64,000 bases of DNA from Isoetes taiwanensis (taxonomy: Eukaryota; Streptophyta; Lycopodiopsida; Isoetales; Isoetaceae): positions 13,431,255 through 13,495,254 of the forward strand of contig JAJEKV010000011.1 of assembly GCA_021234155.1 (NCBI GenBank), read 5' to 3'. The position numbers and the translations under genes are program-made. How positions within the stretch are numbered: position 1 is the stretch's first letter; each line of letters opens with the position of its first letter. This document shows positions 1 to 64,000 of the stretch, in pieces. The notes beneath the pieces were generated by a model. That model made no database searches and was not told where the DNA came from. It worked only from the letters and a program-made list of their open reading frames with translations.

Positions 1-450
1 ATGATGGTATATATGCACATTAAAATGTTGAACTGACACATGGGTTATTTGGTGTAAATTAGGATGGATTTGTATTGACATTGGCTTATTTCATTTATGA
101 CATTGATTTTGAGTGATTATGTCCAAGAATGATGAATCATATTATTAATATTGCTTGTGGCTTAAACTGTAAACACTGGCGAGAAAAAAACATTGACGTG
201 TTGATTATTTGGACTTTCACTTACATAATCTATAGAAATCTAGGGTGTAAATTAGGGTGGAATATCTGATGCTGTAAATGTTTTGAGAAAACTAGGCCTT
301 GTAAATGCGATGTGGTTACATCTAAGGGATTCGTGCCAATTATTTGTGACATGTAAATTGAAATGTGCGGAATATATTTTGTACTATGTAGGGTCTGTAC
401 GAGTTAGGGACTGTACAAATCCAGCTAGAAGCTAAATACAGAGATATATC
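1..450. other. Intergenic, no gene seen
   Basis: AT-rich sequence with only short open frames and no recognisable protein, RNA or transposon end. It leads into the minisatellite that starts near 450. Confidence 0.6.
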
Positions 451-780
451 TCTTAGATTGTATTGGATTCTCAAAGATTCTCTTGAGATTTCCATAAATT
501 CCTTAAGATTCTCGTCAAATTTTTCCATTATTCCTTAAGATCTTGAGATCCCAAGGTTTCTCTAGATTCTTCAAGTTTCTATGTAGATCCTCCTATATTC
601 TTCAAGATTCCATTAAGATTCCCCTAGATTCTCAAAGATTCTCTTGTGATTCCTATAGATTCTCCAAGATTTCTCTTGAGATTCTTCTAGAATCTCAAAG
701 ATTCTATGAAGATTCCCCTAGATTCCCATAAATTACTGTAGATTCCATAAAATTCTAAGATTCCAAGAAGATTCTTAGAA
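451..780. repeat. AGATTC minisatellite, block A
   Basis: Degenerate tandem array of units such as AGATTCCCCT, AGATTCTCAA and AGATTCTATGA, about 10-11 bp each. Open frames here translate to repetitive peptides and are by-products of the repeat. It ends where the non-repetitive tail module begins. Confidence 0.85.
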
Positions 781-1135
781 TTCGATCACATTGACTCCAA
801 CTACGACAGAATGCCAAAGCATCACTCATTGGAAAGCTCTCGACGAGAGGAATCCAAAGATGTGGGCCTCACCTTCTGCCGACCCTTTGCAGCAAGTTAC
901 GGGCCTTTGAAGGCCGTTATGAAAAAGGAAGCTTCCTAGAAAGTGCACTTGTAAAATGTTTTTGCCACCTCATTACTTTTTTTTTATTTATGATGGTGCC
1001 ACCTCACCTCCTTTAATATAAAAAAATACAATTTAATTAACAGAATAATGGTAGGATTTTTCCTTCCCTTTTGGTCTAACGACTAAAGATTGGCAATACC
1101 AAATCCACCCTATGAAGGATTGTGTGAAGCCGACC
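781..1135 (+). repeat. Tail module, diverged copy 1
   Basis: Non-repetitive sequence that recurs after each minisatellite block. Shared landmarks with the copies at 3941 and 5698 are TCATTGGAAAGCTCTCGACG, a GTGCCACCTCA-like stretch, an A/T run, and a TAGGATTT..CC pyrimidine stretch followed by a TTTTGGTCTAACG-like segment. This copy is clearly more diverged than the other two. Confidence 0.7.
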
Positions 1136-1149
1136 CTGCAAAACACACC

Positions 1150-3940
1150 TTCGCATACATTCCTCAAGATTCTATGTAGATTCCCTAGATTCATTCAATT
1201 TTGATAAAGATTCACCTAGATTCCCCTATATTATCAAAGATTTTATGAAGATTCCCTTGGATTCACCTAAATTCTCAAAGATTTTTCTAAGATTCCCATA
1301 GATTCTATTGAGATTGCCATAGATTCCCAAAGATTGTCTCAAGGTTCACCTAGACTCCCCAGGATTCTATGTAGATTCTCTTGGATTCCTTTAGATTCTA
1401 TGAAGATTCTCTTAAGTTCTATAGGATTTCATCAAGATTCCCCTAGACATATAAAGATTCTCTCGAGATTCCCAAAGATGCCCCAAGATTCCCCATGATT
1501 CTATGTAGATTCTCTTGGATTCCCTTGGCTTATATAAAGATTCTTTTAGGTTCTCCATGATTTCATCAAGATTCCCCTACATTCTTAAAGATTCCTTTAG
1601 ATCATATAAACATTCCTTTAGATTCCATCAAGATTCCCCTAGATTCTTCTAGATTCTCCTAGATTCCCAAAGATTCTCCCAATATTCACATGGACTTCCC
1701 AAGATTCTATGTAGATTCTCTTAGATTCTCTAAGGTTCTATCAATATTCCCTGGATTCTCAAATATTCTATGAAGATTCCCTAGATTCCCATAAATTCTC
1801 TCTCGAGATTCCCAAAGATGCCCCAAGATTCTATGTAGAATCTCTTAGATTTCCTTGGCTTATATAAAGATTCCTTTAGGTTCTCCATGATTTCATCAAG
1901 ATTCCCCTAGATCCCTAAAGATTTTATGAAGATTCCTTCAAATTCCTTTAGATCATAGAAAGATTCCCTTAGGTTCTCCAAGATTCCATGAAGATTCTCC
2001 TAGATTCTCTCAAGATTCACATAGTTTTCTCAAGATTCTATGTATATTTTCCTAGATTCTCTAAAATTCTATCGAGATTCCCCTAAATTATCAAATATTT
2101 CTATGAAGATTCCCTAGGTTCCCATAAATTCTCTCGAGACTCCCCCTACATTCCCAAGATGCCTCAAGATTCACCCAGATTCCCCATGGTTCTATATAGA
2201 TTCTCCACAATTCCATCAAGATTCCCTTAGATTCCCAAAGATTCTATGTAGATTCCTCTAGATTCTTCTAGATTCTATGAAGATTCCTTTAGGTTCTCCA
2301 AGATTTCATCAAGATTCCCAGGGATTCCCCTCGATTATTAAAGATTTTATGAAGATTGCTTTAGATCATATGTAGATTCCCTTATGCTCTCCAAAATTCT
2401 ATCAAGATTCTCCTAGAATCTCAAAGATCCCATCAAGATTTCCAAATATTCTATCAAGATTCACATAAATTTCCCAAGATTCTATGTAGATTCTCCTAGA
2501 TTCTCTAAGATCCTAGGAAGATTCCCCTAGATTCTCAAATATTCTATGAAGATTCCCTTCGATATCCTTACATCCTCTCTCGAATTCCCTAGATTCCTAG
2601 AGATTGCCCGAAGATTCCCAAGGTTTCCATAAATTCTCTCGAGATTCCCATAGATCCTCAGAGATCGTCCCAAGATTCACCTAGCTTCCTAAAGAGTTTA
2701 TGAAGATTCCTTCAGATTCCTTTAGATCATAGAAAGATTCCCTTAGGTTCTCCAAGATTCCATGAAGATTCTCCTAGATTCTCTCAAGATTCACATAGTT
2801 TTCTCAAGATTCTATGTATATTTTCCTAGGTTCTCTAAGATTCTATCGAGATTCCCCTAAATTATCAAATATTTCTATGAAGATTCCCTAGGTTCCCATA
2901 AATTCTCTCGAGACTCCCCTACATTCCTGAAGATGCCTGAAGATTCACCCAGATTCCCCATTGTTCTATATAGATTCTCCACAATTCCATCAAGATTCCC
3001 TTAGATTTCCAAAGATTCTATGTAGATTCCTCTAGATTCTTCTAGATTCTATGAAGATTCCTTTAGGTTCTTTAAGATTTCATCAAGATTCCCAGGGATT
3101 CCCCTCGATTATTAAAGATTTTATGAAGATTCCTTTAGACCCTTATGCTCTCCAAAATTCTATCAAGATTCCCCTAGAATCTCAAAGATCCCATCAAGAT
3201 TCCCAAATATTCTCTCAAGATTCACATAAATTTCCCAAGATTCTATGTAGATTCTCCTAGATTCTCTAAGATCCTAAGAAGATTCCCCTAGATTCTCAAA
3301 TATTCTATGAAGATTCCCTTTGATATCCTTACATCCTCTCGAAATTCCCCTAGATTCCTAGAGATTGCCTGAAGATTCCCAAGGTTTCCATAAATTCTCT
3401 CGAGATTCCCATAGATCCTCAGAGATCGTCCCAAGATTCACCTAGATTTCCCACAATTCTATGTAGATTCCAGTAGATCCTATGAAGATTTCCTTGGGTT
3501 CTCCAAGATTTCATCAAGATTCCCCTAGATTCTTAAAGATTCCATCGAGATTCCCCTACATTCCGAACTATTCTCTCAAGATTCATATAGATTCCTCAAG
3601 ATTCTATCTAGATTCTCTAAGATGTTATGAAGATTCCCCTGGATTCCCATAGACCTCTTGAGGTTCCCATAGTCCCCAAGATTCTCTTGAGATTCCCTAA
3701 ATTCCCAAAGACTATTCCAAGATTCCTCTATATTCCCAAGATTCTATGTAGATTCTCCTAGCTTCCCTGAGATATTATGAGGATTCCCCTAGATTCCCAA
3801 AGATTCTCTTGACATTCTTCAGATTCCCTAAGGTTCTGTTGAGATTCCTCTAGATTCCTAAAGTATCGATGAAGATTCCCCTAGATCCCCTTAAATTACC
3901 ATAGATTTTGTATTGTTCTAAGATTCTAAGAAGATTCTTA
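1150..3940. repeat. AGATTC minisatellite, block B
   Basis: The longest block of the same 10-11 bp repeat family. It contains an internal higher-order duplication (1927-2684 against 2701-3445), and its 3' portion is included in the 1.76-kb tandem duplication. No gene is supported inside it. Confidence 0.85.
1927..3445 (+). repeat. Higher-order duplication (~0.76 kb, two copies)
   Basis: The sequence at 1927-2684 recurs at 2701-3445 at an offset of 774 bp, falling to about 761 bp after small deletions. Both copies run from a TTCCTTTAGATCATAGAAAG landmark to ATAGATCCTCAGAGATCGTC. Divergence is visible by eye, so this duplication is older than the 1.76-kb one. Confidence 0.75.
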
Positions 3941-4522
3941 GAATCTGATCACATTGGCTCCAACTGCAACGAAATAGTGCCAAAACACCAGTCATTGGAA
4001 AGCTCTCGACGAGAAGGATCCAATGGCACAGGTCTCACCTTCATCCGACCTCTGTGCTGCAAGTTACGTGCCTTTGAATAAGATTAAGAAAAAGAAGTTT
4101 CTTGGAAAGTGCATTCATAAATGCTTTGCCACCTCACTAACTTTTTATTAATGAGAGTGCCACCTCACCTCTTTAAAAAAAAAAATATCAATTTAATATA
4201 AAAGGTTAAGGGCTAGGATTTATCCTCACCCTTTGATCTAATGGTTACAATCTGTTGCACCAAATCCACTTTTTGGCACCTTCCTTGCACCTTCCTAACA
4301 AAATTTAAGGGGCTAGGATTTCTTCTCCCCTTTTGATCCAATGGCTTGGGGATGTGGTGCATGCCCCCATGCATGCCCATGCATGTCCCCCATGGAGATC
4401 CAATGGCTATATGTTCGCCACCTCACCTATTTTCAAATGCATGGCCTAGATCGATTTGAATATATAGATATCTATTCCATGGGGGCATCCAAAGTAATTT
4501 TATATATATTATGATATATGAT
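3941..4522 (+). repeat. Tail module, copy 2
   Basis: Non-repetitive end of the first 1.76-kb unit. It contains GAAAGCTCTCGACGAG, a GCCACCTCACTAAC stretch, an A-run, and two TAGGATTT(A/C)TC..CC segments each followed by TTTGATC(T/C)AATGG. Confidence 0.8.
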
Positions 4523-5697
4523 GATTCTCCTAGATTCTCTCAAGATTCACATAGTTTTCTCAAGATTCTATGTATATTTTCCTAGGTTCTCTAAGATTCT
4601 ATCGAGATTCCCCTAAATTATCAAATATTTCTATGAAGATTCCCTAGGTTCCCATAAATTCTCTCGAGACTCCCCTACATTCCTGAAGATGCCTGAAGAT
4701 TCACCCAGATTCCCCATTGTTCTATATAGATTCTCCACAATTCCATCAAGATTCCCTTAGATTTCCAAAGATTCTATGTAGATTCCTCTAGATTCTTCTA
4801 GATTCTATGAAGATTCCTTTAGGTTCTTTAAGATTTCATCAAGATTCCCAGGGATTCCCCTCGATTATTAAAGATTTTATGAAGATTCCTTTAGACCCTT
4901 ATGCTCTCCAAAATTCTATCAAGATTCCCCTAGAATCTCAAAGATCCCATCAAGATTCCCAAATATTCTCTCAAGATTCACATAAATTTCCCAAGATTCT
5001 ATGTAGATTCTCCTAGATTCTCTAAGATCCTAAGAAGATTCCCCTAGATTCTCAAATATTCTATGAAGATTCCCTTTGATATCCTTACATCCTCTCGAAA
5101 TTCCCCTAGATTCCTAGAGATTGCCTGAAGATTCCCAAGGTTTCCATAAATTCTCTCGAGATTCCCATAGATCCTCAGAGATCGTCCCAAGATTCACCTA
5201 GATTTCCCACAATTCTATGTAGATTCCAGTAGATCCTATGAAGATTTCCTTGGGTTCTCCAAGATTTCATCAAGATTCCCCTAGATTCTTAAAGATTCCA
5301 TCGAGATTCCCCTACATTCCGAACTATTCTCTCAAGATTCATATAGATTCCTCAAGATTCTATCTAGATTCTCTAAGATGTTATGAAGATTCCCCTGGAT
5401 TCCCATAGACCTCTTGAGGTTCCCATAGTCCCCAAGATTCTCTTGAGATTCCCTAAATTCCCAAAGACTATTCCAAGATTCCTCTATATTCCCAAGATTC
5501 TATGTAGATTCTCCTAGCTTCCCTGAGATATTATGAGGATTCCCCTAGATTCCCAAAGATTCTCTTGACATTCTTCAGATTCCCTAAGGTTCTGTTGAGA
5601 TTCCTCTAGATTCCTAAAGTATCGATGAAGATTCCCCTAGATCCCCTTAAATTACCATAGATTTTGTATTGTTCTAAGATTCTAAGAAGATTCTTAG

Positions 5698-6278
5698 AAT
5701 CGATCACATTGGCTCCAAGCGCAGCGAAATAGTGCCAAAACACCGGTCATTGGAAAGCTCTCGGCGAGAAGGATCCAATGGCACAGGTCTCACCTTCATC
5801 CGACCTCTGTGCTGCAAGTTACGTGCCTTTGAATAAGATTAAGAAAAAGAAGTTTCTTGGAAAGTGCATTCATAAATGCTTTGCCACCTCACTAACTTTT
5901 TATTAATGAGAGTGCCACCTCACCTCTTTAAAAAAAAAAATATCAATTTAATATAAAAGGTTAAGGGCTAGGATTTATCCTCACCCTTTGATCTAATGGT
6001 TACAATCTGTTGCACCAAATCCACTTTTTGGCACCTTCCTTGCACCTTCCTAACAAAATTTAAGGGGCTAGGATTTCTTCTCCCCTTTTGATCCAATGGC
6101 TTGGGGATGTGGTGCATGCCCCCATGCATGCCCATGCATGTCCCCCATGGAGATCCAATGGCTATATGTTCGCCACCTCACCTATTTTCAAATGCATGGC
6201 CTAGATCGATTTGAATATATAGATATCTATTCCATGGGGGCATCCAAAGTAATTTTATATATATTATGATATATGATG
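5698..6278 (+). repeat. Tail module, copy 3
   Basis: Nearly identical to 3941-4522, with a few differences in its first 60 bp (for example GAAAGCTCTCGGCGAG against GCTCTCGACGAG). Confidence 0.8.
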
Positions 6279-6354
6279 TAGAATGCAAAGACGCATGGCA
6301 AAAAATTAGTCTTTGATTAGTGACATGTGTCTACTAACTAAAGAGACTTCCATC

Positions 6355-6368
6355 CTATAAATAAAAGG
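6355..6368 (+). promoter_or_regulatory. Possible TATA box of an unknown transcript
   Basis: CTATAAATAAAAGG lies about 80 bp upstream of an unusually good 5' splice site (TTTAAG|GTATGT, GT at 6449-6450). This could be the promoter and first non-coding exon of a transcript running right. No following coding exon was recognised, so the call is tentative. Confidence 0.25.
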
Positions 6369-6450
6369 CATTCCAGCATTTCGTCACATTGAAAGAATTG
6401 GATTATTAGTGTGAACGCTTCGTCCTTGCTTCATTCCTCACATTTAAGGT

Positions 6451-8514
6451 ATGTATTTTGCAAATATATTATTGTTGTTGTTTGGTATTAAATGAACATT
6501 TTTCCTTTGTTTATTCTACGAATATATATTGTTTGTGCTTTGATCTGTGGAAACATGAAGCAATAGTGCAGATTCAAATTTGTGTATTCTTGAATTGATA
6601 CATATTCGTTGCTACACATAATTCCAGTTAGCAAGTGAGTATAGGGGTCGGGAAAGAGAAATGTTTGCGGCGGCCTTGGCCACCGTGATAAATTTCTTGT
6701 AGAAATAATTAAAGATCAAGGGGACAAATAAATCAAAGCATCCATTACGAAAGACCATCAAAATCATTTGAGAGTATCGCTTTTCATATTTATTGATGAT
6801 ACTCAATTTAAGATTGTAGAACTCTTGTACTTCACTGAGGAACTAGAGGTGTACTACCTTTGGAGTAATTCGCAGATTAAAAGAAATCGAGCAATGGCAT
6901 ACCTCTTATGTGGTGTAAGAGAATCATCTTATTCATATGATAGTCTGATGGATTTCCTTCATTTTGGTTACAAATGGGATGCAATGGCAACCCATATTTT
7001 GATATGCCACCATATCAAAATATATTCTACTTGTCGGTGATTCATTTGTGGTTCTGCATTCCCGATCTCGGACATCTCACTTTAACTTATACCTTAAAAC
7101 ATCGTACTGAACTATAGAGAATGAATTAAAAGTATCACAACAACCTGCCAGCAAAAACTTGACTTGAAAGCTCTAGTATTGCAACATTCTCAATAATGGC
7201 CCAACAAAATGTGAATGGATATAATTGCTATACAAATGCTGCAAACAATACTCTATCATGATTACTACCATCTTGGATCATAACATGAGAATGTTTTTAT
7301 TAACATTCTTCTAGTTGGACATGCTCATGTGTATCATGATGTAGCTCCTAATAGGTTTGAAACATGAAAGTTGTTTCAATAATTTGCATATTCGTTGACA
7401 TCATTGTCCAGTGCGCAATCTAATTTGAAGTGAGAGTTTGCATATCAATTGATACCATTTTTAGGTTCTAGTGCATACTAATTATCACTTTATCTTATCT
7501 TGCAATATTGGCCTTTAGTTGGTCTTGTTCAACAACATATGCTCGTGTACTCTTCCCTTCAGCAAATGGAACATGTATCCTTAACACAAAAAAATTATAA
7601 AATAAAATAAAATACAAAAAGGGACTAACTTCAAAGGTTCAAAAAGTGCAAGTTGCGTGGATTCTCTAAATAGAATAAGTTGACTTGCATTAGCTTCGGA
7701 AGTTCAATACTTATTTGTATGAACATTGGAGCTAAAGTTTGTATCGCGACAACATCTAACATCTAAGCACATTTAGCTTTGGATGCATTATTTGAAAATG
7801 TCTCATTTTTTGCAGTACATGAAAATAGGATGTGTCATAAGATACAAGGAGAAACAAAATACAGCTATGGGATCCTATGAATGGACTGGGTACTGCACCG
7901 ATACTAATTGTATCAGGATTGGACGTGACAACTTCTAACATCTAAGCCTGGTGAAACATAGATGCCTTTAAAAGCATTATTTGCAATTGCCTCCTACATT
8001 AGATGGTATGGGCCATAAGATACTTGCCCTATTATCCTCGCAAATGGGCCATAAAATAACTGTCATGTTATCCTTGCAATGTGGTCTGCAATATCCTAAA
8101 CAAAAGAGGGAAATAGAATTTTTTTTTTTTTTTGTTTATGGTTTTCCAATAGATGTTTATGGATGTTAGTAGCTTTTATACAAGCAAACCAATGACCTAG
8201 AACTCCTCATTGAATCATCAGCCTAGAGCAAAGTAAGGAAGCTTAGCTAGCCTACCTACTAGTAGTTAATGCACCTCATATTTGTTGATGAGGTACTTTT
8301 GTGGTTTACCTATGCAGAAGACCAATAGATTTTATTTCAAGAAAAGATACGAGCACCGCAAATAAGGAGCATACACCATAAAGTAATTCATAAAACAAAG
8401 ATGACGAGACGAAATTTTTTCTTGCCCATTATAGAAAATTCAAGGCTGAATACGATGTCATTCGTGAAATAAAAGACGGATATTAGATTTAAATAGGATT
8501 AAATAAACGCCAAA
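6451..8514. other. Intergenic, no gene recognised
   Basis: AT-rich, with scattered frames of up to 90 codons (for example 6768-7040) that show no recognisable domain, no codon regularity and no neighbouring exons. A T-run lies near 8120. Confidence 0.5.
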
Positions 8515-8587
8515 GACTCCATGGCCCAATGGATAAGGCGCTGGTCTACGAAACCAGAGATTCTGGGTTCGATCCCCAGTGGAGTCG
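8515..8587 (+). tRNA. tRNA-Arg (anticodon ACG)
   Basis: A full cloverleaf can be drawn. The acceptor stem is GACTCCA with TGGAGTC and a G discriminator. The D arm contains the box A sequence TGGCCCAATGG. The anticodon stem CTGGT/ACCAG encloses loop CTACGAA with anticodon ACG at 8548-8550. The T arm is CTGGG-TTCGATC-CCCAG, containing box B GGTTCGATCCC. It is 73 nt, has no intron and no encoded CCA, as expected of a nuclear eukaryotic tRNA gene. It decodes CGU, and CGC/CGA after A34-to-inosine editing. It looks intact. Confidence 0.97.
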
Positions 8588-8588
8588 G

Positions 8589-8598
8589 TTTTTTTTTT
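8589..8598 (+). terminator. RNA polymerase III T-run terminator
   Basis: Ten consecutive T residues begin one base after the tRNA discriminator position, the standard Pol III stop signal for the tRNA-Arg gene. Confidence 0.9.
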
Positions 8599-9618
8599 CA
8601 CAGTTTTGACGGTTGTGTTTTGTCTTATAAGTTGATTTCTAACGTTTCTCGTTAAGCCTTCTCGTTCTCTGCCTTTGATTCCCAGTCGCTTTTAGGTACC
8701 CCCAAATTTTGTGGCAATCCACGTCTTAGCGCCCTTGATCTGGCATCAACATTTGCCCCGCAACTCTCTCCGGACATCTGCAGCTGGACAGTAATAATAT
8801 TTTCCTACAATACAGGAAGCTAAAATAAGGAGTGGTAAAGGTTGTTCTGGTTGACATTAACTGGATAGTTGTATAGTATGTAGCTTGTTATTTTTCTTTT
8901 TTCCAAAAATCGTGCCTCCATCAGTTACGTCTACGATGAACAGTAGCCATTTAATGCTTATCTCATTGTCTGACATACATTTGAGCACATACTAACATAC
9001 AGGACAATATAGTGCCAACAGTAGTATTATTGTTGAATGTACATAAATATTAATGGGTTCTGTCAATGATCAATGATGATATTCTCAGCTTAAAGGAGGC
9101 TCTTCTGATTTATGGGAGACGGGTTCTGTTCTCAGGGGTGTTTTTTCCCAAGAATTTGAATCACTTTGTTTTATGGGTTATTCAAAAACAACTTAAATAT
9201 GCGCAATAATTGAATGAACAGATCTTCCATTTTCCATTTGAACCTAGATCTAGTATACGCTGCGAACATTATCATTTTCTTCTCCCCTGTTAATAAGGGA
9301 ACTAAGTTTCAGCTACAATTCGTCTGGTTGAAATGAATAGAATTACCCTCAACTCCGAGAAATAGAGCCTCAACTAGACCTCCAACTCCCAAAACTGCCA
9401 CGTGAAGCCCTTATTATTGGGAATAAGAAGAATCAACTAGCCTTCTAACAAAATGCTAGCATACAAGGAGCACTACTGTTGGTGTAAGTAAACAAATGGT
9501 TTCTGTGGTAAACTTATTCTATGATACAAAGCCAAGGTATCCATGTAAAGATGCTGTCAACATCCCTCAACCAATTTCCTCAATTTGGAAAAAGTTTAAA
9601 AGATGAGGCCAACATTGG
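8599..9618. other. Intergenic / probable CNOT10 3' flank
   Basis: No coding sequence recognised. The part nearest 9618 is expected to hold the 3' UTR of the minus-strand CNOT10 gene; I could not fix a polyadenylation site. Confidence 0.4.
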
Positions 9619-12600
9619 TCAGCTAACTTGCGGTCTTGTAACACGCAAGTGTCTGCATCTCTTCAACATGGCTAATGCTTCTTGAGATCTGCCTTGTGAA
9701 AGATCAACATAAACCATAGCAAGGATTGCCAAGGGATCTCCTGGATTAATGGCAAGTGCTTGTGTTGCACATTGCCGGGCCTGTGAGAACTCTCTTTGCA
9801 TTATGTGGATTGAAGCAACATTCACATAAAGTGTTGCCCGAGCCTGTGAGCTTGTGAATTTTAAGTACCTGTAGTTCTTTTGACTAGCCAGATTAGATTG
9901 CATGGCATCCTCGCCATCGGCACCCGCTTCACTACTTTCTCCACCCTTCCACTTATGAACATCTTCATCAAAGTCCATGCAGTCAACCATGCAGGTTGAT
10001 AAATGATCTGCAGCCTCCTTTGGCCGACCTAACATACAGAGTGCTTCAGCTGCATATACGTGCCCCAGATAAGCATAAACTTTCTTACATTCTGGTTGTG
10101 TTAGAAGATTTTCAGAATACCGCAGAGCTTTTAGAGGATTTTCAAGACACAGCTCCACAAAAGCAAGATCAACCAACAGACACTGCCGGATGCCCATCTC
10201 TGATTTCTTCTGGTCTTCCATGTATGCAAAAATTGCAGCTGCAGTTGTACTCCCATTCTTCCCATCACCATCTGCATTCACTATTGCAGCACTGACTGCA
10301 TCCACTTTGTCATGGTTTTGTATACTAGCAGGCAATTGTTCTTCTGCATCGTTGGTCTCAGGAAGTGTACTTTCTGTTAAGCTACCTGTGGACTTCTTCT
10401 TGCTGCGATCAAGAAGAAACATTGCATTTAACAGGCACTGCCGAGCGAAGACCATTGACAAATTATGAGATTTGAGACAACTTCCCAGGTTGGATTGGTT
10501 GCCCCTATCATCAAGGTTTCCATTCCATGGAGTTTTCCCTAGTGTTGGATTTAAACTACCTGTAGGTAAAACAACTCTTCTCCACTTACCATCTCCTACT
10601 ATAGAAATCTTCAACTCATCTTTGCTTGGAAGACCACCTTCTGAAACATCAAGCAGGCCCTTCTCCAATGCTAAAATACAACACTCAGCCAGACGCAACC
10701 AAAGTGCTGGCCGGTTATAGTAGAGCTGAGCAGCTTCTTGAAAACAGTGAGCAGCCAAAACGGGATTACCAGAATTTAACTGAACCATTCCACAATTGTA
10801 GAGCACTGATAGAGACTTATTCTGTGAAAAAGTTGAAAGCTTCAAAGGCTTTTCTTTGCTCACAGTCATATAGTTTTGGAGAGCTTTAAGAAAAAATACA
10901 GCTGCAGTTTGATCCTTCCCCAACTGGGCATTAATGCAGCCCATATTGGAAAGTAACATGGATGTCATGGTAGGTTCTGCTCTGCTGCTGCAAGTGGATA
11001 ATAACTTGATGGCCTTCCGGTAATTACCTCTTGAGTATTCAAGCTGCGCTTTCAAAAGTAAAGCAGTCAAATTGTCCCTGGACAAGTTCAGGGCAGATTT
11101 GACCTCTCGTTTTGCCATCTTAAAGTTCCGCAGCAATAGGAGAAACCGAACTTTGTACAGATGTAATAACAGTTTCAAATCTGTTGCAGGAGCAGCATGG
11201 GACTTCTCGACTAAAGGTAGTCTGGAAATAGAGGCAGCTGATCTGACTGAATGGGTACCATCAATGTCCAATTCAATACTCAGTGCATCCTCTTCAAACG
11301 TCTCTTCACTGGACCCTTGTGTTAAGCTATCTGTACTTGGCAAAGGAGCAAGAGTAGCATTAGGAAGGTTTGAGCTTCTAATTTCGGTTGTTGGCGTACT
11401 GGGACTTGACAGCAATGCTTGGTTTTGTGTTACCACCAAAGACTGTGACTGTGAATTGCCACCATCTGTAGGAGAAAGAAAATACCCAAAGCCAAAAGCC
11501 TTCTCCATATACTGCAAAACTTCCTGAAAATTTTGCAAAATACACAGCCTGTTATTTTTACTTCACTATGACTGCAATGAATATCGTATAGGCATACAAG
11601 GGCAAATACACGTCATACAATCTATAGATCAGCTTGACCTTTGTCATTATAAATCACCTAAAAACTGTAGACTGCATGAATTCATGTCTATGCAAAAGTG
11701 CAACAGTCATATTCCCAAGGTTCCAACAAATCATAGACCAACAGGGGATGCCAAACTCGGGTCAGGTTTGAACCAAGTTCCATACTCGGGTCCCTTGTAA
11801 TACTCATAAAGTTCATTGACACCACATAGATGGCAATATAGTGGAGCCTACTGCCGAGCAAAGACTGTCTTATAACATTTTGTATAGATTCTCTAGTAAA
11901 AGTTCTTTGGTCCAAATGAACCATGTCTTACGTTCCTTCTGCATTTCAAGTTATAACCAATTCCACAACACCATACAAGCAAAACAATGCATACAGCATT
12001 AAACCTTATAAAAATAATCGCATTGCACATAGCACATTAGTCAAAAACATAAACACTTCAACTGACGAGGATGCTTGTACTTACTGCAGCTTTTCCAGGT
12101 TGACAAGATGCAAGCGCAATGTCCAGCATTAGCAAGCAAATATGAAGGGCAGCTGTCTGTCAGCATTAAATAATATTAGTAAAAACGTGTGTTTACATAA
12201 AAACAAATCAAGCTAATGAAACAAACCTCATCAATTGGCTCAATATTGTGATATAAGGGTCCCAAATGTGAAAAAGCTGAAGCATATTGTTGCATATGAT
12301 ACAAAATGACTGCCTGCATGACAACTGAAATTCAGATGTAGTACATAAGAGGTGACTGCACAAGACAAAAATACAGGCACATACTGTGTTGAGGACAGGA
12401 ATAGAAGTATCATAATCCTCTATAAATGCTGCGCCATCTCCAGCCGGTCCTGAACCTTGAGAAACTGTTGGTTTTGCATTTGGTGCTGCAGCAGGAGTAC
12501 TCAATGTGCTTCCAATACCTTCTATTTGCTCATCTGCTGCCTGAGCTAGCTCTTCACTCCTTCCCTTTTAGATGCAAATCATTTATTAGGTCAAACTACT

Positions 12601-13698
12601 CATTACCAAATCAACTCAATAATATCTTCAAAATGGTACCTTCACTTTTGCAAGAACAGCAAGAAGCTTATGAGGATCTGTACAACCTTCTTGGTAAAAC
12701 TCAGTCAATGCAATATTGTGAAGAACCTGGCATAAAAAAGTGATACTGGCATTAAGACACATCATTTATAAGATTAGTAGGAACAATCTAGCCAAGATGC
12801 ATGTTGAGATAATGTATGGATCACTAATAAAGTGTTAAAAGGTATCTTTGACAGGCATTAACGAATACTAAAAGACCTACATAAGCAGAATGTGTGACTG
12901 GGCTCCCATCTTCTCTTTCTCTCAAAGATTCTTAACATTGAAGAGTGACGTGCACAGAACCATTATTATTATGCTTCTAATGTGAGTTTAAGGCCATTTG
13001 ACTAATGGCAGCTAAAATCAGATCATATACCATTTGTGCTTAGAAGTTCGTTTCCAAAGACTTGTCAATTTTCATTTTGGAAGGCAACCACGCATCCGTG
13101 ATATTCTGCCAACAAATCAGCAAAGTTTGTCAATATTTGCCTTCTCAGCCCTTGGCCACCCCATTTCTTCAAGTTCATGCCTCTGCTTAAGGCGAGCATG
13201 CAACTCTATGTATCTATCGAAATTCACCAAGTTGTCTTCCCCTTGAATGATCCACGGTAGGAGCCCAACGACAGAACCTAAACCTATCGTTCAAGGCAAT
13301 GCAAGCTCACTATACCTATACTCCCCACAACTCCCTATGTCATTAGGTACTGATGAACAAGACAACATAGAGTAAAGGAGAGGATAAAAATTTCCAACTT
13401 TACATACCTTAGGATCATTCTCCTTCTTAGCAAGCAGCTGCTGCAAAATGGGCAGACATTCCTGGTAACGACGAGCCTTAAACAAACCTGCTGCTTCTCG
13501 TGCCATAGCGGCCATTGCGGCCGCCTGCTGCCAGCTCTCTTCACCGTGGCCAGGCAAGGGAGACTCCAGCGTTAGATTTTGGTGCTGCTGGGTCTGAGGG
13601 GCCTGTGTTTGAGAAGATGAAGACGCTGTTTCTACCTCGCCATAGCCTCCTCCGTCCATAGCTGCTAATATTGAGCCGGTGATGCCGCTCTGTCCCAA
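9619..13698 (-). CDS. CNOT10: CCR4-NOT complex subunit 10, six exons
   Basis: Predicted 873-aa TPR-repeat protein. CNOT10 pairs with CNOT11 in a module docked on the NOT1 scaffold of the cytoplasmic deadenylase complex. Exons on the minus strand are 13698-13408, 12726-12640, 12564-12385, 12313-12227, 12156-12085 and 11523-9619 (stop TGA). All junctions are GT..AG, keep phase 0, and give codon counts of 97, 29, 60, 29, 24 and 634 plus stop. The joined protein shows family landmarks: NDPKVLHNIALTEF across exons 1-2, LNTAVILYHMQQY across exons 3-4, and KAAEVLQYMEKAFGF across exons 5-6. Helical TPR-type repeats follow in exon 6, including NMGCINAQLGK and LYNCGMVQLNSG. The N-terminus is Gln/Ala-rich. 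A second in-frame ATG 13 codons in (MDGGGYGE) is an alternative start. The reading frame appears intact, so this is probably the one complete host protein gene here. Confidence 0.93.
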
Positions 13699-14076
13699 AG
13701 CCTCTGTCCCTGCTTCCGTCTACGCTATACCTACTGTATTGTATCCGACAATGCCTGCATACATGTATTATACGCCGAGTGTTTATGGCTGGCTGATCAC
13801 GGACGACGAAATCTACTTATTAAATTTGGATTTTCCGGTTTAGATGAAAACTTTTGGTTTTTTTTTAACGTCATTTTTATAAGGTCTTAAGATTTATTGA
13901 CAGGCGGAAGATTGTTCCAGACTTCCAAAAATCGAGAAAGAAACATGTTTATGTGGGTATGTGGGCATATCCAGGTATATGCCGGCATATGCCTAGCATA
14001 TGCTGGTGACTGCTCCAAACTGGCTGCTGCCTGTAAACTCTTGGTCATCCAGCCCCATTCCTTCGCAGGCGTGGCT
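13699..14076. promoter_or_regulatory. Head-to-head spacer of CNOT10 and DCN1-like
   Basis: 378 bp separate the two divergent start codons, so both promoters and 5' UTRs must fit here, or the promoter is shared. It also contains a GGCATAT/ATATGCC-rich stretch at about 13956-14008 that resembles a dispersed element seen near 27.1 kb and 63.2 kb. Confidence 0.55.
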
Positions 14077-14399
14077 ATGGCGCAGCTCGACCCTTCTTCT
14101 TCCAAAGCCCCCAGAAAATCCAGCCATTGCCAGAAATCTCAAGCTCTAGCTTCTCCTCATCCTCTCAAAAAATCCAATCCCGATTCCATCCATTCCCTCT
14201 TTGATCGCTTTGAAGACCCATCTTTATTTTATCAAAATCTCCCCCACTCCATCGGCCCCGACGGTATCGAAGGTCTCTGCTCTGCCCTTGGCCTCCACGC
14301 TACTGATTTTCGTGTCTTGATCTTGGCTTGGAAGCTTCAGGCCTCTCGCCAGGGTTATTTTACCTTGGATGAATGGCAGAATGGAATGGACAATGGGCC
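14077..14399 (+). CDS. DCN1-like protein, first exon only
   Basis: Partial coding exon of a DCUN1 (defective in cullin neddylation) homologue. These act as scaffold E3s that promote NEDD8 transfer to cullins. From ATG 14077 a short Ser/Lys/Pro-rich leader is followed by the start of the PONY domain. Diagnostic stretches are IGPDGIEGLCSALG, VLILAWKLQA and GYFTLDEWQNGM, matching the family pattern of an EF-hand-like region, LAWKL and GYFT..EW..G. The frame upstream of this ATG is open but unlike the family. The only nearby donor is CCTG|GTGCATG, about 14400. The C-terminal half (usually about 100 more residues) was not found downstream. A retrotransposon begins 160 bp later, so the gene is either split by a very long intron or broken. 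Confidence 0.8.
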
Positions 14400-14411
14400 T
14401 GGTGCATGTTC

Positions 14412-14559
14412 TTGATTCTTCTTGGTGCGGGTTTTGGTGCAGGCTTGGGTGCCGCAATGATGTAGTTAGGTTGAAGAGGCATGGCAATGATCTTTGTATT
14501 TCCTCTTTGTCACAGCCATGGCCAAGTTAGGCTAAGCTTGGTTGCATAAGAGTAGGCAG
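14412..14559 (+). repeat. 148-bp flanking direct repeat, left copy
   Basis: Runs from TTGATTCTTCTTGGTGCGGG to AAGAGTAGGCAG, directly abutting the 5' LTR. It recurs at 23826-23973 beyond the 3' LTR with only about two mismatches. It is probably intron sequence of the DCN1-like gene. Confidence 0.85.
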
Positions 14560-15405
14560 TGACGAGATTTCAGCTTAATAAGTCTCTCAAATATCCATGA
14601 GAAGCAGTGGCAGTGGATAATGTCTATGGGAGGCAAAGATGTACAAACAAAATCAAAGTCCATGAGAAGCAGTGGCAGTGGATAATCATAGCTCAATCAT
14701 AGATATTGTTCCCTAAGCTAAAATGTGATAATGAAGGTGATAGATTCATTATGAGGTAACCCTAAGTGTGCTAGGTATGAGCTAAAGATGTACTAAGATT
14801 ACTATTTGATGATGAACCTGGTTATGAATCGAGCTCCAAGGTTAACACAATTCATGAAGTTAACTTGAAAATATTATTAGGTTCAATGGTTCAGGGAGCC
14901 CATTATTTTGAGTATGCATGTGGGATATTGTCGAAGCCAGCTTATTTCCACATTGACGTCTGTGGGATATTGTCGACGAAGCAGAAACCCAGATTGGAAA
15001 GAGTTTTCGATGCCTTAACCGCCGGATTGTGCACTACAAGTATGAAGAACAAATGAAACAATACATAGATGGTGTATGCAGATGATTCGGTGGGGTTAAC
15101 CATGTCGGATTTGAAAAGAACCCGAGCATACAAAAAGGATCGAAGAACAATAGCGTGCTGCTACAGTAATATAATGGTCAAAGGAGATTATTGGCCATTG
15201 CATTATTATGGTTCTTGAAACATAGATTGTTAATTTTGAGGTTGCATAATAGCAAAAGAGTATATGGTGTAATCTAGTGGAAATTAGTGACCACAACTTG
15301 GCTTTCCACTAAGATCACTTGTTGTATTCAAGTACATAGTTGAATTTGATAATCTTGCTAGACCATTGCTTGTGACAATTGAAGAATTTCTCTTCATATC
15401 CTACA
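14560..15405 (+). repeat. Copia 5' LTR
   Basis: Starts TGACGAGATTTCAGC and ends ATATCCTACA. Aligns along its length with 22949-23818. Inside, GAGAAGCAGTGGCAGTGGAT is repeated twice within about 70 bp. A 13-bp segment (GGGCACAACAGTG) present in the 3' LTR is missing here. Confidence 0.93.
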
Positions 15406-15406
15406 G

Positions 15407-15418
15407 TGGTATCAGAGC
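15407..15418 (+). other. Primer-binding site, initiator tRNA-Met
   Basis: TGGTATCAGAGC lies one base after the 5' LTR end. It is complementary to the 3' end of plant initiator tRNA-Met, the usual copia primer. Confidence 0.92.
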
Positions 15419-15429
15419 CATCTCAAGCT

Positions 15430-18400
15430 ATGTCTAGCAGATTTGGAGCAAGTCTGCTCAACACCATTGATGTATACAAAGGGGGTCCAGGATTTCAGAT
15501 ATGGAAGGATGCCATAATGCATGTCCTGGATGTAGAGGACCTCTGGGAGGTAGTTGATCCAAATAGCCAAGTGTCTGCAGGAGTACTGACAAGAAATGCC
15601 TCTACAGGGTCAGTAACTGGAGCTGCTGGTGGTCAACAAACTGCAGGGACTGCAGGAGCAGGTGCAGCAGGCTCAGGAGCAAGCACTGGACGTTCTGGAG
15701 GAGGTAACAATGCAGGAGGAGCAAAATCCTTGCAAGCGAAAACTAAAGAAGCCCAAGGGATCATAACTTGTAAGGTAAGTCCTGCTATACGTTTAAAATT
15801 AAGATCTCTCAGTCCTAGAGAGATGTGGAAACTTCTTCTTAAGCATTATGAGGAAAAAACATCCTCACAAACATCCTGAGCTAAGAAATCTAAACCTTAG
15901 AGAGGAAGAAAATGTGTCTGAATTCTTTAACAAGTTTGACAACTTAATTGCTGACCTAGAGGGTGTTGGAGTTGCCATATCTGAGAGGAGTCAGGTGTTG
16001 CAAATTTCAAGGGCCATAGCAGAAAATGAGACTTTGGCATTGTTTATTAGAAACACAAGTAAAAGTAGAGAAGAGGCAGAGGTTATGCTTAGAACTGAAT
16101 GGGAGCAAAAGAAGGTACTAAGGCAAAGTCAAAATGAGGAAACCCCTGAGATATTAATGCTGAAAAAGAGAGGAAAAATAATTTGCTACCATTGTCATGA
16201 AGCAGGGCACTATAAAAGTGAATGCCCTAAACTCAAAAAGGAATTTAATTGCTATAATTGTGGGGGGAGAGGCCATGCAGCCTCCAAGTGTCCCATACCT
16301 AAAAATTATGGCAGAACCTCTAGAGGAAGAGGTGAATCCAGCGGTGGAAGATCTGGTAGAGGCAGGGGTCGAGGCTATGAGAGAGCATACATTGCTCGAG
16401 AAGAACAAGAAGCCAAAACTAAAGCAGAAGCAGAAGATGAAGATGAGGTATTAAGTGGTTTTGCAGTTATCAATGAGAATGTATGTACTAATAAAGCTGG
16501 TCATTTAATAGTTGATTCTGGAGCTGAAAGATCAGTAGTAAAGGATGCTGGTTTTTTGAAGAAATTTTCAACTGCCAAATCAAGAAAGATTCAAGTAGGC
16601 AATGGTGCTTTGCAAGATATTGAAGGAAGTGGGCTATTGCAACTAGAAGACTTGAGTGGAAACATCATAAATATAGAGGATGTGTTGTGTGTTCCAGCTA
16701 TAATTAAAAATCTAATTTCGGTCAGTCAATTATGTGATTTGGGATATAGAGTAACATTTGAAGCTGAGCAATGTAATGTTTTTCTCAAAGATGAATTGAA
16801 GTTTTATGCCAAGAGAGTTGGCAATTTGTTTGAGTTAAACAACCTTGTACATTGTGGTGTGAATGCCATATCAGAAGTTGGTGTAGATCTCTGGCATAAT
16901 AGATTAGCTCACACAGATTACAAGTAATTGGAAATGTTCTACAAATAAGGTCTTATTGATTATGGTGACAACAAAATCAATCAAATTTGTGAGGGATGTG
17001 CACTTGGAAAGTTGCATAGATTGCCTTTTACTAAAAGACAATCTAAAACTCAACAAACTCTGGAATTGGTTCCATTAAATGTAAGAGGAAGAGGAAACAA
17101 AAGATATTTCATAACATTCACTGATGATCATAGCAGAAAATGCAAAACATATTCCTTGGAAAAGAAATCACAAGCTCTAAATGCATTTAAACAATATGTG
17201 GCAGAAATGGAAAGGGAAACATGCCACAAGCTAAAATGTATTAGGTCAGACCGTGGAGGGGAATATCTATCTGCAAAGTTTAAAACATTCTGTATCACAC
17301 ATGGCATCAAAAGACAGTTAACATGCAGGTACACTCCTCAGCAAAATGGGGTCTCTGAAAGGAAAAACAGGACAATTATGGATGCTGTCAGGTCTATGTT
17401 AAAGGAAAGTGGTCTGCCAAATTGTCTTTGGGTAGAAGCCTTGCAAACTGCCATAGAAATTCAGAATGTTCTTCCATCATCTGCATTGCATGGAAATATA
17501 CCAAACATTGTATGGAATCCAAATGAGAAAGTAGACTATATGAAATACAAGGTTTATGGTTGCTTGGTATATACTCATGTCCCCTCAGAACTAAGAAAAA
17601 AATTGGACAATAGAGCTGAGATTGGGTTTTTGGTTGGCTATGACAATGAAGCTAAGGGATATAGAGTATATAATCCTGAAACAAAAACCATTGTGGTCAG
17701 CCGAGATGTTTTATTCAATGAGAATGTCTTATATAAACACAGATACAAAAAGGGAGTGAAAATAGTATCTAAAAGTATAGAACCTATGGGTGAATTTGAT
17801 ACTAATGAGGCAGATGAGGCAGGGGAGATTGAGCAGGCTGTTCAAGGAGAGGAGGAGGTGCAGAATATCCAGGGAAATGCAGAAGAAGAGGAGAGTCAAG
17901 TTCCTCAAGTACATGATGAACATAAAGCTGCTGAGGTGGAGCAAGAACTAGAACAAGGAATGCAAGAAGTACATGATACAGTAAAAACAAAAGGGAAAAG
18001 GAAAACACAAGCAGAAAAATTACTTGAAGAAGCAAAGTTAGGAGACAAATCTTATGGCAGAACTGAACAGGGTAAAAGTAGACGTATTGGAGCAGTAGAA
18101 CATGAGCAAATAATGACCATTCTGGAGGATGAAACCATACCACAGAACTTTGCAGAGGTCCAAGAAAGTCCAGACAAAAAAGAATGGATGACAGCCATGA
18201 ATGATGAACTTAAATCATTTGAAGATACCAACACATATGAACTAGTAAAATCTGATGGCAAGCAGAATATCATAGGGAGTAAATGGTTGTATAAAATCAA
18301 GCTTAACCCAGATGGAAGCAAGAAATTTAAAGCAAGGTTAGTTGCTCAAGGTTACACTCAGAAAAAGGGCAGAGATTATGATGAGACCTATTCACCTATA

Positions 18401-18660
18401 GTAAAACTTACAAGCATCAGAATTTTATTAGCTATGGCAAATGCTCTGATTTTAGAATTGCATCATATGGATGTCAAAACAGCATTTTTAAATGCAAAAC
18501 TTGAGGAGGAGGCATTTATGAGGCAAGCACCAGGCTATGAGAAAGGGGAAAACATGATATGGAAACTAAATAGGGATGTATATGGACTGAAGCAATCACC
18601 AAGGGAATGGTATCTATGTATGAACCAATTTTTACAAGAACAGAATTTTGAGAAGTTGCA
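15430..18660 (+). pseudogene. Copia gag-protease-integrase-RT (5' part)
   Basis: Gag starts at ATG 15430 (MSSRFGASLL) and continues to a frameshift at about 15850-15879. It resumes in another frame with a UBN2-type gag region and two CCHC zinc knuckles (CYHCHEAGHYKSEC, CYNCGGRGHAASKC). The aspartic protease has the DSGAERS active site. A pre-integrase motif (LWHNRLAH) is followed by TAA stops at 16925 and 16946 in the same frame, then the integrase core (HRLPF, TDDHSRK, SDRGGEY, PQQNGVSERKNR) and the N-terminal RT (KARLVAQGYTQ, VKTAFLNA, YGLKQSPREWY). RT is cut after FEKLQ at about 18660 by an insertion. With a frameshift and two stops it cannot give a full polyprotein unless read through. 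Confidence 0.93.
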
Positions 18661-19072
18661 AATTTTTTTTTAACCTATAATACAAACCATTACATTACAC
18701 ACCTTAAAATTAAATTCCCCCTTAAACCCCCTTTTGTTTGGGTGCAATATTCACACGGGGGGTGACGTAGGGCAGCGAGAGCCTTTTTAATTATGTTCTG
18801 CATACCATATAGTATATTGCCTGAAATCTTATAGTATTTTACAAATCTTGTTATACAGTATCACAATTTCTATACATCCATACCCCACAAACGAGGAATT
18901 TTGTGTGCGGTGTAGATTAAGGAATAAGGGGTGAATATGCCTATCCAACAGCTCTCGTTGCCCGGAGCCACCCCCCGTGTGAATATTGCACCCAAACAAA
19001 AGGGGGTTTAAGGGGGAATTTAATTTTAAGGTGTGTAATGTAATGGTTTGTATTATAGGTTAAAAAAATTTT
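18660..19072. mobile_element. MITE / foldback element with ~120-bp inverted ends
   Basis: Left arm 18660-18782 and right arm 18951-19072 are near-perfect reverse complements. They include TAACCTATAATACAAACC, CCCCCTTAAACCCCCTTTTG and GTGCAATATTCACACGGGG. About 170 bp of unique DNA lies between. TTAA sits at both inner borders (TTAACCTATAA / TTATAGGTTAA), compatible with a TTAA target, but the arm similarity continues outward into GCAAA..TTT, so the true ends are unclear. Confidence 0.85.
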
Positions 19073-19089
19073 GCCCCTTTGGGGCAAAA
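19069..19089. repeat. Palindrome TTTTGCCCC-TTT-GGGGCAAAA
   Basis: A perfect short inverted repeat directly outside the MITE right arm. It looks like two back-to-back transposon termini that both begin GGGGCAAAA. Confidence 0.7.
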
Positions 19090-19280
19090 AACAAACAACA
19101 TTACATCACAGTTGGATGAGTTGATGTTATGTTGTGTTCAGACCCTAACAAAACATACAATACATTGTTAATATTTTAGAACATCGGAGCAATGAAATAA
19201 GAGAGTGGTGATACAAAAACACAAGTAAACACAACTAAACATAGTAGAAAACATTTATAATGATGTTGTACTCATGTTTA

Positions 19281-19425
19281 AAACATTTTCCTCATATGTT
19301 TATTTAATAACTAAAAACAGCAAATGAAATAGAACATATTTTAAACATTTTCTAGAACATATTTTAAACATTTTCCTCATATGTTTATTTAATAACTAGA
19401 AACAGCAAATGAAATAGAACATATT
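19281..19425 (+). repeat. 85-bp tandem repeat, two copies
   Basis: AAACATTTTCCTCATATG starts copies at 19281 and 19366. The second copy is truncated after AATAGAACATATT. Confidence 0.75.
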
Positions 19426-19727
19426 GACGGTGCAGGAATCGGGCCACTAAAAAAACGTGGTGTGCAATGTCCAAATATCTAGCATTCACAACATCCAACG
19501 TTTAACCAGAAAAAACTTTTAAAAAACTTTTAACCAGAAAGTAGTAACAAGTAATAATATCTAATGTCACATAGCTTACAAGCAAAGAGATGATAGGTTA
19601 CGAACATACAATGTTGTTAAAAAATCGAGATGCACCCAAAGAGACTTTCTTTTCGATTCCATTCAAAAACATCAAGGTTTTTTGCCTATAACAATATGGC
19701 CCTCAATTTCTTTGAATCGAAAAGATT

Positions 19728-20479
19728 TCAACCCGACACGAAGTCTCTTGTGCTCAATGAATCAAAGATATGTTGTGCATCAACCATGCTGCCACATTTA
19801 GCATAAAAGGCAATAAGGGAACTTGCTACAAATGGATCACTTTCAAGTCCAGCATAGCATATTTGCTCATAAACTTTCTTTCCAGTTTCCAAGGCTGCTA
19901 CATTGCCACAAGCCTTCAGAACAGCTACATAAGTTGAAGAATCTGGTATCAAACCATCATCCTGCATAGAAGCAAATAACTGTAGGGGGCCAATTCACCC
20001 TCACCATCGTGCGCATAACCAAAAATCAGTGCACGCCATGATACCACATCATGGTATGGCATCCTGTCAAAGACTTCATGAGCATGCACCATGTCTCCAC
20101 ATTTTGCATACATATCTACTAGGGTGCTCGCTACAAAAATCTCTGTCTTAGAGTCAATGGCTTTGCCCTTCTGCAAGCATTCCATTTTTACAGTCCTTCC
20201 CTCCACTTGGTTACCATCAGCATTTGCTGCACATGTGGCGCAGGCCTTCAATACAGCAACATAAGTTTGGGCATCTGGTGTGAAACCACTACCTTGTATC
20301 TGTGCAAATAGTTCCATCGGCAACCTGCTCTTACCATTCTCTGCATAATCAAATATCATAGCAGTCCAGGACACCAGGTCGTGATGTGGCATCTTGTCAA
20401 AGACCCAACGAGCATGTGTCATACTCCCACATCTGGCACCAAAAATAACCAGCTCCTTCGAATCCAAGAATCCCAACAT
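19728..20479 (-). pseudogene. PPR protein gene fragment (PLS type)
   Basis: Minus-strand fragment of a plant pentatricopeptide-repeat gene; PPR proteins bind organellar RNA in plastids or mitochondria. Recognisable repeats include ARWVFDKMPHHDLVSW, TYVAVLKACATC, LVDMYAKCGDMVHA and VFDRMPYHDVVSW. After a frameshift around 19967-20000 there follow DSSTYVAVLKACGN and SLIAFYAKCGSMVDA. There is no start methionine with a targeting peptide and no E or DYW editing domain, and the 3' end stops in mid-repeat (TRDFVSG). It therefore looks like a captured fragment, not a gene. The insert GNQVEGRTVKMECLQKGK between repeats is a wording I associate with fern PPR proteins (from memory). Confidence 0.85.
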
Positions 20480-20529
20480 GACACGGAAACCTCACTGTTT
20501 GCACAAGAAATGCAAGGCAGAGAACCCAC

Positions 20530-20552
20530 CTCAAAAAAAAAAAAAAAAAAAA
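20530..20552 (+). repeat. A-run of about 22 nt
   Basis: A poly(A) stretch within nested insertion 1, next to the 5' side of the PPR fragment (poly(T) on the PPR sense strand). It is therefore not a retrocopy tail of that fragment. Confidence 0.6.
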
Positions 20553-20984
20553 AAGTGATGTAATTGCCGATTTGTGAGGCAAGGAAAGAAGGCTTCAAGC
20601 ACGTAAGAATCCCAAAGACGAAAGGAATAGTTCCGCCGTCCGCTTGGCAGACCTAGCTACCCGATGCTGGCCACTCGATGATTTAAGGCCCATAGCATTT
20701 CCCTGGCTACCCGATGCTGCTTGTCTATGTAAAATGCTCCAATCACTTTACCTGTCTCCCACGAATCTGCAAGTGCAGCCATGCAAAATAGTGAAAGAAA
20801 AGCATCTACAATAGCCACAACGCTATTTCCATAGCCAAGAATAAAGAAAGAGAAGAGAGCATGGCAAATAAAAACCTTCACAGCCTAACGAAATGGAAGG
20901 CTCATGCAAAGGGGCAAGGTTATGGCGCCATCGTAGATTCCACAAACCCTAACCATGCCCTAATTCCGGTTGTCTCGAATTTCA

Positions 20985-21065
20985 TGAGAAAAGGGCTTTC
21001 ATTGTAAGCCCTTGGATCTTTTTGGATTAAAAGAGGGCTTTCTTTGTAAGCCCTCTGATCTTAAC
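20985..21065 (+). repeat. Tandem GGGCTTTC..TGTAAGCCCT hairpins
   Basis: AAGGGCTTTCATTGTAAGCC and GAGGGCTTTCTTTGTAAGCC occur about 45 bp apart. Each is a small hairpin (GGGCTT/AAGCCC) followed by a GATCTT-like stretch. Confidence 0.6.
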
Positions 21066-21236
21066 CATTGAGGAGCATGAAACAAAAATTGCACAAATTG
21101 CATGCAAAAACTTGGTGCACTCTAGATATACTGATTAGTATGCCTCGTGCAATACACCCATGAAATCATATGAAAACCATGCCAAAAAGCGTATAAAATC
21201 ACAAAAAAAAACCCCTGTTATAATGCTACATATTTG

Positions 21237-21738
21237 CATAATTGCATTGTATGTGGATGATTGTATCATGATGGCTAGTTCTATGAAGATTCTAAATTTA
21301 TGCAAAGACATTCTGAAATCACGGTTCCAAATGGCAGACCTAGGTGAACTGAAAAAGTTCTTAGGTATAGAGGTTTACAGGAATAGAGAGCAAAAATGGC
21401 TGAGGTTACATCAAGACAAGCATGTAGAAAATATGCTCAAAAGGTTCAACCTAACTGAAGCAAAACCAGCAAAAATCCCAATGACTCCAGGACATAGATT
21501 AACTTATGTGCAAGATTCTACTGAAGAAGACATTGCTCAAATGGAAAATATTCCTTATAGGGAATTAATTGGGTGTTTGCTTTATTTGGCTAATAATACT
21601 CGGCCTGATATTGCTTATGCAGTCAACATCCTCAGCAAAAGAAATCACAATGCAACAAGAGAACATTGGGAGGCAGCCAAACGAGTTTTGAAATATCTAA
21701 AAGGAACTCAAGGGCATGGTATTTGCTTTAATTCAGAA
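21237..21738 (+). pseudogene. Copia RT, C-terminal part
   Basis: Resumes the RT domain with the catalytic LYVDD box. It continues through GELKKFLGIEV, YRELIGCLLYLANNTRPDI and HWEAAKRVLKYLKGTQGHG and is cut after GICFNSE by the second insertion. The host pol frame itself is intact within this piece. Confidence 0.93.
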
Positions 21739-22440
21739 ATTCTTGCACTGCGACTCGCATGAAAGCAACAAAGCACCCATAGATAGGCTTCTCATTCATC
21801 TCAGCAGATTTCTACAATGGTGGACAGGGGATAGCCGCACACATGCGAACTACCCACGAAAAATAAAGGGAAAATCCAATTATAACATTTGGACCCAAAA
21901 AACAAATACAATGCTAATAGATGAGTGGCTGATGTACCTGCCGAAAGCTTATCACCGGGATTAGAAAACCCCGCCCTTTCGGGTTTTCGAGGAAAAACCC
22001 TAGTGATAAGCCTTCGGCAAGGGGCTTAGACAAACGTAAGGCATAGAAACGCTCCCAAAAACCCGCGCATGGAGAAGTCAAAACGGATGGCGCTCGCCAA
22101 CCTGTACCTGCACATCACCAACACCAAACGAGAAACATACCAAAGAATAGCATCATCCAGTGGGTGGAAAAAAAGCATCACCCACCGGGTGGAAAAAACA
22201 TGATAAACAGAACTTGTACAAAATATAGTAAACAAAGAAGGGGGGGAAGGGTGGGTTCAAAGAGAATAAGGTACTGCTGAGAGAAGAGGAAGCGTCGATG
22301 AAACGTCGATGAAGAACTCTGCAATAAGTAGCAAACGCCCAACCTGACGAACGGCCCAAAATGCATGCGATGCATGCATGCGATGCATGCAATGCATGCA
22401 TGCTCGTCTTGAGCAAGAATGCCGATTCGCTACGCGAATC
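21739..22440 (+). mobile_element. Nested insertion 2 in copia RNase H (~0.7 kb)
   Basis: Interrupts the coding sequence between GICFNSE and DNLIMRCYSDADW. It carries no recognisable protein. It holds a large hairpin (21940-22019), a duplicated GGGTGGAAAAAA motif (22158-22200), an ATGCATGC-rich cluster (22361-22402) and a perfect 7-bp hairpin at its right edge. Short similarity of the termini (ATTCTTGC / GCAAGAAT) may be degenerate inverted ends. No target duplication is evident. Confidence 0.7.
21940..22019. repeat. Hairpin with GC-rich loop
   Basis: TGCCGAAAGCTTATCAC and GTGATAAGCCTTCGGCA are inverted copies with one mismatch. They enclose an inner hairpin-forming segment (AAAACCCCGCCC / GGGTTTT). 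Confidence 0.7.
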
Positions 22441-22940
22441 GACGACAATCTAATCATGAGATGTTATAGTGATGCAGATTGGGGAGGAGACCTGCATACA
22501 AGGAGATCCACTTCAGGATATGCAATATTCCTAGGAGGGGGAGTTATTTCCTGGAGATGCAAAAAGCAATCAGCTGTGGCCATGAGTTCAGCAGAAGCTG
22601 AATATGCAGCTGCTGCATTAGTTGCCAATGAGATAGTGTGGTAGTGTGGCTAAGGAGATTATTAAATGAATTGCAATGTGAACAAATGGACCCTACAAAC
22701 ATATGGACAGACAGCCAAAGCTGCATAGCAATTGTGAAGAACCCTGTACATCATGACAGGACCAAACACATTGAATTGAGCATGCACTTCATACGAGACC
22801 TAGCTGAGAAAAGGGCTATACACATGGAGTATGTTGACACCAACAAACAGGTAGCAGACATTTTTACTAAAGCCTTACCAGAAAATAAGTATGCTTGCTT
22901 TAAGGCAGATTTGAATGTATTAGACAGACTTATAAGCTGA
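22441..22940 (+). pseudogene. Copia RNase H and C-terminus
   Basis: RNase H motifs are present: YSDADWGGD, RRSTSGYAIFLGGG, SSAEAEYAA, IWTDSQSCIAIVKNP, HDRTKHIELSMHFIRD and KQVADIFTKALP. The frame is broken at 22634-22649, where TAGTGTGG is tandemly duplicated and introduces a TAG. The stop is at 22938-22940, just before the polypurine tract. Confidence 0.93.
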
Positions 22941-22948
22941 AGGAGGAG
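22941..22948 (+). other. Polypurine tract
   Basis: AGGAGGAG (with GAA just before) lies immediately 5' of the 3' LTR, the plus-strand primer of the copia element. Confidence 0.88.
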
Positions 22949-23818
22949 TGATGAGATTTCAGCTTAATAAGTCTCTCAAATATCCATGAGAAGCAGTGGC
23001 AGTGGATAATGTCTATGGGAGGCAAAGATGTGGGCACAACAGTGACAAACAAAATCAAAGTCCATGAGAAGCAGTGGCAGTGGATAATCATAGCTCAATC
23101 ATAGATATTGTTCCCTAAGCTAAAGTGTGATAATGAAGGTGATAGATTCATTATGAGGTAACCCTAAGTGTGCTAGGTATGAGCTAAAGATGTACTAAGA
23201 TTACTACTTGATGATTATTTGATAATGAACCTGGTTATGAATCTAGCTCCAAGGTTAACACAATTCATGAAGTTAACTTGAAAATATTATTAGGTTCAAT
23301 GGTTCAGGGAGCCCATTATTTTGAGTATGCATGTGGGATATTGTCGAAGCCAGCTTATTTCCACATTGACGTATGTGGGATATTGTCGACGAAGCAGAAA
23401 CCCAGATTGGAAAGAGTTTTTGATGCCTTAACCGCCGGATTGTGCACTACAAATATGAAGAACAAGTGAAACAATACATAGATGGTGTATGCAGATGATT
23501 CGGTGGGGTTAACCATGTCGGATTTGAAATGAACCCGAGCATACAAAAAGGATCGAAGAACAATAGCGTGCTGCTACAATAATATAATGGTTAAAGGAGA
23601 TTATTGACCATTGCATTATTATGGTTCTTGAAACATAGATTGTTAATTTTGAGGTTGCATAATAGCAAAAGAGTATATGGTGTAATCTAGTGGAAATTAG
23701 TGACCACAACTTGGCTTTCCACTAAGATCACTTGTTGTATTCAAGTACATAGTTGAATTTGATAATCTTGCTAGACCATTGCTTGTGACAATTGAAGAAT
23801 TTCTCTTAATATCCTACA
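22949..23818 (+). repeat. Copia 3' LTR
   Basis: Starts TGATGAGATTTCAGC and ends ATATCCTACA. 870 bp, aligned to the 5' LTR with about a dozen substitutions and a few short indels. Confidence 0.93.
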
Positions 23819-23825
23819 GGCTATT

Positions 23826-23973
23826 TTGATTCTTCTTGGTGCGGGTTTTGGTGCAGGCTTGGGTGCCGCAATGATGTAGTTAGGTTGAAGAGGCATGGCA
23901 ATGATCTTTGTATTTCCTCTTTGTCACAGCCATGGCCAGGTTAGGCTATGCTTGGTTGCATAAGAGTAGGCAG
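23826..23973 (+). repeat. 148-bp flanking direct repeat, right copy
   Basis: Copy of 14412-14559 at an offset of 9414 bp. Seven unmatched bases (GGCTATT, 23819-23825) separate it from the 3' LTR. It continues rightward into unique sequence, so this is likely the original genomic location. Confidence 0.85.
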
Positions 23974-26170
23974 GGCATGACCAGGATGACCATGAACCGA
24001 GATGAATGGCAAGAGGCTGAGATGATGGCAGTGGCATGAAGAATGGCTCCTCCTGGTAAGTATAAGTATGGTTTGATCTCAACACAAACTGTATGCTCTT
24101 AATGCAAACCTGTGTGATATTTTGAAATGATGCTGGGCAGAACATGGAGCACAAGTTATAAATTTGCCATGCAGACATCCTTTGCAGTACATGTATTGCT
24201 ATCAAATATTTGTAGCTCGGAAATAAGGAACGTTGGTAGGTAAATCCATCTAACTTCTGAACAGAAATGATGGGTTGACGACATGCAGAGATTTTATTTG
24301 AAGAAAATACTAACTAAGCTATCTGAAAAATAGAATTAAGGAAGTTATATTGAAGATATATGCTATGTATTGAATAAATAAGCTACGTATTGAATAAAAA
24401 ATATTGTTGGTTGTCCATGGCATACTATTTATGATATGTTAGCTGATTGTTTTTGTGCCGTCTTATTAACATGGGACTTACCATCAACAGGATTATTTCT
24501 TCTTTCATTATGCCTGTGAGTAGCCTTAACTTCCTCAGACTGACTGATCATAGAAAAAATCTGTTGATGGAGATGCTGGGAAACAGGACAATAACCCTAT
24601 ACAAAGGCAAACTACTCTTTTTTCATGAAGTCAGACCCTCTACCTGGGCCATCTAATCCTGTTCCAATTAACATGTGGAGAAGAATAAAGCAGACAACAA
24701 AGAAAAGATATAAGCAGCCTTTTAAAATAGAAAGCAAGTGTGACATCACACATGTTTAGGAGGCTGTATTGAGCCTAGATGTATGTGATTGATAATTGTA
24801 GACGCTAATATAATCTTCCTAGATCGAAAAGTGTATTAAGGGCTTACTATGTTGATTTTGCAGGTGGACGTTTGAGGTTAGGGTTCTATATTATTCTGAC
24901 TTTCGTCACATAATAATCTGAAACAGAGTATCTTTGTGCGCTAAGATGATTTGCTTGGAAAAACTGTGCCAAGGATGTATCCATCATCAAGTTTTATCAT
25001 ATGATAGAGCTTATTTTGGGCATAGAACATAGAAGGAGTATATACAATTGAGTGTGGTTGTTTGAGATTTTGGAGATGAATAGAACATGCACATAGTTTT
25101 GTGTCTAGCCACCTACCTTTGGTCAATCCATCACTCTACGACCAGGTGGAGAATGGAGAGGGCTTCAAGAATTATCAGCAGTTCATTCAAGTTGTGGTAG
25201 TGGGCAGCTGGATCCTGACAAATGCTTCTTATCACATTTTTGACATCTATTTTGCTTTGGATGTAATTGTATGGAGTTAACAATAAGGCTGTTGTGACGT
25301 TTTGGAAATTGAAATTCAAAGATTATATAGATGTGAAAGGCAAAACTCCACGTGCTCTTAAGATTGCAATATTTGCAACCCAATATTTGCAATATTTGCA
25401 ACCCTAAGAAGTAGAACTATTGTATACTGTCCCACATGGATATACTATGATTTGTTGCATTGTAATGACAATCATCACTCAACTCTTTACCATCTCAATT
25501 AGATTACATATAGGCACACCAGTACAAAACAAACAAAGTCATGAGAAATAAATAGCGTGAGGAAAGTCTGTAGAAAGTCTGCAGAGTAAAAAATAAAACG
25601 TTGCAATAAATATGACATCTAAGAAAGAACATCAATATGGTAAAGTTAATAAAGCCAGAAGGCTTCAGTTAATACATAATACTTAAGACAGAAGACTTTA
25701 GTTAATGCATTGGAGTAAACGCCAATATTTACAGGTTCATAACATTAATCTGTCAACACTGGGCTTGGTTTGGTAGTCGAGGAATACTATTCGTTATTAT
25801 TTTGCCAAAGGCTAGAGCAAAAGGAAAGAGCCTTAAGAGTATACTATGTCTTAAAAAACTATTCCAAGATGATGCTCCACGTAAGGTTAAAGATGCTTAT
25901 TGATTAAAAGGAATATCGAGGTAAATCCAATCCAAAGACGACTTGCCAAATATATGTAGTGAGTATCAAAATGTTTACGATAATATTTATTTTTTTAAGT
26001 ATTCTTGGTTCCAAATTGCAATGACATTTCTTTGTTTGTTTAGGCACACTAAGCAGTCCCAAAAGCTGCGAAAATGCAAAAATGCCTTTCATGGAACATA
26101 CAGATGCATCTGTCATTCTTACTAGTAAGGATGTCTTAGAAATTTTCTCATTTTTTGGGCTTAAAGCTGT
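23974..26170. other. Non-coding, intron-like
   Basis: No protein recognised and only short open frames. It may be intron of the DCN1-like gene or 5' part of the gene whose acidic exon begins at 26173. The missing DCN1 C-terminal exons were looked for and not seen. Confidence 0.45.
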
Positions 26171-26172
26171 AG

Positions 26173-27018
26173 CTCAGTTTGGAACATGCAGAAAACTTTG
26201 TCTACTGTAGGGATCTTGTGGGCATGATAAATCATGAAGCAGGCCATGACGAAATCTCTGAGGAGGCAGATTTGGTGGAACTGGAAATGAAGGCAGAAGA
26301 ACATGCATCTGAGGAAAGTTGTTCTTTAGAGGAGGGTATTGAATGTAGTGAGGAGGTAAAGAGCATAGAATGCCAGTCTGTTGAACAAGTAGACAATTGC
26401 ATGGAAACAAAGGAAGAACCTTATTTTTCAAATGAGAAGATTGGATGCGATGAATGCCCTGCTCTAAATGTTGAATGCCAGTCTGTTGAACAAGTGGAAA
26501 CGAAGGAAGAACATTTTTCTTCACATGAGAAGGGTGGGTGCAGTGATTTAGGCATTGTGGTAGTTGAAATATCTGAAAATGGATGCCAGTCCGTTGAACA
26601 AGTGGAAACGAAGAAAGAACATTATTCTTCACATGAGAAGGTTGGATGTGGTGAATTAGGCATTGTGGTAGTTGAAAGATCTGGAGATGAATTTACAGAA
26701 ACAGATGAATCCTATGAGGCGGCCAAGATCATGGAAGGCCAGTCCATTGAACAAGCTGATGAATGTGAGGATATGAAAGCAGAAAAAATTGATGATGCAT
26801 CTATGCTGTCTCCAGAAAAACATTTTCTGAACAATGATGTTGAAAATGATGAGTTTGAAAGCAGCACTTTTGTGGAATTCAACCATAATGTCACAAACTG
26901 TGCATCAGAAATCCATGTCGAAGATATGAAAGCAGAAGAAATTGCTGATGCGTTTATGTTGTCTCCAGAAAAACATTTTCCGAACAATGATGTTGAAAAT
27001 GATGAGTTTAGAATTTGA
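26173..27018 (+). CDS. Acidic repetitive exon of an unknown gene
   Basis: Open frame of 282 codons preceded by an in-frame TAG that doubles as a good splice acceptor (GCTTAAAGCTGTAG|CTCAG). It has no near-start ATG, so it is probably an internal or terminal exon. The protein is strongly acidic and built from repeats: (C/G)QSVEQVETKEEH followed by SSHEK.GC and LGIVVVE occurs three times. DMKAE(K/E)I.DA.MLSPEKHF and NNDVENDEF occurs twice. The repeats are diverged at DNA level, as in a protein under selection and unlike a satellite. No known domain was recognised, and it is likely intrinsically disordered. The TAA-like end at 27018 may not be the true end if a donor lies upstream. Confidence 0.55.
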   Translation, partial: LSLEHAENFVYCRDLVGMINHEAGHDEISEEADLVELEMKAEEHASEESCSLEEGIECSEEVKSIECQSVEQVDNCMETKEEPYFSNEKIGCDECPALNVECQSVEQVETKEEHFSSHEKGGCSDLGIVVVEISENGCQSVEQVETKKEHYSSHEKVGCGELGIVVVERSGDEFTETDESYEAAKIMEGQSIEQADECEDMKAEKIDDASMLSPEKHFLNNDVENDEFESSTFVEFNHNVTNCASEIHVEDMKAEEIADAFMLSPEKHFPNNDVENDEFRI

Positions 27019-27089
27019 ATGCCTTGCCTTATGAATTATGAATTGGGCATGGAAATAGCATTCCATTGATATGTTTGAGTCCAGTTTTT

Positions 27090-27245
27090 TGGGTTGCTCC
27101 TAAGGGGAAAACCCTCATCCATGTGGGTTTGTGGCATATTTCAAGTATATGTCAGTATATGCTCGAAAACATGACTTTGAAGTGTGATTTAAGCCATTTC
27201 ACTCTCGGGTCATGGAGGGCAACCCTCCGTGCGCAACACCTTGTT
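27090..27245 (+). mobile_element. Short dispersed element, complete-looking copy
   Basis: Begins TTTGGGTTGCTCCTAAGGGG and ends GGGCAACCCTCCGTGCGCA. Inside is a TGTGGGTTTGTGGCATAT..GTATATG core. The GGGTTGC..GCAACCC ends are inverted. Parts recur in reverse at 62579-62659 and 63199-63300, and weakly at 13956-14008. It has no coding capacity, so it resembles a MITE or SINE-sized element. Confidence 0.6.
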
Positions 27246-27347
27246 TCAATATGATTTCTGATTTTCCAGATATGGCGGCCAAATTAGGGATGATGAGGAC
27301 TTAGGCGGCATGAGAGACATGTTGAGCACACAAAATAGTAGTTTTCT

Positions 27348-27503
27348 ATGCAATTCTATCTGGAATTTTATGCAGCATTTCTTGCAGCGGCCGTAGTTCT
27401 GGCTTTGGCATTTATCATTCGTCAGCATGTCGGAGCTTTGAATTTGCGATATGCATTTGCACTAAGAGAATGGCAAGATCTTCAGAAATGTTCTCAACCC
27501 TAA
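27348..27503 (+). CDS. Possible terminal exon with membrane helix
   Basis: 51-codon frame (MQFYLEFYAA...) with a strong hydrophobic segment (LAAAVVLALAFII) followed by basic and amphipathic sequence (RQHVGALNLRYAF, LREWQDLQ), ending TAA 27501-27503. Codon order looks protein-like, but no family is recognised. Acceptor-like sites (TTTTATGCAG, TTTCTTGCAG) precede or overlap it. It could be the membrane anchor of the gene encoding the acidic exon 330 bp upstream. This is inference only. Confidence 0.3.
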   Translation: MQFYLEFYAAFLAAAVVLALAFIIRQHVGALNLRYAFALREWQDLQKCSQP

Positions 27504-27872
27504 GTGGAGCGTCCAACCTTTTAGATGCAGGTGGAGCAAAGACATTGATGGCAGGTATTCTCTGTGGGCTGGATCGAGTTCATGTATTTTGTTTGCTTTA
27601 CTGGTCTTTCCAGCATAGAAAGATTAACAAGGATTCGCATGTTTATCTAAGTCATAAAGCCCTTTCTCATCAAGTTCTTATGGTCTCTCTACAAAATAGA
27701 AGTCAGATATGTAATGCTTATTCTGATTTTTTACTTATTCTTGCAGGTCAAATTCTTTTGGAGCTTTATGATTGACTTTACAAGAATGCTTTTACAGAGG
27801 TCTTCAAGTGTTCTGTTAATTTGAAATATTGGTATGCATCTGTTGTGCTCGTAACATAGCATGGTAGGTATA

Positions 27873-28007
27873 GGTGCATATCTAGGACGCTAAATATATT
27901 GCCTTCACACATCTGCATTTCAGCTTTATTTTAATTAATGGTTGGTGCATATCTAGGACGCTAAATATACTACCTTCCCACATCTGCATTCCAGCTTTAT
28001 TTTAATA
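27873..28007 (+). repeat. 71-bp tandem duplication
   Basis: GGTGCATATCTAGGACGCTA begins copies at 27873 and 27944. The copies differ at a few bases. Confidence 0.85.
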
Positions 28008-31000
28008 AGTAGATTCTATAACGTATAACAGATGCCTTTCATGTGTTTTTCTTAATCTGATAATCTTCTTGGTTTTGTCGCTTGGTTTTCCCTTTCCAAT
28101 TTGATGGTTTGATTGTGACATTGGCTTTATATGCTTTAGGAATTGCCTTTTCAGTTGTTTGAGCAGGCTCCAAGTATTTTTGAAGCCACGAGGTTTGAGT
28201 AGCTCATTTGGCACTCTAACTAACTACAAGCAATATGCACTGATATGTTCGAAGAATTAAGTCGAGGAGTTGGGTTGGCAGTCTGCAAGGCAAGGATCTA
28301 TGCATCAAGTTTAGTTAGAGGTGAGGATATTGAAAGTATTTAACGTCTCATTTTCCATTTGCGGCTAGATTGCAATCTATTCAGCTTCACTAGGCTGATT
28401 ACTTTGAAATAACTTTGAAATGTTAGGGAGATCGCTGCTTAGGCTGAGCTTGCATGGCTTCTTCCTAAGGCTTACTATTCGTCTTAAGAAAATAAAAGCT
28501 TGCTTGACTCTAGGATGTACTTGGAGGCACCGATTTTCTTCTCCAGCCCATTAGTTTTGTTAACTTGCAAGGGTGGTCCTTAACTGGTGAGATATGTAGA
28601 ACTTATTCTTTTCGTTACCTCTTATGAGTCATGGCTTCTCTGTAAGAATGTTGAATTGATTCCATTCAATAGGCCGTATCATTTTACTCAGATCTTCCAT
28701 GTTTTTGGAGTACAACTGGTTTCAGTTCCTCTACAAAAAGGGACAACTCAAAGACTGATAAGTCGTCTTCAAAATATACGAGCCTATAGGAGCCAGAAGA
28801 GTGGAGGAAGCAGGTAAATGATTTATGTTAGATAAAAACATCAGTTGCTTGCATTGTTCATGGTGATGCCATGAAAAGTGTTAATCCTATCATATCTATA
28901 GTATCTGTAGAGTTGCAAAGTTAAAGGCAATCAATAAAGACCCATGGTGCTCTCTTTGATGATTTAATTCCATGTCTAGCCAGACACAGCTCCAATTAGA
29001 AATGATGGTTTATGATCGTTAACATCTTTATGTCTTCTCCTTGGAGAATCGTCAATATCTATATGTCTGCTTAGCATTCTTAGGATGGGTCCTAGATCAC
29101 ATATCAGCCGAAGTGAAGTGGTATTCTCATTGAGCTCTCTGGAAAATCATTGAGTACAAATTGGCTCCCCCCCACTAGGGTAAGGAATTTGAAAACCATT
29201 GATATATAAAAAATGCTCCGAAACTAGACAATCATCGAGAGCATATCAAATTATAATAAAAAGGTAAAAGTATAATCCATCTGCTATAAATATCGAACCA
29301 AGGCAAAGCTCGTGGCAAAGCTCAACCTTCTTTATATGTCAACCGATAGGCCTTCAAGAGCCCTTCGCACAATACTGTCACGACCCCATATTCATGTTTG
29401 TGAGGAGCATATGTATGCAAGCAGAGAGTTCTCGTCTCGACACAATTTTCAAAAAGTATGACAACGATCACAAAAGTGCTAGTTGAGACCAGCTGAAAAA
29501 ACCTGCAAGCTCAAAATTGCTCCCCAGTTAAATGTTAGTAAGTGATTTAGGGACTTTCATGATATAGCCAAGTAGAAAGGATATCCATGAGTCATCCACT
29601 CGAATAGAGACTAGAAAACCAACATAAAGAAACATCGCTGAACTAGAAAGAACATCCATATGATGCTACCTCGGAGGCTACAATGCCACGCCGAGAAAAT
29701 AAATAACAAGTAGCCAACACTTTGGGGCAAGACTCCTGATAGGTGTCCCAGAGGCCATCAAATGCCACGCTGAGAAATTATACAAAATAGTCAGCCGACC
29801 AATTCCAACTGGTGCTGCCTCGGAGGCTACAATGCCAGGCCGAGAATATATATATAGAAAACCCATAATTCAAACCTAGATGGCTTATCATGAACATCAA
29901 ATCCTGCTAGTCAGAGGTCTGCAATCCTACCTAAGAGATAAAGTTCACAAATACCAAAATTGAACAAACATCTAACTGTTCACAGCATGATCCCAGATCA
30001 ACACATAGGGGAGGGTGGGATGGGACACTAGAAGGCAAGAGAAGATGGAGCAACCAAGGTAGGAGCTCAAGAGAATGCCGATAACCTGCCATAGCATAAT
30101 GAGGCTATAAATAGAGCCAACATGAATAGGCGTCCCCATCCAAAGAATGTTGGTTCTATTGCTATCGCAATAGAACCATGGCATAAGTAGATGAGTAGGT
30201 CAAGTTGGTAAGCTATTTGATCATGATGATAGATCAAAAAATGCATGGCATGCTTCTTATTATGTTACCTTGATGCCAAGAACATGAGGATCCCGATTTG
30301 GCCTTATTAACATAACACATTATTTGTTATCTGGTAAAGCCATCTTTGAAAGTTGGAAGTTGAGTATCTTTTATTTGTAATGTTTGCACAGATGATTTCT
30401 TAAGGTCTAATGGCTAAAAGCAATGGCAAAGTTTTGAGCATTTTGCTCTCTTTTGTTTATGCATTAACGCATTTCCTTATCCCTTCCCTTAGTAACTCTT
30501 TGATGCAACTCTTTATTTCAAATTTATTCTTCATGCAGTTTCATAGCTTCAGCAGCAATTTCATTTGGAGCATTCTGCCCTTACACCTTGGTAACTGTCT
30601 CTTACAACTATTGCTCATGCATAAAGTCTGTTCTCTTGCCTATTGTGTTGTTGCTAATTTGACAAAGTAAAGATGACTATTGTTCAAACCAATGCCTGTA
30701 GATGCAAGTCTACCTGAAACTTTAGTCTAGATAGCTCATTGTTTTTGTCATGCTTTGTACAGAGATGAATCATAGAACGCCAGCATTATTTGTTTCATGA
30801 TAAAATGCTTCTTTCTTACTTACAATCAGAAATATAGTATGTTAATTTGGTTGATATATGATATCTAAATATAGTAATTCCTGTTATCAACTCCGTCCAA
30901 TAAAGTAGTACCACTTACACAGATCTCAAGCGACATTCTTCATAGGCGCTGCAAGTAAAAGATGAAAATGCTCTGTTCTCTTTTGATGCTTTTTATTCAC

Positions 31001-32480
31001 GGAGGACTTTTATTTTGGCATTTCACGTGAGTACTGTTTTCCTCTTTCACATGCTCTATTGACAAATTCATTTGTCAACTTAGATCTAAAACACTGTCAT
31101 TTACTAATTGCCCACTATGATGGGAATATGTAGGGAATCTAAACTGTCATTTACTTGCTTGCACCAAACTGCTTCTGTTTATGCTTCTTTACTCCAAGGT
31201 TTGTACTCAAGCTCTATCAACTGGGCTTTAAAGACATAGACATGAAATGGTAAACTTTGAAGTAGTTTCACATTAACTACATAGAAACCAAAATTGTGAA
31301 TTCCTATACACATACTATTGGTCTCATTCATCAAGTTCCAGCCTTACAGACATAATATTGGCCTCATTCATCAAGTTGCACCCTTTTAGAGAGACAATTA
31401 ACTCCAGCCTAGAACTATGAAAAGAAGATACACATGTAAGTAGGTCATCATTAAATTGGAGTTAGGCTTGCAACTCCTGTGGGCAACAATGAATCTGTAC
31501 ATTCGCTTTGTGAGCTTGCACAAATAAAAAACAAACAATTGCTCTCCTACTATGATAGTTTTTTAATTGTTTTCAAATTGTGCTTGGGTTATCCAAGGCT
31601 GTCAAATTTCAAAGTTTTAACACCCATGAACGTTTTACTCAAACCAGGCACCCAAGCACCACCTTTAAGAGCAAAAAGTGCCACACCAGATCCTCATTAA
31701 ATGTTTCAAACTTTTCCTGTACAATCTGTGAATGTGAAACTTTTCCCATGTGGATAACAATGTTGTGAATTACAAAATAGATAAATAGCAAATGTGTTTG
31801 AGAGGATGGTCAAATGATGAACAATATCTATGGGTGACTTTTAGAGGATTGCAAGACTTTGTGAACATAAAGCAACTTATTTTATGCACATGTTGAGGTA
31901 GATTTTGAGTGATGATTTTACAAATTCACCTTGAATGCCTGACAACAATGATCACCTTCATACCCTAATTTGTTTATAAAAATAAAAAACATCTCAGCCT
32001 CCTCTTACAATCCCATTTGCAAGCCAGACATCAACAAGCAACAAGTCATCATTTAATAATTTAGACTTCATGATATCCTACACATATATTGCCATAATGA
32101 TTGATTTACATAGGACGGAAAGTGTTAGGGGCGTGCTTTCATTACTTCAATCAAGACCTTCACTAAATGGATGAAATATGCTAAACGTGCCGTTCGGACA
32201 TTTGTCGTGCATTAATGCTCCTTATGCTCACCCTCCTTTCTTTCTTAGCATATTGAATACAAAAACTGCAAATTCAACTTTACATACAAATGCAACAAGA
32301 GGCAACATCTTCAGCAGATGTAAAGAATCAAGTTCAATTCTCATATTGTTTCAAGCCTAAAACCAAATTCCTCTCCCCCCCCCCCTCCAACCTAAATAAG
32401 AATACACAACATGCGAGGCTTTACGCAGCTCCTTGCTAGGGATGCATAGATCTTACAGATCTATGTCTCTACAATAGAAC
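28008..32480. other. Long AT-rich non-coding stretch
   Basis: No convincing gene. Frames such as 28587-28817 and 30410-30670 have no recognisable domain. Three degenerate copies of a CTCGGAGGCTACAATGCCA segment lie at about 29659, 29745 and 29811. A short duplication (CTCATTCATCAAGTT) lies at about 31320-31375. The right part probably belongs to the Helitron ending at 32519. Confidence 0.45.
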
Positions 32481-32488
32481 CGTATCTA

Positions 32489-32519
32489 TACCCGGGCAAC
32501 GCCGGGCACCCGTTACTAG
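32489..32519 (+). mobile_element. Helitron 3' terminus
   Basis: A CCCGG-GCAACG-CCGGG hairpin (32491-32506) is followed 9 bp later by the terminal CTAG at 32516-32519. The next base is T, as expected for insertion between A and T. This is the standard hairpin plus CTRR ending of plant Helitrons. The 5' TC end was not located, so the element size is unknown. No Rep/helicase coding sequence is visible, so it would be non-autonomous. Confidence 0.7.
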
Positions 32520-32583
32520 TTTAACTATATTTCTAACTGATGAACCAATCATGTGGACTGCAGCTCAAGATAGCTTTTTGGAA

Positions 32584-32646
32584 GGGATTCTGGCCTAGAA
32601 AATTGGCCGACGAGCGCGCGTCGGCCAATTTTCTGGCCGGAATCCC
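32584..32646. repeat. 63-bp near-perfect hairpin
   Basis: Arms of about 30 nt (GGGATTCTGGCC.AGAAAATT... and AATTTTCTGGCCGGAATCCC) close on a short CG-rich centre (CGAGCGCGCG). It lies 65 bp beyond the Helitron end, followed by CACTGTTCACTGTTCAC. Confidence 0.8.
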
Positions 32647-33084
32647 GACAACCGAACATTAATGTAACGTGAAATTTCGGTGGAGAATTTTCTGCTGACG
32701 TGGCCAATTTCACTGTTCACTGTTCACATTTTGGTCTTGCCGGACGAGCTTCGACTATGACGTCGACGTGACGCAAGGGCTTTGGGCGTCTTGGATCCGC
32801 TTCTTCTTGCCATTTTCTGAGGCGCCTGTGCCTGATCTTTCTTTTGATCCCATTTTCAAGTAGGGCACCTATGATTTTCTAACCTTGTGGAGGATCTTTT
32901 GTTTATTGTGTCTTTCTTGTCATTTTTTGAGATTCTTGGAGTTTCTTGGATGAGTTTCTTGCCGTGGACGAGTTTCTTAGAGCTGGCTTATAGCTATGGA
33001 CGAGTTTCTTGAAGCTGGCTTATAGTGTGGATCTGTACTTCCTGAGCGCCTCTTTTCAAGTGGTTATTCTTTTAGGCAGTTCTT
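32647..33084. other. Non-coding, short direct repeats
   Basis: No gene. TGGACGAGTTTCTT occurs several times between about 32945 and 33015, twice followed by a GAGCTGGCTTATAG-like stretch. Confidence 0.45.
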
Positions 33085-33235
33085 TCTGAAGCAGGGGCGA
33101 TGGCCAGAAGCAGGGCCGTCAAAATGGAGCATAAGCGGCGCCAGAATGAAGCAGGGGCAAAGCAGGGCCGGCGGAATGAAGCAGGGCCGAAAGCAGGGGT
33201 TGTGCCTGGAAGCAGAGCCGTGGCAGGAGCTTGAA
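33085..33235 (+). repeat. GAAGCAGGGCC low-copy degenerate repeat
   Basis: GC-rich stretch with about seven copies of GAAGCAGGG(G/C)C spaced 15-30 bp apart. Open frames here (for example 33064-33267 minus) follow from the repeat. Confidence 0.65.
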
Positions 33236-33530
33236 GATTGGATGGATTGGCTCGGATTTGAGACCAAAAATGGATTTGCGTAGTTTTTTCTGTCTTTATT
33301 TTATGTTGAATAGCATGGCAGTGAGCTTTTATTTTGTGTTTCTTTAGCTTATTATTACACTTGATTCAACTATTTATCTACTGAGAGATAGATAGCATTT
33401 TGGAAGTAAACAGACGAATTTTGTACTTTGTAGGCCAGGAAATTCAATATACACACATGATAAGCAACCTCTGATTTTTCAGTTGATTTTACAACTCTGT
33501 TTGGGATTGAGAAATCACTGAAAAACATAT

Positions 33531-33548
33531 CTTTTTTTTTTTTTTTTG
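33531..33548 (-). other. LINE poly(A) tail
   Basis: Run of about 18 T on the plus strand, equal to poly(A) on the LINE sense strand, at the 3' end of the ORF2 remnants. Confidence 0.65.
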
Positions 33549-33872
33549 AGAATCAGTGATTCTTGAAAATGGACTTGAAGAATCACCCGTCTCAAGCCGA
33601 AGATGGTGGGCCCCTGTTCGAATGGACGCGATGATCCTGCACGTCTTCATGGGCAACTGAGAACGCAGGTAGAGCTATGGGCCTCGAACCAGGGTGGGGT
33701 TTATGTGCTGTTTGTAGTGTGCCATCTTTACCTGTTCCAGAGCATGGTGGTCCCAAAGCTTCCCCAGGAAACAAGAGTCCAAGTACCTCCTCAGCCTATC
33801 CGGCCGGCGTCTGTGTGCACCTGGACGCACCCATGTGCGTCTACGTTCCAGTGCGCCAGCCACTGGGCTCTC

Positions 33873-36641
33873 TTATCCTTCCAACAAGCCCTGAGTCGTT
33901 GCGGGCTCATCGGCACAGCGTAAGCCAAGTGCGGGAGCCGAGTGTCGCCCATGCTGGCCACCTTCTGAAAATAAACAATGTGTCCAGCCGAGGGTCGCAT
34001 CTTTGCGGGGGCATGAATCCCGTCTCCTCGCAACAAGATCTCGATATGGAACCGAGGGCTTGACCCCCAAGTGCCCCGTCAAAAATGCCTTCGACGGACC
34101 TGCTCTAAGTCGTTCCAAGTCGCCAAAGACACCACAGCGTGCCCCACACCTCGCCCCATACGGAAGAACCGGCTCTACCAATTGTTCTGAACAAATGTGA
34201 CCGGTGGCCCCGGTTATACTGACTACGCCTGTGACTATTGTTTTGCATTGCGTGCATATCGCTTTCCAACTGCGGGTCACCCGGCGAATGGATACATCCC
34301 AATACATTGAGGACGGAAATTCCACCCCCGTGTACTTGTAGGCGGGTGTGACCTCTAGCATCCGCCTCGATAAGTGAGCCGGAGGTGCCGGATGACGATG
34401 AGGAGGATATGAGAACCACCTTAGTCTTGGCCGGTTGACACGCATGTCCGTCGCTGGCTGAATGTGTCCGGGCATCTAGGTGTGCCTGCATGCCCTCTGG
34501 TGTATGGGCCAAGAGGTCCACATCATCCGCATAGATTAGCTGCCGGATGACCTGGTTCAAGAGTCAGATACCGCCCCCATTGGCGACTAGCCGACTTCCA
34601 ACCGGGTCAATGTAAAGTCCAAAGAGTGTGGGTGAGAGGGACAACCTTGCCTAACTCCAATGCTACCGGCAAATGACCGTCCCTTCCGGTTGCATGCGGC
34701 TGTCGCGACTCTCGTATACACTCAGACACTGCGCTTTTTCGCAGATCCATAGGGAGCCCCAGATGGTGCAATCTCGCCCACAACTTTTCCTGGGGCACTT
34801 CGTCGAAAGCTTTTGCAAAATCCATAAAACAGTAGTATAGGTCCTCCCGACGGTTCCTCTGTCCTCGACCCGGGGCCCTGAGTGTGAAGATGTGATCAAT
34901 GGTCGAATGTCGTCGGTCGGCTTCCGGGACTAAGTGCCATGACTTCCGCCGCCTCGCCCATCCGGTTACCTCGCATTGAGAATGCCCGCGCCGCAGCCTT
35001 TGGCAAACACTGAGCTGACCATGATGGTTCGGTAATTGGCTGGACAGTGTGGGTCCCCTGCCTTGTAGATCGGAACAACCCTGCTTGTGGTCCATGACCG
35101 GGGAAAACCCTCTAGCAAATACGTTGAACAATGCAAAGCAAAGACGGGCACCATGGGCTGCCCCGCCCCACTTGAGCAACTCCGCTTGCGGGCCGCCTAA
35201 GTCTGGCCGCCTTCCCATTAGCCAGGTGCCGCAGCCCTCTTCGACATCTTCTTACGTGATCACCGGTGTGGGCCATGTTCTTGAGGGGCACATCCGTCCG
35301 TGTTCCCGGGGATCATAAAGTCGCGCGGTGTATCGCTCCCATTGCACCGCCATGATGTTCCTCGTGAGGGTCGTGATGGTCTCCAGAAGAGTACCCCTCG
35401 CGCCGAGAAAGTTCTCGGTGGCCCAAATTGGGCCGAACATTTCTCCTTGGTGCCTTGTCGTACCTTGCCTTTGTTTCCTTTGAGGAAGGCACGGTAATGG
35501 CTGGTGGTCTCGAAAGTCGCTGTCCCGATCCACGATGAGATGGAGGCGCGCGTTTGCCTTCCTTACACTCAAACATCAAACCATCCATTACGCCGGGAAG
35601 GTTGCGGCTCGATCTCGGCGTGGGGAGGTCTCCCAAAGCACCTGCATGCGCCTCGCTTCGGAGGAGCTCAACCAGCTGGTCGGTTTGCTGCTCCAGCGGG
35701 TGGGCCCGCAGAACTGTCGGGAGGGCTTCTGCGAGCATGTCAGCGTAACCCTCCGCCTGCTCATAATTCAAGGGCAACCGAGGTCGGCAAGGTACTGCTA
35801 CTGAGGGGGCCGTAGCGGCTGGCCAGGCCAGCTTCACATAGAGTGGGAGGTGATCTGAGTCGGCCTCCTCATCCCGACTGTCCGTGCTGATGTGAAAATG
35901 GCTGACAAGGTGTACATCCTGCGCAGCCCTATGACATAATCCACGATACTAGTTCTATCGCCGTGAATGTCCTGTCTGCAAGTGTACCCATGGGAAGAGG
36001 GCCACTGTGGTAGGCCATTGCATATGATCACGTCAAAGATACCGCACATCAGGGCAATAGTCTGCCGAAGCGGGTGACCTGACTGTCATCTGAGTGCCGT
36101 GTGCAAGCTGCCTCTGCGGGACGCAACTGCAGCACGTCATCCGCGAGGGGGTCCAGCCGCATGGCCTGTTCCACCCATGTCCGCGCATTGAAGTCTCCAA
36201 GGAGCATGACTCTGCCCATCCGCTTGTGTTGCTGTATGTCATCATATAGATCGACATACGGGTCCATCCTGTCCACCTCCGGGTGGCTGTGATAGAAGGG
36301 ACTCTCTGCATGGGGAAAGTAGCAAGCAGCTAGGAAGAGAGGATCTCCACCAGGGTGGTGCACTCGGATCCACAAGTAGTGGTTATGTCTGTCGGTCTTC
36401 TGGAGGGAAACCAAATGTGCCAAGGCTACCCGGTAGTAGCAGACAACCCCACACGTCTCCATGTACAACCATTGAACACTGAAAAATGTTGGTACCCTGG
36501 CAGATCGGGCAGCCTGTGGCCTGGGTGTTCCCATGTCTCCATGAGGAAGACGAGGTCCATGTCCACAGCTACTAAATTGAGGCTATTGCCCTTCTGCCAC
36601 GGGAAACCCTGACAGTTCCAGACCACCACCCGGAGGCACAA
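33873..36641 (-). pseudogene. LINE ORF2 (endonuclease + reverse transcriptase)
   Basis: Several overlapping frames together give an L1-type ORF2. The endonuclease start is at 36641-36430 (VVWNCQGFPW, DLVFLMETW). The EN core is at 36534-36049 (LLGDFNART). The EN end is at 36049-35834 (TSIVDYVIG). The linker is at 35837-35313. RT is at 35218-34607 (YCFMDFAKAFDEVPQ, LWARLHHLGLP). The catalytic box is at 34560 (LIYADDVDLLAH). The C-terminal region (YKYTGVEF) runs down to 33873. Each transition is a frameshift, so no functional product is possible. Confidence 0.85.
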
Positions 36642-37576
36642 TTCCTATTGAGCGGTCGGAGATGCTTGTGTAGTGTGTGTCACGGATGGACCAAAGCGGC
36701 GGGGAGCGCATCGAAGTTAGCGGGGCGGACTTCGGACAAGCGTAAGCGGAGGCGGCGAGGGGCAACATTTGGCCGAGCGGGGAGCGGGCACCGAAGTTGT
36801 AGGGATAGATTGTGGAGGATCGAGGCGGAGGCGGCCGGGGGTAGCATTTGGTTGAGCAGTGCACCGCAAAGATTTGATCGACTAAGGGCGTCCCTAACCC
36901 CCGCGAACTCCCTCGTGCCTCCCTCTGTTGCCTTTGAGTAAGATCCCCACTCACATACGAGAGATGTGCCCTTCGGTAACTTGCCCCGCCGCAAGTATGG
37001 CCTCTCGAACTTCGTGCATCCGCAAACCGTGAACACCACGACTGGCCGTGGCACGGGCGCCGGACCCCACACCGGGCTGGTCAGCGTAACTGAGCAGTCC
37101 CGACCGGAAAACGTAATGCGCCCAAGGATGCGTGTGTGTATCTTCCGGTGAGATTCTCTCCCAGCCTCTTCCCGGCAGGCACCGAACTCCTGGTTGTGGC
37201 TCCATCGCTGCGCTCCACGGAGCTCAACGTCCGGTGAGGGCATTGGCCCACTGGCTCGGTGGCGGCACGCGTGATGATGGTGCGGCGAGGCGGGGCTGCC
37301 GGCGCTTGGGTTGACCCGGTGACCCCAATTGGCGTCTTGCGGGGTTGTTGGGCTTGCGGTACTGGTGTGCCATGTCTTTGCGGCCTTCGCTCGAAGTCCG
37401 GAGCTCAGCTCTTGCAAGGCTTGGTCTGTCTTGCCATCTCCCCGCGTCGCGATCTTTGCCATTGTTCATCGCCTCTGCCTAGAGGCCCTTGCCTTTGGGC
37501 AGCGGCGGTCGAACTCCTGCATTTCCCGGTCATGTGCCAAATCCTTCTCCGGAAGAGCGCTTCGGTCTTTGCCTAG

Positions 37577-38113
37577 TTAACTTCCAAGGCGCAACCTCTG
37601 TCTTCTTTGCGGTAGCCTCCTCAACTTCCAACTGGAGTGTGGCCTGTGCGCGCCGTGCCATGGCATTGGCCTCATCAACCTCGATGCGGAGCTGAGACGT
37701 GATTGCAAGTGTCTCGCGCTCTGCCTAGTCCATGTCTTGTCTCTCAGCGTCCAGGGTATCCATGCGAGCCTGCATGTCTGGGAGTACCTACCGGTCTTCT
37801 TTGTCTCTCGAGTGCACCAGCGGATCTTTCGTCCGGCCCGGTGTGCTTGGGTCTCCAACTCAGTGATCTGTTGTCTCGCTATCACCAACTGTCTGCGCAA
37901 CACGTGGGATGTTGCAGACTCCATCTCCGTCTCCAGGCCCGCAATGCGGGCACTATTGGCCTCAACCCCAGCTTGGATGGCGGCCCAAGGTTCTGCCAAC
38001 GAAGGGGGCCCTGTGGGGCATGAGCAGCCAACTTCCAGCTGCCGAGCCGGCCTGGCTGTGTGAGCCTTGGCCTGGGCCTCCTTCTTCATGGAGGATGTCT
38101 CTCCCTTGCCCAC
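37577..38113 (-). pseudogene. Probable LINE ORF1 remnant
   Basis: Frame upstream of ORF2 on the same strand, with a heptad-like segment (AAIQAGVEANSARIAGLETE, RRQLVIARQQITELETQ) typical of a coiled-coil nucleic-acid-binding ORF1, followed by Arg-rich sequence. No zinc knuckle was seen. The assignment rests on position and the coiled coil. Confidence 0.45.
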
Positions 38114-38481
38114 TGCATCTGCACGGGGCCGCTTCCTTGGTGGCCCTTCTTGGTTTTCCCAGGCAGGCTCAGCCTGCGGGAGGTCAGCAGGCTGTGCTGG
38201 GGTTTGCTCGAGGTGGGGTGCTGTGGTCTGTGGAAGCTCACCTGCTAAGGGTGGGTCCGAACACTGGGCTGCTTATGTGACCATGACTGGGGGTATGGCA
38301 CGTCACGCAAGGTTTAGGCTATGGCAGGGGCTTATCAGTCCGGCGGGGGCTAGGCAAAAGCTATGGCGGTCAGTGGCCGTGCTAGGCAAGTCCAAGAGGC
38401 AGTTAGTTGGGCTATGGCAATGCCAGGCAAATGTTGGAGCCTAGCTCAACATTGTTCTGTGCGCTGACTTCCAAAGGCAGT

Positions 38482-38865
38482 GGGGTCTCTGGCATACAAA
38501 ACTGTGCTCAGAATCCAATTTGGGGACCAAAAATGTATGTCAGAGCACCTTTTAGGGGTTTGGGGGTTTTGGGGCTAGAGAGAGACTGTAAACCCTAGAG
38601 AGAGAACAATGGGGTCTCGATCGTTCAAAATTGCGCCGGAATCCAATTTGGAGACCAAAAACGTATGTCAGAGCACCTTTTAGGGGTTTGGGGGTTTTGG
38701 GGCTAGAGAGAGACTGTAAACCCTAGAGAGATAACAATGGGGCCTCTGGCTATCAAAATTGCGCTCAGAATCCAATTTGGAGACCAAAAACGTAGGCCAG
38801 AGCACCTTTTAGGGGTTTGGGGGTTTAGGGGCTAGAGAGAGACTGTAAACCCTAGAGAGAGAAAG
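38482..38865 (-). repeat. Three tandem ~128-bp monomers at the LINE 5' end
   Basis: Copies at 38482-38610, 38611-38738 and 38739-38865. Shared core sequences are GAATCCAATTTGG, GAGCACCTTTTAGGGGTTTG and GAGAGACTGTAAACCCTAGA. They sit directly upstream of ORF1 in LINE orientation, like 5'-UTR promoter monomers known from some animal L1s. Confidence 0.85.
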
Positions 38866-39082
38866 CCAGAAAGGGGCAAATCAAGGGGGCTCTATGCAAG
38901 GGGTTGTAGCTCTATGCAAGGGGTTATAGGCAAGGCAGAGCAAATCCAAATACAAGCCGATTGCAGAAACAAGCGGATCAAAGCAAATCACTTACCAAGC
39001 CGGTACCTGGATAAGGGAAGCTAGAAGGGCAGGCCGGCCTGGCAGAAATGCCCAGGCAGCCTCCTCTTCTGGGAAGTCTGCT
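38866..39082. other. Spacer between LINE and retroposed sequence
   Basis: Contains a tandem CTCTATGCAAGGGGTT duplication near 38891. No gene. Confidence 0.4.
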
Positions 39083-40606
39083 GTGGATGGAGGCAACATT
39101 GCTCTTGAGAACGAGGGTATAGGGCTCATAGATGTGAGTGTCACACTAGGTGTGGCAGGCGCGGATGCACCCCGAGAATTTTATGACATGCTTGTTAGTT
39201 TCTGTGAGCAAAGTTGTGTTGCAGGTGCTGTTGCAGTGGAAAGGGGCAGTGACTTAGATCCCCTTGCATTACCAATATATCTTTAGGCTTGCCTTTAAGT
39301 CTCGCCATGAAGAGGAGGTTTGGGTGGGGGCTTAAAAAACTTGTTGGGATTGTTCTTATGTGCAAAGCACTAAAGAATACTAGACTCCATTGCTTTGAGA
39401 GCCTAATTTGATATTGCACGAAGGACATTGGTAAACCACACTTTAGGATCCATACTAAGAATGTTTCTGAGAGGAATGTTGTTGTTTTGGATAAGAAGAA
39501 CATATTGGGAAGAGCCCTTCATTTTGTCAATTATTGTGGAGGAAGACAACTCACCGCCAGCCTTGTTTACAAAATAACCAGGATGCTCAAAATTGGTAAA
39601 TCCATCTTGTCCACCAGTTAGATTCTTTCTTCAAACACTGCATTCAAATCCGAGCATAGAGTGAAGGCTACCTAGCATTCGACCTTAAATACCAGAGTTG
39701 CATTGCCTAGTGACATCCGATGTGTTATGTATGGCATCCCAGCTAGGATGGAACCCATTCAAAGGGCTTGGCAAATGATGCAAGCGCTATTGGGATGAGG
39801 ATGGGATGCCTGGGAATATGGATGAGATTTTAGTTTTGAGGAGCAAGATGCTGAGTATAGGCCTGAGGTCATTGCTGACATTCCTGGAACTTCTTACATT
39901 CCTTTAGATACCGCAGATTATACAATGGCTTGACTTTTGGTTTCCAGGCCTCTTTGTAAATATGCTTGATTTTGTTTTGATCCTATGTATTTAGTTACAG
40001 TTACTTGTTGATGCCTAGTCTAGAGATGGAGTACGCTCGGGGGGCTGCGGTTGGCGGGCAACCTGGGGCTGATCATAGTAGCAGCCCTGTTAGGGTTGTA
40101 GGAGTGACGCCATCAACAGGTAATGGAGTTATTGATATTAGTGATGATGAGCCATCTTCTTCCCCTCCTCATAGGCCCATAGCACCTGGTCCAAGCATCC
40201 ATGATGTGATACACAATGCTATGCTATCTCCTGTTGTGTTTTCTCTAAATGGGAAATGAGTGCAGGTGGCCTTGGAAGTCGTCTCTTCTATTATAAATAT
40301 AAATACACTTGCATAGTCCATGGCAGCCTCGGTTCAATTGTTCAAGATGAAATTGGGATACTTATTTGCAGCCTTGGAGGACGTTGTCCCCTCAAGGTTA
40401 GCACTGCGGAGAGGCAGCCGCAGCATGTGCATGCACATATGAACTTGGCCAAGGCAATTCTCACTAGGGAATTGTGTCGGATTGATGCCATGGCGAGGAG
40501 GCACAATTCAACCATGAATGACAACTAGGTAATGCTTTGCTCTTTGCTTATTTGCTTTATTATCTTCCGTGTTTCTTGATTCCATGTCTTTTGCATAATC
40601 AAAAGC

Positions 40607-40639
<33 letters not shown>
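39083..40639 (+). mobile_element. Poly(A)-tailed retroposed sequence, origin unknown
   Basis: Plus-strand sequence ending in 32 consecutive A residues (40608-40639). It has several plausible but broken coding pieces: 39083-39286 (GLIDVSVTLGVAG), about 39430-39600 (read as HTKNVSERNVVVLD in one frame) and 40005-40259 (GVIDISDDEPSSSPP, a SUMO-interaction-like motif). The layout suggests a processed pseudogene or a 5'-truncated LINE. The parent protein is not recognised. Confidence 0.45.
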
Positions 40640-40640
<1 letters not shown>

Positions 40641-41140
40641 GCTTCTGGAAATCGTGTTCAATTGCAGAAAAACTGAATTTTGTGTATGATTGTTTTGCAT
40701 TGCTTGCATGATCTTGACAGTTATGAAAAACTTAAAAAACATTGGGGAAATTTATGACTGATTGCATTGGCATACTGCATAGGATTAGCCCCTGCCCTTT
40801 AAGGGCGGGCGGGCTACTTGGAGTTGCGCAATGCACAGGGGATTGAACTCCTCCAGCTCGTTTCTTAGTTCTACTTGTAGGTATGGTGTCAAGGCATTGC
40901 AAGCTTGGTGTCCCAAGCTGGAACAAGACAGTGGCAATAAGGCTGATAGAGAAAGATACAATAGTGGCAGATATTAGCCCATGGCGCAGTGTGAAGAAAA
41001 GAGAAATTATGACTATAAGTTATGACATGAGCTTTTCCAGGGGACTATATATGGCTTTCTATCAATGATGCCTTCTGCCGAAATAACCATGGACTGACCT
41101 TCTATGAAGTCACCTTCTATGAAGTCACCTTCTGCACTCA
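40640..41140. other. No gene recognised
   Basis: Short frames only. Three CCTTCTATGAAGTC copies lie at about 41099-41156. Confidence 0.4.
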
Positions 41141-41159
41141 CCTTCTATGAAGTCTTGTG

Positions 41160-42460
41160 GCTCCTGTTAGTCGTCTTCGTCATCGTCCACTTCCTTTGAT
41201 GACTCCCAATCAATGAGTTCTGCCAGTGCTGCTTGCATCATGAAGGGATAATCATGTGTACGATGACCCAGCTAGAAGCATCTAAAACATAGCCTCTTCT
41301 TTATGCATTCCTCCCTCTTTTCCTTCGGAATACTATCCAAAAAGAATTTCATTGATTTCTCCCCGGGGCCTTCCTACTGCCTCTGTTCTCCGTAAGATCC
41401 TTTCCTATCCATCTTCCCCTGATACTGGTGCCCTACTGGTGTGGAGGATGCTTGCCTTGGCTGATAAGGCCTTGTTGCTTTCCTTTGTGAGCTTGCTGTT
41501 TCTGCCCTGGGGTTGTCGGTGCTTCCTCCAAGCTTAGTGCCTTGTCTTCGGCCTCCCCAACTGTTTTTGGATTGATGGCCCATGCCAATCTCTTAATGTT
41601 AATGTTCAATCCCTCAATATAGCCATCCACTGCCTGCCTTTCAGTGATCCTTAGGACATTTAGCCTTAGTCTCATAAATTCCTCTGTATATTTGGCCACT
41701 GATAGATTCCCTTAGTCCAACCTATAGAACTGCTGAATCTGCCTGCTGGTGTGCGACCTTGGGACGTAGTGCTTGTGGAAAGCCTTACTGAATTTTTTGA
41801 ATCTGCACTTGTTCCTTCTTAGCTTGTTTGACTTGACATATCCTTTCCACCAAATTCGGGCTGGTCCAATCAGGTTTGTTGTTGCTACCTTTCCTATGTC
41901 CTTATCTTTCATCCCGTATGAATTCCCAAATTCCTCCATCTCGTGTAACTAAGCTTCCACTTCCATTCAGATCTATCTTTCCTCGAGAACTGACCCAACT
42001 TCCGGGTTTTCCATGCATTACTCGTTGCACTATCCACCTTCTTCTGATAGTCCCCTATTCTACAGTTCCTGTCCCTGCCTTGTGAGGTGTCTGACTCACT
42101 TTCAGAACTATTTCAAGATCCACTTCCTGTAGTGTCTGACCGACTGGAGCTAGAAGGAGATGGGCTCCTCCTACTTCTTCTTTTTCTCTTTTTGTTCTTC
42201 TCAGGCACATGGACTTCTTCCTGCTCTGGTTGAAGAGCTTTGTCTGGTCCTCTCGGTGGTGGAGGCGGCATTGGTCCATACTCCTGAGCATGCATCAAAG
42301 GCGTAGCCCACTGTATCGGTTGCTGCATCTGGTTCATTGATCGCTTCAGCCGTCATCTCTTGTTCTTCGTCATGATCTCGACCGAACAAGTTCCTAGGTT
42401 GCCACTGATGTTGTATGCCCTGACCTTGAGACCCTGAGTCGGTATTCCTGGCTGCAAGTA
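41160..42460 (-). pseudogene. LTR-retrotransposon gag (Ty3/gypsy-like)
   Basis: The N-terminal part (42390-42113) is Pro/Ser/Arg-rich (PMPPPPPRGPDK, KKRKRRSRRSPSPS). The capsid-like retrotransposon-gag domain is at 41939-41433 (ARIWWKGYV, FSKAFHKHYVP, QIQQFYRL, then VAKYTEEFMRLR and RLAWAINPKTVGEAE). One TAA after FYRLD interrupts an otherwise continuous frame. Downstream on the minus strand (about 41305-41260) a degenerate CCHC knuckle reads CFRCF, stop, LGHRTHDYP, the last Cys being replaced. Protease, RT and integrase do not follow, so the element is truncated at this end. Confidence 0.8.
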
Positions 42461-42469
42461 TTAGTTACC

Positions 42470-43480
42470 ATGGTTGTTATTCAAAGTTACACATCGTGAC
42501 ATCATTTATATGTTAATTCTTGTTAGCCATAAAAGATATCAAGTTGAAACTCAACTTATAAATTAACAATGAATTATAATAGTTGATACACCAACATACA
42601 ACTGGAAGCTTGAAATTTTATATAGAAGATAGATAATAGTACATGAAGTTTAAAAGTATCTTGGTACATATTAATACATAGGAAGGGATAAGGGTTTATC
42701 GTCGAGAGCCTTTCATAGACTTGAAGAAGTTCTTCACGTCCTTGAGTCGAAGACCCTTGCCAACATTGCGTAGGATATTTTGGGATGACACCCCTTCTAA
42801 TGCTCGAGCCATTTGAGGTGGTGGGAGCGGTGGTGCCATAGCCTCTACTACTATCATCGGCGCGTCCCTTAGATGACCCGTGGCGAAGTCGAAGTTGTAG
42901 AGCATGGAATAATTTAAGGGCTAAACTTAGTTATTTGGCAATTTTTGAGCACATTTTCAAAAAAATTGACTAAAGTGAATGAAAAAAAATTGGGAAAAAA
43001 ATAATAATAGCTTTACTTTTTTCGGGACTGCACCAACCCTAGAGCTCCTTAGCCAAATGCTAGAAAGTAAGAGAGTCAAATTTTGTATTGTTTAGCTAAA
43101 TCATAGAAACTTTTAGAATGAATTTCGGGCTAGTTTAGCTAACATCATTCTAGTTTATAAGAAATATATGAGTAATAGTTTAGATTCTAGCATTATAAAT
43201 TAATTTGAGTCCTAAACTTGCTAGTTAGCATTATTTAAGAATGTGTTCACAAAGAAAATGACTAAAATAAGTGGAAACAATTGAAAAAAAAGTATAGTAA
43301 TTTGGCTTAATACTTTTCGTTGGCCACGCCATAGAAATTTTTGGGATGATGTTTGGGTTAGTTTAGCTAAACGCTAGAAAGTATGAGAGAAAAATGTGTA
43401 CAATTTAGCTAAACCACAGAAAGTTTTGGGATTAATATCGAGCAATTTTAGCTAAAGTCATTCTGGCTAATAAGAAATAT
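42470..43480. other. Retrotransposon interior, non-coding with tandem repeat
   Basis: A minus-strand frame (42905-42696: LKDVKNFFKSMKG) is unrecognised. Two diverged ~300-bp direct copies lie at about 43022-43178 and 43325-43475 (landmarks TTTAGCTAAA, CATTCT.G.TTATAAGAAATAT). Confidence 0.45.
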
Positions 43481-43762
43481 GCAATTGTAATTTATTCCAT
43501 GCTGTAGAGTACCACAGATCTTTTGAAGAGGATGACGTGATCCGTACTCCCTCACCTTGGCATGCTGGCCAAAACCTGTAAGTGCAATCAAGAGTGCCAC
43601 GACCTCCTCTCCTCGTGGGCAGGCTGAAGTCCTTGTGGAATACTATCATCTGGCCTTGGCTTAGAACTGGGAGACAGTATCGAAGAGCCTTTCCCCTTTG
43701 ACACTATCGGGGATAGGGCCATGATGCCTATAGATAGTTCATTGGCCCTTCTGATATCTTCA

Positions 43763-44416
43763 TCATTTTGCTATTTGCCTCTCCATCCGTAATGCTAGCC
43801 TGCTTTTCTCGTCTTGGTCATCATCCCCTTCCTGTTCATAGTCTTCTTCAATTTGAAGTGCCCCTGCGAATGTGCTATGGTAGACGTACTCCGAGGTCTC
43901 GATCTCGTAGATTTGGCCCTGATCTACCCTTGTGTTGAGGTGTGCGAGGTCCAAGGTCTGAATTGAAGGTTCACCTACCCTGTTGATGGCCCTGAAGTGC
44001 ATGAACAGAGATAACGCCATGTGTGTTGATTCGTACCGATTCCTGTGAGCCTTACAACTCATGTAATCAGGCATGTTCTTCGTCCTATCCCACAACTGAC
44101 TCTTGACTCTGGTTCCCCCACCTAAGACTTGACTTAATAACTCCAAGGACACCCACCTGCCTCCCTTAGAGGAAGGCTTACTTCCCATGACAAAATTTGC
44201 TGATCATATTGACACACAATATCAGTATAATAGGGTTCTAGTCAGGGTTGCATGGAGATCAAAGAGATGGTCAAAGATGTGGAAGGCCTCCTTTGCTGGG
44301 AACTCACTGATGTGGTTGGCACTGTTAACAAAGTTTGTGGACGCCATTGAGCAGAGATTGGAGTAGAAAACGGTTGGGAAAGATTGACAAGGAGCTGGAA
44401 AATTGCCTAAGATCAT
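43763..44416 (-). CDS. Unknown ORFs inside the H3-bearing element
   Basis: Two minus-strand frames, 44416-44222 (MILGNFPAPC...) and 44188-43763 (MGSKPSSKGG..., 141 codons). The latter has an acidic C-terminal patch (EEDYEQEGDDDQDEK) and a segment HMALSLFMHFRAI. No family is recognised. By position they lie between the H3-like ORF and gag, and could be a third product of the same element or its degraded linker. Confidence 0.35.
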
Positions 44417-44643
44417 GAGAGCAAATTTGGTGAAGAAAAAAAAATGTCAAATGAGGTCCCTTTTTAACTGCTTAGGTTTATGTGCCCAAGAGTTCTTGTT
44501 CGGGTAGATCTATGTTCTAAAGCTATAGATCTCCAAGCTAGGTAACATGAAGTGCAAATCTAAGCAAAACAAGTCAAGAAACACTATAGGGCAGTTTTCT
44601 AGATAAATTTTGGACAAGTTTGGTCAAACATGCTCGACTCAGA

Positions 44644-45081
44644 TTACTCCACGCGAAACGTGTCTGCGTTTGCACGCAAGGCCCATTGGCGTGGAGTGAC
44701 TAAAACTTAACATTTTTGGGAAATATAAGATACTAAAATGCAAGTTTAGCTCAATTCTAGACTGTCTAACAACTTATCTTATGTCAATCTAACATGTAAA
44801 AGTGCAAAAATGGGTGACTCGGGTTACTCCACACGAAACGCGTCTGTGTTCGCGATGCAAGGCCCCTCGGTGTGGAGTGACCTGAGTGGATCGATCTAGA
44901 TTTTTTCTGAACATTTTTGACAAATTTAAGATGATACATTATAAATTTTAACTAATTCTAAGTATTCTAACAATTTTTCTTACAGAAATTGGACAATTTA
45001 AGCCAACAAAGAAGGGACTTGAATTACTCCGCGCGAAATGCGTCTGCGTTCCCGACGCAAGAGCCTTCGGCACGAGTGACC
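44644..45081 (-). repeat. Three tandem stem-loop repeats
   Basis: Copies at 44644-44700, 44824-44882 and 45024-45081, spaced 180-200 bp. On the plus strand each has an outer stem TACTCCAC.C with G.GTGGAGTGA and an inner stem TG.GT with A.GCA. Copies 1 and 2 differ by paired changes in the outer stem (ACGC/GCGT against ACAC/GTGT), which supports a conserved fold. Copy 3 has a weaker outer stem but a perfect inner one. They sit just 3' of the H3-like ORF in the element's sense. Confidence 0.75.
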
Positions 45082-45241
45082 CGAGTGGATCAATTTTGAC
45101 CTAAAAGTCAATTTTATGGAAAATTTTGAACTAGCAATCTTAAAAAGAAGATTTTAATTACATTAATAAGGATTTTACACCAAATTGGTTTATACAGAAG
45201 TATTTTTACACAAAATTATCTTGATACAAAATTACAAGCTC

Positions 45242-46326
45242 CTAAGGCTTGTCTTTCTGGATCCTCCTAACCAAATGGAGGTCCTTCGGCATCACTGTTA
45301 CCCTCTTCGCATGAATGGAACATAAATTGCCTTCCTTGAAGAGTTGTACCAGCTCTGCCTATGCTGCCTCTTGCAGGGATCAGACCGTTAGGGGTGTAAA
45401 AATCGGTCGAGAACTTTTGCATAATTTCCTGGAGGAGCCGTTCAAATGGCGCCTTCTGGATCAGGAGATTAGTGCATTGCTGAAAGTGCCTAATCTCCCG
45501 AAACACCCTGGCGTGTTTGGAGTTGGGTCCGTTGGTGGACCTTCTTCGGAGGCTCTAGCCGGGGTGGTGGCGGCTTCGGTTGATTTTTGGGTCTGCCACT
45601 CTTAACATATTTTTGTACGTTTTGCTTGCAATACCAGTCATTGTACCTCTTCCATCTCTAGAGGTACTCCTGGTATACTTTTTTTCTTCTCTCAAATTCG
45701 CGGTCCTGCTTTAGCATGAACTCACGCTCTCCCGCCTTCTGCTTCTTCGCCACCTTGGATGGCTTGGGGCACTTTGGGTAAGGTGGCCAGGCGTCGGGGT
45801 TTGAGGTCTCCCTGACGTCTCCTTCTGGCTCCTCCTCCTCCTTGTTGCCACCTTCTTCCTCCACCTCTTTGTCCTCGTCCTCCTTCCTTCTCCTGTCCTC
45901 CTTCTCTCGCTCCCTCTTCTTCCTTGCCGCTCAATCTTCCGGCCACTTTGCCACCTTCTCCTTCCCCTTCTTTTTGATGAGGCCAACCTGCGTTTGATGG
46001 CGCTCCTCCTCCTACTGCTGCCTGCCTTATTGCACCTCCTTCTCATGCTGCTCCTCTTGGCTAGGCGCGGACGTGCAAAGCTCGACTGTTTCGCCCGTCC
46101 GCTGTGTAGCCCCCGACGAGCTGCTGGCCGCCTGTTCATGGGAAGTGTGGAAGGTCTTGTCCGTGCAGCTCGACGAATCGTTCCGCTCTTCCTCCTCCCT
46201 CCCAGGCCTGAGGTGCTCCGGGGTCTTCTTTCCGCTACCTGCTGCCGTACCTGCTGCCGCCTCTGCCATAAAAGATCTCTGCCTTGGGCTCGTGTATTTC
46301 CTTGCTGTGCATTTGGTTCGAGCCAT
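45242..46326 (-). pseudogene. Histone H3-like ORF with long charged insert
   Basis: Starts at ATG 46326 with MARTKCTARKYTSP, nearly the H3 tail (K4 and K9 contexts kept, Q5 to C, S10 to Y). About 250 residues of low-complexity sequence follow (Ser/Glu-rich, then Lys/Arg/Glu-rich, with SGRPKNQPKPPPP near the end). It ends in an H3 histone fold. The alpha-N to alpha-1/2 part at about 45515-45380 reads VFREIRHFQQCTNLLIQKAP and FERLLQEIMQKFSTDF. In a second frame at 45376-45242 alpha-2/3 reads LQEAA, stop, [20 protein letters not shown], then [14 protein letters not shown]. Lesions are at least three in-frame stops in the charged region, a frameshift before the fold, one before LQEAA, and TAG 45359-45361 where H3 has Glu. 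It has the normal H3 loop-1 length, so it is not obviously CENH3. It is the first ORF after the retrotransposon PBS. Confidence 0.85.
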
Positions 46327-46651
46327 ATCTTACAATTAAGAAAATGGATTAACTTTAGCTGGAGATCAAGAAAGAGAGGTTTGGGGTGTGTTAGGGAGAG
46401 TGAGATCCCAGAATAAAAATTTTATGCTCATGTATAATTTCCACTCCAATCTTACTAGAATGTTAATTTGACTCATCATTTTTCCCTGCATCTATAATTT
46501 AGCCTAACTTTATGACCCTACTACTTAAGAGAAAAATTTTCTCCCATTTTTCAAGGTTCAATGCTGGAATTTCTATCCCATGCTCTATTGCCGGTTAGAC
46601 TACTAAGTCAGGGATATGGTCAGTGCTAGTTCTTGGTCAACCAAGAACATT
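46327..46651 (-). other. Leader between PBS and H3-like ORF
   Basis: About 325 bp of non-coding sequence between the primer-binding site and the ATG at 46326, consistent with a retrotransposon 5' leader. Confidence 0.5.
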
Positions 46652-46663
46652 GCTCTGATACCA
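46652..46663 (-). other. Primer-binding site, initiator tRNA-Met
   Basis: GCTCTGATACCA on the plus strand is TGGTATCAGAGC on the minus strand, one base from an LTR end (..GCACCACA). This sets the element's direction as right to left. Confidence 0.88.
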
Positions 46664-46664
46664 T

Positions 46665-47495
46665 TGTGGTGCTCCCTATTAAATATACGACGCTGAGTCG
46701 TACACCTCGTAGGAAATCCCCCATCCAGCTCTCTGGCCGCACGGGCCCTCCATCTATCCCGCACCCAAGATATCCCCAGTGCGGGAAGGGGACACAGAGG
46801 TGCCTTGATGCCCTTCCACTATGGGCTCCTATACAGCGTAAGCATAACATAATGTCAGCACTAACAACAACAATACATCTAGCTACCTCGAAGTGTAACA
46901 CATCCGTACATCCATATATACAACAAAGACATCAACATGCCATAAAACATGAGAGCTCCTACTCAGGCTCAAACTCGTAAGGAAGTGGACTGACGGCTGG
47001 GCCACAAGATAGCAGACCGAGATATAACAATGGCGAAGCTGGCTATAGACAATGGCTAAGGTTGACCACTGCATCGCCCCTCCTGTGCATACTTTGCAGA
47101 CTGGCTAGATCGGGCTCTGGCGTGACTATAACCTGCCAGATACGTAGTCTCATGGTATCACCCATCAGGACTAGTCCGGGGTGCTTCTCCCCGGTCCGAT
47201 GAGGTAGGAAGGGTTCCATCTCCCCTTCCCGAGGCCTAATGGTTCCATGGGCGGCTAGAGAATCGTGATGACATACAATTCGTATCCGACTGAACTCCCC
47301 AAAACAAGAGCCAGGCCAACACCTGCAACTCCTGAGGGTCAGGGCGACACCATTGACCCAGGAAGTGTCAGACCCATACCCGGCCCACACGAAATGACTG
47401 ACTATAGACCTAGCCCACTATGGGTCCTCAGTACCCACGCTCAACAGGGACCCCCATCCACTTTGCCACTAGCCTCGTTGTGTAGTGCTGTGACA
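46665..47495 (-). repeat. 5' LTR of the H3-bearing element (approximate)
   Basis: On the minus strand it would start TGTCACAGCACTACAC (47495) and end GAGCACCACA (46665), about 830 bp. The inner border is fixed by the PBS. The outer border is inferred from TGT..ACA ends. The other LTR was not found in the window. Confidence 0.6.
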
Positions 47496-47498
47496 TTC

Positions 47499-47533
47499 CA
47501 CGTATTTATATGCCTTTTGGGTATAAATACGTG
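47499..47533. repeat. 12-bp perfect inverted repeat at LTR border
   Basis: CACGTATTTATA and TATAAATACGTG separated by 11 nt. Confidence 0.8.
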
Positions 47534-47539
47534 ACACGC

Positions 47540-48185
47540 CACTATAAATAATCAATGGTGCATTAATTATTCATAAGCTAAGGTTAGCTATGTAAATCAT
47601 TAATTATTAATGTGGAAACCTAACCTCAAACCTTAATTCGAATTTAGGGCTTAACCTAATATTAAAAGGGCTAAAATATTAAATTAATTAATCTAGAATT
47701 GCCACCTGGCCCAAATCGATTGGGCAAGGTAGACCTGCTATCTTGGGATACCCAAATTGAGGTTTTACACCCCCATTTGCCCCAATTCGAATTGGGGGAG
47801 ATTGGTGGGGGAGGAGCTATTGTTCAACCTTGTTCATGGAGAACCAGAGAGATAGTGGATCTAGCGATGATCCCAGTTAGTACGTAGATAGCTTTGATTC
47901 CTAGATAGTCATAGGATTAACCCTTATATGCTCAGAAGATAGCTAGGATTTACCATTGTATGAATAGATGTATGGTTAATCTCTATTTTATGTTCTATTC
48001 GAAGCTATGGATGGATAAATGTATAATTATAGTTCTATTTCTGTTCCTCCTGTGTTGTATGGGTAAAAGGGGGTTAGAGACCTAAAGGCCATCTAGAAGT
48101 AGAGATGTTCCTAGTTAGAACCCTTAAAACCCAGTAAATGCGGCTTGTGCACAAGAGCCCACCTGGCTGTGGATGCTATATCGTG
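47540..48185. other. AT-rich spacer, no gene
   Basis: Includes a GGGCAAGGTAGACCTG..GGGGGAG stretch. No recognised feature. Confidence 0.35.
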
Positions 48186-48189
48186 ATCC

Positions 48190-48540
48190 GGCACCAGATA
48201 ACGGGTACAATGGTGAAACGGGGGTGGGGTCTTGCCTAGCGTGGCTACAAGTCTCCTTCAGTGTGCTAGGTTTATAGTCGGTCCTCGCGTTTGGGACCGG
48301 GTATGGGTTCGACACCTTCTAGGTCGCAGCAAATGTGCCTATATGGATGTCCTGGGCTCGATGGGCGCGCCTAGCGGTCCATAGATTTTGATGGGTTCAA
48401 GTCGGGTACGGCTGCGTGTGCACCTAGTGGCATGTACCTCTAGCACACCCAGGGATCCATTGTGTTCGAGGAGGGGACACTTCTTTGACCTGTCTCATCA
48501 GACCGGGGAGATATAACTCAGAGTAGTCGGGTAGAAGCAT
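48190..48540 (+). repeat. Related LTR fragment in opposite orientation
   Basis: Resembles the reverse complement of about 47044-47480. Landmarks are GGGTATGGGT(T/C)(C/T)GACAC, TC(A/T)TAGTC-like stretches and CTCATC(A/G)GACCGGGGAGA. It is an inverted partial copy of the same LTR family. Confidence 0.6.
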
Positions 48541-48696
48541 GAAAGGGTGGGCAAAAAAAGTGCCCGTATTTTACATTTACAAATTCAAAATGTAAGGAAT
48601 CCCTCCCCCCAGAAATTATTATTCTTGGAATGAATCATTAATAGGGCAAATAATTTTGAACTCTCCTCCCGCGCTCTGTTCAACCTTCCTCCCGCT

Positions 48697-48835
48697 CGAA
48701 CCTCCATAGCCGAAAGCTTGACATCCATATTCGAACCTCCATAGCCGAAAGCTTGACATCCATATTCGAACCTCCATAGCCGAAAGCTTGACATCCATCC
48801 ATAGCCAAGATCAGGACCTCCATAGCCAAAAGCTT
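48697..48835 (+). repeat. 35-bp tandem repeat, three copies plus partial
   Basis: CGAACCTCCATAGCCGAAAG starts units at 48697, 48732 and 48767. A degenerate partial unit follows (GACCTCCATAGCC). It sits just upstream of the coiled-coil gene's ATG. Confidence 0.9.
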
Positions 48836-48871
48836 GCATTTTCAGAGAGCTGAAGCACTAGGGAAGAGATC

Positions 48872-49848
48872 ATGACGAAACAGCTTGGAACAAAGACATC
48901 TCCAAGGAAATCTCCTCGCAACAAACCTCAAAGCCCATGCCAAGGTCTCCCACTAGAACTGTCGCCCAAAACTCAAGAGTGGGTCTTCTTCGGATCGGGA
49001 GGTCTTGCCTTGAAGTTTGACAAGGTAAGCATCGAAATTTAGGAGCAACAATTTTGATAGCATGTTTCGGGGCTAGTGCAAATAGTGCAGATGTTTGGGG
49101 TTCAAGCCCCTACGTTAGGGGTTATCAAGAGTCTGGGATTAAGCCTGGTTGGATGGCAGATTTTTTTTCTGTGTATGAGCACGTTTTTTGTAGGAGGGAC
49201 ATTGCAAATCATCACATTCCATTGTATTTTGCCCGAGCATATGCACTTCATTACAAAGGAGTACGCATTGATTGGGATGAGGTGAAAGCAAGTGCAAGTC
49301 TTCATTCAAAAGGCTCTCAAAAAGAATCTGACCTGACAGAATTAGCTACAGTAAAGTCTTCCAATGTTAAAGCTATTAAATGTATGCCTCAGGTAGAATT
49401 GGGGCAGCGGTTGGAAATGATGAAAAGGTGGAGGGAAACAAGAGCATTAGATTCTGCCTCCATGCTTGATGAAATACAGACTTTAAAAGAGAAAAGGAAA
49501 ACAATGGAAATTGAACTGTTGAAGCATGAGAGTGATAAGAGCTTCTTGACAAGACTTGTGCAGAGTAAAGATGCAAAAATATGTGAGCAGTTCAGCATTA
49601 TGGCAGGTTTAAAAGCAAGCGGGAAGCCAATTGATGTGCAAATGGCTTTGGCATCCCATTTAGAGGAGGAGAAATCAAGTTATATTGCTGACTTAGATGC
49701 TCTAATGATTCCCATTGATTGTTTAAAGGCTGATTTGCAAGAATTAGAAGCTGCCATTGAAAAAATCAGCAAGGATTTGGAAGTTAATTCCAACTGTGAG
49801 AATAGAATAAAGGAGATGACTAAGCATTTGGAAGGTCAGACCCGATAG
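48872..49848 (+). CDS. Coiled-coil protein, 5' exons of a Ulp1-type gene
   Basis: Exon 1 (48872-49024, 51 codons, MTKQLGTKTSPRKS...) ends at a good donor, AAG|GTAAGC. The main exon (about 49055-49848, stop TAG) encodes VYEHVFCRRDIANHH and HYKGVRIDWDE, then about 150 residues of heptad-rich coiled coil (EIQTLKEKRKTMEIELLK, LDALMIPIDCLKADLQELEA). The splice between them could not be joined in frame with a canonical AG, so either a lesion or an unrecognised exon lies there. No known domain was found in the N-terminal part. It lies upstream of Ulp1-like sequence on the same strand, and I infer a common gene. Confidence 0.55.
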
Positions 49849-50680
49849 GCCTGCAGCCCGCTCCCATACTCAGACAAAGACGGAGCTTCATTCTCACATA
49901 TAAGCAATACTTGCAGCAGCTGCAATGATTGCCTTGACTCGACCATGGTAATATCTCCACTTTGTGGTCATACATATTGTCTATTTTGTCTTATATTCAG
50001 GGTTTCAACGACGAATACATGTGTACATGATTGTTCATGGTCCGAGGACCTGCGACACTGCTTAGGAATCCCTTCTGAAGGTACATCTATTTCTATTTTG
50101 ATTACATAATTAGTTTGAGTGTACTTAGATGTAGTTAGTTTCCATCATGTACATAACTGTATTAACATTTGATTTGGCGTGGTTTTGTCTTTACTGTAAA
50201 GAGGAAATGTATTTGCTTCTGTACTTTACATTTACATGTGCCATGAAGTGCTTTTCTGGAATTCCTTTACAGGGTGTATTAATAGGGTGTATTGCATTGA
50301 CTGTACTTTGCATTTACATGTGATCAGAAATGCATATGAATTTGGTATTTGACTTTCCTTTACATTCAATGCTGAATGATGTATTTGATAGGGTGTATTG
50401 ATAAAATATTTTGTTCTGAAATACATTTGAATTTAGTATTTGGTTTTCCTTTACATTGTGATAGCTATGTACACTAATGTACTTCTATTTTGTCGTTACA
50501 TTATCGCCAAAAGTTTGCCTCAGTAGTAAAACCTACTTGCATGTAATTAACATTTGTTCTGTTTTGATTTGCATCTGATTGTTTTTCTTCAGATTTTGCT
50601 TCTATCTACTCTACATCTTCCCTTGATTCTGAATCAAGTGTTTACATTTCTTATTGACACCCAATTGTGTCAATGCAGAC

Positions 50681-51535
50681 ATGGGTAGTATCAAGAAAGG
50701 AAGAAGTAAAACTGCAGGTAAACTAAACAATTCATGTTTAGGTGCACTATGCTTAAGTTCAATATAGCAAAATTTCATGTTGTAGGTGAAAAGAAAAATG
50801 TTATTGAGATGGGGTTGCATTTACCATTCTCGGACATCCCAATTCTTGAACTGGCACAAAAGATGCTTTCTTTGCTATCGATGTTGGAAGTCCATCCACA
50901 TCTACATCACCTTTGAGAATTGCAACAACTCATAAGCAATCGGGTCAGATTTGGAGACAGAGGGGGGTATGTGGAAGGTAGGGTGATGACATTCTGATTA
51001 CATTAAGATTGCATCTGTTGTAGTTAGAGTTCACTAATGTTCAATATTTTGCAGCAGAGGTTGTTTTCCAAAAAGAGATCCCACCTGTTGAAGCGGAGCT
51101 GCTATTATTGGAGCAACTAGCTGAAAGCCCAGAAAGTAATTCTCTCTCCTTTTCAGGGTTTCTAATTTTTTTTTTTTGTATTTTGAAACTTACGTTGACG
51201 TGTTTACAGATAAAATTACTGAAGATGCTGGTGACGACATTGAAAACAGTCCTGAAGCTGCTGTTTTTCAAGTTGAGGAAAAGGCTTGTTCTTTGGCAGG
51301 TACGTGTTTCTTTTTTTGTCTTGCTTTCAAAACATTAGAATGAAGCACTTTCTTGTCTTCGAGACTTCTACGGACGATTCAAAGGAGCTAGATGATGTTG
51401 AAGAAGCCTTGGAGATTGCAGCCAAGGCAACGACTAAATTTATGGTCAAAGCTGATGCCAAAACAGCTGGGAAAAAGAGAGTGCAAACCAGAGCAGGGAC
51501 ATCCATTTGCCAAAAACGGTAATTGCTAGCTTACA
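50681..51535 (+). CDS. Cluster of small exons of the same gene
   Basis: Short open segments bounded by good splice signals: about 50682-50719 (GGGTAGTATCAAGAAAGG, donor GCAG|GTAAAC), 50787-50917, 51054-51138 (after TATTTTGCAG), 51210-51299 (after TTTACAG, donor GGCAG|GTACGT), and about 51350-51519 (donor ACG|GTAATT). Translations are acidic (AEVVFQKEIPPVEAE, DAGDDIENSPEAAVF) or Lys/Ala-rich (AAKATTKFMVKADAKTAGKK). Order and exact frame are not resolved. Confidence 0.4.
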
Positions 51536-51536
51536 T

Positions 51537-51798
51537 TGACTTACTTATACTTCAATAGCTTATTATATTTTACTCGTTTTGCAGGTCTAAACCACTGGAA
51601 ACAGAGATTGGAAGGTATCAATTTATGCTTTATTGTCATGGATCAATTGTTAATATGACACTAACATTGACTTACTTATGCTTTAGTAGCTTATTATATT
51701 CTACTCGTTTTGCAGGTCTAAACCACTTTGGAAACGAGATTGAAGGTATCAATTTATGCTTTATTGTCATGGATCAATTGTTAATATGACACTAACAT
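51537..51798 (+). repeat. 131-bp tandem duplication containing a small exon
   Basis: Copies at 51537-51667 and 51668-51798. Each holds an acceptor (CTCGTTTTGCAG), a ~30-bp exon GTCTAAACCACT..GAGATTG.AAG and a donor (GTATCAAT). The second exon copy has a shifted interior (TTTGGAAACGAG against GGAAACAGAG). Confidence 0.85.
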
Positions 51799-51829
51799 CT
51801 TGGATCCGACAACGTAAATGATGACAAGG

Positions 51830-52950
51830 ATAAACTTATGGAATTCGCGCCATTCACGCCATTCAAGAACCGTCATAAAAGTGGTTGCATCGACATAGCA
51901 ATTTTATGTGCAACTAACTCTAAAATGAGTAGCCGCTTAGTGGATCTTTATGGCGGTGTAATAACCTGGTTGTAACCGAAATTGTATTTGTTGCTATTCC
52001 TTGTCTGTAATGTTAATCTTAATCTAATCCGGTGCTTGTATGAGACATTGCCTTTCGAAAGTGGAAGAGCAAAATCTGTTTTATCCCGCGCTTACAACTA
52101 TATAAGGTTTAGAGAAGCTACCAGCAAAGAAAAGAAAGGGTGAATCAGGTGAAGGATCACCAATGTCATTGAAATAGTGAAATCAGGGATGAAGGGGATT
52201 GTGGTAGCTAAATGCCATCATATCCTTGCACCTATCCTTGAGAATGACCATTTTGTCTTTGGCTGTTTTTACGCCGCACCATCGATTCAAGATCCTACCG
52301 CACCGTGAATTCACGCCTTGAATCCTCTTACGGGTTATCGCGACGAACGAGAAAGCAATCAAAGGGTATGTAATACTTTAAGTTGTTGCTTTGCTTTTCT
52401 TCGCTAATTCGGTCCGCTAAATTTAAGTGATATGTAGGCTGCACACACAAATGTTAACCACATCGATCGGTCAAGTATCTAGAGGCGTCGATTTCATGAA
52501 GAGAAATAATGTTAATCGGATTCAAAGAAGTAGAGGTGCCACGAAAGAGTCCGATTTAACATCATGTGGGTTGTATGTGATGGGATTTATGCACAAATAT
52601 GTTGAAGCTCTTGTCTCCGGTAGAGATATGGAAGTAAGTTGTATGCCTTCCCTTGTATGTACCGCATCTCATGTTCCTTTAAATATTTCTAACCTTATTT
52701 ATGGATGTCACAGATTACATCTAAATGGTTCTCTCATGAATACATACATCCACGACGACAATTTCTAATAGATGCTTTGGTCATGCATTGTGATGCCAAT
52801 CCGAAAGAATGTATCACCCGGCCCTCCTCGATTTACGAAATGATCATGAGTCCGAAAGTATCGATTTTGCAAGATGAACTATGTAACAGGGCTTATATAT
52901 ATCTTTTGTTCACATTTGTGTTCACATTTCCTATCATAAGGAATGTGTAA
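51830..52950 (+). CDS. Ulp1-like cysteine protease (C48) domain, partial
   Basis: Pieces of a SUMO-protease-like domain in the order expected. A segment DLYGGVITW lies at about 51936-51970. The strand carrying the catalytic His reads ILAPILENDHFVFGCFY at about 52215-52275. The catalytic Cys block ESDLTSCGLYVMGFMHKYVE follows at about 52545-52605, with Cys codon 52565-52567. A donor ATGGAA|GTAAGT and acceptor TGTCACAG|ATTACA join it to KWFSHEYIHPRRQFLIDAL. A readable stop falls at about 52948. Ulp1-like domains are often carried by plant Mutator-like and CACTA-type DNA transposons. The domain is spread over several exons, and I could not confirm an intact full-length frame. Confidence 0.6.
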
Positions 52951-53005
52951 ATGACACTATGCTGAATAGTATACTACTGATAGTATACTTTATGACTATG
53001 TAAGT

Positions 53006-53022
53006 TTTTTTTTTTTTTTTTA
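53006..53022. repeat. T-run
   Basis: About 17 consecutive T residues 80 bp before the TGG/CCA minisatellite. It could be an A-tail of a minus-strand insert or simple sequence. Confidence 0.5.
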
Positions 53023-53126
53023 AGAAAAAAGATTTATGATTTAAAGAACCCTTGTACCCTTTTTGGTCAATCAAAACAGTTGATTGTTTCGACTGTTACA
53101 ACATTACTTGATTGTTTTGATTGTTT

Positions 53127-53735
53127 CAACACCACACTACCACACCCCACCACACTCCACCACACCACATCATACCACCACACACCACTACACACACCAC
53201 CACCACCACCCCCACCACCACAGATAGTTGGTGTATGGTCTATGGTGTATGGTGTGTGGTGTGTGGTGGAGTGTGTGGTGGGGTATGTGGTGAATGGTGT
53301 GGTGTGTGGTGGGATGTGCTCGTTCTGGTGAATATGATAGTTGGTGTATGGTCTATGGTGTGTGGTGAATGGTGTGGTGTGTGGTGGGGTGAGTGGTGGG
53401 GTGTGTGGGGGGTGTGTGGTGAATGGTGTGGTGTGTGGTGGGATGTGCTCGCTACGATGAATATGATAGTTGGTGTATGGTCTATGGTGTATGGTGTGTG
53501 GTGAATGGTGTGGTGTGTGGCGTGGTGAGTGGTGGGGTGTGTGGTGGGGTGTGTGGTGAATGGTGTGGTGTGTGGTGGGATGTGCTGGCTTACGTGAATA
53601 TGATAGTTGGTGTATGGTCTATGGTGTATGGTGTGTGGTGAATGGTGTGGTGTGGTGGTGGTGAATGGTGTGGTGTGTGGTGGGATGTGCTCGTTTACGT
53701 GAATATGATAGTGTGGGGCATGGTATGGTGCATGG
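53127..53735. repeat. CCA/TGG strand-switching minisatellite
   Basis: The first ~95 bp are CCA-rich (ACCACACCCCACC). The strand then switches to TGG-rich (GGTGTGTGGTGGGG). The TGG part forms higher-order units that start GATAGTTGGTGTATGG at 53223, 53336, 53465 and 53602, with a partial at 53706. Units are separated by GATGTGCTCG....GTGAATAT. Proteins predicted from it are meaningless. Confidence 0.9.
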
Positions 53736-54329
53736 TTTGGTGTGGTATACACGCCCTAACGGTTTAGTGTTCATTTCATGCGGATGGTATTGTTCAAGAG
53801 GTTTACGGACCAACATCCGAAAATTTTTGGCAGATGCTTCAGATGCTTCAAGATGCATTTAAAGAAAAATACTCTGAATATATTTTCCTATTGGCTGCTG
53901 GTTACCATATTTTGTTAGTGTGCAGATCATAAATTCTGCACCTTGAAATTCCTTGTTGGCTTTAATGTTTGTTTTGGTATACTATTTCAAAGAATTGTAC
54001 TTTGCATTTTATAATTAATGACAAAAATCGTCATTAACTTGAGTTGCACCAAAAACTTGAGTTGCAAACTAAGTACCAAACATGTTTCTTATATCTATAC
54101 TGAGAAAGGATAGAAATAGTTCGCTTTAACTAAAAGAACGATGGAAACTCGAGAGAACAGTTAAAGCAAAAAAAAAAAAAATAGTCAAATTTGTAGAAAG
54201 AGAAGTTACATCATTAATGAAAAAGCTTTACAAAAATGGAGTCACAAGGACTATTGCTTCGTGTTTAATTAAAAGCTTTTACGAAGAATAGTCACAAGGA
54301 CTATTACCAAAAAAATTGAAACCAGGGGA

Positions 54330-54641
54330 TTACAAAAACAAGGCTTGATCTTGAGGCCATCTTGACTCTATATGAAGGTCGTCCTCCATGGCATACATCT
54401 TCATTTCGAGGAGTCTCCTCGTCGAGGTAAGCCTCATGCACCCACTGATCACCCGCAACGGCGGCGGCTGATGATCCATGATGAGCTTCTCCACCTCGTG
54501 GAGGAACTGAACCATACCAGAATCGGGTGCGGAGGAAGACACCGCATTCTCCTGAGGAAGAGGAGGACCGTCTTTGGCGGGGAGGAGCAGCACAATGGCC
54601 GGGATAGTGTTCCTGCGGAGTGTGGTCTTGAACTTGGCCAT
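54330..54641 (-). CDS. Hypothetical 103-aa protein
   Basis: Frame from MAKFKTTLRRNTIPAIVLLL to WPQDQALFL, with moderate complexity and a segment MVQFLHEVEKLIMDH. An in-frame upstream extension to 54761 exists but is Phe/Ser-rich and less convincing. No family is recognised. It sits between the two convergent transposon-like genes and could be an accessory ORF or chance. Confidence 0.3.
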   Translation of the reverse strand: MAKFKTTLRRNTIPAIVLLLPAKDGPPLPQENAVSSSAPDSGMVQFLHEVEKLIMDHQPPPLRVISGCMRLTSTRRLLEMKMYAMEDDLHIESRWPQDQALFL

Positions 54642-54761
54642 GGCGGTGAAGGAGATGGACCGAATGGGGAAGGAGTGAAGGAGATGGCGGAATAGACGAT
54701 GGGGGGACGGAATGAAGCTACAGGGGCAGAATTTTGGGAATAAAAGGATGTTTGCATGCAT

Positions 54762-55215
54762 ACGATTTTGTTTTGGGAATTAGGCAGAAGAGGAAAGGGA
54801 TGTATCCATGCATACGATTTCACACCCTAGCACAACCCTAACACAAAGTTAGCAATATCCCACATGCATATATCACAAAAAATCGTGCACATATATAAAT
54901 AGGGTTTTGCTTATTATTGATAAGTGTGGATAGAGATTTAGATGTTGAAAAGTTATGGCTCACCGGGCTTGTAATCTTGATTCTGAGGCCGGTCATAACT
55001 CTTGTCCAAGATGTAATCCTAGTCCACCCTTTTTTTTAGTAATGGGCTCAAATATCCCACATGCATTCAATGTTCCTCAACAATTGCCAAATCAACAATT
55101 GCCAAATCAACAAATTGCCAAATCAACAAATGCCAAATGAATGGATTATGTTAAGGCATATTGTGTGCCTATGCATATTGTGTTTGGTAAAGCGTGAGTC
55201 AACAATATAGAGATA
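54762..55215. other. No gene recognised
   Basis: Contains a small CAACAATTGCCAAAT repeat (about 55077-55140). Confidence 0.4.
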
Positions 55216-55219
55216 ACAA

Positions 55220-55467
55220 GGAATATTCCTTATTACCTTGAAAGGAATATTCCTTATTGCATTGAAAGGAATATTCCTTAGCACCTAGTTATCAGGAATA
55301 TTCCTTATTACCTTCAAAGGAATATTCTTTAGTTTGTTTAAGTGCACCCATAGTCACAAGGAATATTCCTATTACCTTGAAAGGAATATTCCTTTTTGCA
55401 TTGAAAGGAATATTCCTTAGTGCCTAGTTATCAAGAATATTCCTTATTACATTGAAAGGAATATTCC
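55220..55467. repeat. Array of GGAATATTCC palindromes
   Basis: Ten copies of the 10-bp palindrome GGAATATTCC (eight perfect, two with one change), mostly 25 bp apart with TTATTACCTTGAAA or TTATTGCATTGAAA between. The whole set forms two ~130-bp higher-order units, each ending CCTAGTTATCA. Confidence 0.9.
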
Positions 55468-55469
55468 AC

Positions 55470-55961
55470 ATTGAGTATAGCCCTTTCCTTTGAGCTAGGC
55501 TTGTGGGATATATGCCAGCATCAACCATTGGCCAATTGGGTCAGAAAAAGAGGACAGTGGGATAGATTTTGAGAAAAGGATGTTGAACGAATCATTGGCA
55601 CAAATCATTGGTTAACAAATCATTGGCATGGTACGAGCCATATCAGAAACAGGGGAGAAGGGAATAGACAGGGATAAAAATTCCTTTTTTACCTGATTCC
55701 GATGGCGGGAGGAGATCGAACGACTAGATCACAATCCATATCCCCAATTCAAATGCAAACTCACCTGGCGCACCCGATTCTTGAGGAGATCAATGCCGAA
55801 CAGGGAAACCAATTGAACTTACACTAAGTATAACAGTCTTGGAAGTATATAAACATTATATTAATGTTTGTGTTTTAATCTGGTTCACATTCTGATTACA
55901 TTCAGTTTGCAAGTCCATGCCTTAGTGCATAGAAAAGTTACTTCAACAACAGGTTAACGTA
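55470..55961. other. Spacer, 3' flank of transposase gene
   Basis: A repeated AATCATTGG(C/T) motif lies at about 55590-55625. No gene. Confidence 0.4.
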
Positions 55962-58900
55962 TTACAGAGATTCTACAATCTCTGGCAAATTTCCCAGCAA
56001 CATTTCATGCCAATAGTTAGTCAGTTCATATGCATAAGATGTACCTTTAATCTTATGTTTGACTGGCTCCAATGGAAATCTCACCCCAATTACTGACTCG
56101 GGATGGACAAGAACTTTCTTTCCTTGAATAAGCCTGTACTTTTGATGGCAACCAGGAATCAATTCAAAGTAGTTACCAGCTATAACTTCATTACCACAAT
56201 AAAATTCATTTCCATAGTCATCCTTGGTGTCTTCTTCGAGGGCATGTTTCACTTCTGTGCACTGGATGAGATAATAAGGGACCCTTTCATAATTGTCTGG
56301 GGATGTGAATGATGCAAAATAATCTCCAACCCGCCTTTGTCTCATCCACATTGTCTACGCCATTTGCCCACAAGTCCTGCGCCTCCTCGTGCCCATCTTC
56401 TTCAACATTGTCCCCTGTTTGTAGGCTCTAGTTTTCTCAACTCCCACCGCCACAATGATCAGCATTCTCACAAGCAGGCCAATCAAAATTGATGCATGCC
56501 TTACAAAAACATGAAAGAGATCTACACATTAACTTTGTTGGATCATTTGGATCTATGGATGATACGCAATGAAGAGATTGCACCCCTTTCACTGGGAGCA
56601 CATCAAATCTTTGGGAACGGTCAATGTCAGACACCTTCCAAAATACCCTTTCCACATCAGAAACTTTCTCTTCAAGAACCTCACATGCAGTTTCTGCATT
56701 TTTTATCACTTTCCCATCCTTTTTTTTTTGTTGCGCCTCGAGCCATAGTTTGGCTATGGCTCCTTCTCCGCCATGTGTGCCCTTCCCATGTCCCGAGCCA
56801 AAGAAATTCCAGTGCATTCTGATCTTATGCTCTTGATGATACCTAGTTACATGATAGAAAGCTCTTCTCGACTTGAATTGGGCTGCACACCCGTCAGACC
56901 AAACTAAGTGGTATTTCATATGACCAGCACCATTTTCTTTCAGCCAATTGAGGTGCATCTTGAATGCTTTTTGTACAAAGTGAGTATCATGTGTTTTGTC
57001 ATCTGAAATAAAGAAGTGCACACATTTCCTCATTTTACCCTGTACCTTGAACATCGTGATGTGGACCAATATGTTGATTTGTTCATTGTACCAATGTTGT
57101 GCTTGAATCTCGTTGAATGGCTTCAAAGTATAATTCTCCGAGAAATCAACAACTGATAATACGGTATCATCACGAAGACTCTTCATGGATTCCTTGAATT
57201 GTTTGCCAATGTGCCACAAAGTTATGATATACAAACTTCGACATATGATCAAACATGTTATCCAACATATTACTGGAGCTGCCTTTCTTGTCAATTAGCT
57301 TTAGTCTTCGTGAAGTTCCTTTCTTCGAGGGCTCATTAACGTAACCATAGACTTGCCAATCAAGCGTTTGATCAATCTGCTCCTTGTATTCTCTTGGACA
57401 CAACTCAATTAATTGTTTCCCACAATTTCCACAATCTGATTTGATACATTGTAGCCTGCTGTCACATACCATAGCCCTCCAAAATGTGCTAACATTATCA
57501 AATGTCTTGTCCTTCGCTTGACATATTCCAAAGATGAGCTTGGATGCGCACACACCACAATTGCACGAAACAATTTTCATGGAGTCTTGACCTCATCAAA
57601 TTAAATGCCCGCTTGTACAGGATCGATTGCTCATGTTTCACGCAACAACATGTGTTTCTTTCCTTTAGCTTTCTAATGCAAGAAGGTTTTAAGTATTCAA
57701 ATTGCCTAAGCCCAATCTGAACCTCCGGATCTTGATCCACAAAATTGAATAATTCACCAGTAAAATTACGGTTGAAATAAAATTAGTCACCTCATTACAT
57801 TACATTACATACAAATCTTTTACATATTCAAGACCCTAAACTCCCACACATACATGTACATTCTGACATGAATTTTATTTCATTTACTATGAAGTCACAT
57901 AATTTTTTGACAAACAATACATCTCCACACTAATTTCTTCTTAGTTACTGCCTACATCTACAATACATCCAGAATATACATGTAAACAAATATACATCCA
58001 GAATATACATGTAAACAAATATACATCCAGAACATACATGTAAACAAATATACATGTACGTGTTGCCATGAAATAATTTGACATTTCCATGTAGAACAAC
58101 TAGGGCAGACTGCATCTACATTACATTCAAAAAGTAAAGAAATCTGTTACAAACTTTACATCAGTGTTACAAAATAAAAGACATCTTTATTCTGCCAAAA
58201 AGTAAAGAAATCTGCAAACTTTACATTCTTTATTTTGAAAAACAAGATGCAATTACAGCTAAATTACAGTCGTACCTGTGTAATGTCAATATATTGAATT
58301 GGTTGTGTCCTCTTCTTCATGACATCTCTAATTTTTGGTGAAACCTTTGAGTTATCTAACCAAAACTGAGCAACCATATCCTTCATAGCCTGATCTATCG
58401 TATTTGTTCTTGGATTTCGACCTGCTAATGCCCACAGATTTGTTCCACCTAGTGACATTCTTTTCCTTCTCTCCACTGCTAGTTTCATATTTCTAGGATG
58501 TATTTTCAAAGAAACTTAGTCGCTAGTGAAGTCTTCGTAAATTCTCCTTCCTCTCCAACCACCATAGATAGTACAGAATGCTTTGCGACAAGTCCGCTCA
58601 TTGCTATTTGCATTTTTGACGCCTTGGAGGCCATCCTTTAAATTCTTTACCGGATCTGTTTTTCACGATAGCCTCTTGAGGCCTTCCAATGACCCGCTCA
58701 AATAGGAATTGCAATCTTTTGTCCTGCAATAATCTTCTTGCAAATATACTTTCTTTGTTTTGGAGTCAAATTAGATACCTCATTCATTATGAGATTCTAC
58801 GAAGCATTCACCTTTCTTCTAATTGGCTTTGTCACGTATCCACCCCTACAAACCCTCTGTTTTGATTTTCTTTGCCTGCTTGTAACAGTGCTTTCCGAAA

Positions 58901-59224
58901 CTTCATCAACAGGAGGATTGAAATCTGAACCCGATGCTGACCTCGAAGTGCTTGCATGAGAGTCCAATCCTTCTTCCATAGTTTCTTCTTCAACTGGTGC
59001 TTTAAGACATCGATCCATTCTCCGAAAAGGGGATACAACATCCCGCACAAGAAATCAGATTATTAACCGTTTGTACTCTCTTGCTTGAAGGGATTTGTAT
59101 TATTGCTTGAAGGAAAGGGATTTCAATTTGTTCAAGATACATTTGTTTCTTGAAATGCATTCGATTTAGGAGCAGCTATAATCGATTCGGGACAAGTTTT
59201 CGTTGAGGTAGAATCCGGAGCCAT
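55962..59224 (-). pseudogene. DDE-type transposase with Cys cluster and BAH-like tail
   Basis: Minus-strand gene. A possible first exon starts at 59224 (MAPDSTSTKTCPESI). Next come Ser-rich sequence (59048-58797), a CRKAFCTIYGGW segment (about 58600), and 58509-58264 ending at donor ACACAG|GTACGA. From about 57770 a core follows: EYLKPSCIRKLKERN, Cys pairs (SCNCGVC, CIKSDCGNCGKQLIELCP), FVYHNFVAHW, then VVDFSENY, HYLVWSDGCAAQFK-like (read YHLVWSDGCAAQFK) and FFGSGHGKGTHGGEGA, and a C-terminal domain (VPYYLIQCTEVKHALEED, VIAGNYFELIPG) to 55962. The D/D and HGKG pattern is that of an uncharacterised DDE transposase-like family I know from mosses and invertebrates (from memory). Frameshifts near 57580 and 57215, a stop at about 58517 and others show decay. 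Confidence 0.7.
57964..58050. repeat. 29-bp tandem repeat, three copies
   Basis: TACATCCAGAATATACATGT plus AAACAAATA, starting at 57964, 57993 and 58022, in a TACATGTA-rich stretch probably within an intron of the transposase gene. Confidence 0.9.
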
Positions 59225-59560
59225 GTTTGATCGATTGAGGAAAGTTCAAAATGTGCGCCAAAGTTTTTTTTTTTCGCAGGCAAGATATTTAGATTTTATT
59301 GATAGAGAAGCTAGTACAAGATTTCGGGAGGATTTGGTATAATTATGGAGAATATTGTACGTCAACCGCCTTTATTAATGATAGGCAACTCCATGTAAAA
59401 TTCAAAATGTACATTACAAACACTTTAACCCAGTTCAAATTTTTACATCAATATACAAAAAAATTCAATCACCCTTTCATGCTTCTACCCAGTCTCATAG
59501 GGTGATTCCATGAGATTGCGTCTCCAGAAGGCTACAATCACGCGATAGCCTGTTTCAGCC
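59225..59560. other. Flank of transposase gene
   Basis: Contains a T-run (TTTTTTTTTTTTCGC) near 59263-59277. No terminal inverted repeat matching the 48.5-kb side was found. Confidence 0.35.
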
Positions 59561-60016
59561 TATCTGCAAAGTGTGCACAGGAGGGCCGGATGGAGTGGAC
59601 TACCCTAGCCATTATTTTATGCCAGCCAACGCCATGTTATACTTCTGTCTGCTGTTATTCGGAGGCCTTGACTGTCAGTTGACCCCCATGAGTCTGAGCC
59701 CGGGGTAGAGCCCTTATTTATGGTGTATTTCCTTTCTTATGTTAGTATTCTGTTGTTAGTTGTATTGATGATGATGGGCCACCCTTTTTATTAGTATTGT
59801 TACCAAGTGCTAACGTGTATGTACGCTTCCGCTATATAGGATTCCCATAGAAGGCGTGGGACGAATGACACCTCCGTGTCCTTCACTTGGACACTTGGCC
59901 ATCACAAGTGGTCCGAGTCAGACGAAGGGCCTTTCTGTGGTGATGGAGTCACCATGGGAGGGGAATTTTCTGTATTTATATGATGGGAGCGTCGTACGGA
60001 TTGGGGGAGCGTCACA
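59561..60016 (+). repeat. 3' part of an LTR (start undefined)
   Basis: LTR-like sequence ending GGGGGAGCGTCACA just before a PBS. The end ATGGGAGCGTCGTACG..GAGCGTCACA resembles the 46.67-kb LTR end (CAGCGTCGTATAT..GAGCACCACA), so the two belong to related families. The left boundary is not identified. Confidence 0.5.
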
Positions 60017-60017
60017 G

Positions 60018-60029
60018 TGGTATCAGAGC
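60018..60029 (+). other. Primer-binding site, initiator tRNA-Met
   Basis: TGGTATCAGAGC one base after CA. No gag or pol follows within 4 kb, so the element is non-coding or truncated. Confidence 0.8.
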
Positions 60030-60467
60030 CATGATTTTGGTAGACCAGATCATAGCACTGGCCATTTTCTAACTCGTTAGTTCGATAGTTAGTAGGGAAT
60101 TTTCATCTCGAATAAACTATTTCAATTCCATAGCTAATATGTATGTTGATCTAGTTATGGGAGGATTAGGCTAGTTAGGAACTAAGATGTGAGTCCTTAG
60201 AATCACGTATGTTAAGTTTTTACATAAAAATAGGTCCCCTTATTTCCACGGGCCATAACTTTCTCTAGGTAACTTGGATCGAGGCGATTTTTGCGCCAAT
60301 GCATCGGGGACAGTCGAATTATCTTAGGGACATCGACATTCGCCTCAAAATGGCAGCAACAGGGCCCAAAACCCTAAGCGGGCGCTAAAAATGCGTATTT
60401 ATGCCGTATAAAAATAAAAATTTTATTATATTTTTTTGTAAACATGTTTTTTTTGTCCTCTCAACCC

Positions 60468-60530
60468 ATATTTGAACGCGCGACCTCTCAAATCCAACCT
60501 TAAGCGCTTAACACCACACCAAGCTTTCTT
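60468..60530 (-). repeat. tRNA-like SINE head 1
   Basis: On the minus strand it reads TTGGTGTGGTGTTAAGCGC (box A-like) and, about 35 nt on, GCGTTCAAATATGG (box B-like), in tRNA spacing but without a cloverleaf. Confidence 0.45.
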
Positions 60531-60617
60531 GAATATAATTATATATATGTTTCACATATTTCTTATACATATTTAGCACTCTGTTTTCTCTGCATAGCAA
60601 CTTTTATATAAAACTGT

Positions 60618-60690
60618 ACTATGGGGACTTGAACCCTTGACCTCCAACCACCCAACCCTTTACCAACACGATAAGCCTCCTTTTAGTGGA
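60618..60690 (-). repeat. tRNA-like SINE head 2
   Basis: On the minus strand it reads TATCGTGTTGGTAAAGGG and then AAGGGTTCAAGTCCCC, a good Pol III box B. It lies 150 bp from the first head in the same orientation. Confidence 0.5.
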
Positions 60691-62285
60691 TGTAATAATC
60701 TCTTGTTCTACTTAACCAATAGTATCTCTACTTAATCTAAGGGTTCTTACTATTACTGCGGAATAGTTCCCACAACCATATCGACGAACTTTTACACTGA
60801 GCGATGGAAGGGAACTCCTCTGAGCAAGATAGAGATGTCTAAGTTGGATTCTAATCCACTATCACCTTGGATATTCTTTAGGCGATGATAATAATGTCCA
60901 ATTATTGATATTCCTAGACCTATAGGTTTAAATATTTTTTTTCCCTTTGGTAGATGCCTTGATAACAAAATTTCTTCGGGCCTTGCCATGATTTAATCTA
61001 TACTACATTCATATGCTTTATATTAGACCTTATTCAATGTTATATATCAAGGGTTAAGTAACATTTTATAGACATAACTATAATTAACGTTGGTTCTCTT
61101 TAGTGCACCCTTGACTCGTATCATTTTCCAGAGAAAGGATCTCTCTTGGCCCAACCAACTAGGTACTGCCATGCAACACCCCTCTAGACCATGGGTTTTG
61201 ATTTCTTTAATCCTATCACCCTTCAATATTTCTTTTCAACGGTCGTGTTCCTTTTTATGGATCACTCCCCCACATCATGATACATACTCTGTAACACGTA
61301 CTAAGTGTTTGTGTTAGAACCCCCACAACAATGTTGACACTTACTCTAATGAATCCAGAGTACAAACTTTAGTATTATTTTGTGCCAAACTTCCCCACCT
61401 ATAGGGCAGTGATTATTTGTTTGCGCCACATGACTGTCGAATTGACGGTGGCCTACCCTCTTCTGGAGTTGTTCTACCGTAACGGTCCAATGGCATCCAA
61501 CCATTATTGACTAGTCCTCTTCTTCTAGGCTAGATATGGTTGGGGAAAAGTGTTTCGAACCCTTACGTTACTGCCTAGACGTCAATAAGTTCCACAAATG
61601 AACTTAACATATTCCAAGGGATTATGTGAACATCCCAAAGGACAGTACCACTCAAAGACCTCTCAAGAGAGGCCTCTTCTATTAAAAAAGATTCTTGGTG
61701 AATTCAATCCACCATCACACTGACCCCAATTTTTGGACCACAGTTGTTTTTTACTTGTACGGAAGTGTTGTTTTATGCCAAAAACAACACCAAAATGGTC
61801 CCAAAAGTCCACGTGGCCCGTTTATCCGGATTTGCACAAAGAGACAGTGGTTTTTTGGCAGAAAATTCCACGCGTAGAAAAAATTAACATAGTTTTTGTG
61901 AATTTTTGTCAACGTGTACTTTTTTCCTTCGATGTTGTTTTTTGTGGAACCATGCGTTGTTTATCTTTAAAATCGCACGCATAGGTTTTAATTTTACTAC
62001 ACCTGAAAAATTAAATTACAACACTAGAAATAAAGGACTACAAAGAAAAGAACACGTAGGAAATAGAAATATGATGTTTTCAACCGTTTTTTTCCTCAAT
62101 AACGACATCGCCGTTTCAAGTGTTGTTTTTGCAAAATTAAAAAAAATCACGCATGGCCTTTTTTTAATTTATAAAACACTACATATGTTATTGAAATTTA
62201 GCTATTGTTTTCCTAAAATAAGGACATGTAAAAAGTAATATTATAACATGTAGAAAAAACGTAAATTTCTAATGTGGTTATTTAA
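60691..62285. other. AT-rich, no gene recognised
   Basis: Scattered short frames (60792-60989 minus, 61695-62238 plus) without domain character. CCACGTGG-type words appear at 61809. Confidence 0.4.
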
Positions 62286-62575
62286 CTAATGAGATATTGA
62301 CACGTGGCATACTTTTTAAATAATAAAACATTATTCTAGCTAATCAAATATGGACACATGGCATACTTTTTAAATAATAAAGCATTATTACTACACGTAG
62401 GAAAAATAAAGTATTGTTTATAATATATCTTCTAACAAATCAAATGTTGACACGTGGCACACATTAAAAAAAAAATTATTATAGACCACAATTTAAAAGT
62501 TAATATATTATGATTTAAAAGCTAATATGCATTTTAGCAAATAGAATATTAACACGTGGCATACTTTCAAAATTA
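62286..62575 (+). repeat. Degenerate repeats with ACACGTGGCATAC
   Basis: GACA(C/A)(G/A)TGGCATACTTTTTAAA-like units at about 62299, 62352, 62449 and 62552. Three keep the CACGTGG core, a G-box/ABRE-like word. Confidence 0.7.
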
Positions 62576-62578
62576 ACA

Positions 62579-62659
62579 AGGTGCTGCGCACGGAGGGTTG
62601 CCCTTCATGGTCAGAGAGTGAAGTGGCTTAAATCATAGTTCAAAGTCATGTTTTGACAG
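62579..62659 (-). mobile_element. Short dispersed element, part 1 (reverse)
   Basis: Reverse complement of the 3' part of the 27.1-kb copy, sharing GCGCACGGAGGGTTGCCC, GAGTGAAGTGGCTTAAATCA and CAAAGTCATGTTTT. Confidence 0.65.
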
Positions 62660-63198
62660 TCAATTTAAATTGCTACTTCTAGACAATAGAATACTTGAAC
62701 AATGTACTGAATAGCTACCTCTTGCTCAAGATCAAAAAGCTTGCAGACATCCTATGCCACATCCAAAACACGCCTCTTCTTCTTGGTACCAATGTTATAA
62801 ACATGGCCAACTTCTCCTTTGTGAAGAACAACATCAAAGCCTTCAGCAACATCTTCACAGAAAAGATAACTCCTTACATTGCTACATCTCCATGGATCGG
62901 AAGAGGTCTGCCCTGTATTGCAAGAAGGATTAGCTTAGGTATCAGCTTCTCAGGAAATTGATTGGGGCCATAAACTGATTCACCAAAGAGGCATAAATCT
63001 GGTTGGGATCACCATTATTTTGCGTAAAAAAGGATCATTATCTCGTCATCTTCGATCCGCCATGTCCGGGCCATATTTAAACAGGCGGATAAGCCACCGG
63101 CTGGATCGACGACCAAACCTCGTGACCGGCGGTTAGATGGTTTGCACCGGCCGCCGCCAACAACAAGGCGTACCGGTTTATAGCCGATAGGGAATTTG
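62660..63198 (+). other. Insert between halves of the dispersed element
   Basis: About 540 bp that separate the two halves. It contains a frame 62695-62961 (LADILCHIQNTPLLLG, SFVKNNIKAFSNIF) with no recognised family, and a GC-rich CCGGC(C/G) segment at about 63095-63165. Confidence 0.4.
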
Positions 63199-63300
63199 GA
63201 GCGCTTTTAGCATATTCCGGATATATACTAGCATATACCCGAACATGCCAAAACCCACATAACCAAGGGATTGCCCCCTAGGGGCAACCCAAAATTGCAA
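63199..63300 (-). mobile_element. Short dispersed element, part 2 (reverse)
   Basis: Reverse complement matches the 5' part of the 27.1-kb copy: TTTTGGGTTGCCCCTAGGGG, TGTGGGTTTTGGCATG and a GTATATGCTAGTATAT core. Confidence 0.6.
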
Positions 63301-64000
63301 CAAGATGCCCAACGAATTCATTGAAAAATCTACTTGAAGATGTAATGGAACTACATCACTTGGCATGAAGGATATAGGTCCGGCGATCAACATGTTGAGT
63401 CGGGTATTCACCGTTAAATGTAGTAACAGTTAGTTGCAGTACTTAAGATGTCATAAACGATCTAGGTCCTTTTGATCTGGCATTTTATCTTGCATTTGTT
63501 CGTGAAGATGCTACGATTTTATTGAAACTCAAAAGCTAGAGAACAGAAGGACATATAAAATTCTGAGATGTGCACATCCTGTAAGCCTTGAGAAGCATGT
63601 CATTTATCAAAGATTTAAAATGTCCATCCTCCCATTACCATATTCAGGAATCCACACTACCACTCTAAAATCTTATTTCTTAAAGATAATGCAAAGATGA
63701 AGCTCGAAAAAAGTAATCCGTTACAAGTCCATAATGGTCACACTTAGACAGCTTCTTCCAAACAAGAACAAAGAACAATTAAAAATACCGCGCCATTTTG
63801 GACCATTCAAGAGCAAAATATAGCACTGATTATTGCATTACTCTACAGATGGCTTCAATAAAATTTGCTACATGAGAGAGAAACTGCACTGATCTGCAAT
63901 TGTTAGCATTTGCACTTTGTCATCTCATTTCCAGGTTAAGGAATTAGTTTTTCATTCTAACCACATGTTTGCATGTGGAGATGCCTTTCTTAACGTGATT
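63301..64000. other. No gene recognised
   Basis: AT-rich terminal stretch with no supported feature. Confidence 0.4.

Follow-up and report, generated by a model that had tools for sequence, protein, structure and literature searches.

Retroelements meet host chromatin through reader domains, and CenH3 (CENP-A, Cse4) is a histone that joins an H3-like start, short in plants, to a long variable N-terminal part and a fast-evolving H3 fold. Plant chromoviruses have LTRs, a primer site of the initiator-Met type and the order gag-protease-reverse transcriptase (RT)-RNase H-integrase, all of which are also present in the element described here. The part of a plant chromovirus account available to us (PMC3350952) mentions no H3-like open reading frame (ORF) upstream of gag, and states that a factor interacting with the group II chromodomains was not found. 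In fungi, hAT transposons of Pyrenophora captured H3 and are present in 26 copies in the Pyrenophora reference, according to the available portion of one report (PMC3538342). The H3L genes on hAT DNA transposons of Pyrenophora and other Dothideomycetes are described, in the same portion and in an excerpt of a second report (PMC6710886), as very similar copies or as inactivated through RIP. LTR elements of plants have been reported to capture genes in numbers (PMC13317346, as excerpted).

Like the hAT elements in the accessible text on H3L, the element that we describe from the lycophyte Isoetes taiwanensis is mobile and has an H3-like gene that multiplies with it. Unlike those fungal DNA transposons, it is a lycophyte LTR retrotransposon with the order LTR-ORF1-ORF2-gag-pol; its families have diverged from one another, its H3-like protein contains a long linker, and purifying selection is seen between diverged copies. 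It differs from plant chromoviruses in that gag is preceded by two additional genes, the first encoding an H3 variant. The ORF1 protein resembles CenH3 in its short H3-like start, its long variable N-terminal part and its fast-evolving H3 fold, but it lacks the longer loop 1, is nearer to canonical H3 and is encoded by a retrotransposon. In the literature that the searches reached, which does not establish absence from print, no prior report of a retrotransposon-borne H3 was found; the word 'histone' occurs 0 times in the main texts, as far as available, of the two Isoetes genome papers (including PMC8566536). The retroelement described here brings its own core histone.

A broken H3-like frame in a decayed element copy

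The initial annotation proposed that an H3-like tail, a charged insert and an H3 fold are encoded in the 64-kb window, by which we mean the whole stretch of DNA that was analysed. Translation of minus-strand positions 46326-45241 bears this out, revealing an H3 tail, a charged and Pro-rich insert of about 250 residues and an H3 fold that matches the Pfam Histone profile. The frame starts with MARTKCTARKYTSP, and 9 of its first 10 residues are identical to those of H3. Frame 0 reads MARTKCTARKYTSPRQRS... and continues, with four in-frame stops, into the Glu/Lys/Arg-rich and Pro-rich part. FREIRHFQQCTNLLIQKAPFERLLQEIMQKFSTDF is read in a second frame, and a third supplies 47 residues; the insert is rich in Glu, Lys, Arg, Ser and Pro. 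In total, five stops and two frame changes damage the ORF, which had correctly been described as broken. The profile search that the annotation called for yields 84-85 bits (E 7e-24 to 9.4e-24) against Pfam Histone for the joined pieces, which also match nucleosomal H3 chains in the PDB (E 8.6e-27). Even without stitching, the middle frame alone exceeds the Pfam Histone cut-off (28.4 versus 26.4 bits).

Tail, insert and fold belong to one protein, as had been supposed. A single colinear DNA alignment (64% identity, E 2e-112) joins positions 46326-45140 of the window to a full-length relative, L025, and because it spans all three parts, the tail and fold are not two unrelated insertions. A reading of the insert as an intron was rejected because the frames of the relatives are open throughout it.

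The locus is not a histone gene in its own right, as the annotation had assumed, but ORF1 of an LTR retrotransposon family, as indicated by a primer-binding site, an LTR and colinear full-length relatives. An exact initiator-Met primer-binding site lies 337 bp upstream of the ORF1 start codon; three exact sites occur in the window versus 0 in 50 shuffles. Neither this site and the preceding LTR nor the ORF2 and gag sequences that follow ORF1 had been noted in the initial annotation. Colinearity with L025 starts halfway through the LTR (47490) and reaches as far as the gag end (41042), interrupted by a 590-bp piece that does not align (Table 1). The window copy is a decayed, 3′-truncated copy of a chromodomain-bearing Ty3/gypsy LTR retrotransposon of I. 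taiwanensis whose ORF1 encodes an H3 variant. Behind its gag, no pol domains were found on the minus strand at 24001-33900 and 38301-47600; positions 33901-38300 are occupied by a non-LTR element. Its ORF2 piece has no match in the PDB. The region of LTR end and primer site is 65% identical over 596 columns to 59.5-60.1 kb on the other strand, which holds the LTR end and primer site of a second related element; behind the primer site of this second element, no Pfam match was found on the plus strand up to 64000.

Table 1. Positions of element parts and related sequences in the 64-kb window.
Feature	Positions	Strand	Evidence
3′ half of 5′ LTR	46665..47490	-	L025 LTR (1639 bp), positions 811-1639: 77% identity, 843 columns
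Primer-binding site TGGTATCAGAGC, initiator-Met type, right after LTR end	46652..46663	-	Exact match
Untranslated leader before ORF1, including primer site	46417..46664	-	78% identity to L025 leader
ORF1, broken: H3 tail, charged/Pro-rich insert, H3 fold	45241..46326	-	DNA colinear with L025 ORF1, 64%
Start codon and H3 tail residues 1-9 (ARTKCTARK)	46297..46326	-	Translation; homologous tails in relatives
H3 histone fold, in two frames	45245..45503	-	Pfam Histone; tblastn placement
Stretch before/in ORF2, with open piece 44188-43766 (141 aa)	43496..44992	-	Colinear with L025 internal 1243-2604 and 3064-3261
About 590 bp unaligned to L025, inside ORF2	42903..43496		Gap between colinear blocks; 79% internal direct repeats
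ORF2 end and gag, broken; capsid part 41927-41520	41042..42903	-	Retrotrans_gag 4.5e-15, Ty3_capsid 3e-12; 65% DNA identity to L025
Related LTR fragment, opposite orientation	48042..48528	+	63-67% identity to LTR/upstream parts of L025, L024, L035 and L037
Second related element: LTR end and exact primer-binding site 60018-60029	59491..60029	+	71.6% to L035 upstream part; nearest to family 3

Full-length relatives and element architecture

Searches of the I. taiwanensis assembly (1,658,258,908 bases in 1110 contigs) confirmed the expectation that relatives with an intact ORF1 frame exist in the same genome. The full element spans about 13.1 kb and comprises an LTR, primer-binding site, ORF1, ORF2, gag, protease, RT, RNase H, integrase with chromodomain, and a second LTR. 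Two copies, each retrieved with neighbouring stretches, are complete in length, although not every gag-pol frame is open: L025 (13,148 bp) and L024 (13,220 bp). Their LTR pairs (1639/1646 bp in L025, 1651/1653 bp in L024) start with TG, end with CA and have diverged by 0.014 and 0.034, respectively (K2P). A purine tract precedes the 3′ LTR in both elements. L024 is flanked by an exact 5-bp target duplication, whereas no exact one is present at L025. Thus, the LTR pair, primer site and purine tract of Ty3/gypsy chromoviruses are found in both copies, and the target duplication in one of the two.

Pfam matches in L025 follow the order Histone, Retrotrans_gag/Ty3_capsid, RVP_2, RVT_1 (2.1e-34), RNase H, integrase and SH3_Tf2-1, with the intact ORF1 matching Histone at 4.6e-29. 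The integrase of L024 ends in a Chromo domain (9.4e-12), whose counterpart in L025 is 97.6% identical. The chromovirus order of gag, protease, RT, RNase H, integrase and chromodomain is therefore present across L025 and L024, and only its gag part in the window copy. An assignment to hAT-borne H3L was rejected, as this is an LTR element and no transposase domain occurs among the Pfam matches. ORF2, a 521-codon frame in L025, sits between ORF1 and gag and has no Pfam match above the cut-off. Compared by eye with the HP1 pattern of cage positions Y24, W45 and Y48, the L024 chromodomain retains W45 and carries I and L in place of Y24 and Y48. Group II plant chromovirus chromodomains likewise lack Y24 and Y48 and keep W45.

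Synonymous divergence between L024 and L025 is 0.285 (28.5%) in ORF1 versus 0.063-0.066 in the pol parts. This disparity suggests that ORF1 variants have been exchanged between elements, and that ORF1 and the chromodomain are not strictly co-inherited.

Copies and families in the genome

With the window fold as query, the genome yields 8407 first-look candidates. All 150 that were scored are matches (E<=2.6e-41, 68-78% identity), about 33 of them, by hand count, with a stop-free open frame of at least 350 aa. A family-1 sample was drawn from 20 loci with open frames of at least 316 aa, fetched as 10 kb each (one shortened by a contig end). Seventeen of these have a Met-initiated frame of 333-422 aa, and six of the 17 frames begin at a different Met that follows a broken or shifted tail. 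L019 has 384 open codons without an H3-like start, and the first Met of L027 and L028 lies only 61 residues from the end. The primer site upstream of ORF1 is exact in 15 of the 20 loci, carries one mismatch in two and was not found in three (L013, L019 and L026). In ten copies with an H3-like start, it precedes the ATG by 550-582 bp.

A canonical plant H3 query gives 9031 first-look candidates, and the matches listed comprise 15 host H3 genes at 97-99% identity followed by 135 at 72-87%, whose frames reach 567 aa. Five fetched loci among these 135 constitute family 3, which has a different N-terminal part and a near-canonical fold; an exact primer site is present in four of the five. A control with H4 points to an effect specific to H3: this query returns 69 first-look candidates, and its 43 matches include 16 full-length ones at 99-100%. 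Because the first-look candidates (9031 for H3 versus 69 for H4) are all unscored, 9031 is not a copy number. Lycophyte H3 and PF00125 gene counts may contain transposon proteins, and should be read with caution.

Three families carry an H3-variant ORF1 behind a primer site. ORF1 measures 357-385 aa in family 1 (11 distinct copies with an in-frame tail), 417 aa in family 2 (L020), which starts with MARTKQTARK and has a more divergent fold, and 409-415 aa in family 3, or 538 aa from an upstream Met in L035. None of the three families has the length of H3, which is about 135 residues without an insert. Family 2 follows the same plan as far as its fetched stretch reaches (gag), and L038 of family 3 contains gag, protease, integrase and chromodomain and lacks RT. 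Counterparts of the family-1 ORF2 are found in L020 (34%, E 4e-86) and L038 (22%, E 4.5e-12), those of gag in L020 (74% over 70 aa) and L038 (61% over 181 aa), and that of the integrase in L038 (75% over 146 aa). Relative to canonical H3, A135P and Y54F are common to L025, L020b and L036, and L037 has A135P without Y54F. The simplest reading is that the families represent one ancient plan rather than three captures.

Selection on ORF1

Strong purifying selection acts on the ORF1 fold of families 1 and 3. Among 11 distinct family-1 copies (55 pairs), dN/dS is 0.044 for the fold, 0.106 for the Pro/aromatic linker, 0.134 for the tail and 0.20 for the acidic/Ser linker, with pooled pS values of 0.67-0.69 that place dS near saturation. 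Close pairs give a clearer picture. Between L024 and L025 the fold differs by seven synonymous and 0 nonsynonymous changes, between L012 and L017 by 15 and 0, and in three family-3 pairs by 9, 11 and 8 synonymous changes and 0 nonsynonymous ones; other pairs, such as L009-L013 (13.5 synonymous, 7.5 nonsynonymous), are less clean. The N-terminal parts of close pairs exhibit ratios of 0.08-0.29 where dS is computable. Furthermore, neutral decay was simulated, and only 1 of 2000 and 8 of 2000 runs were as conservative relative to H3 as the window copy.

The dN/dS pool required an in-frame M-x-x-T-K start found by script, and it omits nine of the 20 fetched family-1 loci (L011, L016, L018, L019, L021, L023, L026, L027 and L028) as well as L004, a duplicate of L009. 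Starts chosen by this motif bias tail conservation in the set, and the tail was therefore re-examined without a start filter.

Conservation of the N-terminal tail

A survey of 27 family-1 loci without the start filter located the tail in 21, with exact ARTKQTARK in six. By hand count, T3-K4 is kept in 20 of these 21 tails, K9 in 16 and S10 in 0. Of the H3 tail (ARTKQTARKSTGGKAPRKQ...), residues 1-9 are thus kept or nearly kept, and residues 11-35 are replaced.

Exact MARTKQTARK is encoded at 1051 places in the genome, compared with 0 for a reversed control; these places, which were not checked singly, include host H3 genes (15 full-length) and surely decayed copies. The first 60 of them use 36 different DNA words. 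When codon 4 is set free, the count rises to 1060, such that K4 is lost with the rest intact at only nine places. When codon 9 is set free, it rises to 1888, of which up to 837 lack K9, although codon 8 was reduced to AG/CG in this count and Ser is therefore also admitted. In the family-1 loci and in these counts, which mix working and decayed copies, K4 is nearly constant while K9 differs between subfamilies. The initial annotation had named both the K4 and K9 contexts of the tail; the K9 part of its idea is weakened by this difference.

Four of the K9-less places were fetched (three ARTKQTARV, one ARTKQTARI), and all four are broken, with stops after 14, 66, 210 and 74 residues. One has a primer site (L044) and two have a fold remnant (L041 and L043), that of L043 resembling family 2. 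Given the state of these places, the loss of K9 may go back to a handful of amplified founders and is not necessarily adaptive.

The histone fold and its comparison with CENH3

The contact residues considered here are taken from lists based on nucleosome structures. All ten listed residues of the H3-H3 bundle are present in the 11 distinct family-1 and all five family-3 copies, compared with eight of ten in family 2 and the window copy. Of the 13 listed DNA contacts, family 1 keeps 9-11, family 3 all 13, and family 2 and the window copy eight. An AlphaFold model of the L025 ORF1 has low overall confidence (pLDDT 52.9), and its C-terminal part best matches nucleosomal H3 (Foldseek E 1.6e-5, probability 1.00), with a TM of about 0.5 to the target and an rmsd of 7-18 Å across the H3 matches. 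A model of a family-3 ORF1 gave no fold match at E<=0.001 in the structure search. The Pfam Histone matches of the window copy read through (7e-24) and of L025 (4.6e-29) identify the domain as an H3-type histone fold.

Certain features recall CENH3, and it could be proposed that the locus is a host CENH3 pseudogene that happens to adjoin an LTR. The window fold carries CenH3-like changes (EIRHFQ, TNLLI), and the top two of three matches in a fold search are lobster CENP-A-like proteins, which share five and seven derived states with it (seven for P0230). When 23 folds are placed in a tree, the half that contains plant CENH3 sequences also takes in families 1 and 2, although this split (75/82) is too weak to be decisive. 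However, loop 1 is free of insertions in all 19 rows (18 distinct), where CENH3 would have a longer loop. The fold scores 246 with canonical plant H3 versus only 166-201 with plant CENH3 sequences, and is by this measure not closer to CENH3 than to H3. The tree also groups the window with family 1 (97/94), apart from the CENH3 group (97/93), and places family 3 on its own branch (97/98) in the canonical-H3 half. Given the fold scores, loop 1 and the colinear homologues inside full-length elements, the CENH3 pseudogene was rejected and must be considered the most improbable of the explanations.

Possible roles of the element-encoded histone

The initial suggestion that the product enters nucleosomes or mimics the H3 tail remains plausible. 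From the conservation of the fold together with the H3-like N-terminus, we infer that the ORF1 protein works as an H3 variant that enters chromatin. After transcription, which is likewise presumed, and translation, the protein would pair with host H4 through its conserved fold and enter nucleosomes on the DNA of the element itself or at target sites. There it would replace normal H3, keeping the T3-K4 end, a site of activating marks and their readers, while H3 residues 11-35 would give way to another domain or to an acidic, Ser- or Pro-rich linker, with K9 missing in some subfamilies. The element may in this way make its own permissive chromatin, acting against silencing, providing a docking place for the integration complex, or both. 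A permissive outcome of deposition is favoured because K4 stays while K9 and residues 11-35 are not kept, and the near constancy of K4 alongside variable K9 favours an anti-silencing role over that of an H3K9 ligand.

Taken as a whole, a retrotransposon with an H3-variant ORF1 together with this mechanism is the best explanation, to which we assign a probability of roughly 60%; the identity of the element is nearly certain, and the mechanism by itself is less likely than not. Its putative steps, namely translation, H4 pairing, deposition and an effect on silencing or targeting, are jointly no better than a tentative proposal. It is similarly possible, though doubtful, that a retrotransposon lineage makes its own nucleosomes from an H3 variant, kept by selection over its diverged families, that host machinery deposits on the element, and by keeping the K4 end and shedding silencing sites controls its own chromatin and perhaps its integration sites. 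Against the mechanism, the fold might be kept for another use, such as cDNA packaging in the particle, and family 2 retains no more than eight of the 13 listed DNA contacts and eight of the ten listed bundle residues. The near saturation of dS, the low confidence of the L025 model, the lack of a fold match for family 3 and the broken state of the K9-less places also count against it.

The main rival to deposition with an anti-silencing effect holds that the N-terminal part of deposited ORF1 protein is bound by the integrase chromodomain of the same element, or by its integration complex, such that new insertions occur where older copies have marked the chromatin. A chromodomain and an H3-like ORF1 do reside in one element in families 1 (L024) and 3 (L038), and group II plant chromovirus chromodomains are without an identified interactor in the available part of PMC3350952. 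However, the L024 chromodomain keeps only the middle cage aromatic, W45 (Y24 being I and Y48 L), K9 is lost in some subfamilies, and ORF1 and pol have synonymous divergences as different as 0.285 and 0.063-0.066, which together make such self-targeting rather unlikely. We consider it unlikely that the fold instead condenses or protects element DNA or RNA together with gag, or ferries it to the nucleus, without entering host chromatin. ORF1 and gag are encoded in one element and most listed DNA contacts are kept in families 1 and 3, but selection also maintains the H3-H3 bundle and the H3-like N-terminus, which packaging alone would not need.

Less probable still is a decoy in which free, undeposited ORF1 protein sequesters readers or writers of the host H3 tail, or histone chaperones, and thereby weakens silencing in trans. 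The exact or near-exact H3 N-terminus of many copies accords with this idea, but a decoy for tail factors would not require tighter conservation of the fold (0.044) than of the tail (0.134). Finally, a host H3 fragment might have been captured once and copied along without function, as the reported captures by plant LTR elements (PMC13317346, as excerpted) and by fungal hAT transposons (PMC3538342, available portion) might suggest. This passenger explanation is very improbable: three diverged families keep an H3-like ORF1, and neutral decay of a captured H3 is rejected by the fold dN/dS of 0.044, by five close pairs with 0 amino-acid changes against 7-15 synonymous ones, and by a simulation that reaches the conservativeness of the window copy in only 1 and 8 of 2000 runs.

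A retroelement with its own core histone leads to questions that can be tested, such as whether the element-encoded H3 can enter nucleosomes, whether it blocks silencing marks and whether it is the partner of plant group II chromodomains.

Other long H3-like proteins

Protein databases were searched with the window copy as query. Among the 120 listed of 780 matches, alignments span at most 49% of the query, and the matches that cover more than 30% (P0034, P0036 and P0100) are doubled canonical H3s. In viral contigs, no relative was found except for one distant match to the fold part (37%).

According to the initial annotation, no described protein has this layout, a statement that holds only in part given the parallels in the long variable tails of CenH3 and in an unnamed family of long H3-like proteins (P0101, P0103, P0196 and relatives). 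Members of this family, which form many clusters, have a TK-rich start, a Glu/Lys- and Pro-rich insert and an H3 fold. In contrast to the window copy, they carry animal-type H3 residues (by eye), and they are separate in the tree. No homology was detected between their inserts and that of the window, the similarity being within that of shuffles, and common descent was rejected on this ground and on the separation in the tree. P0103 has the highest score with the window among the folds compared (254 versus 246 for plant H3), and four derived fold states are common to the window and four members of the first subfamily (p 0.00035-0.00075). Because the lobster CENP-A-like proteins share even five and seven such states, we read those in common with the unnamed family as repeated changes.

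Probable exchange and variation of the H3-like ORF

The first gene of the Ty3/gypsy element, the H3-like ORF1, may not share the history of the rest of the element in all copies. Between L024 and L025, two full-length relatives of the window element in the same genome, synonymous divergence is 0.285 in ORF1, as against 0.063–0.066 in parts of pol, which suggests that these are mosaic elements whose ORF1 has been exchanged. The N-terminal part of ORF1 differs in the family-3 loci (L035–L039), where helices and beta strands are predicted and no fold match was obtained at E ≤ 0.001. Four further genomic places (L041–L044) carry the tail words ARTKQTARV/I, without K9 and followed by broken frames, and may represent further subfamilies. 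ORF2, which yields no Pfam match above the cut-off and, for its window piece, no PDB match, has counterparts in all three families.

Other long H3-like proteins

The protein database also contains a separate family of long H3-like proteins (P0094–P0105 and P0121–P0215, source 'ena') in about 85 clusters; the motif count, with P0106 and P0231 set aside, is 86 clusters. These proteins of 208–489 amino acids combine a TK-rich start with an insert rich in Glu/Lys and in Pro, and their H3 fold has residues that we read as animal-type. No relationship between their insert and that of the window is detectable. This is another multi-copy family of long H3-like proteins. Two lobster H3-like proteins (P0230 and P0231; 155–163 amino acids), carrying the signature EIRHFQ..LLI, are probably CENP-A.

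Other features of the window

The non-LTR element is GC-rich (57–59% in 34–38 kb). Neither long open frame has a Pfam match above the cut-off. The Ty1/copia element has its own primer site, exact, at 15407, and the tandem-repeat array contains 300-bp higher-order copies, some of them 96–100% identical.

Coordinates of ORF2 and of the remaining window features
Feature	Position	Strand	Match or context
ORF2	L025:3656-5218; window 44188-43766		between H3-like ORF and gag
31-bp tandem-repeat array	window 500-6000		
CNOT10-like TPR exon, 647 codons	window 9619-11562	−	PDB CNOT10, 1.5e-60
Ty1/copia element	window 15376-21762	+	RVT_2, 2.3e-45
PPR fragment	window 19949-20491	−	inside span of Ty1/copia element (+)
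Non-LTR element	window 33873-38272	−	weak endonuclease and RT matches
Long open frame	window 49021-49848	+	
Long open frame	window 56437-57294	−
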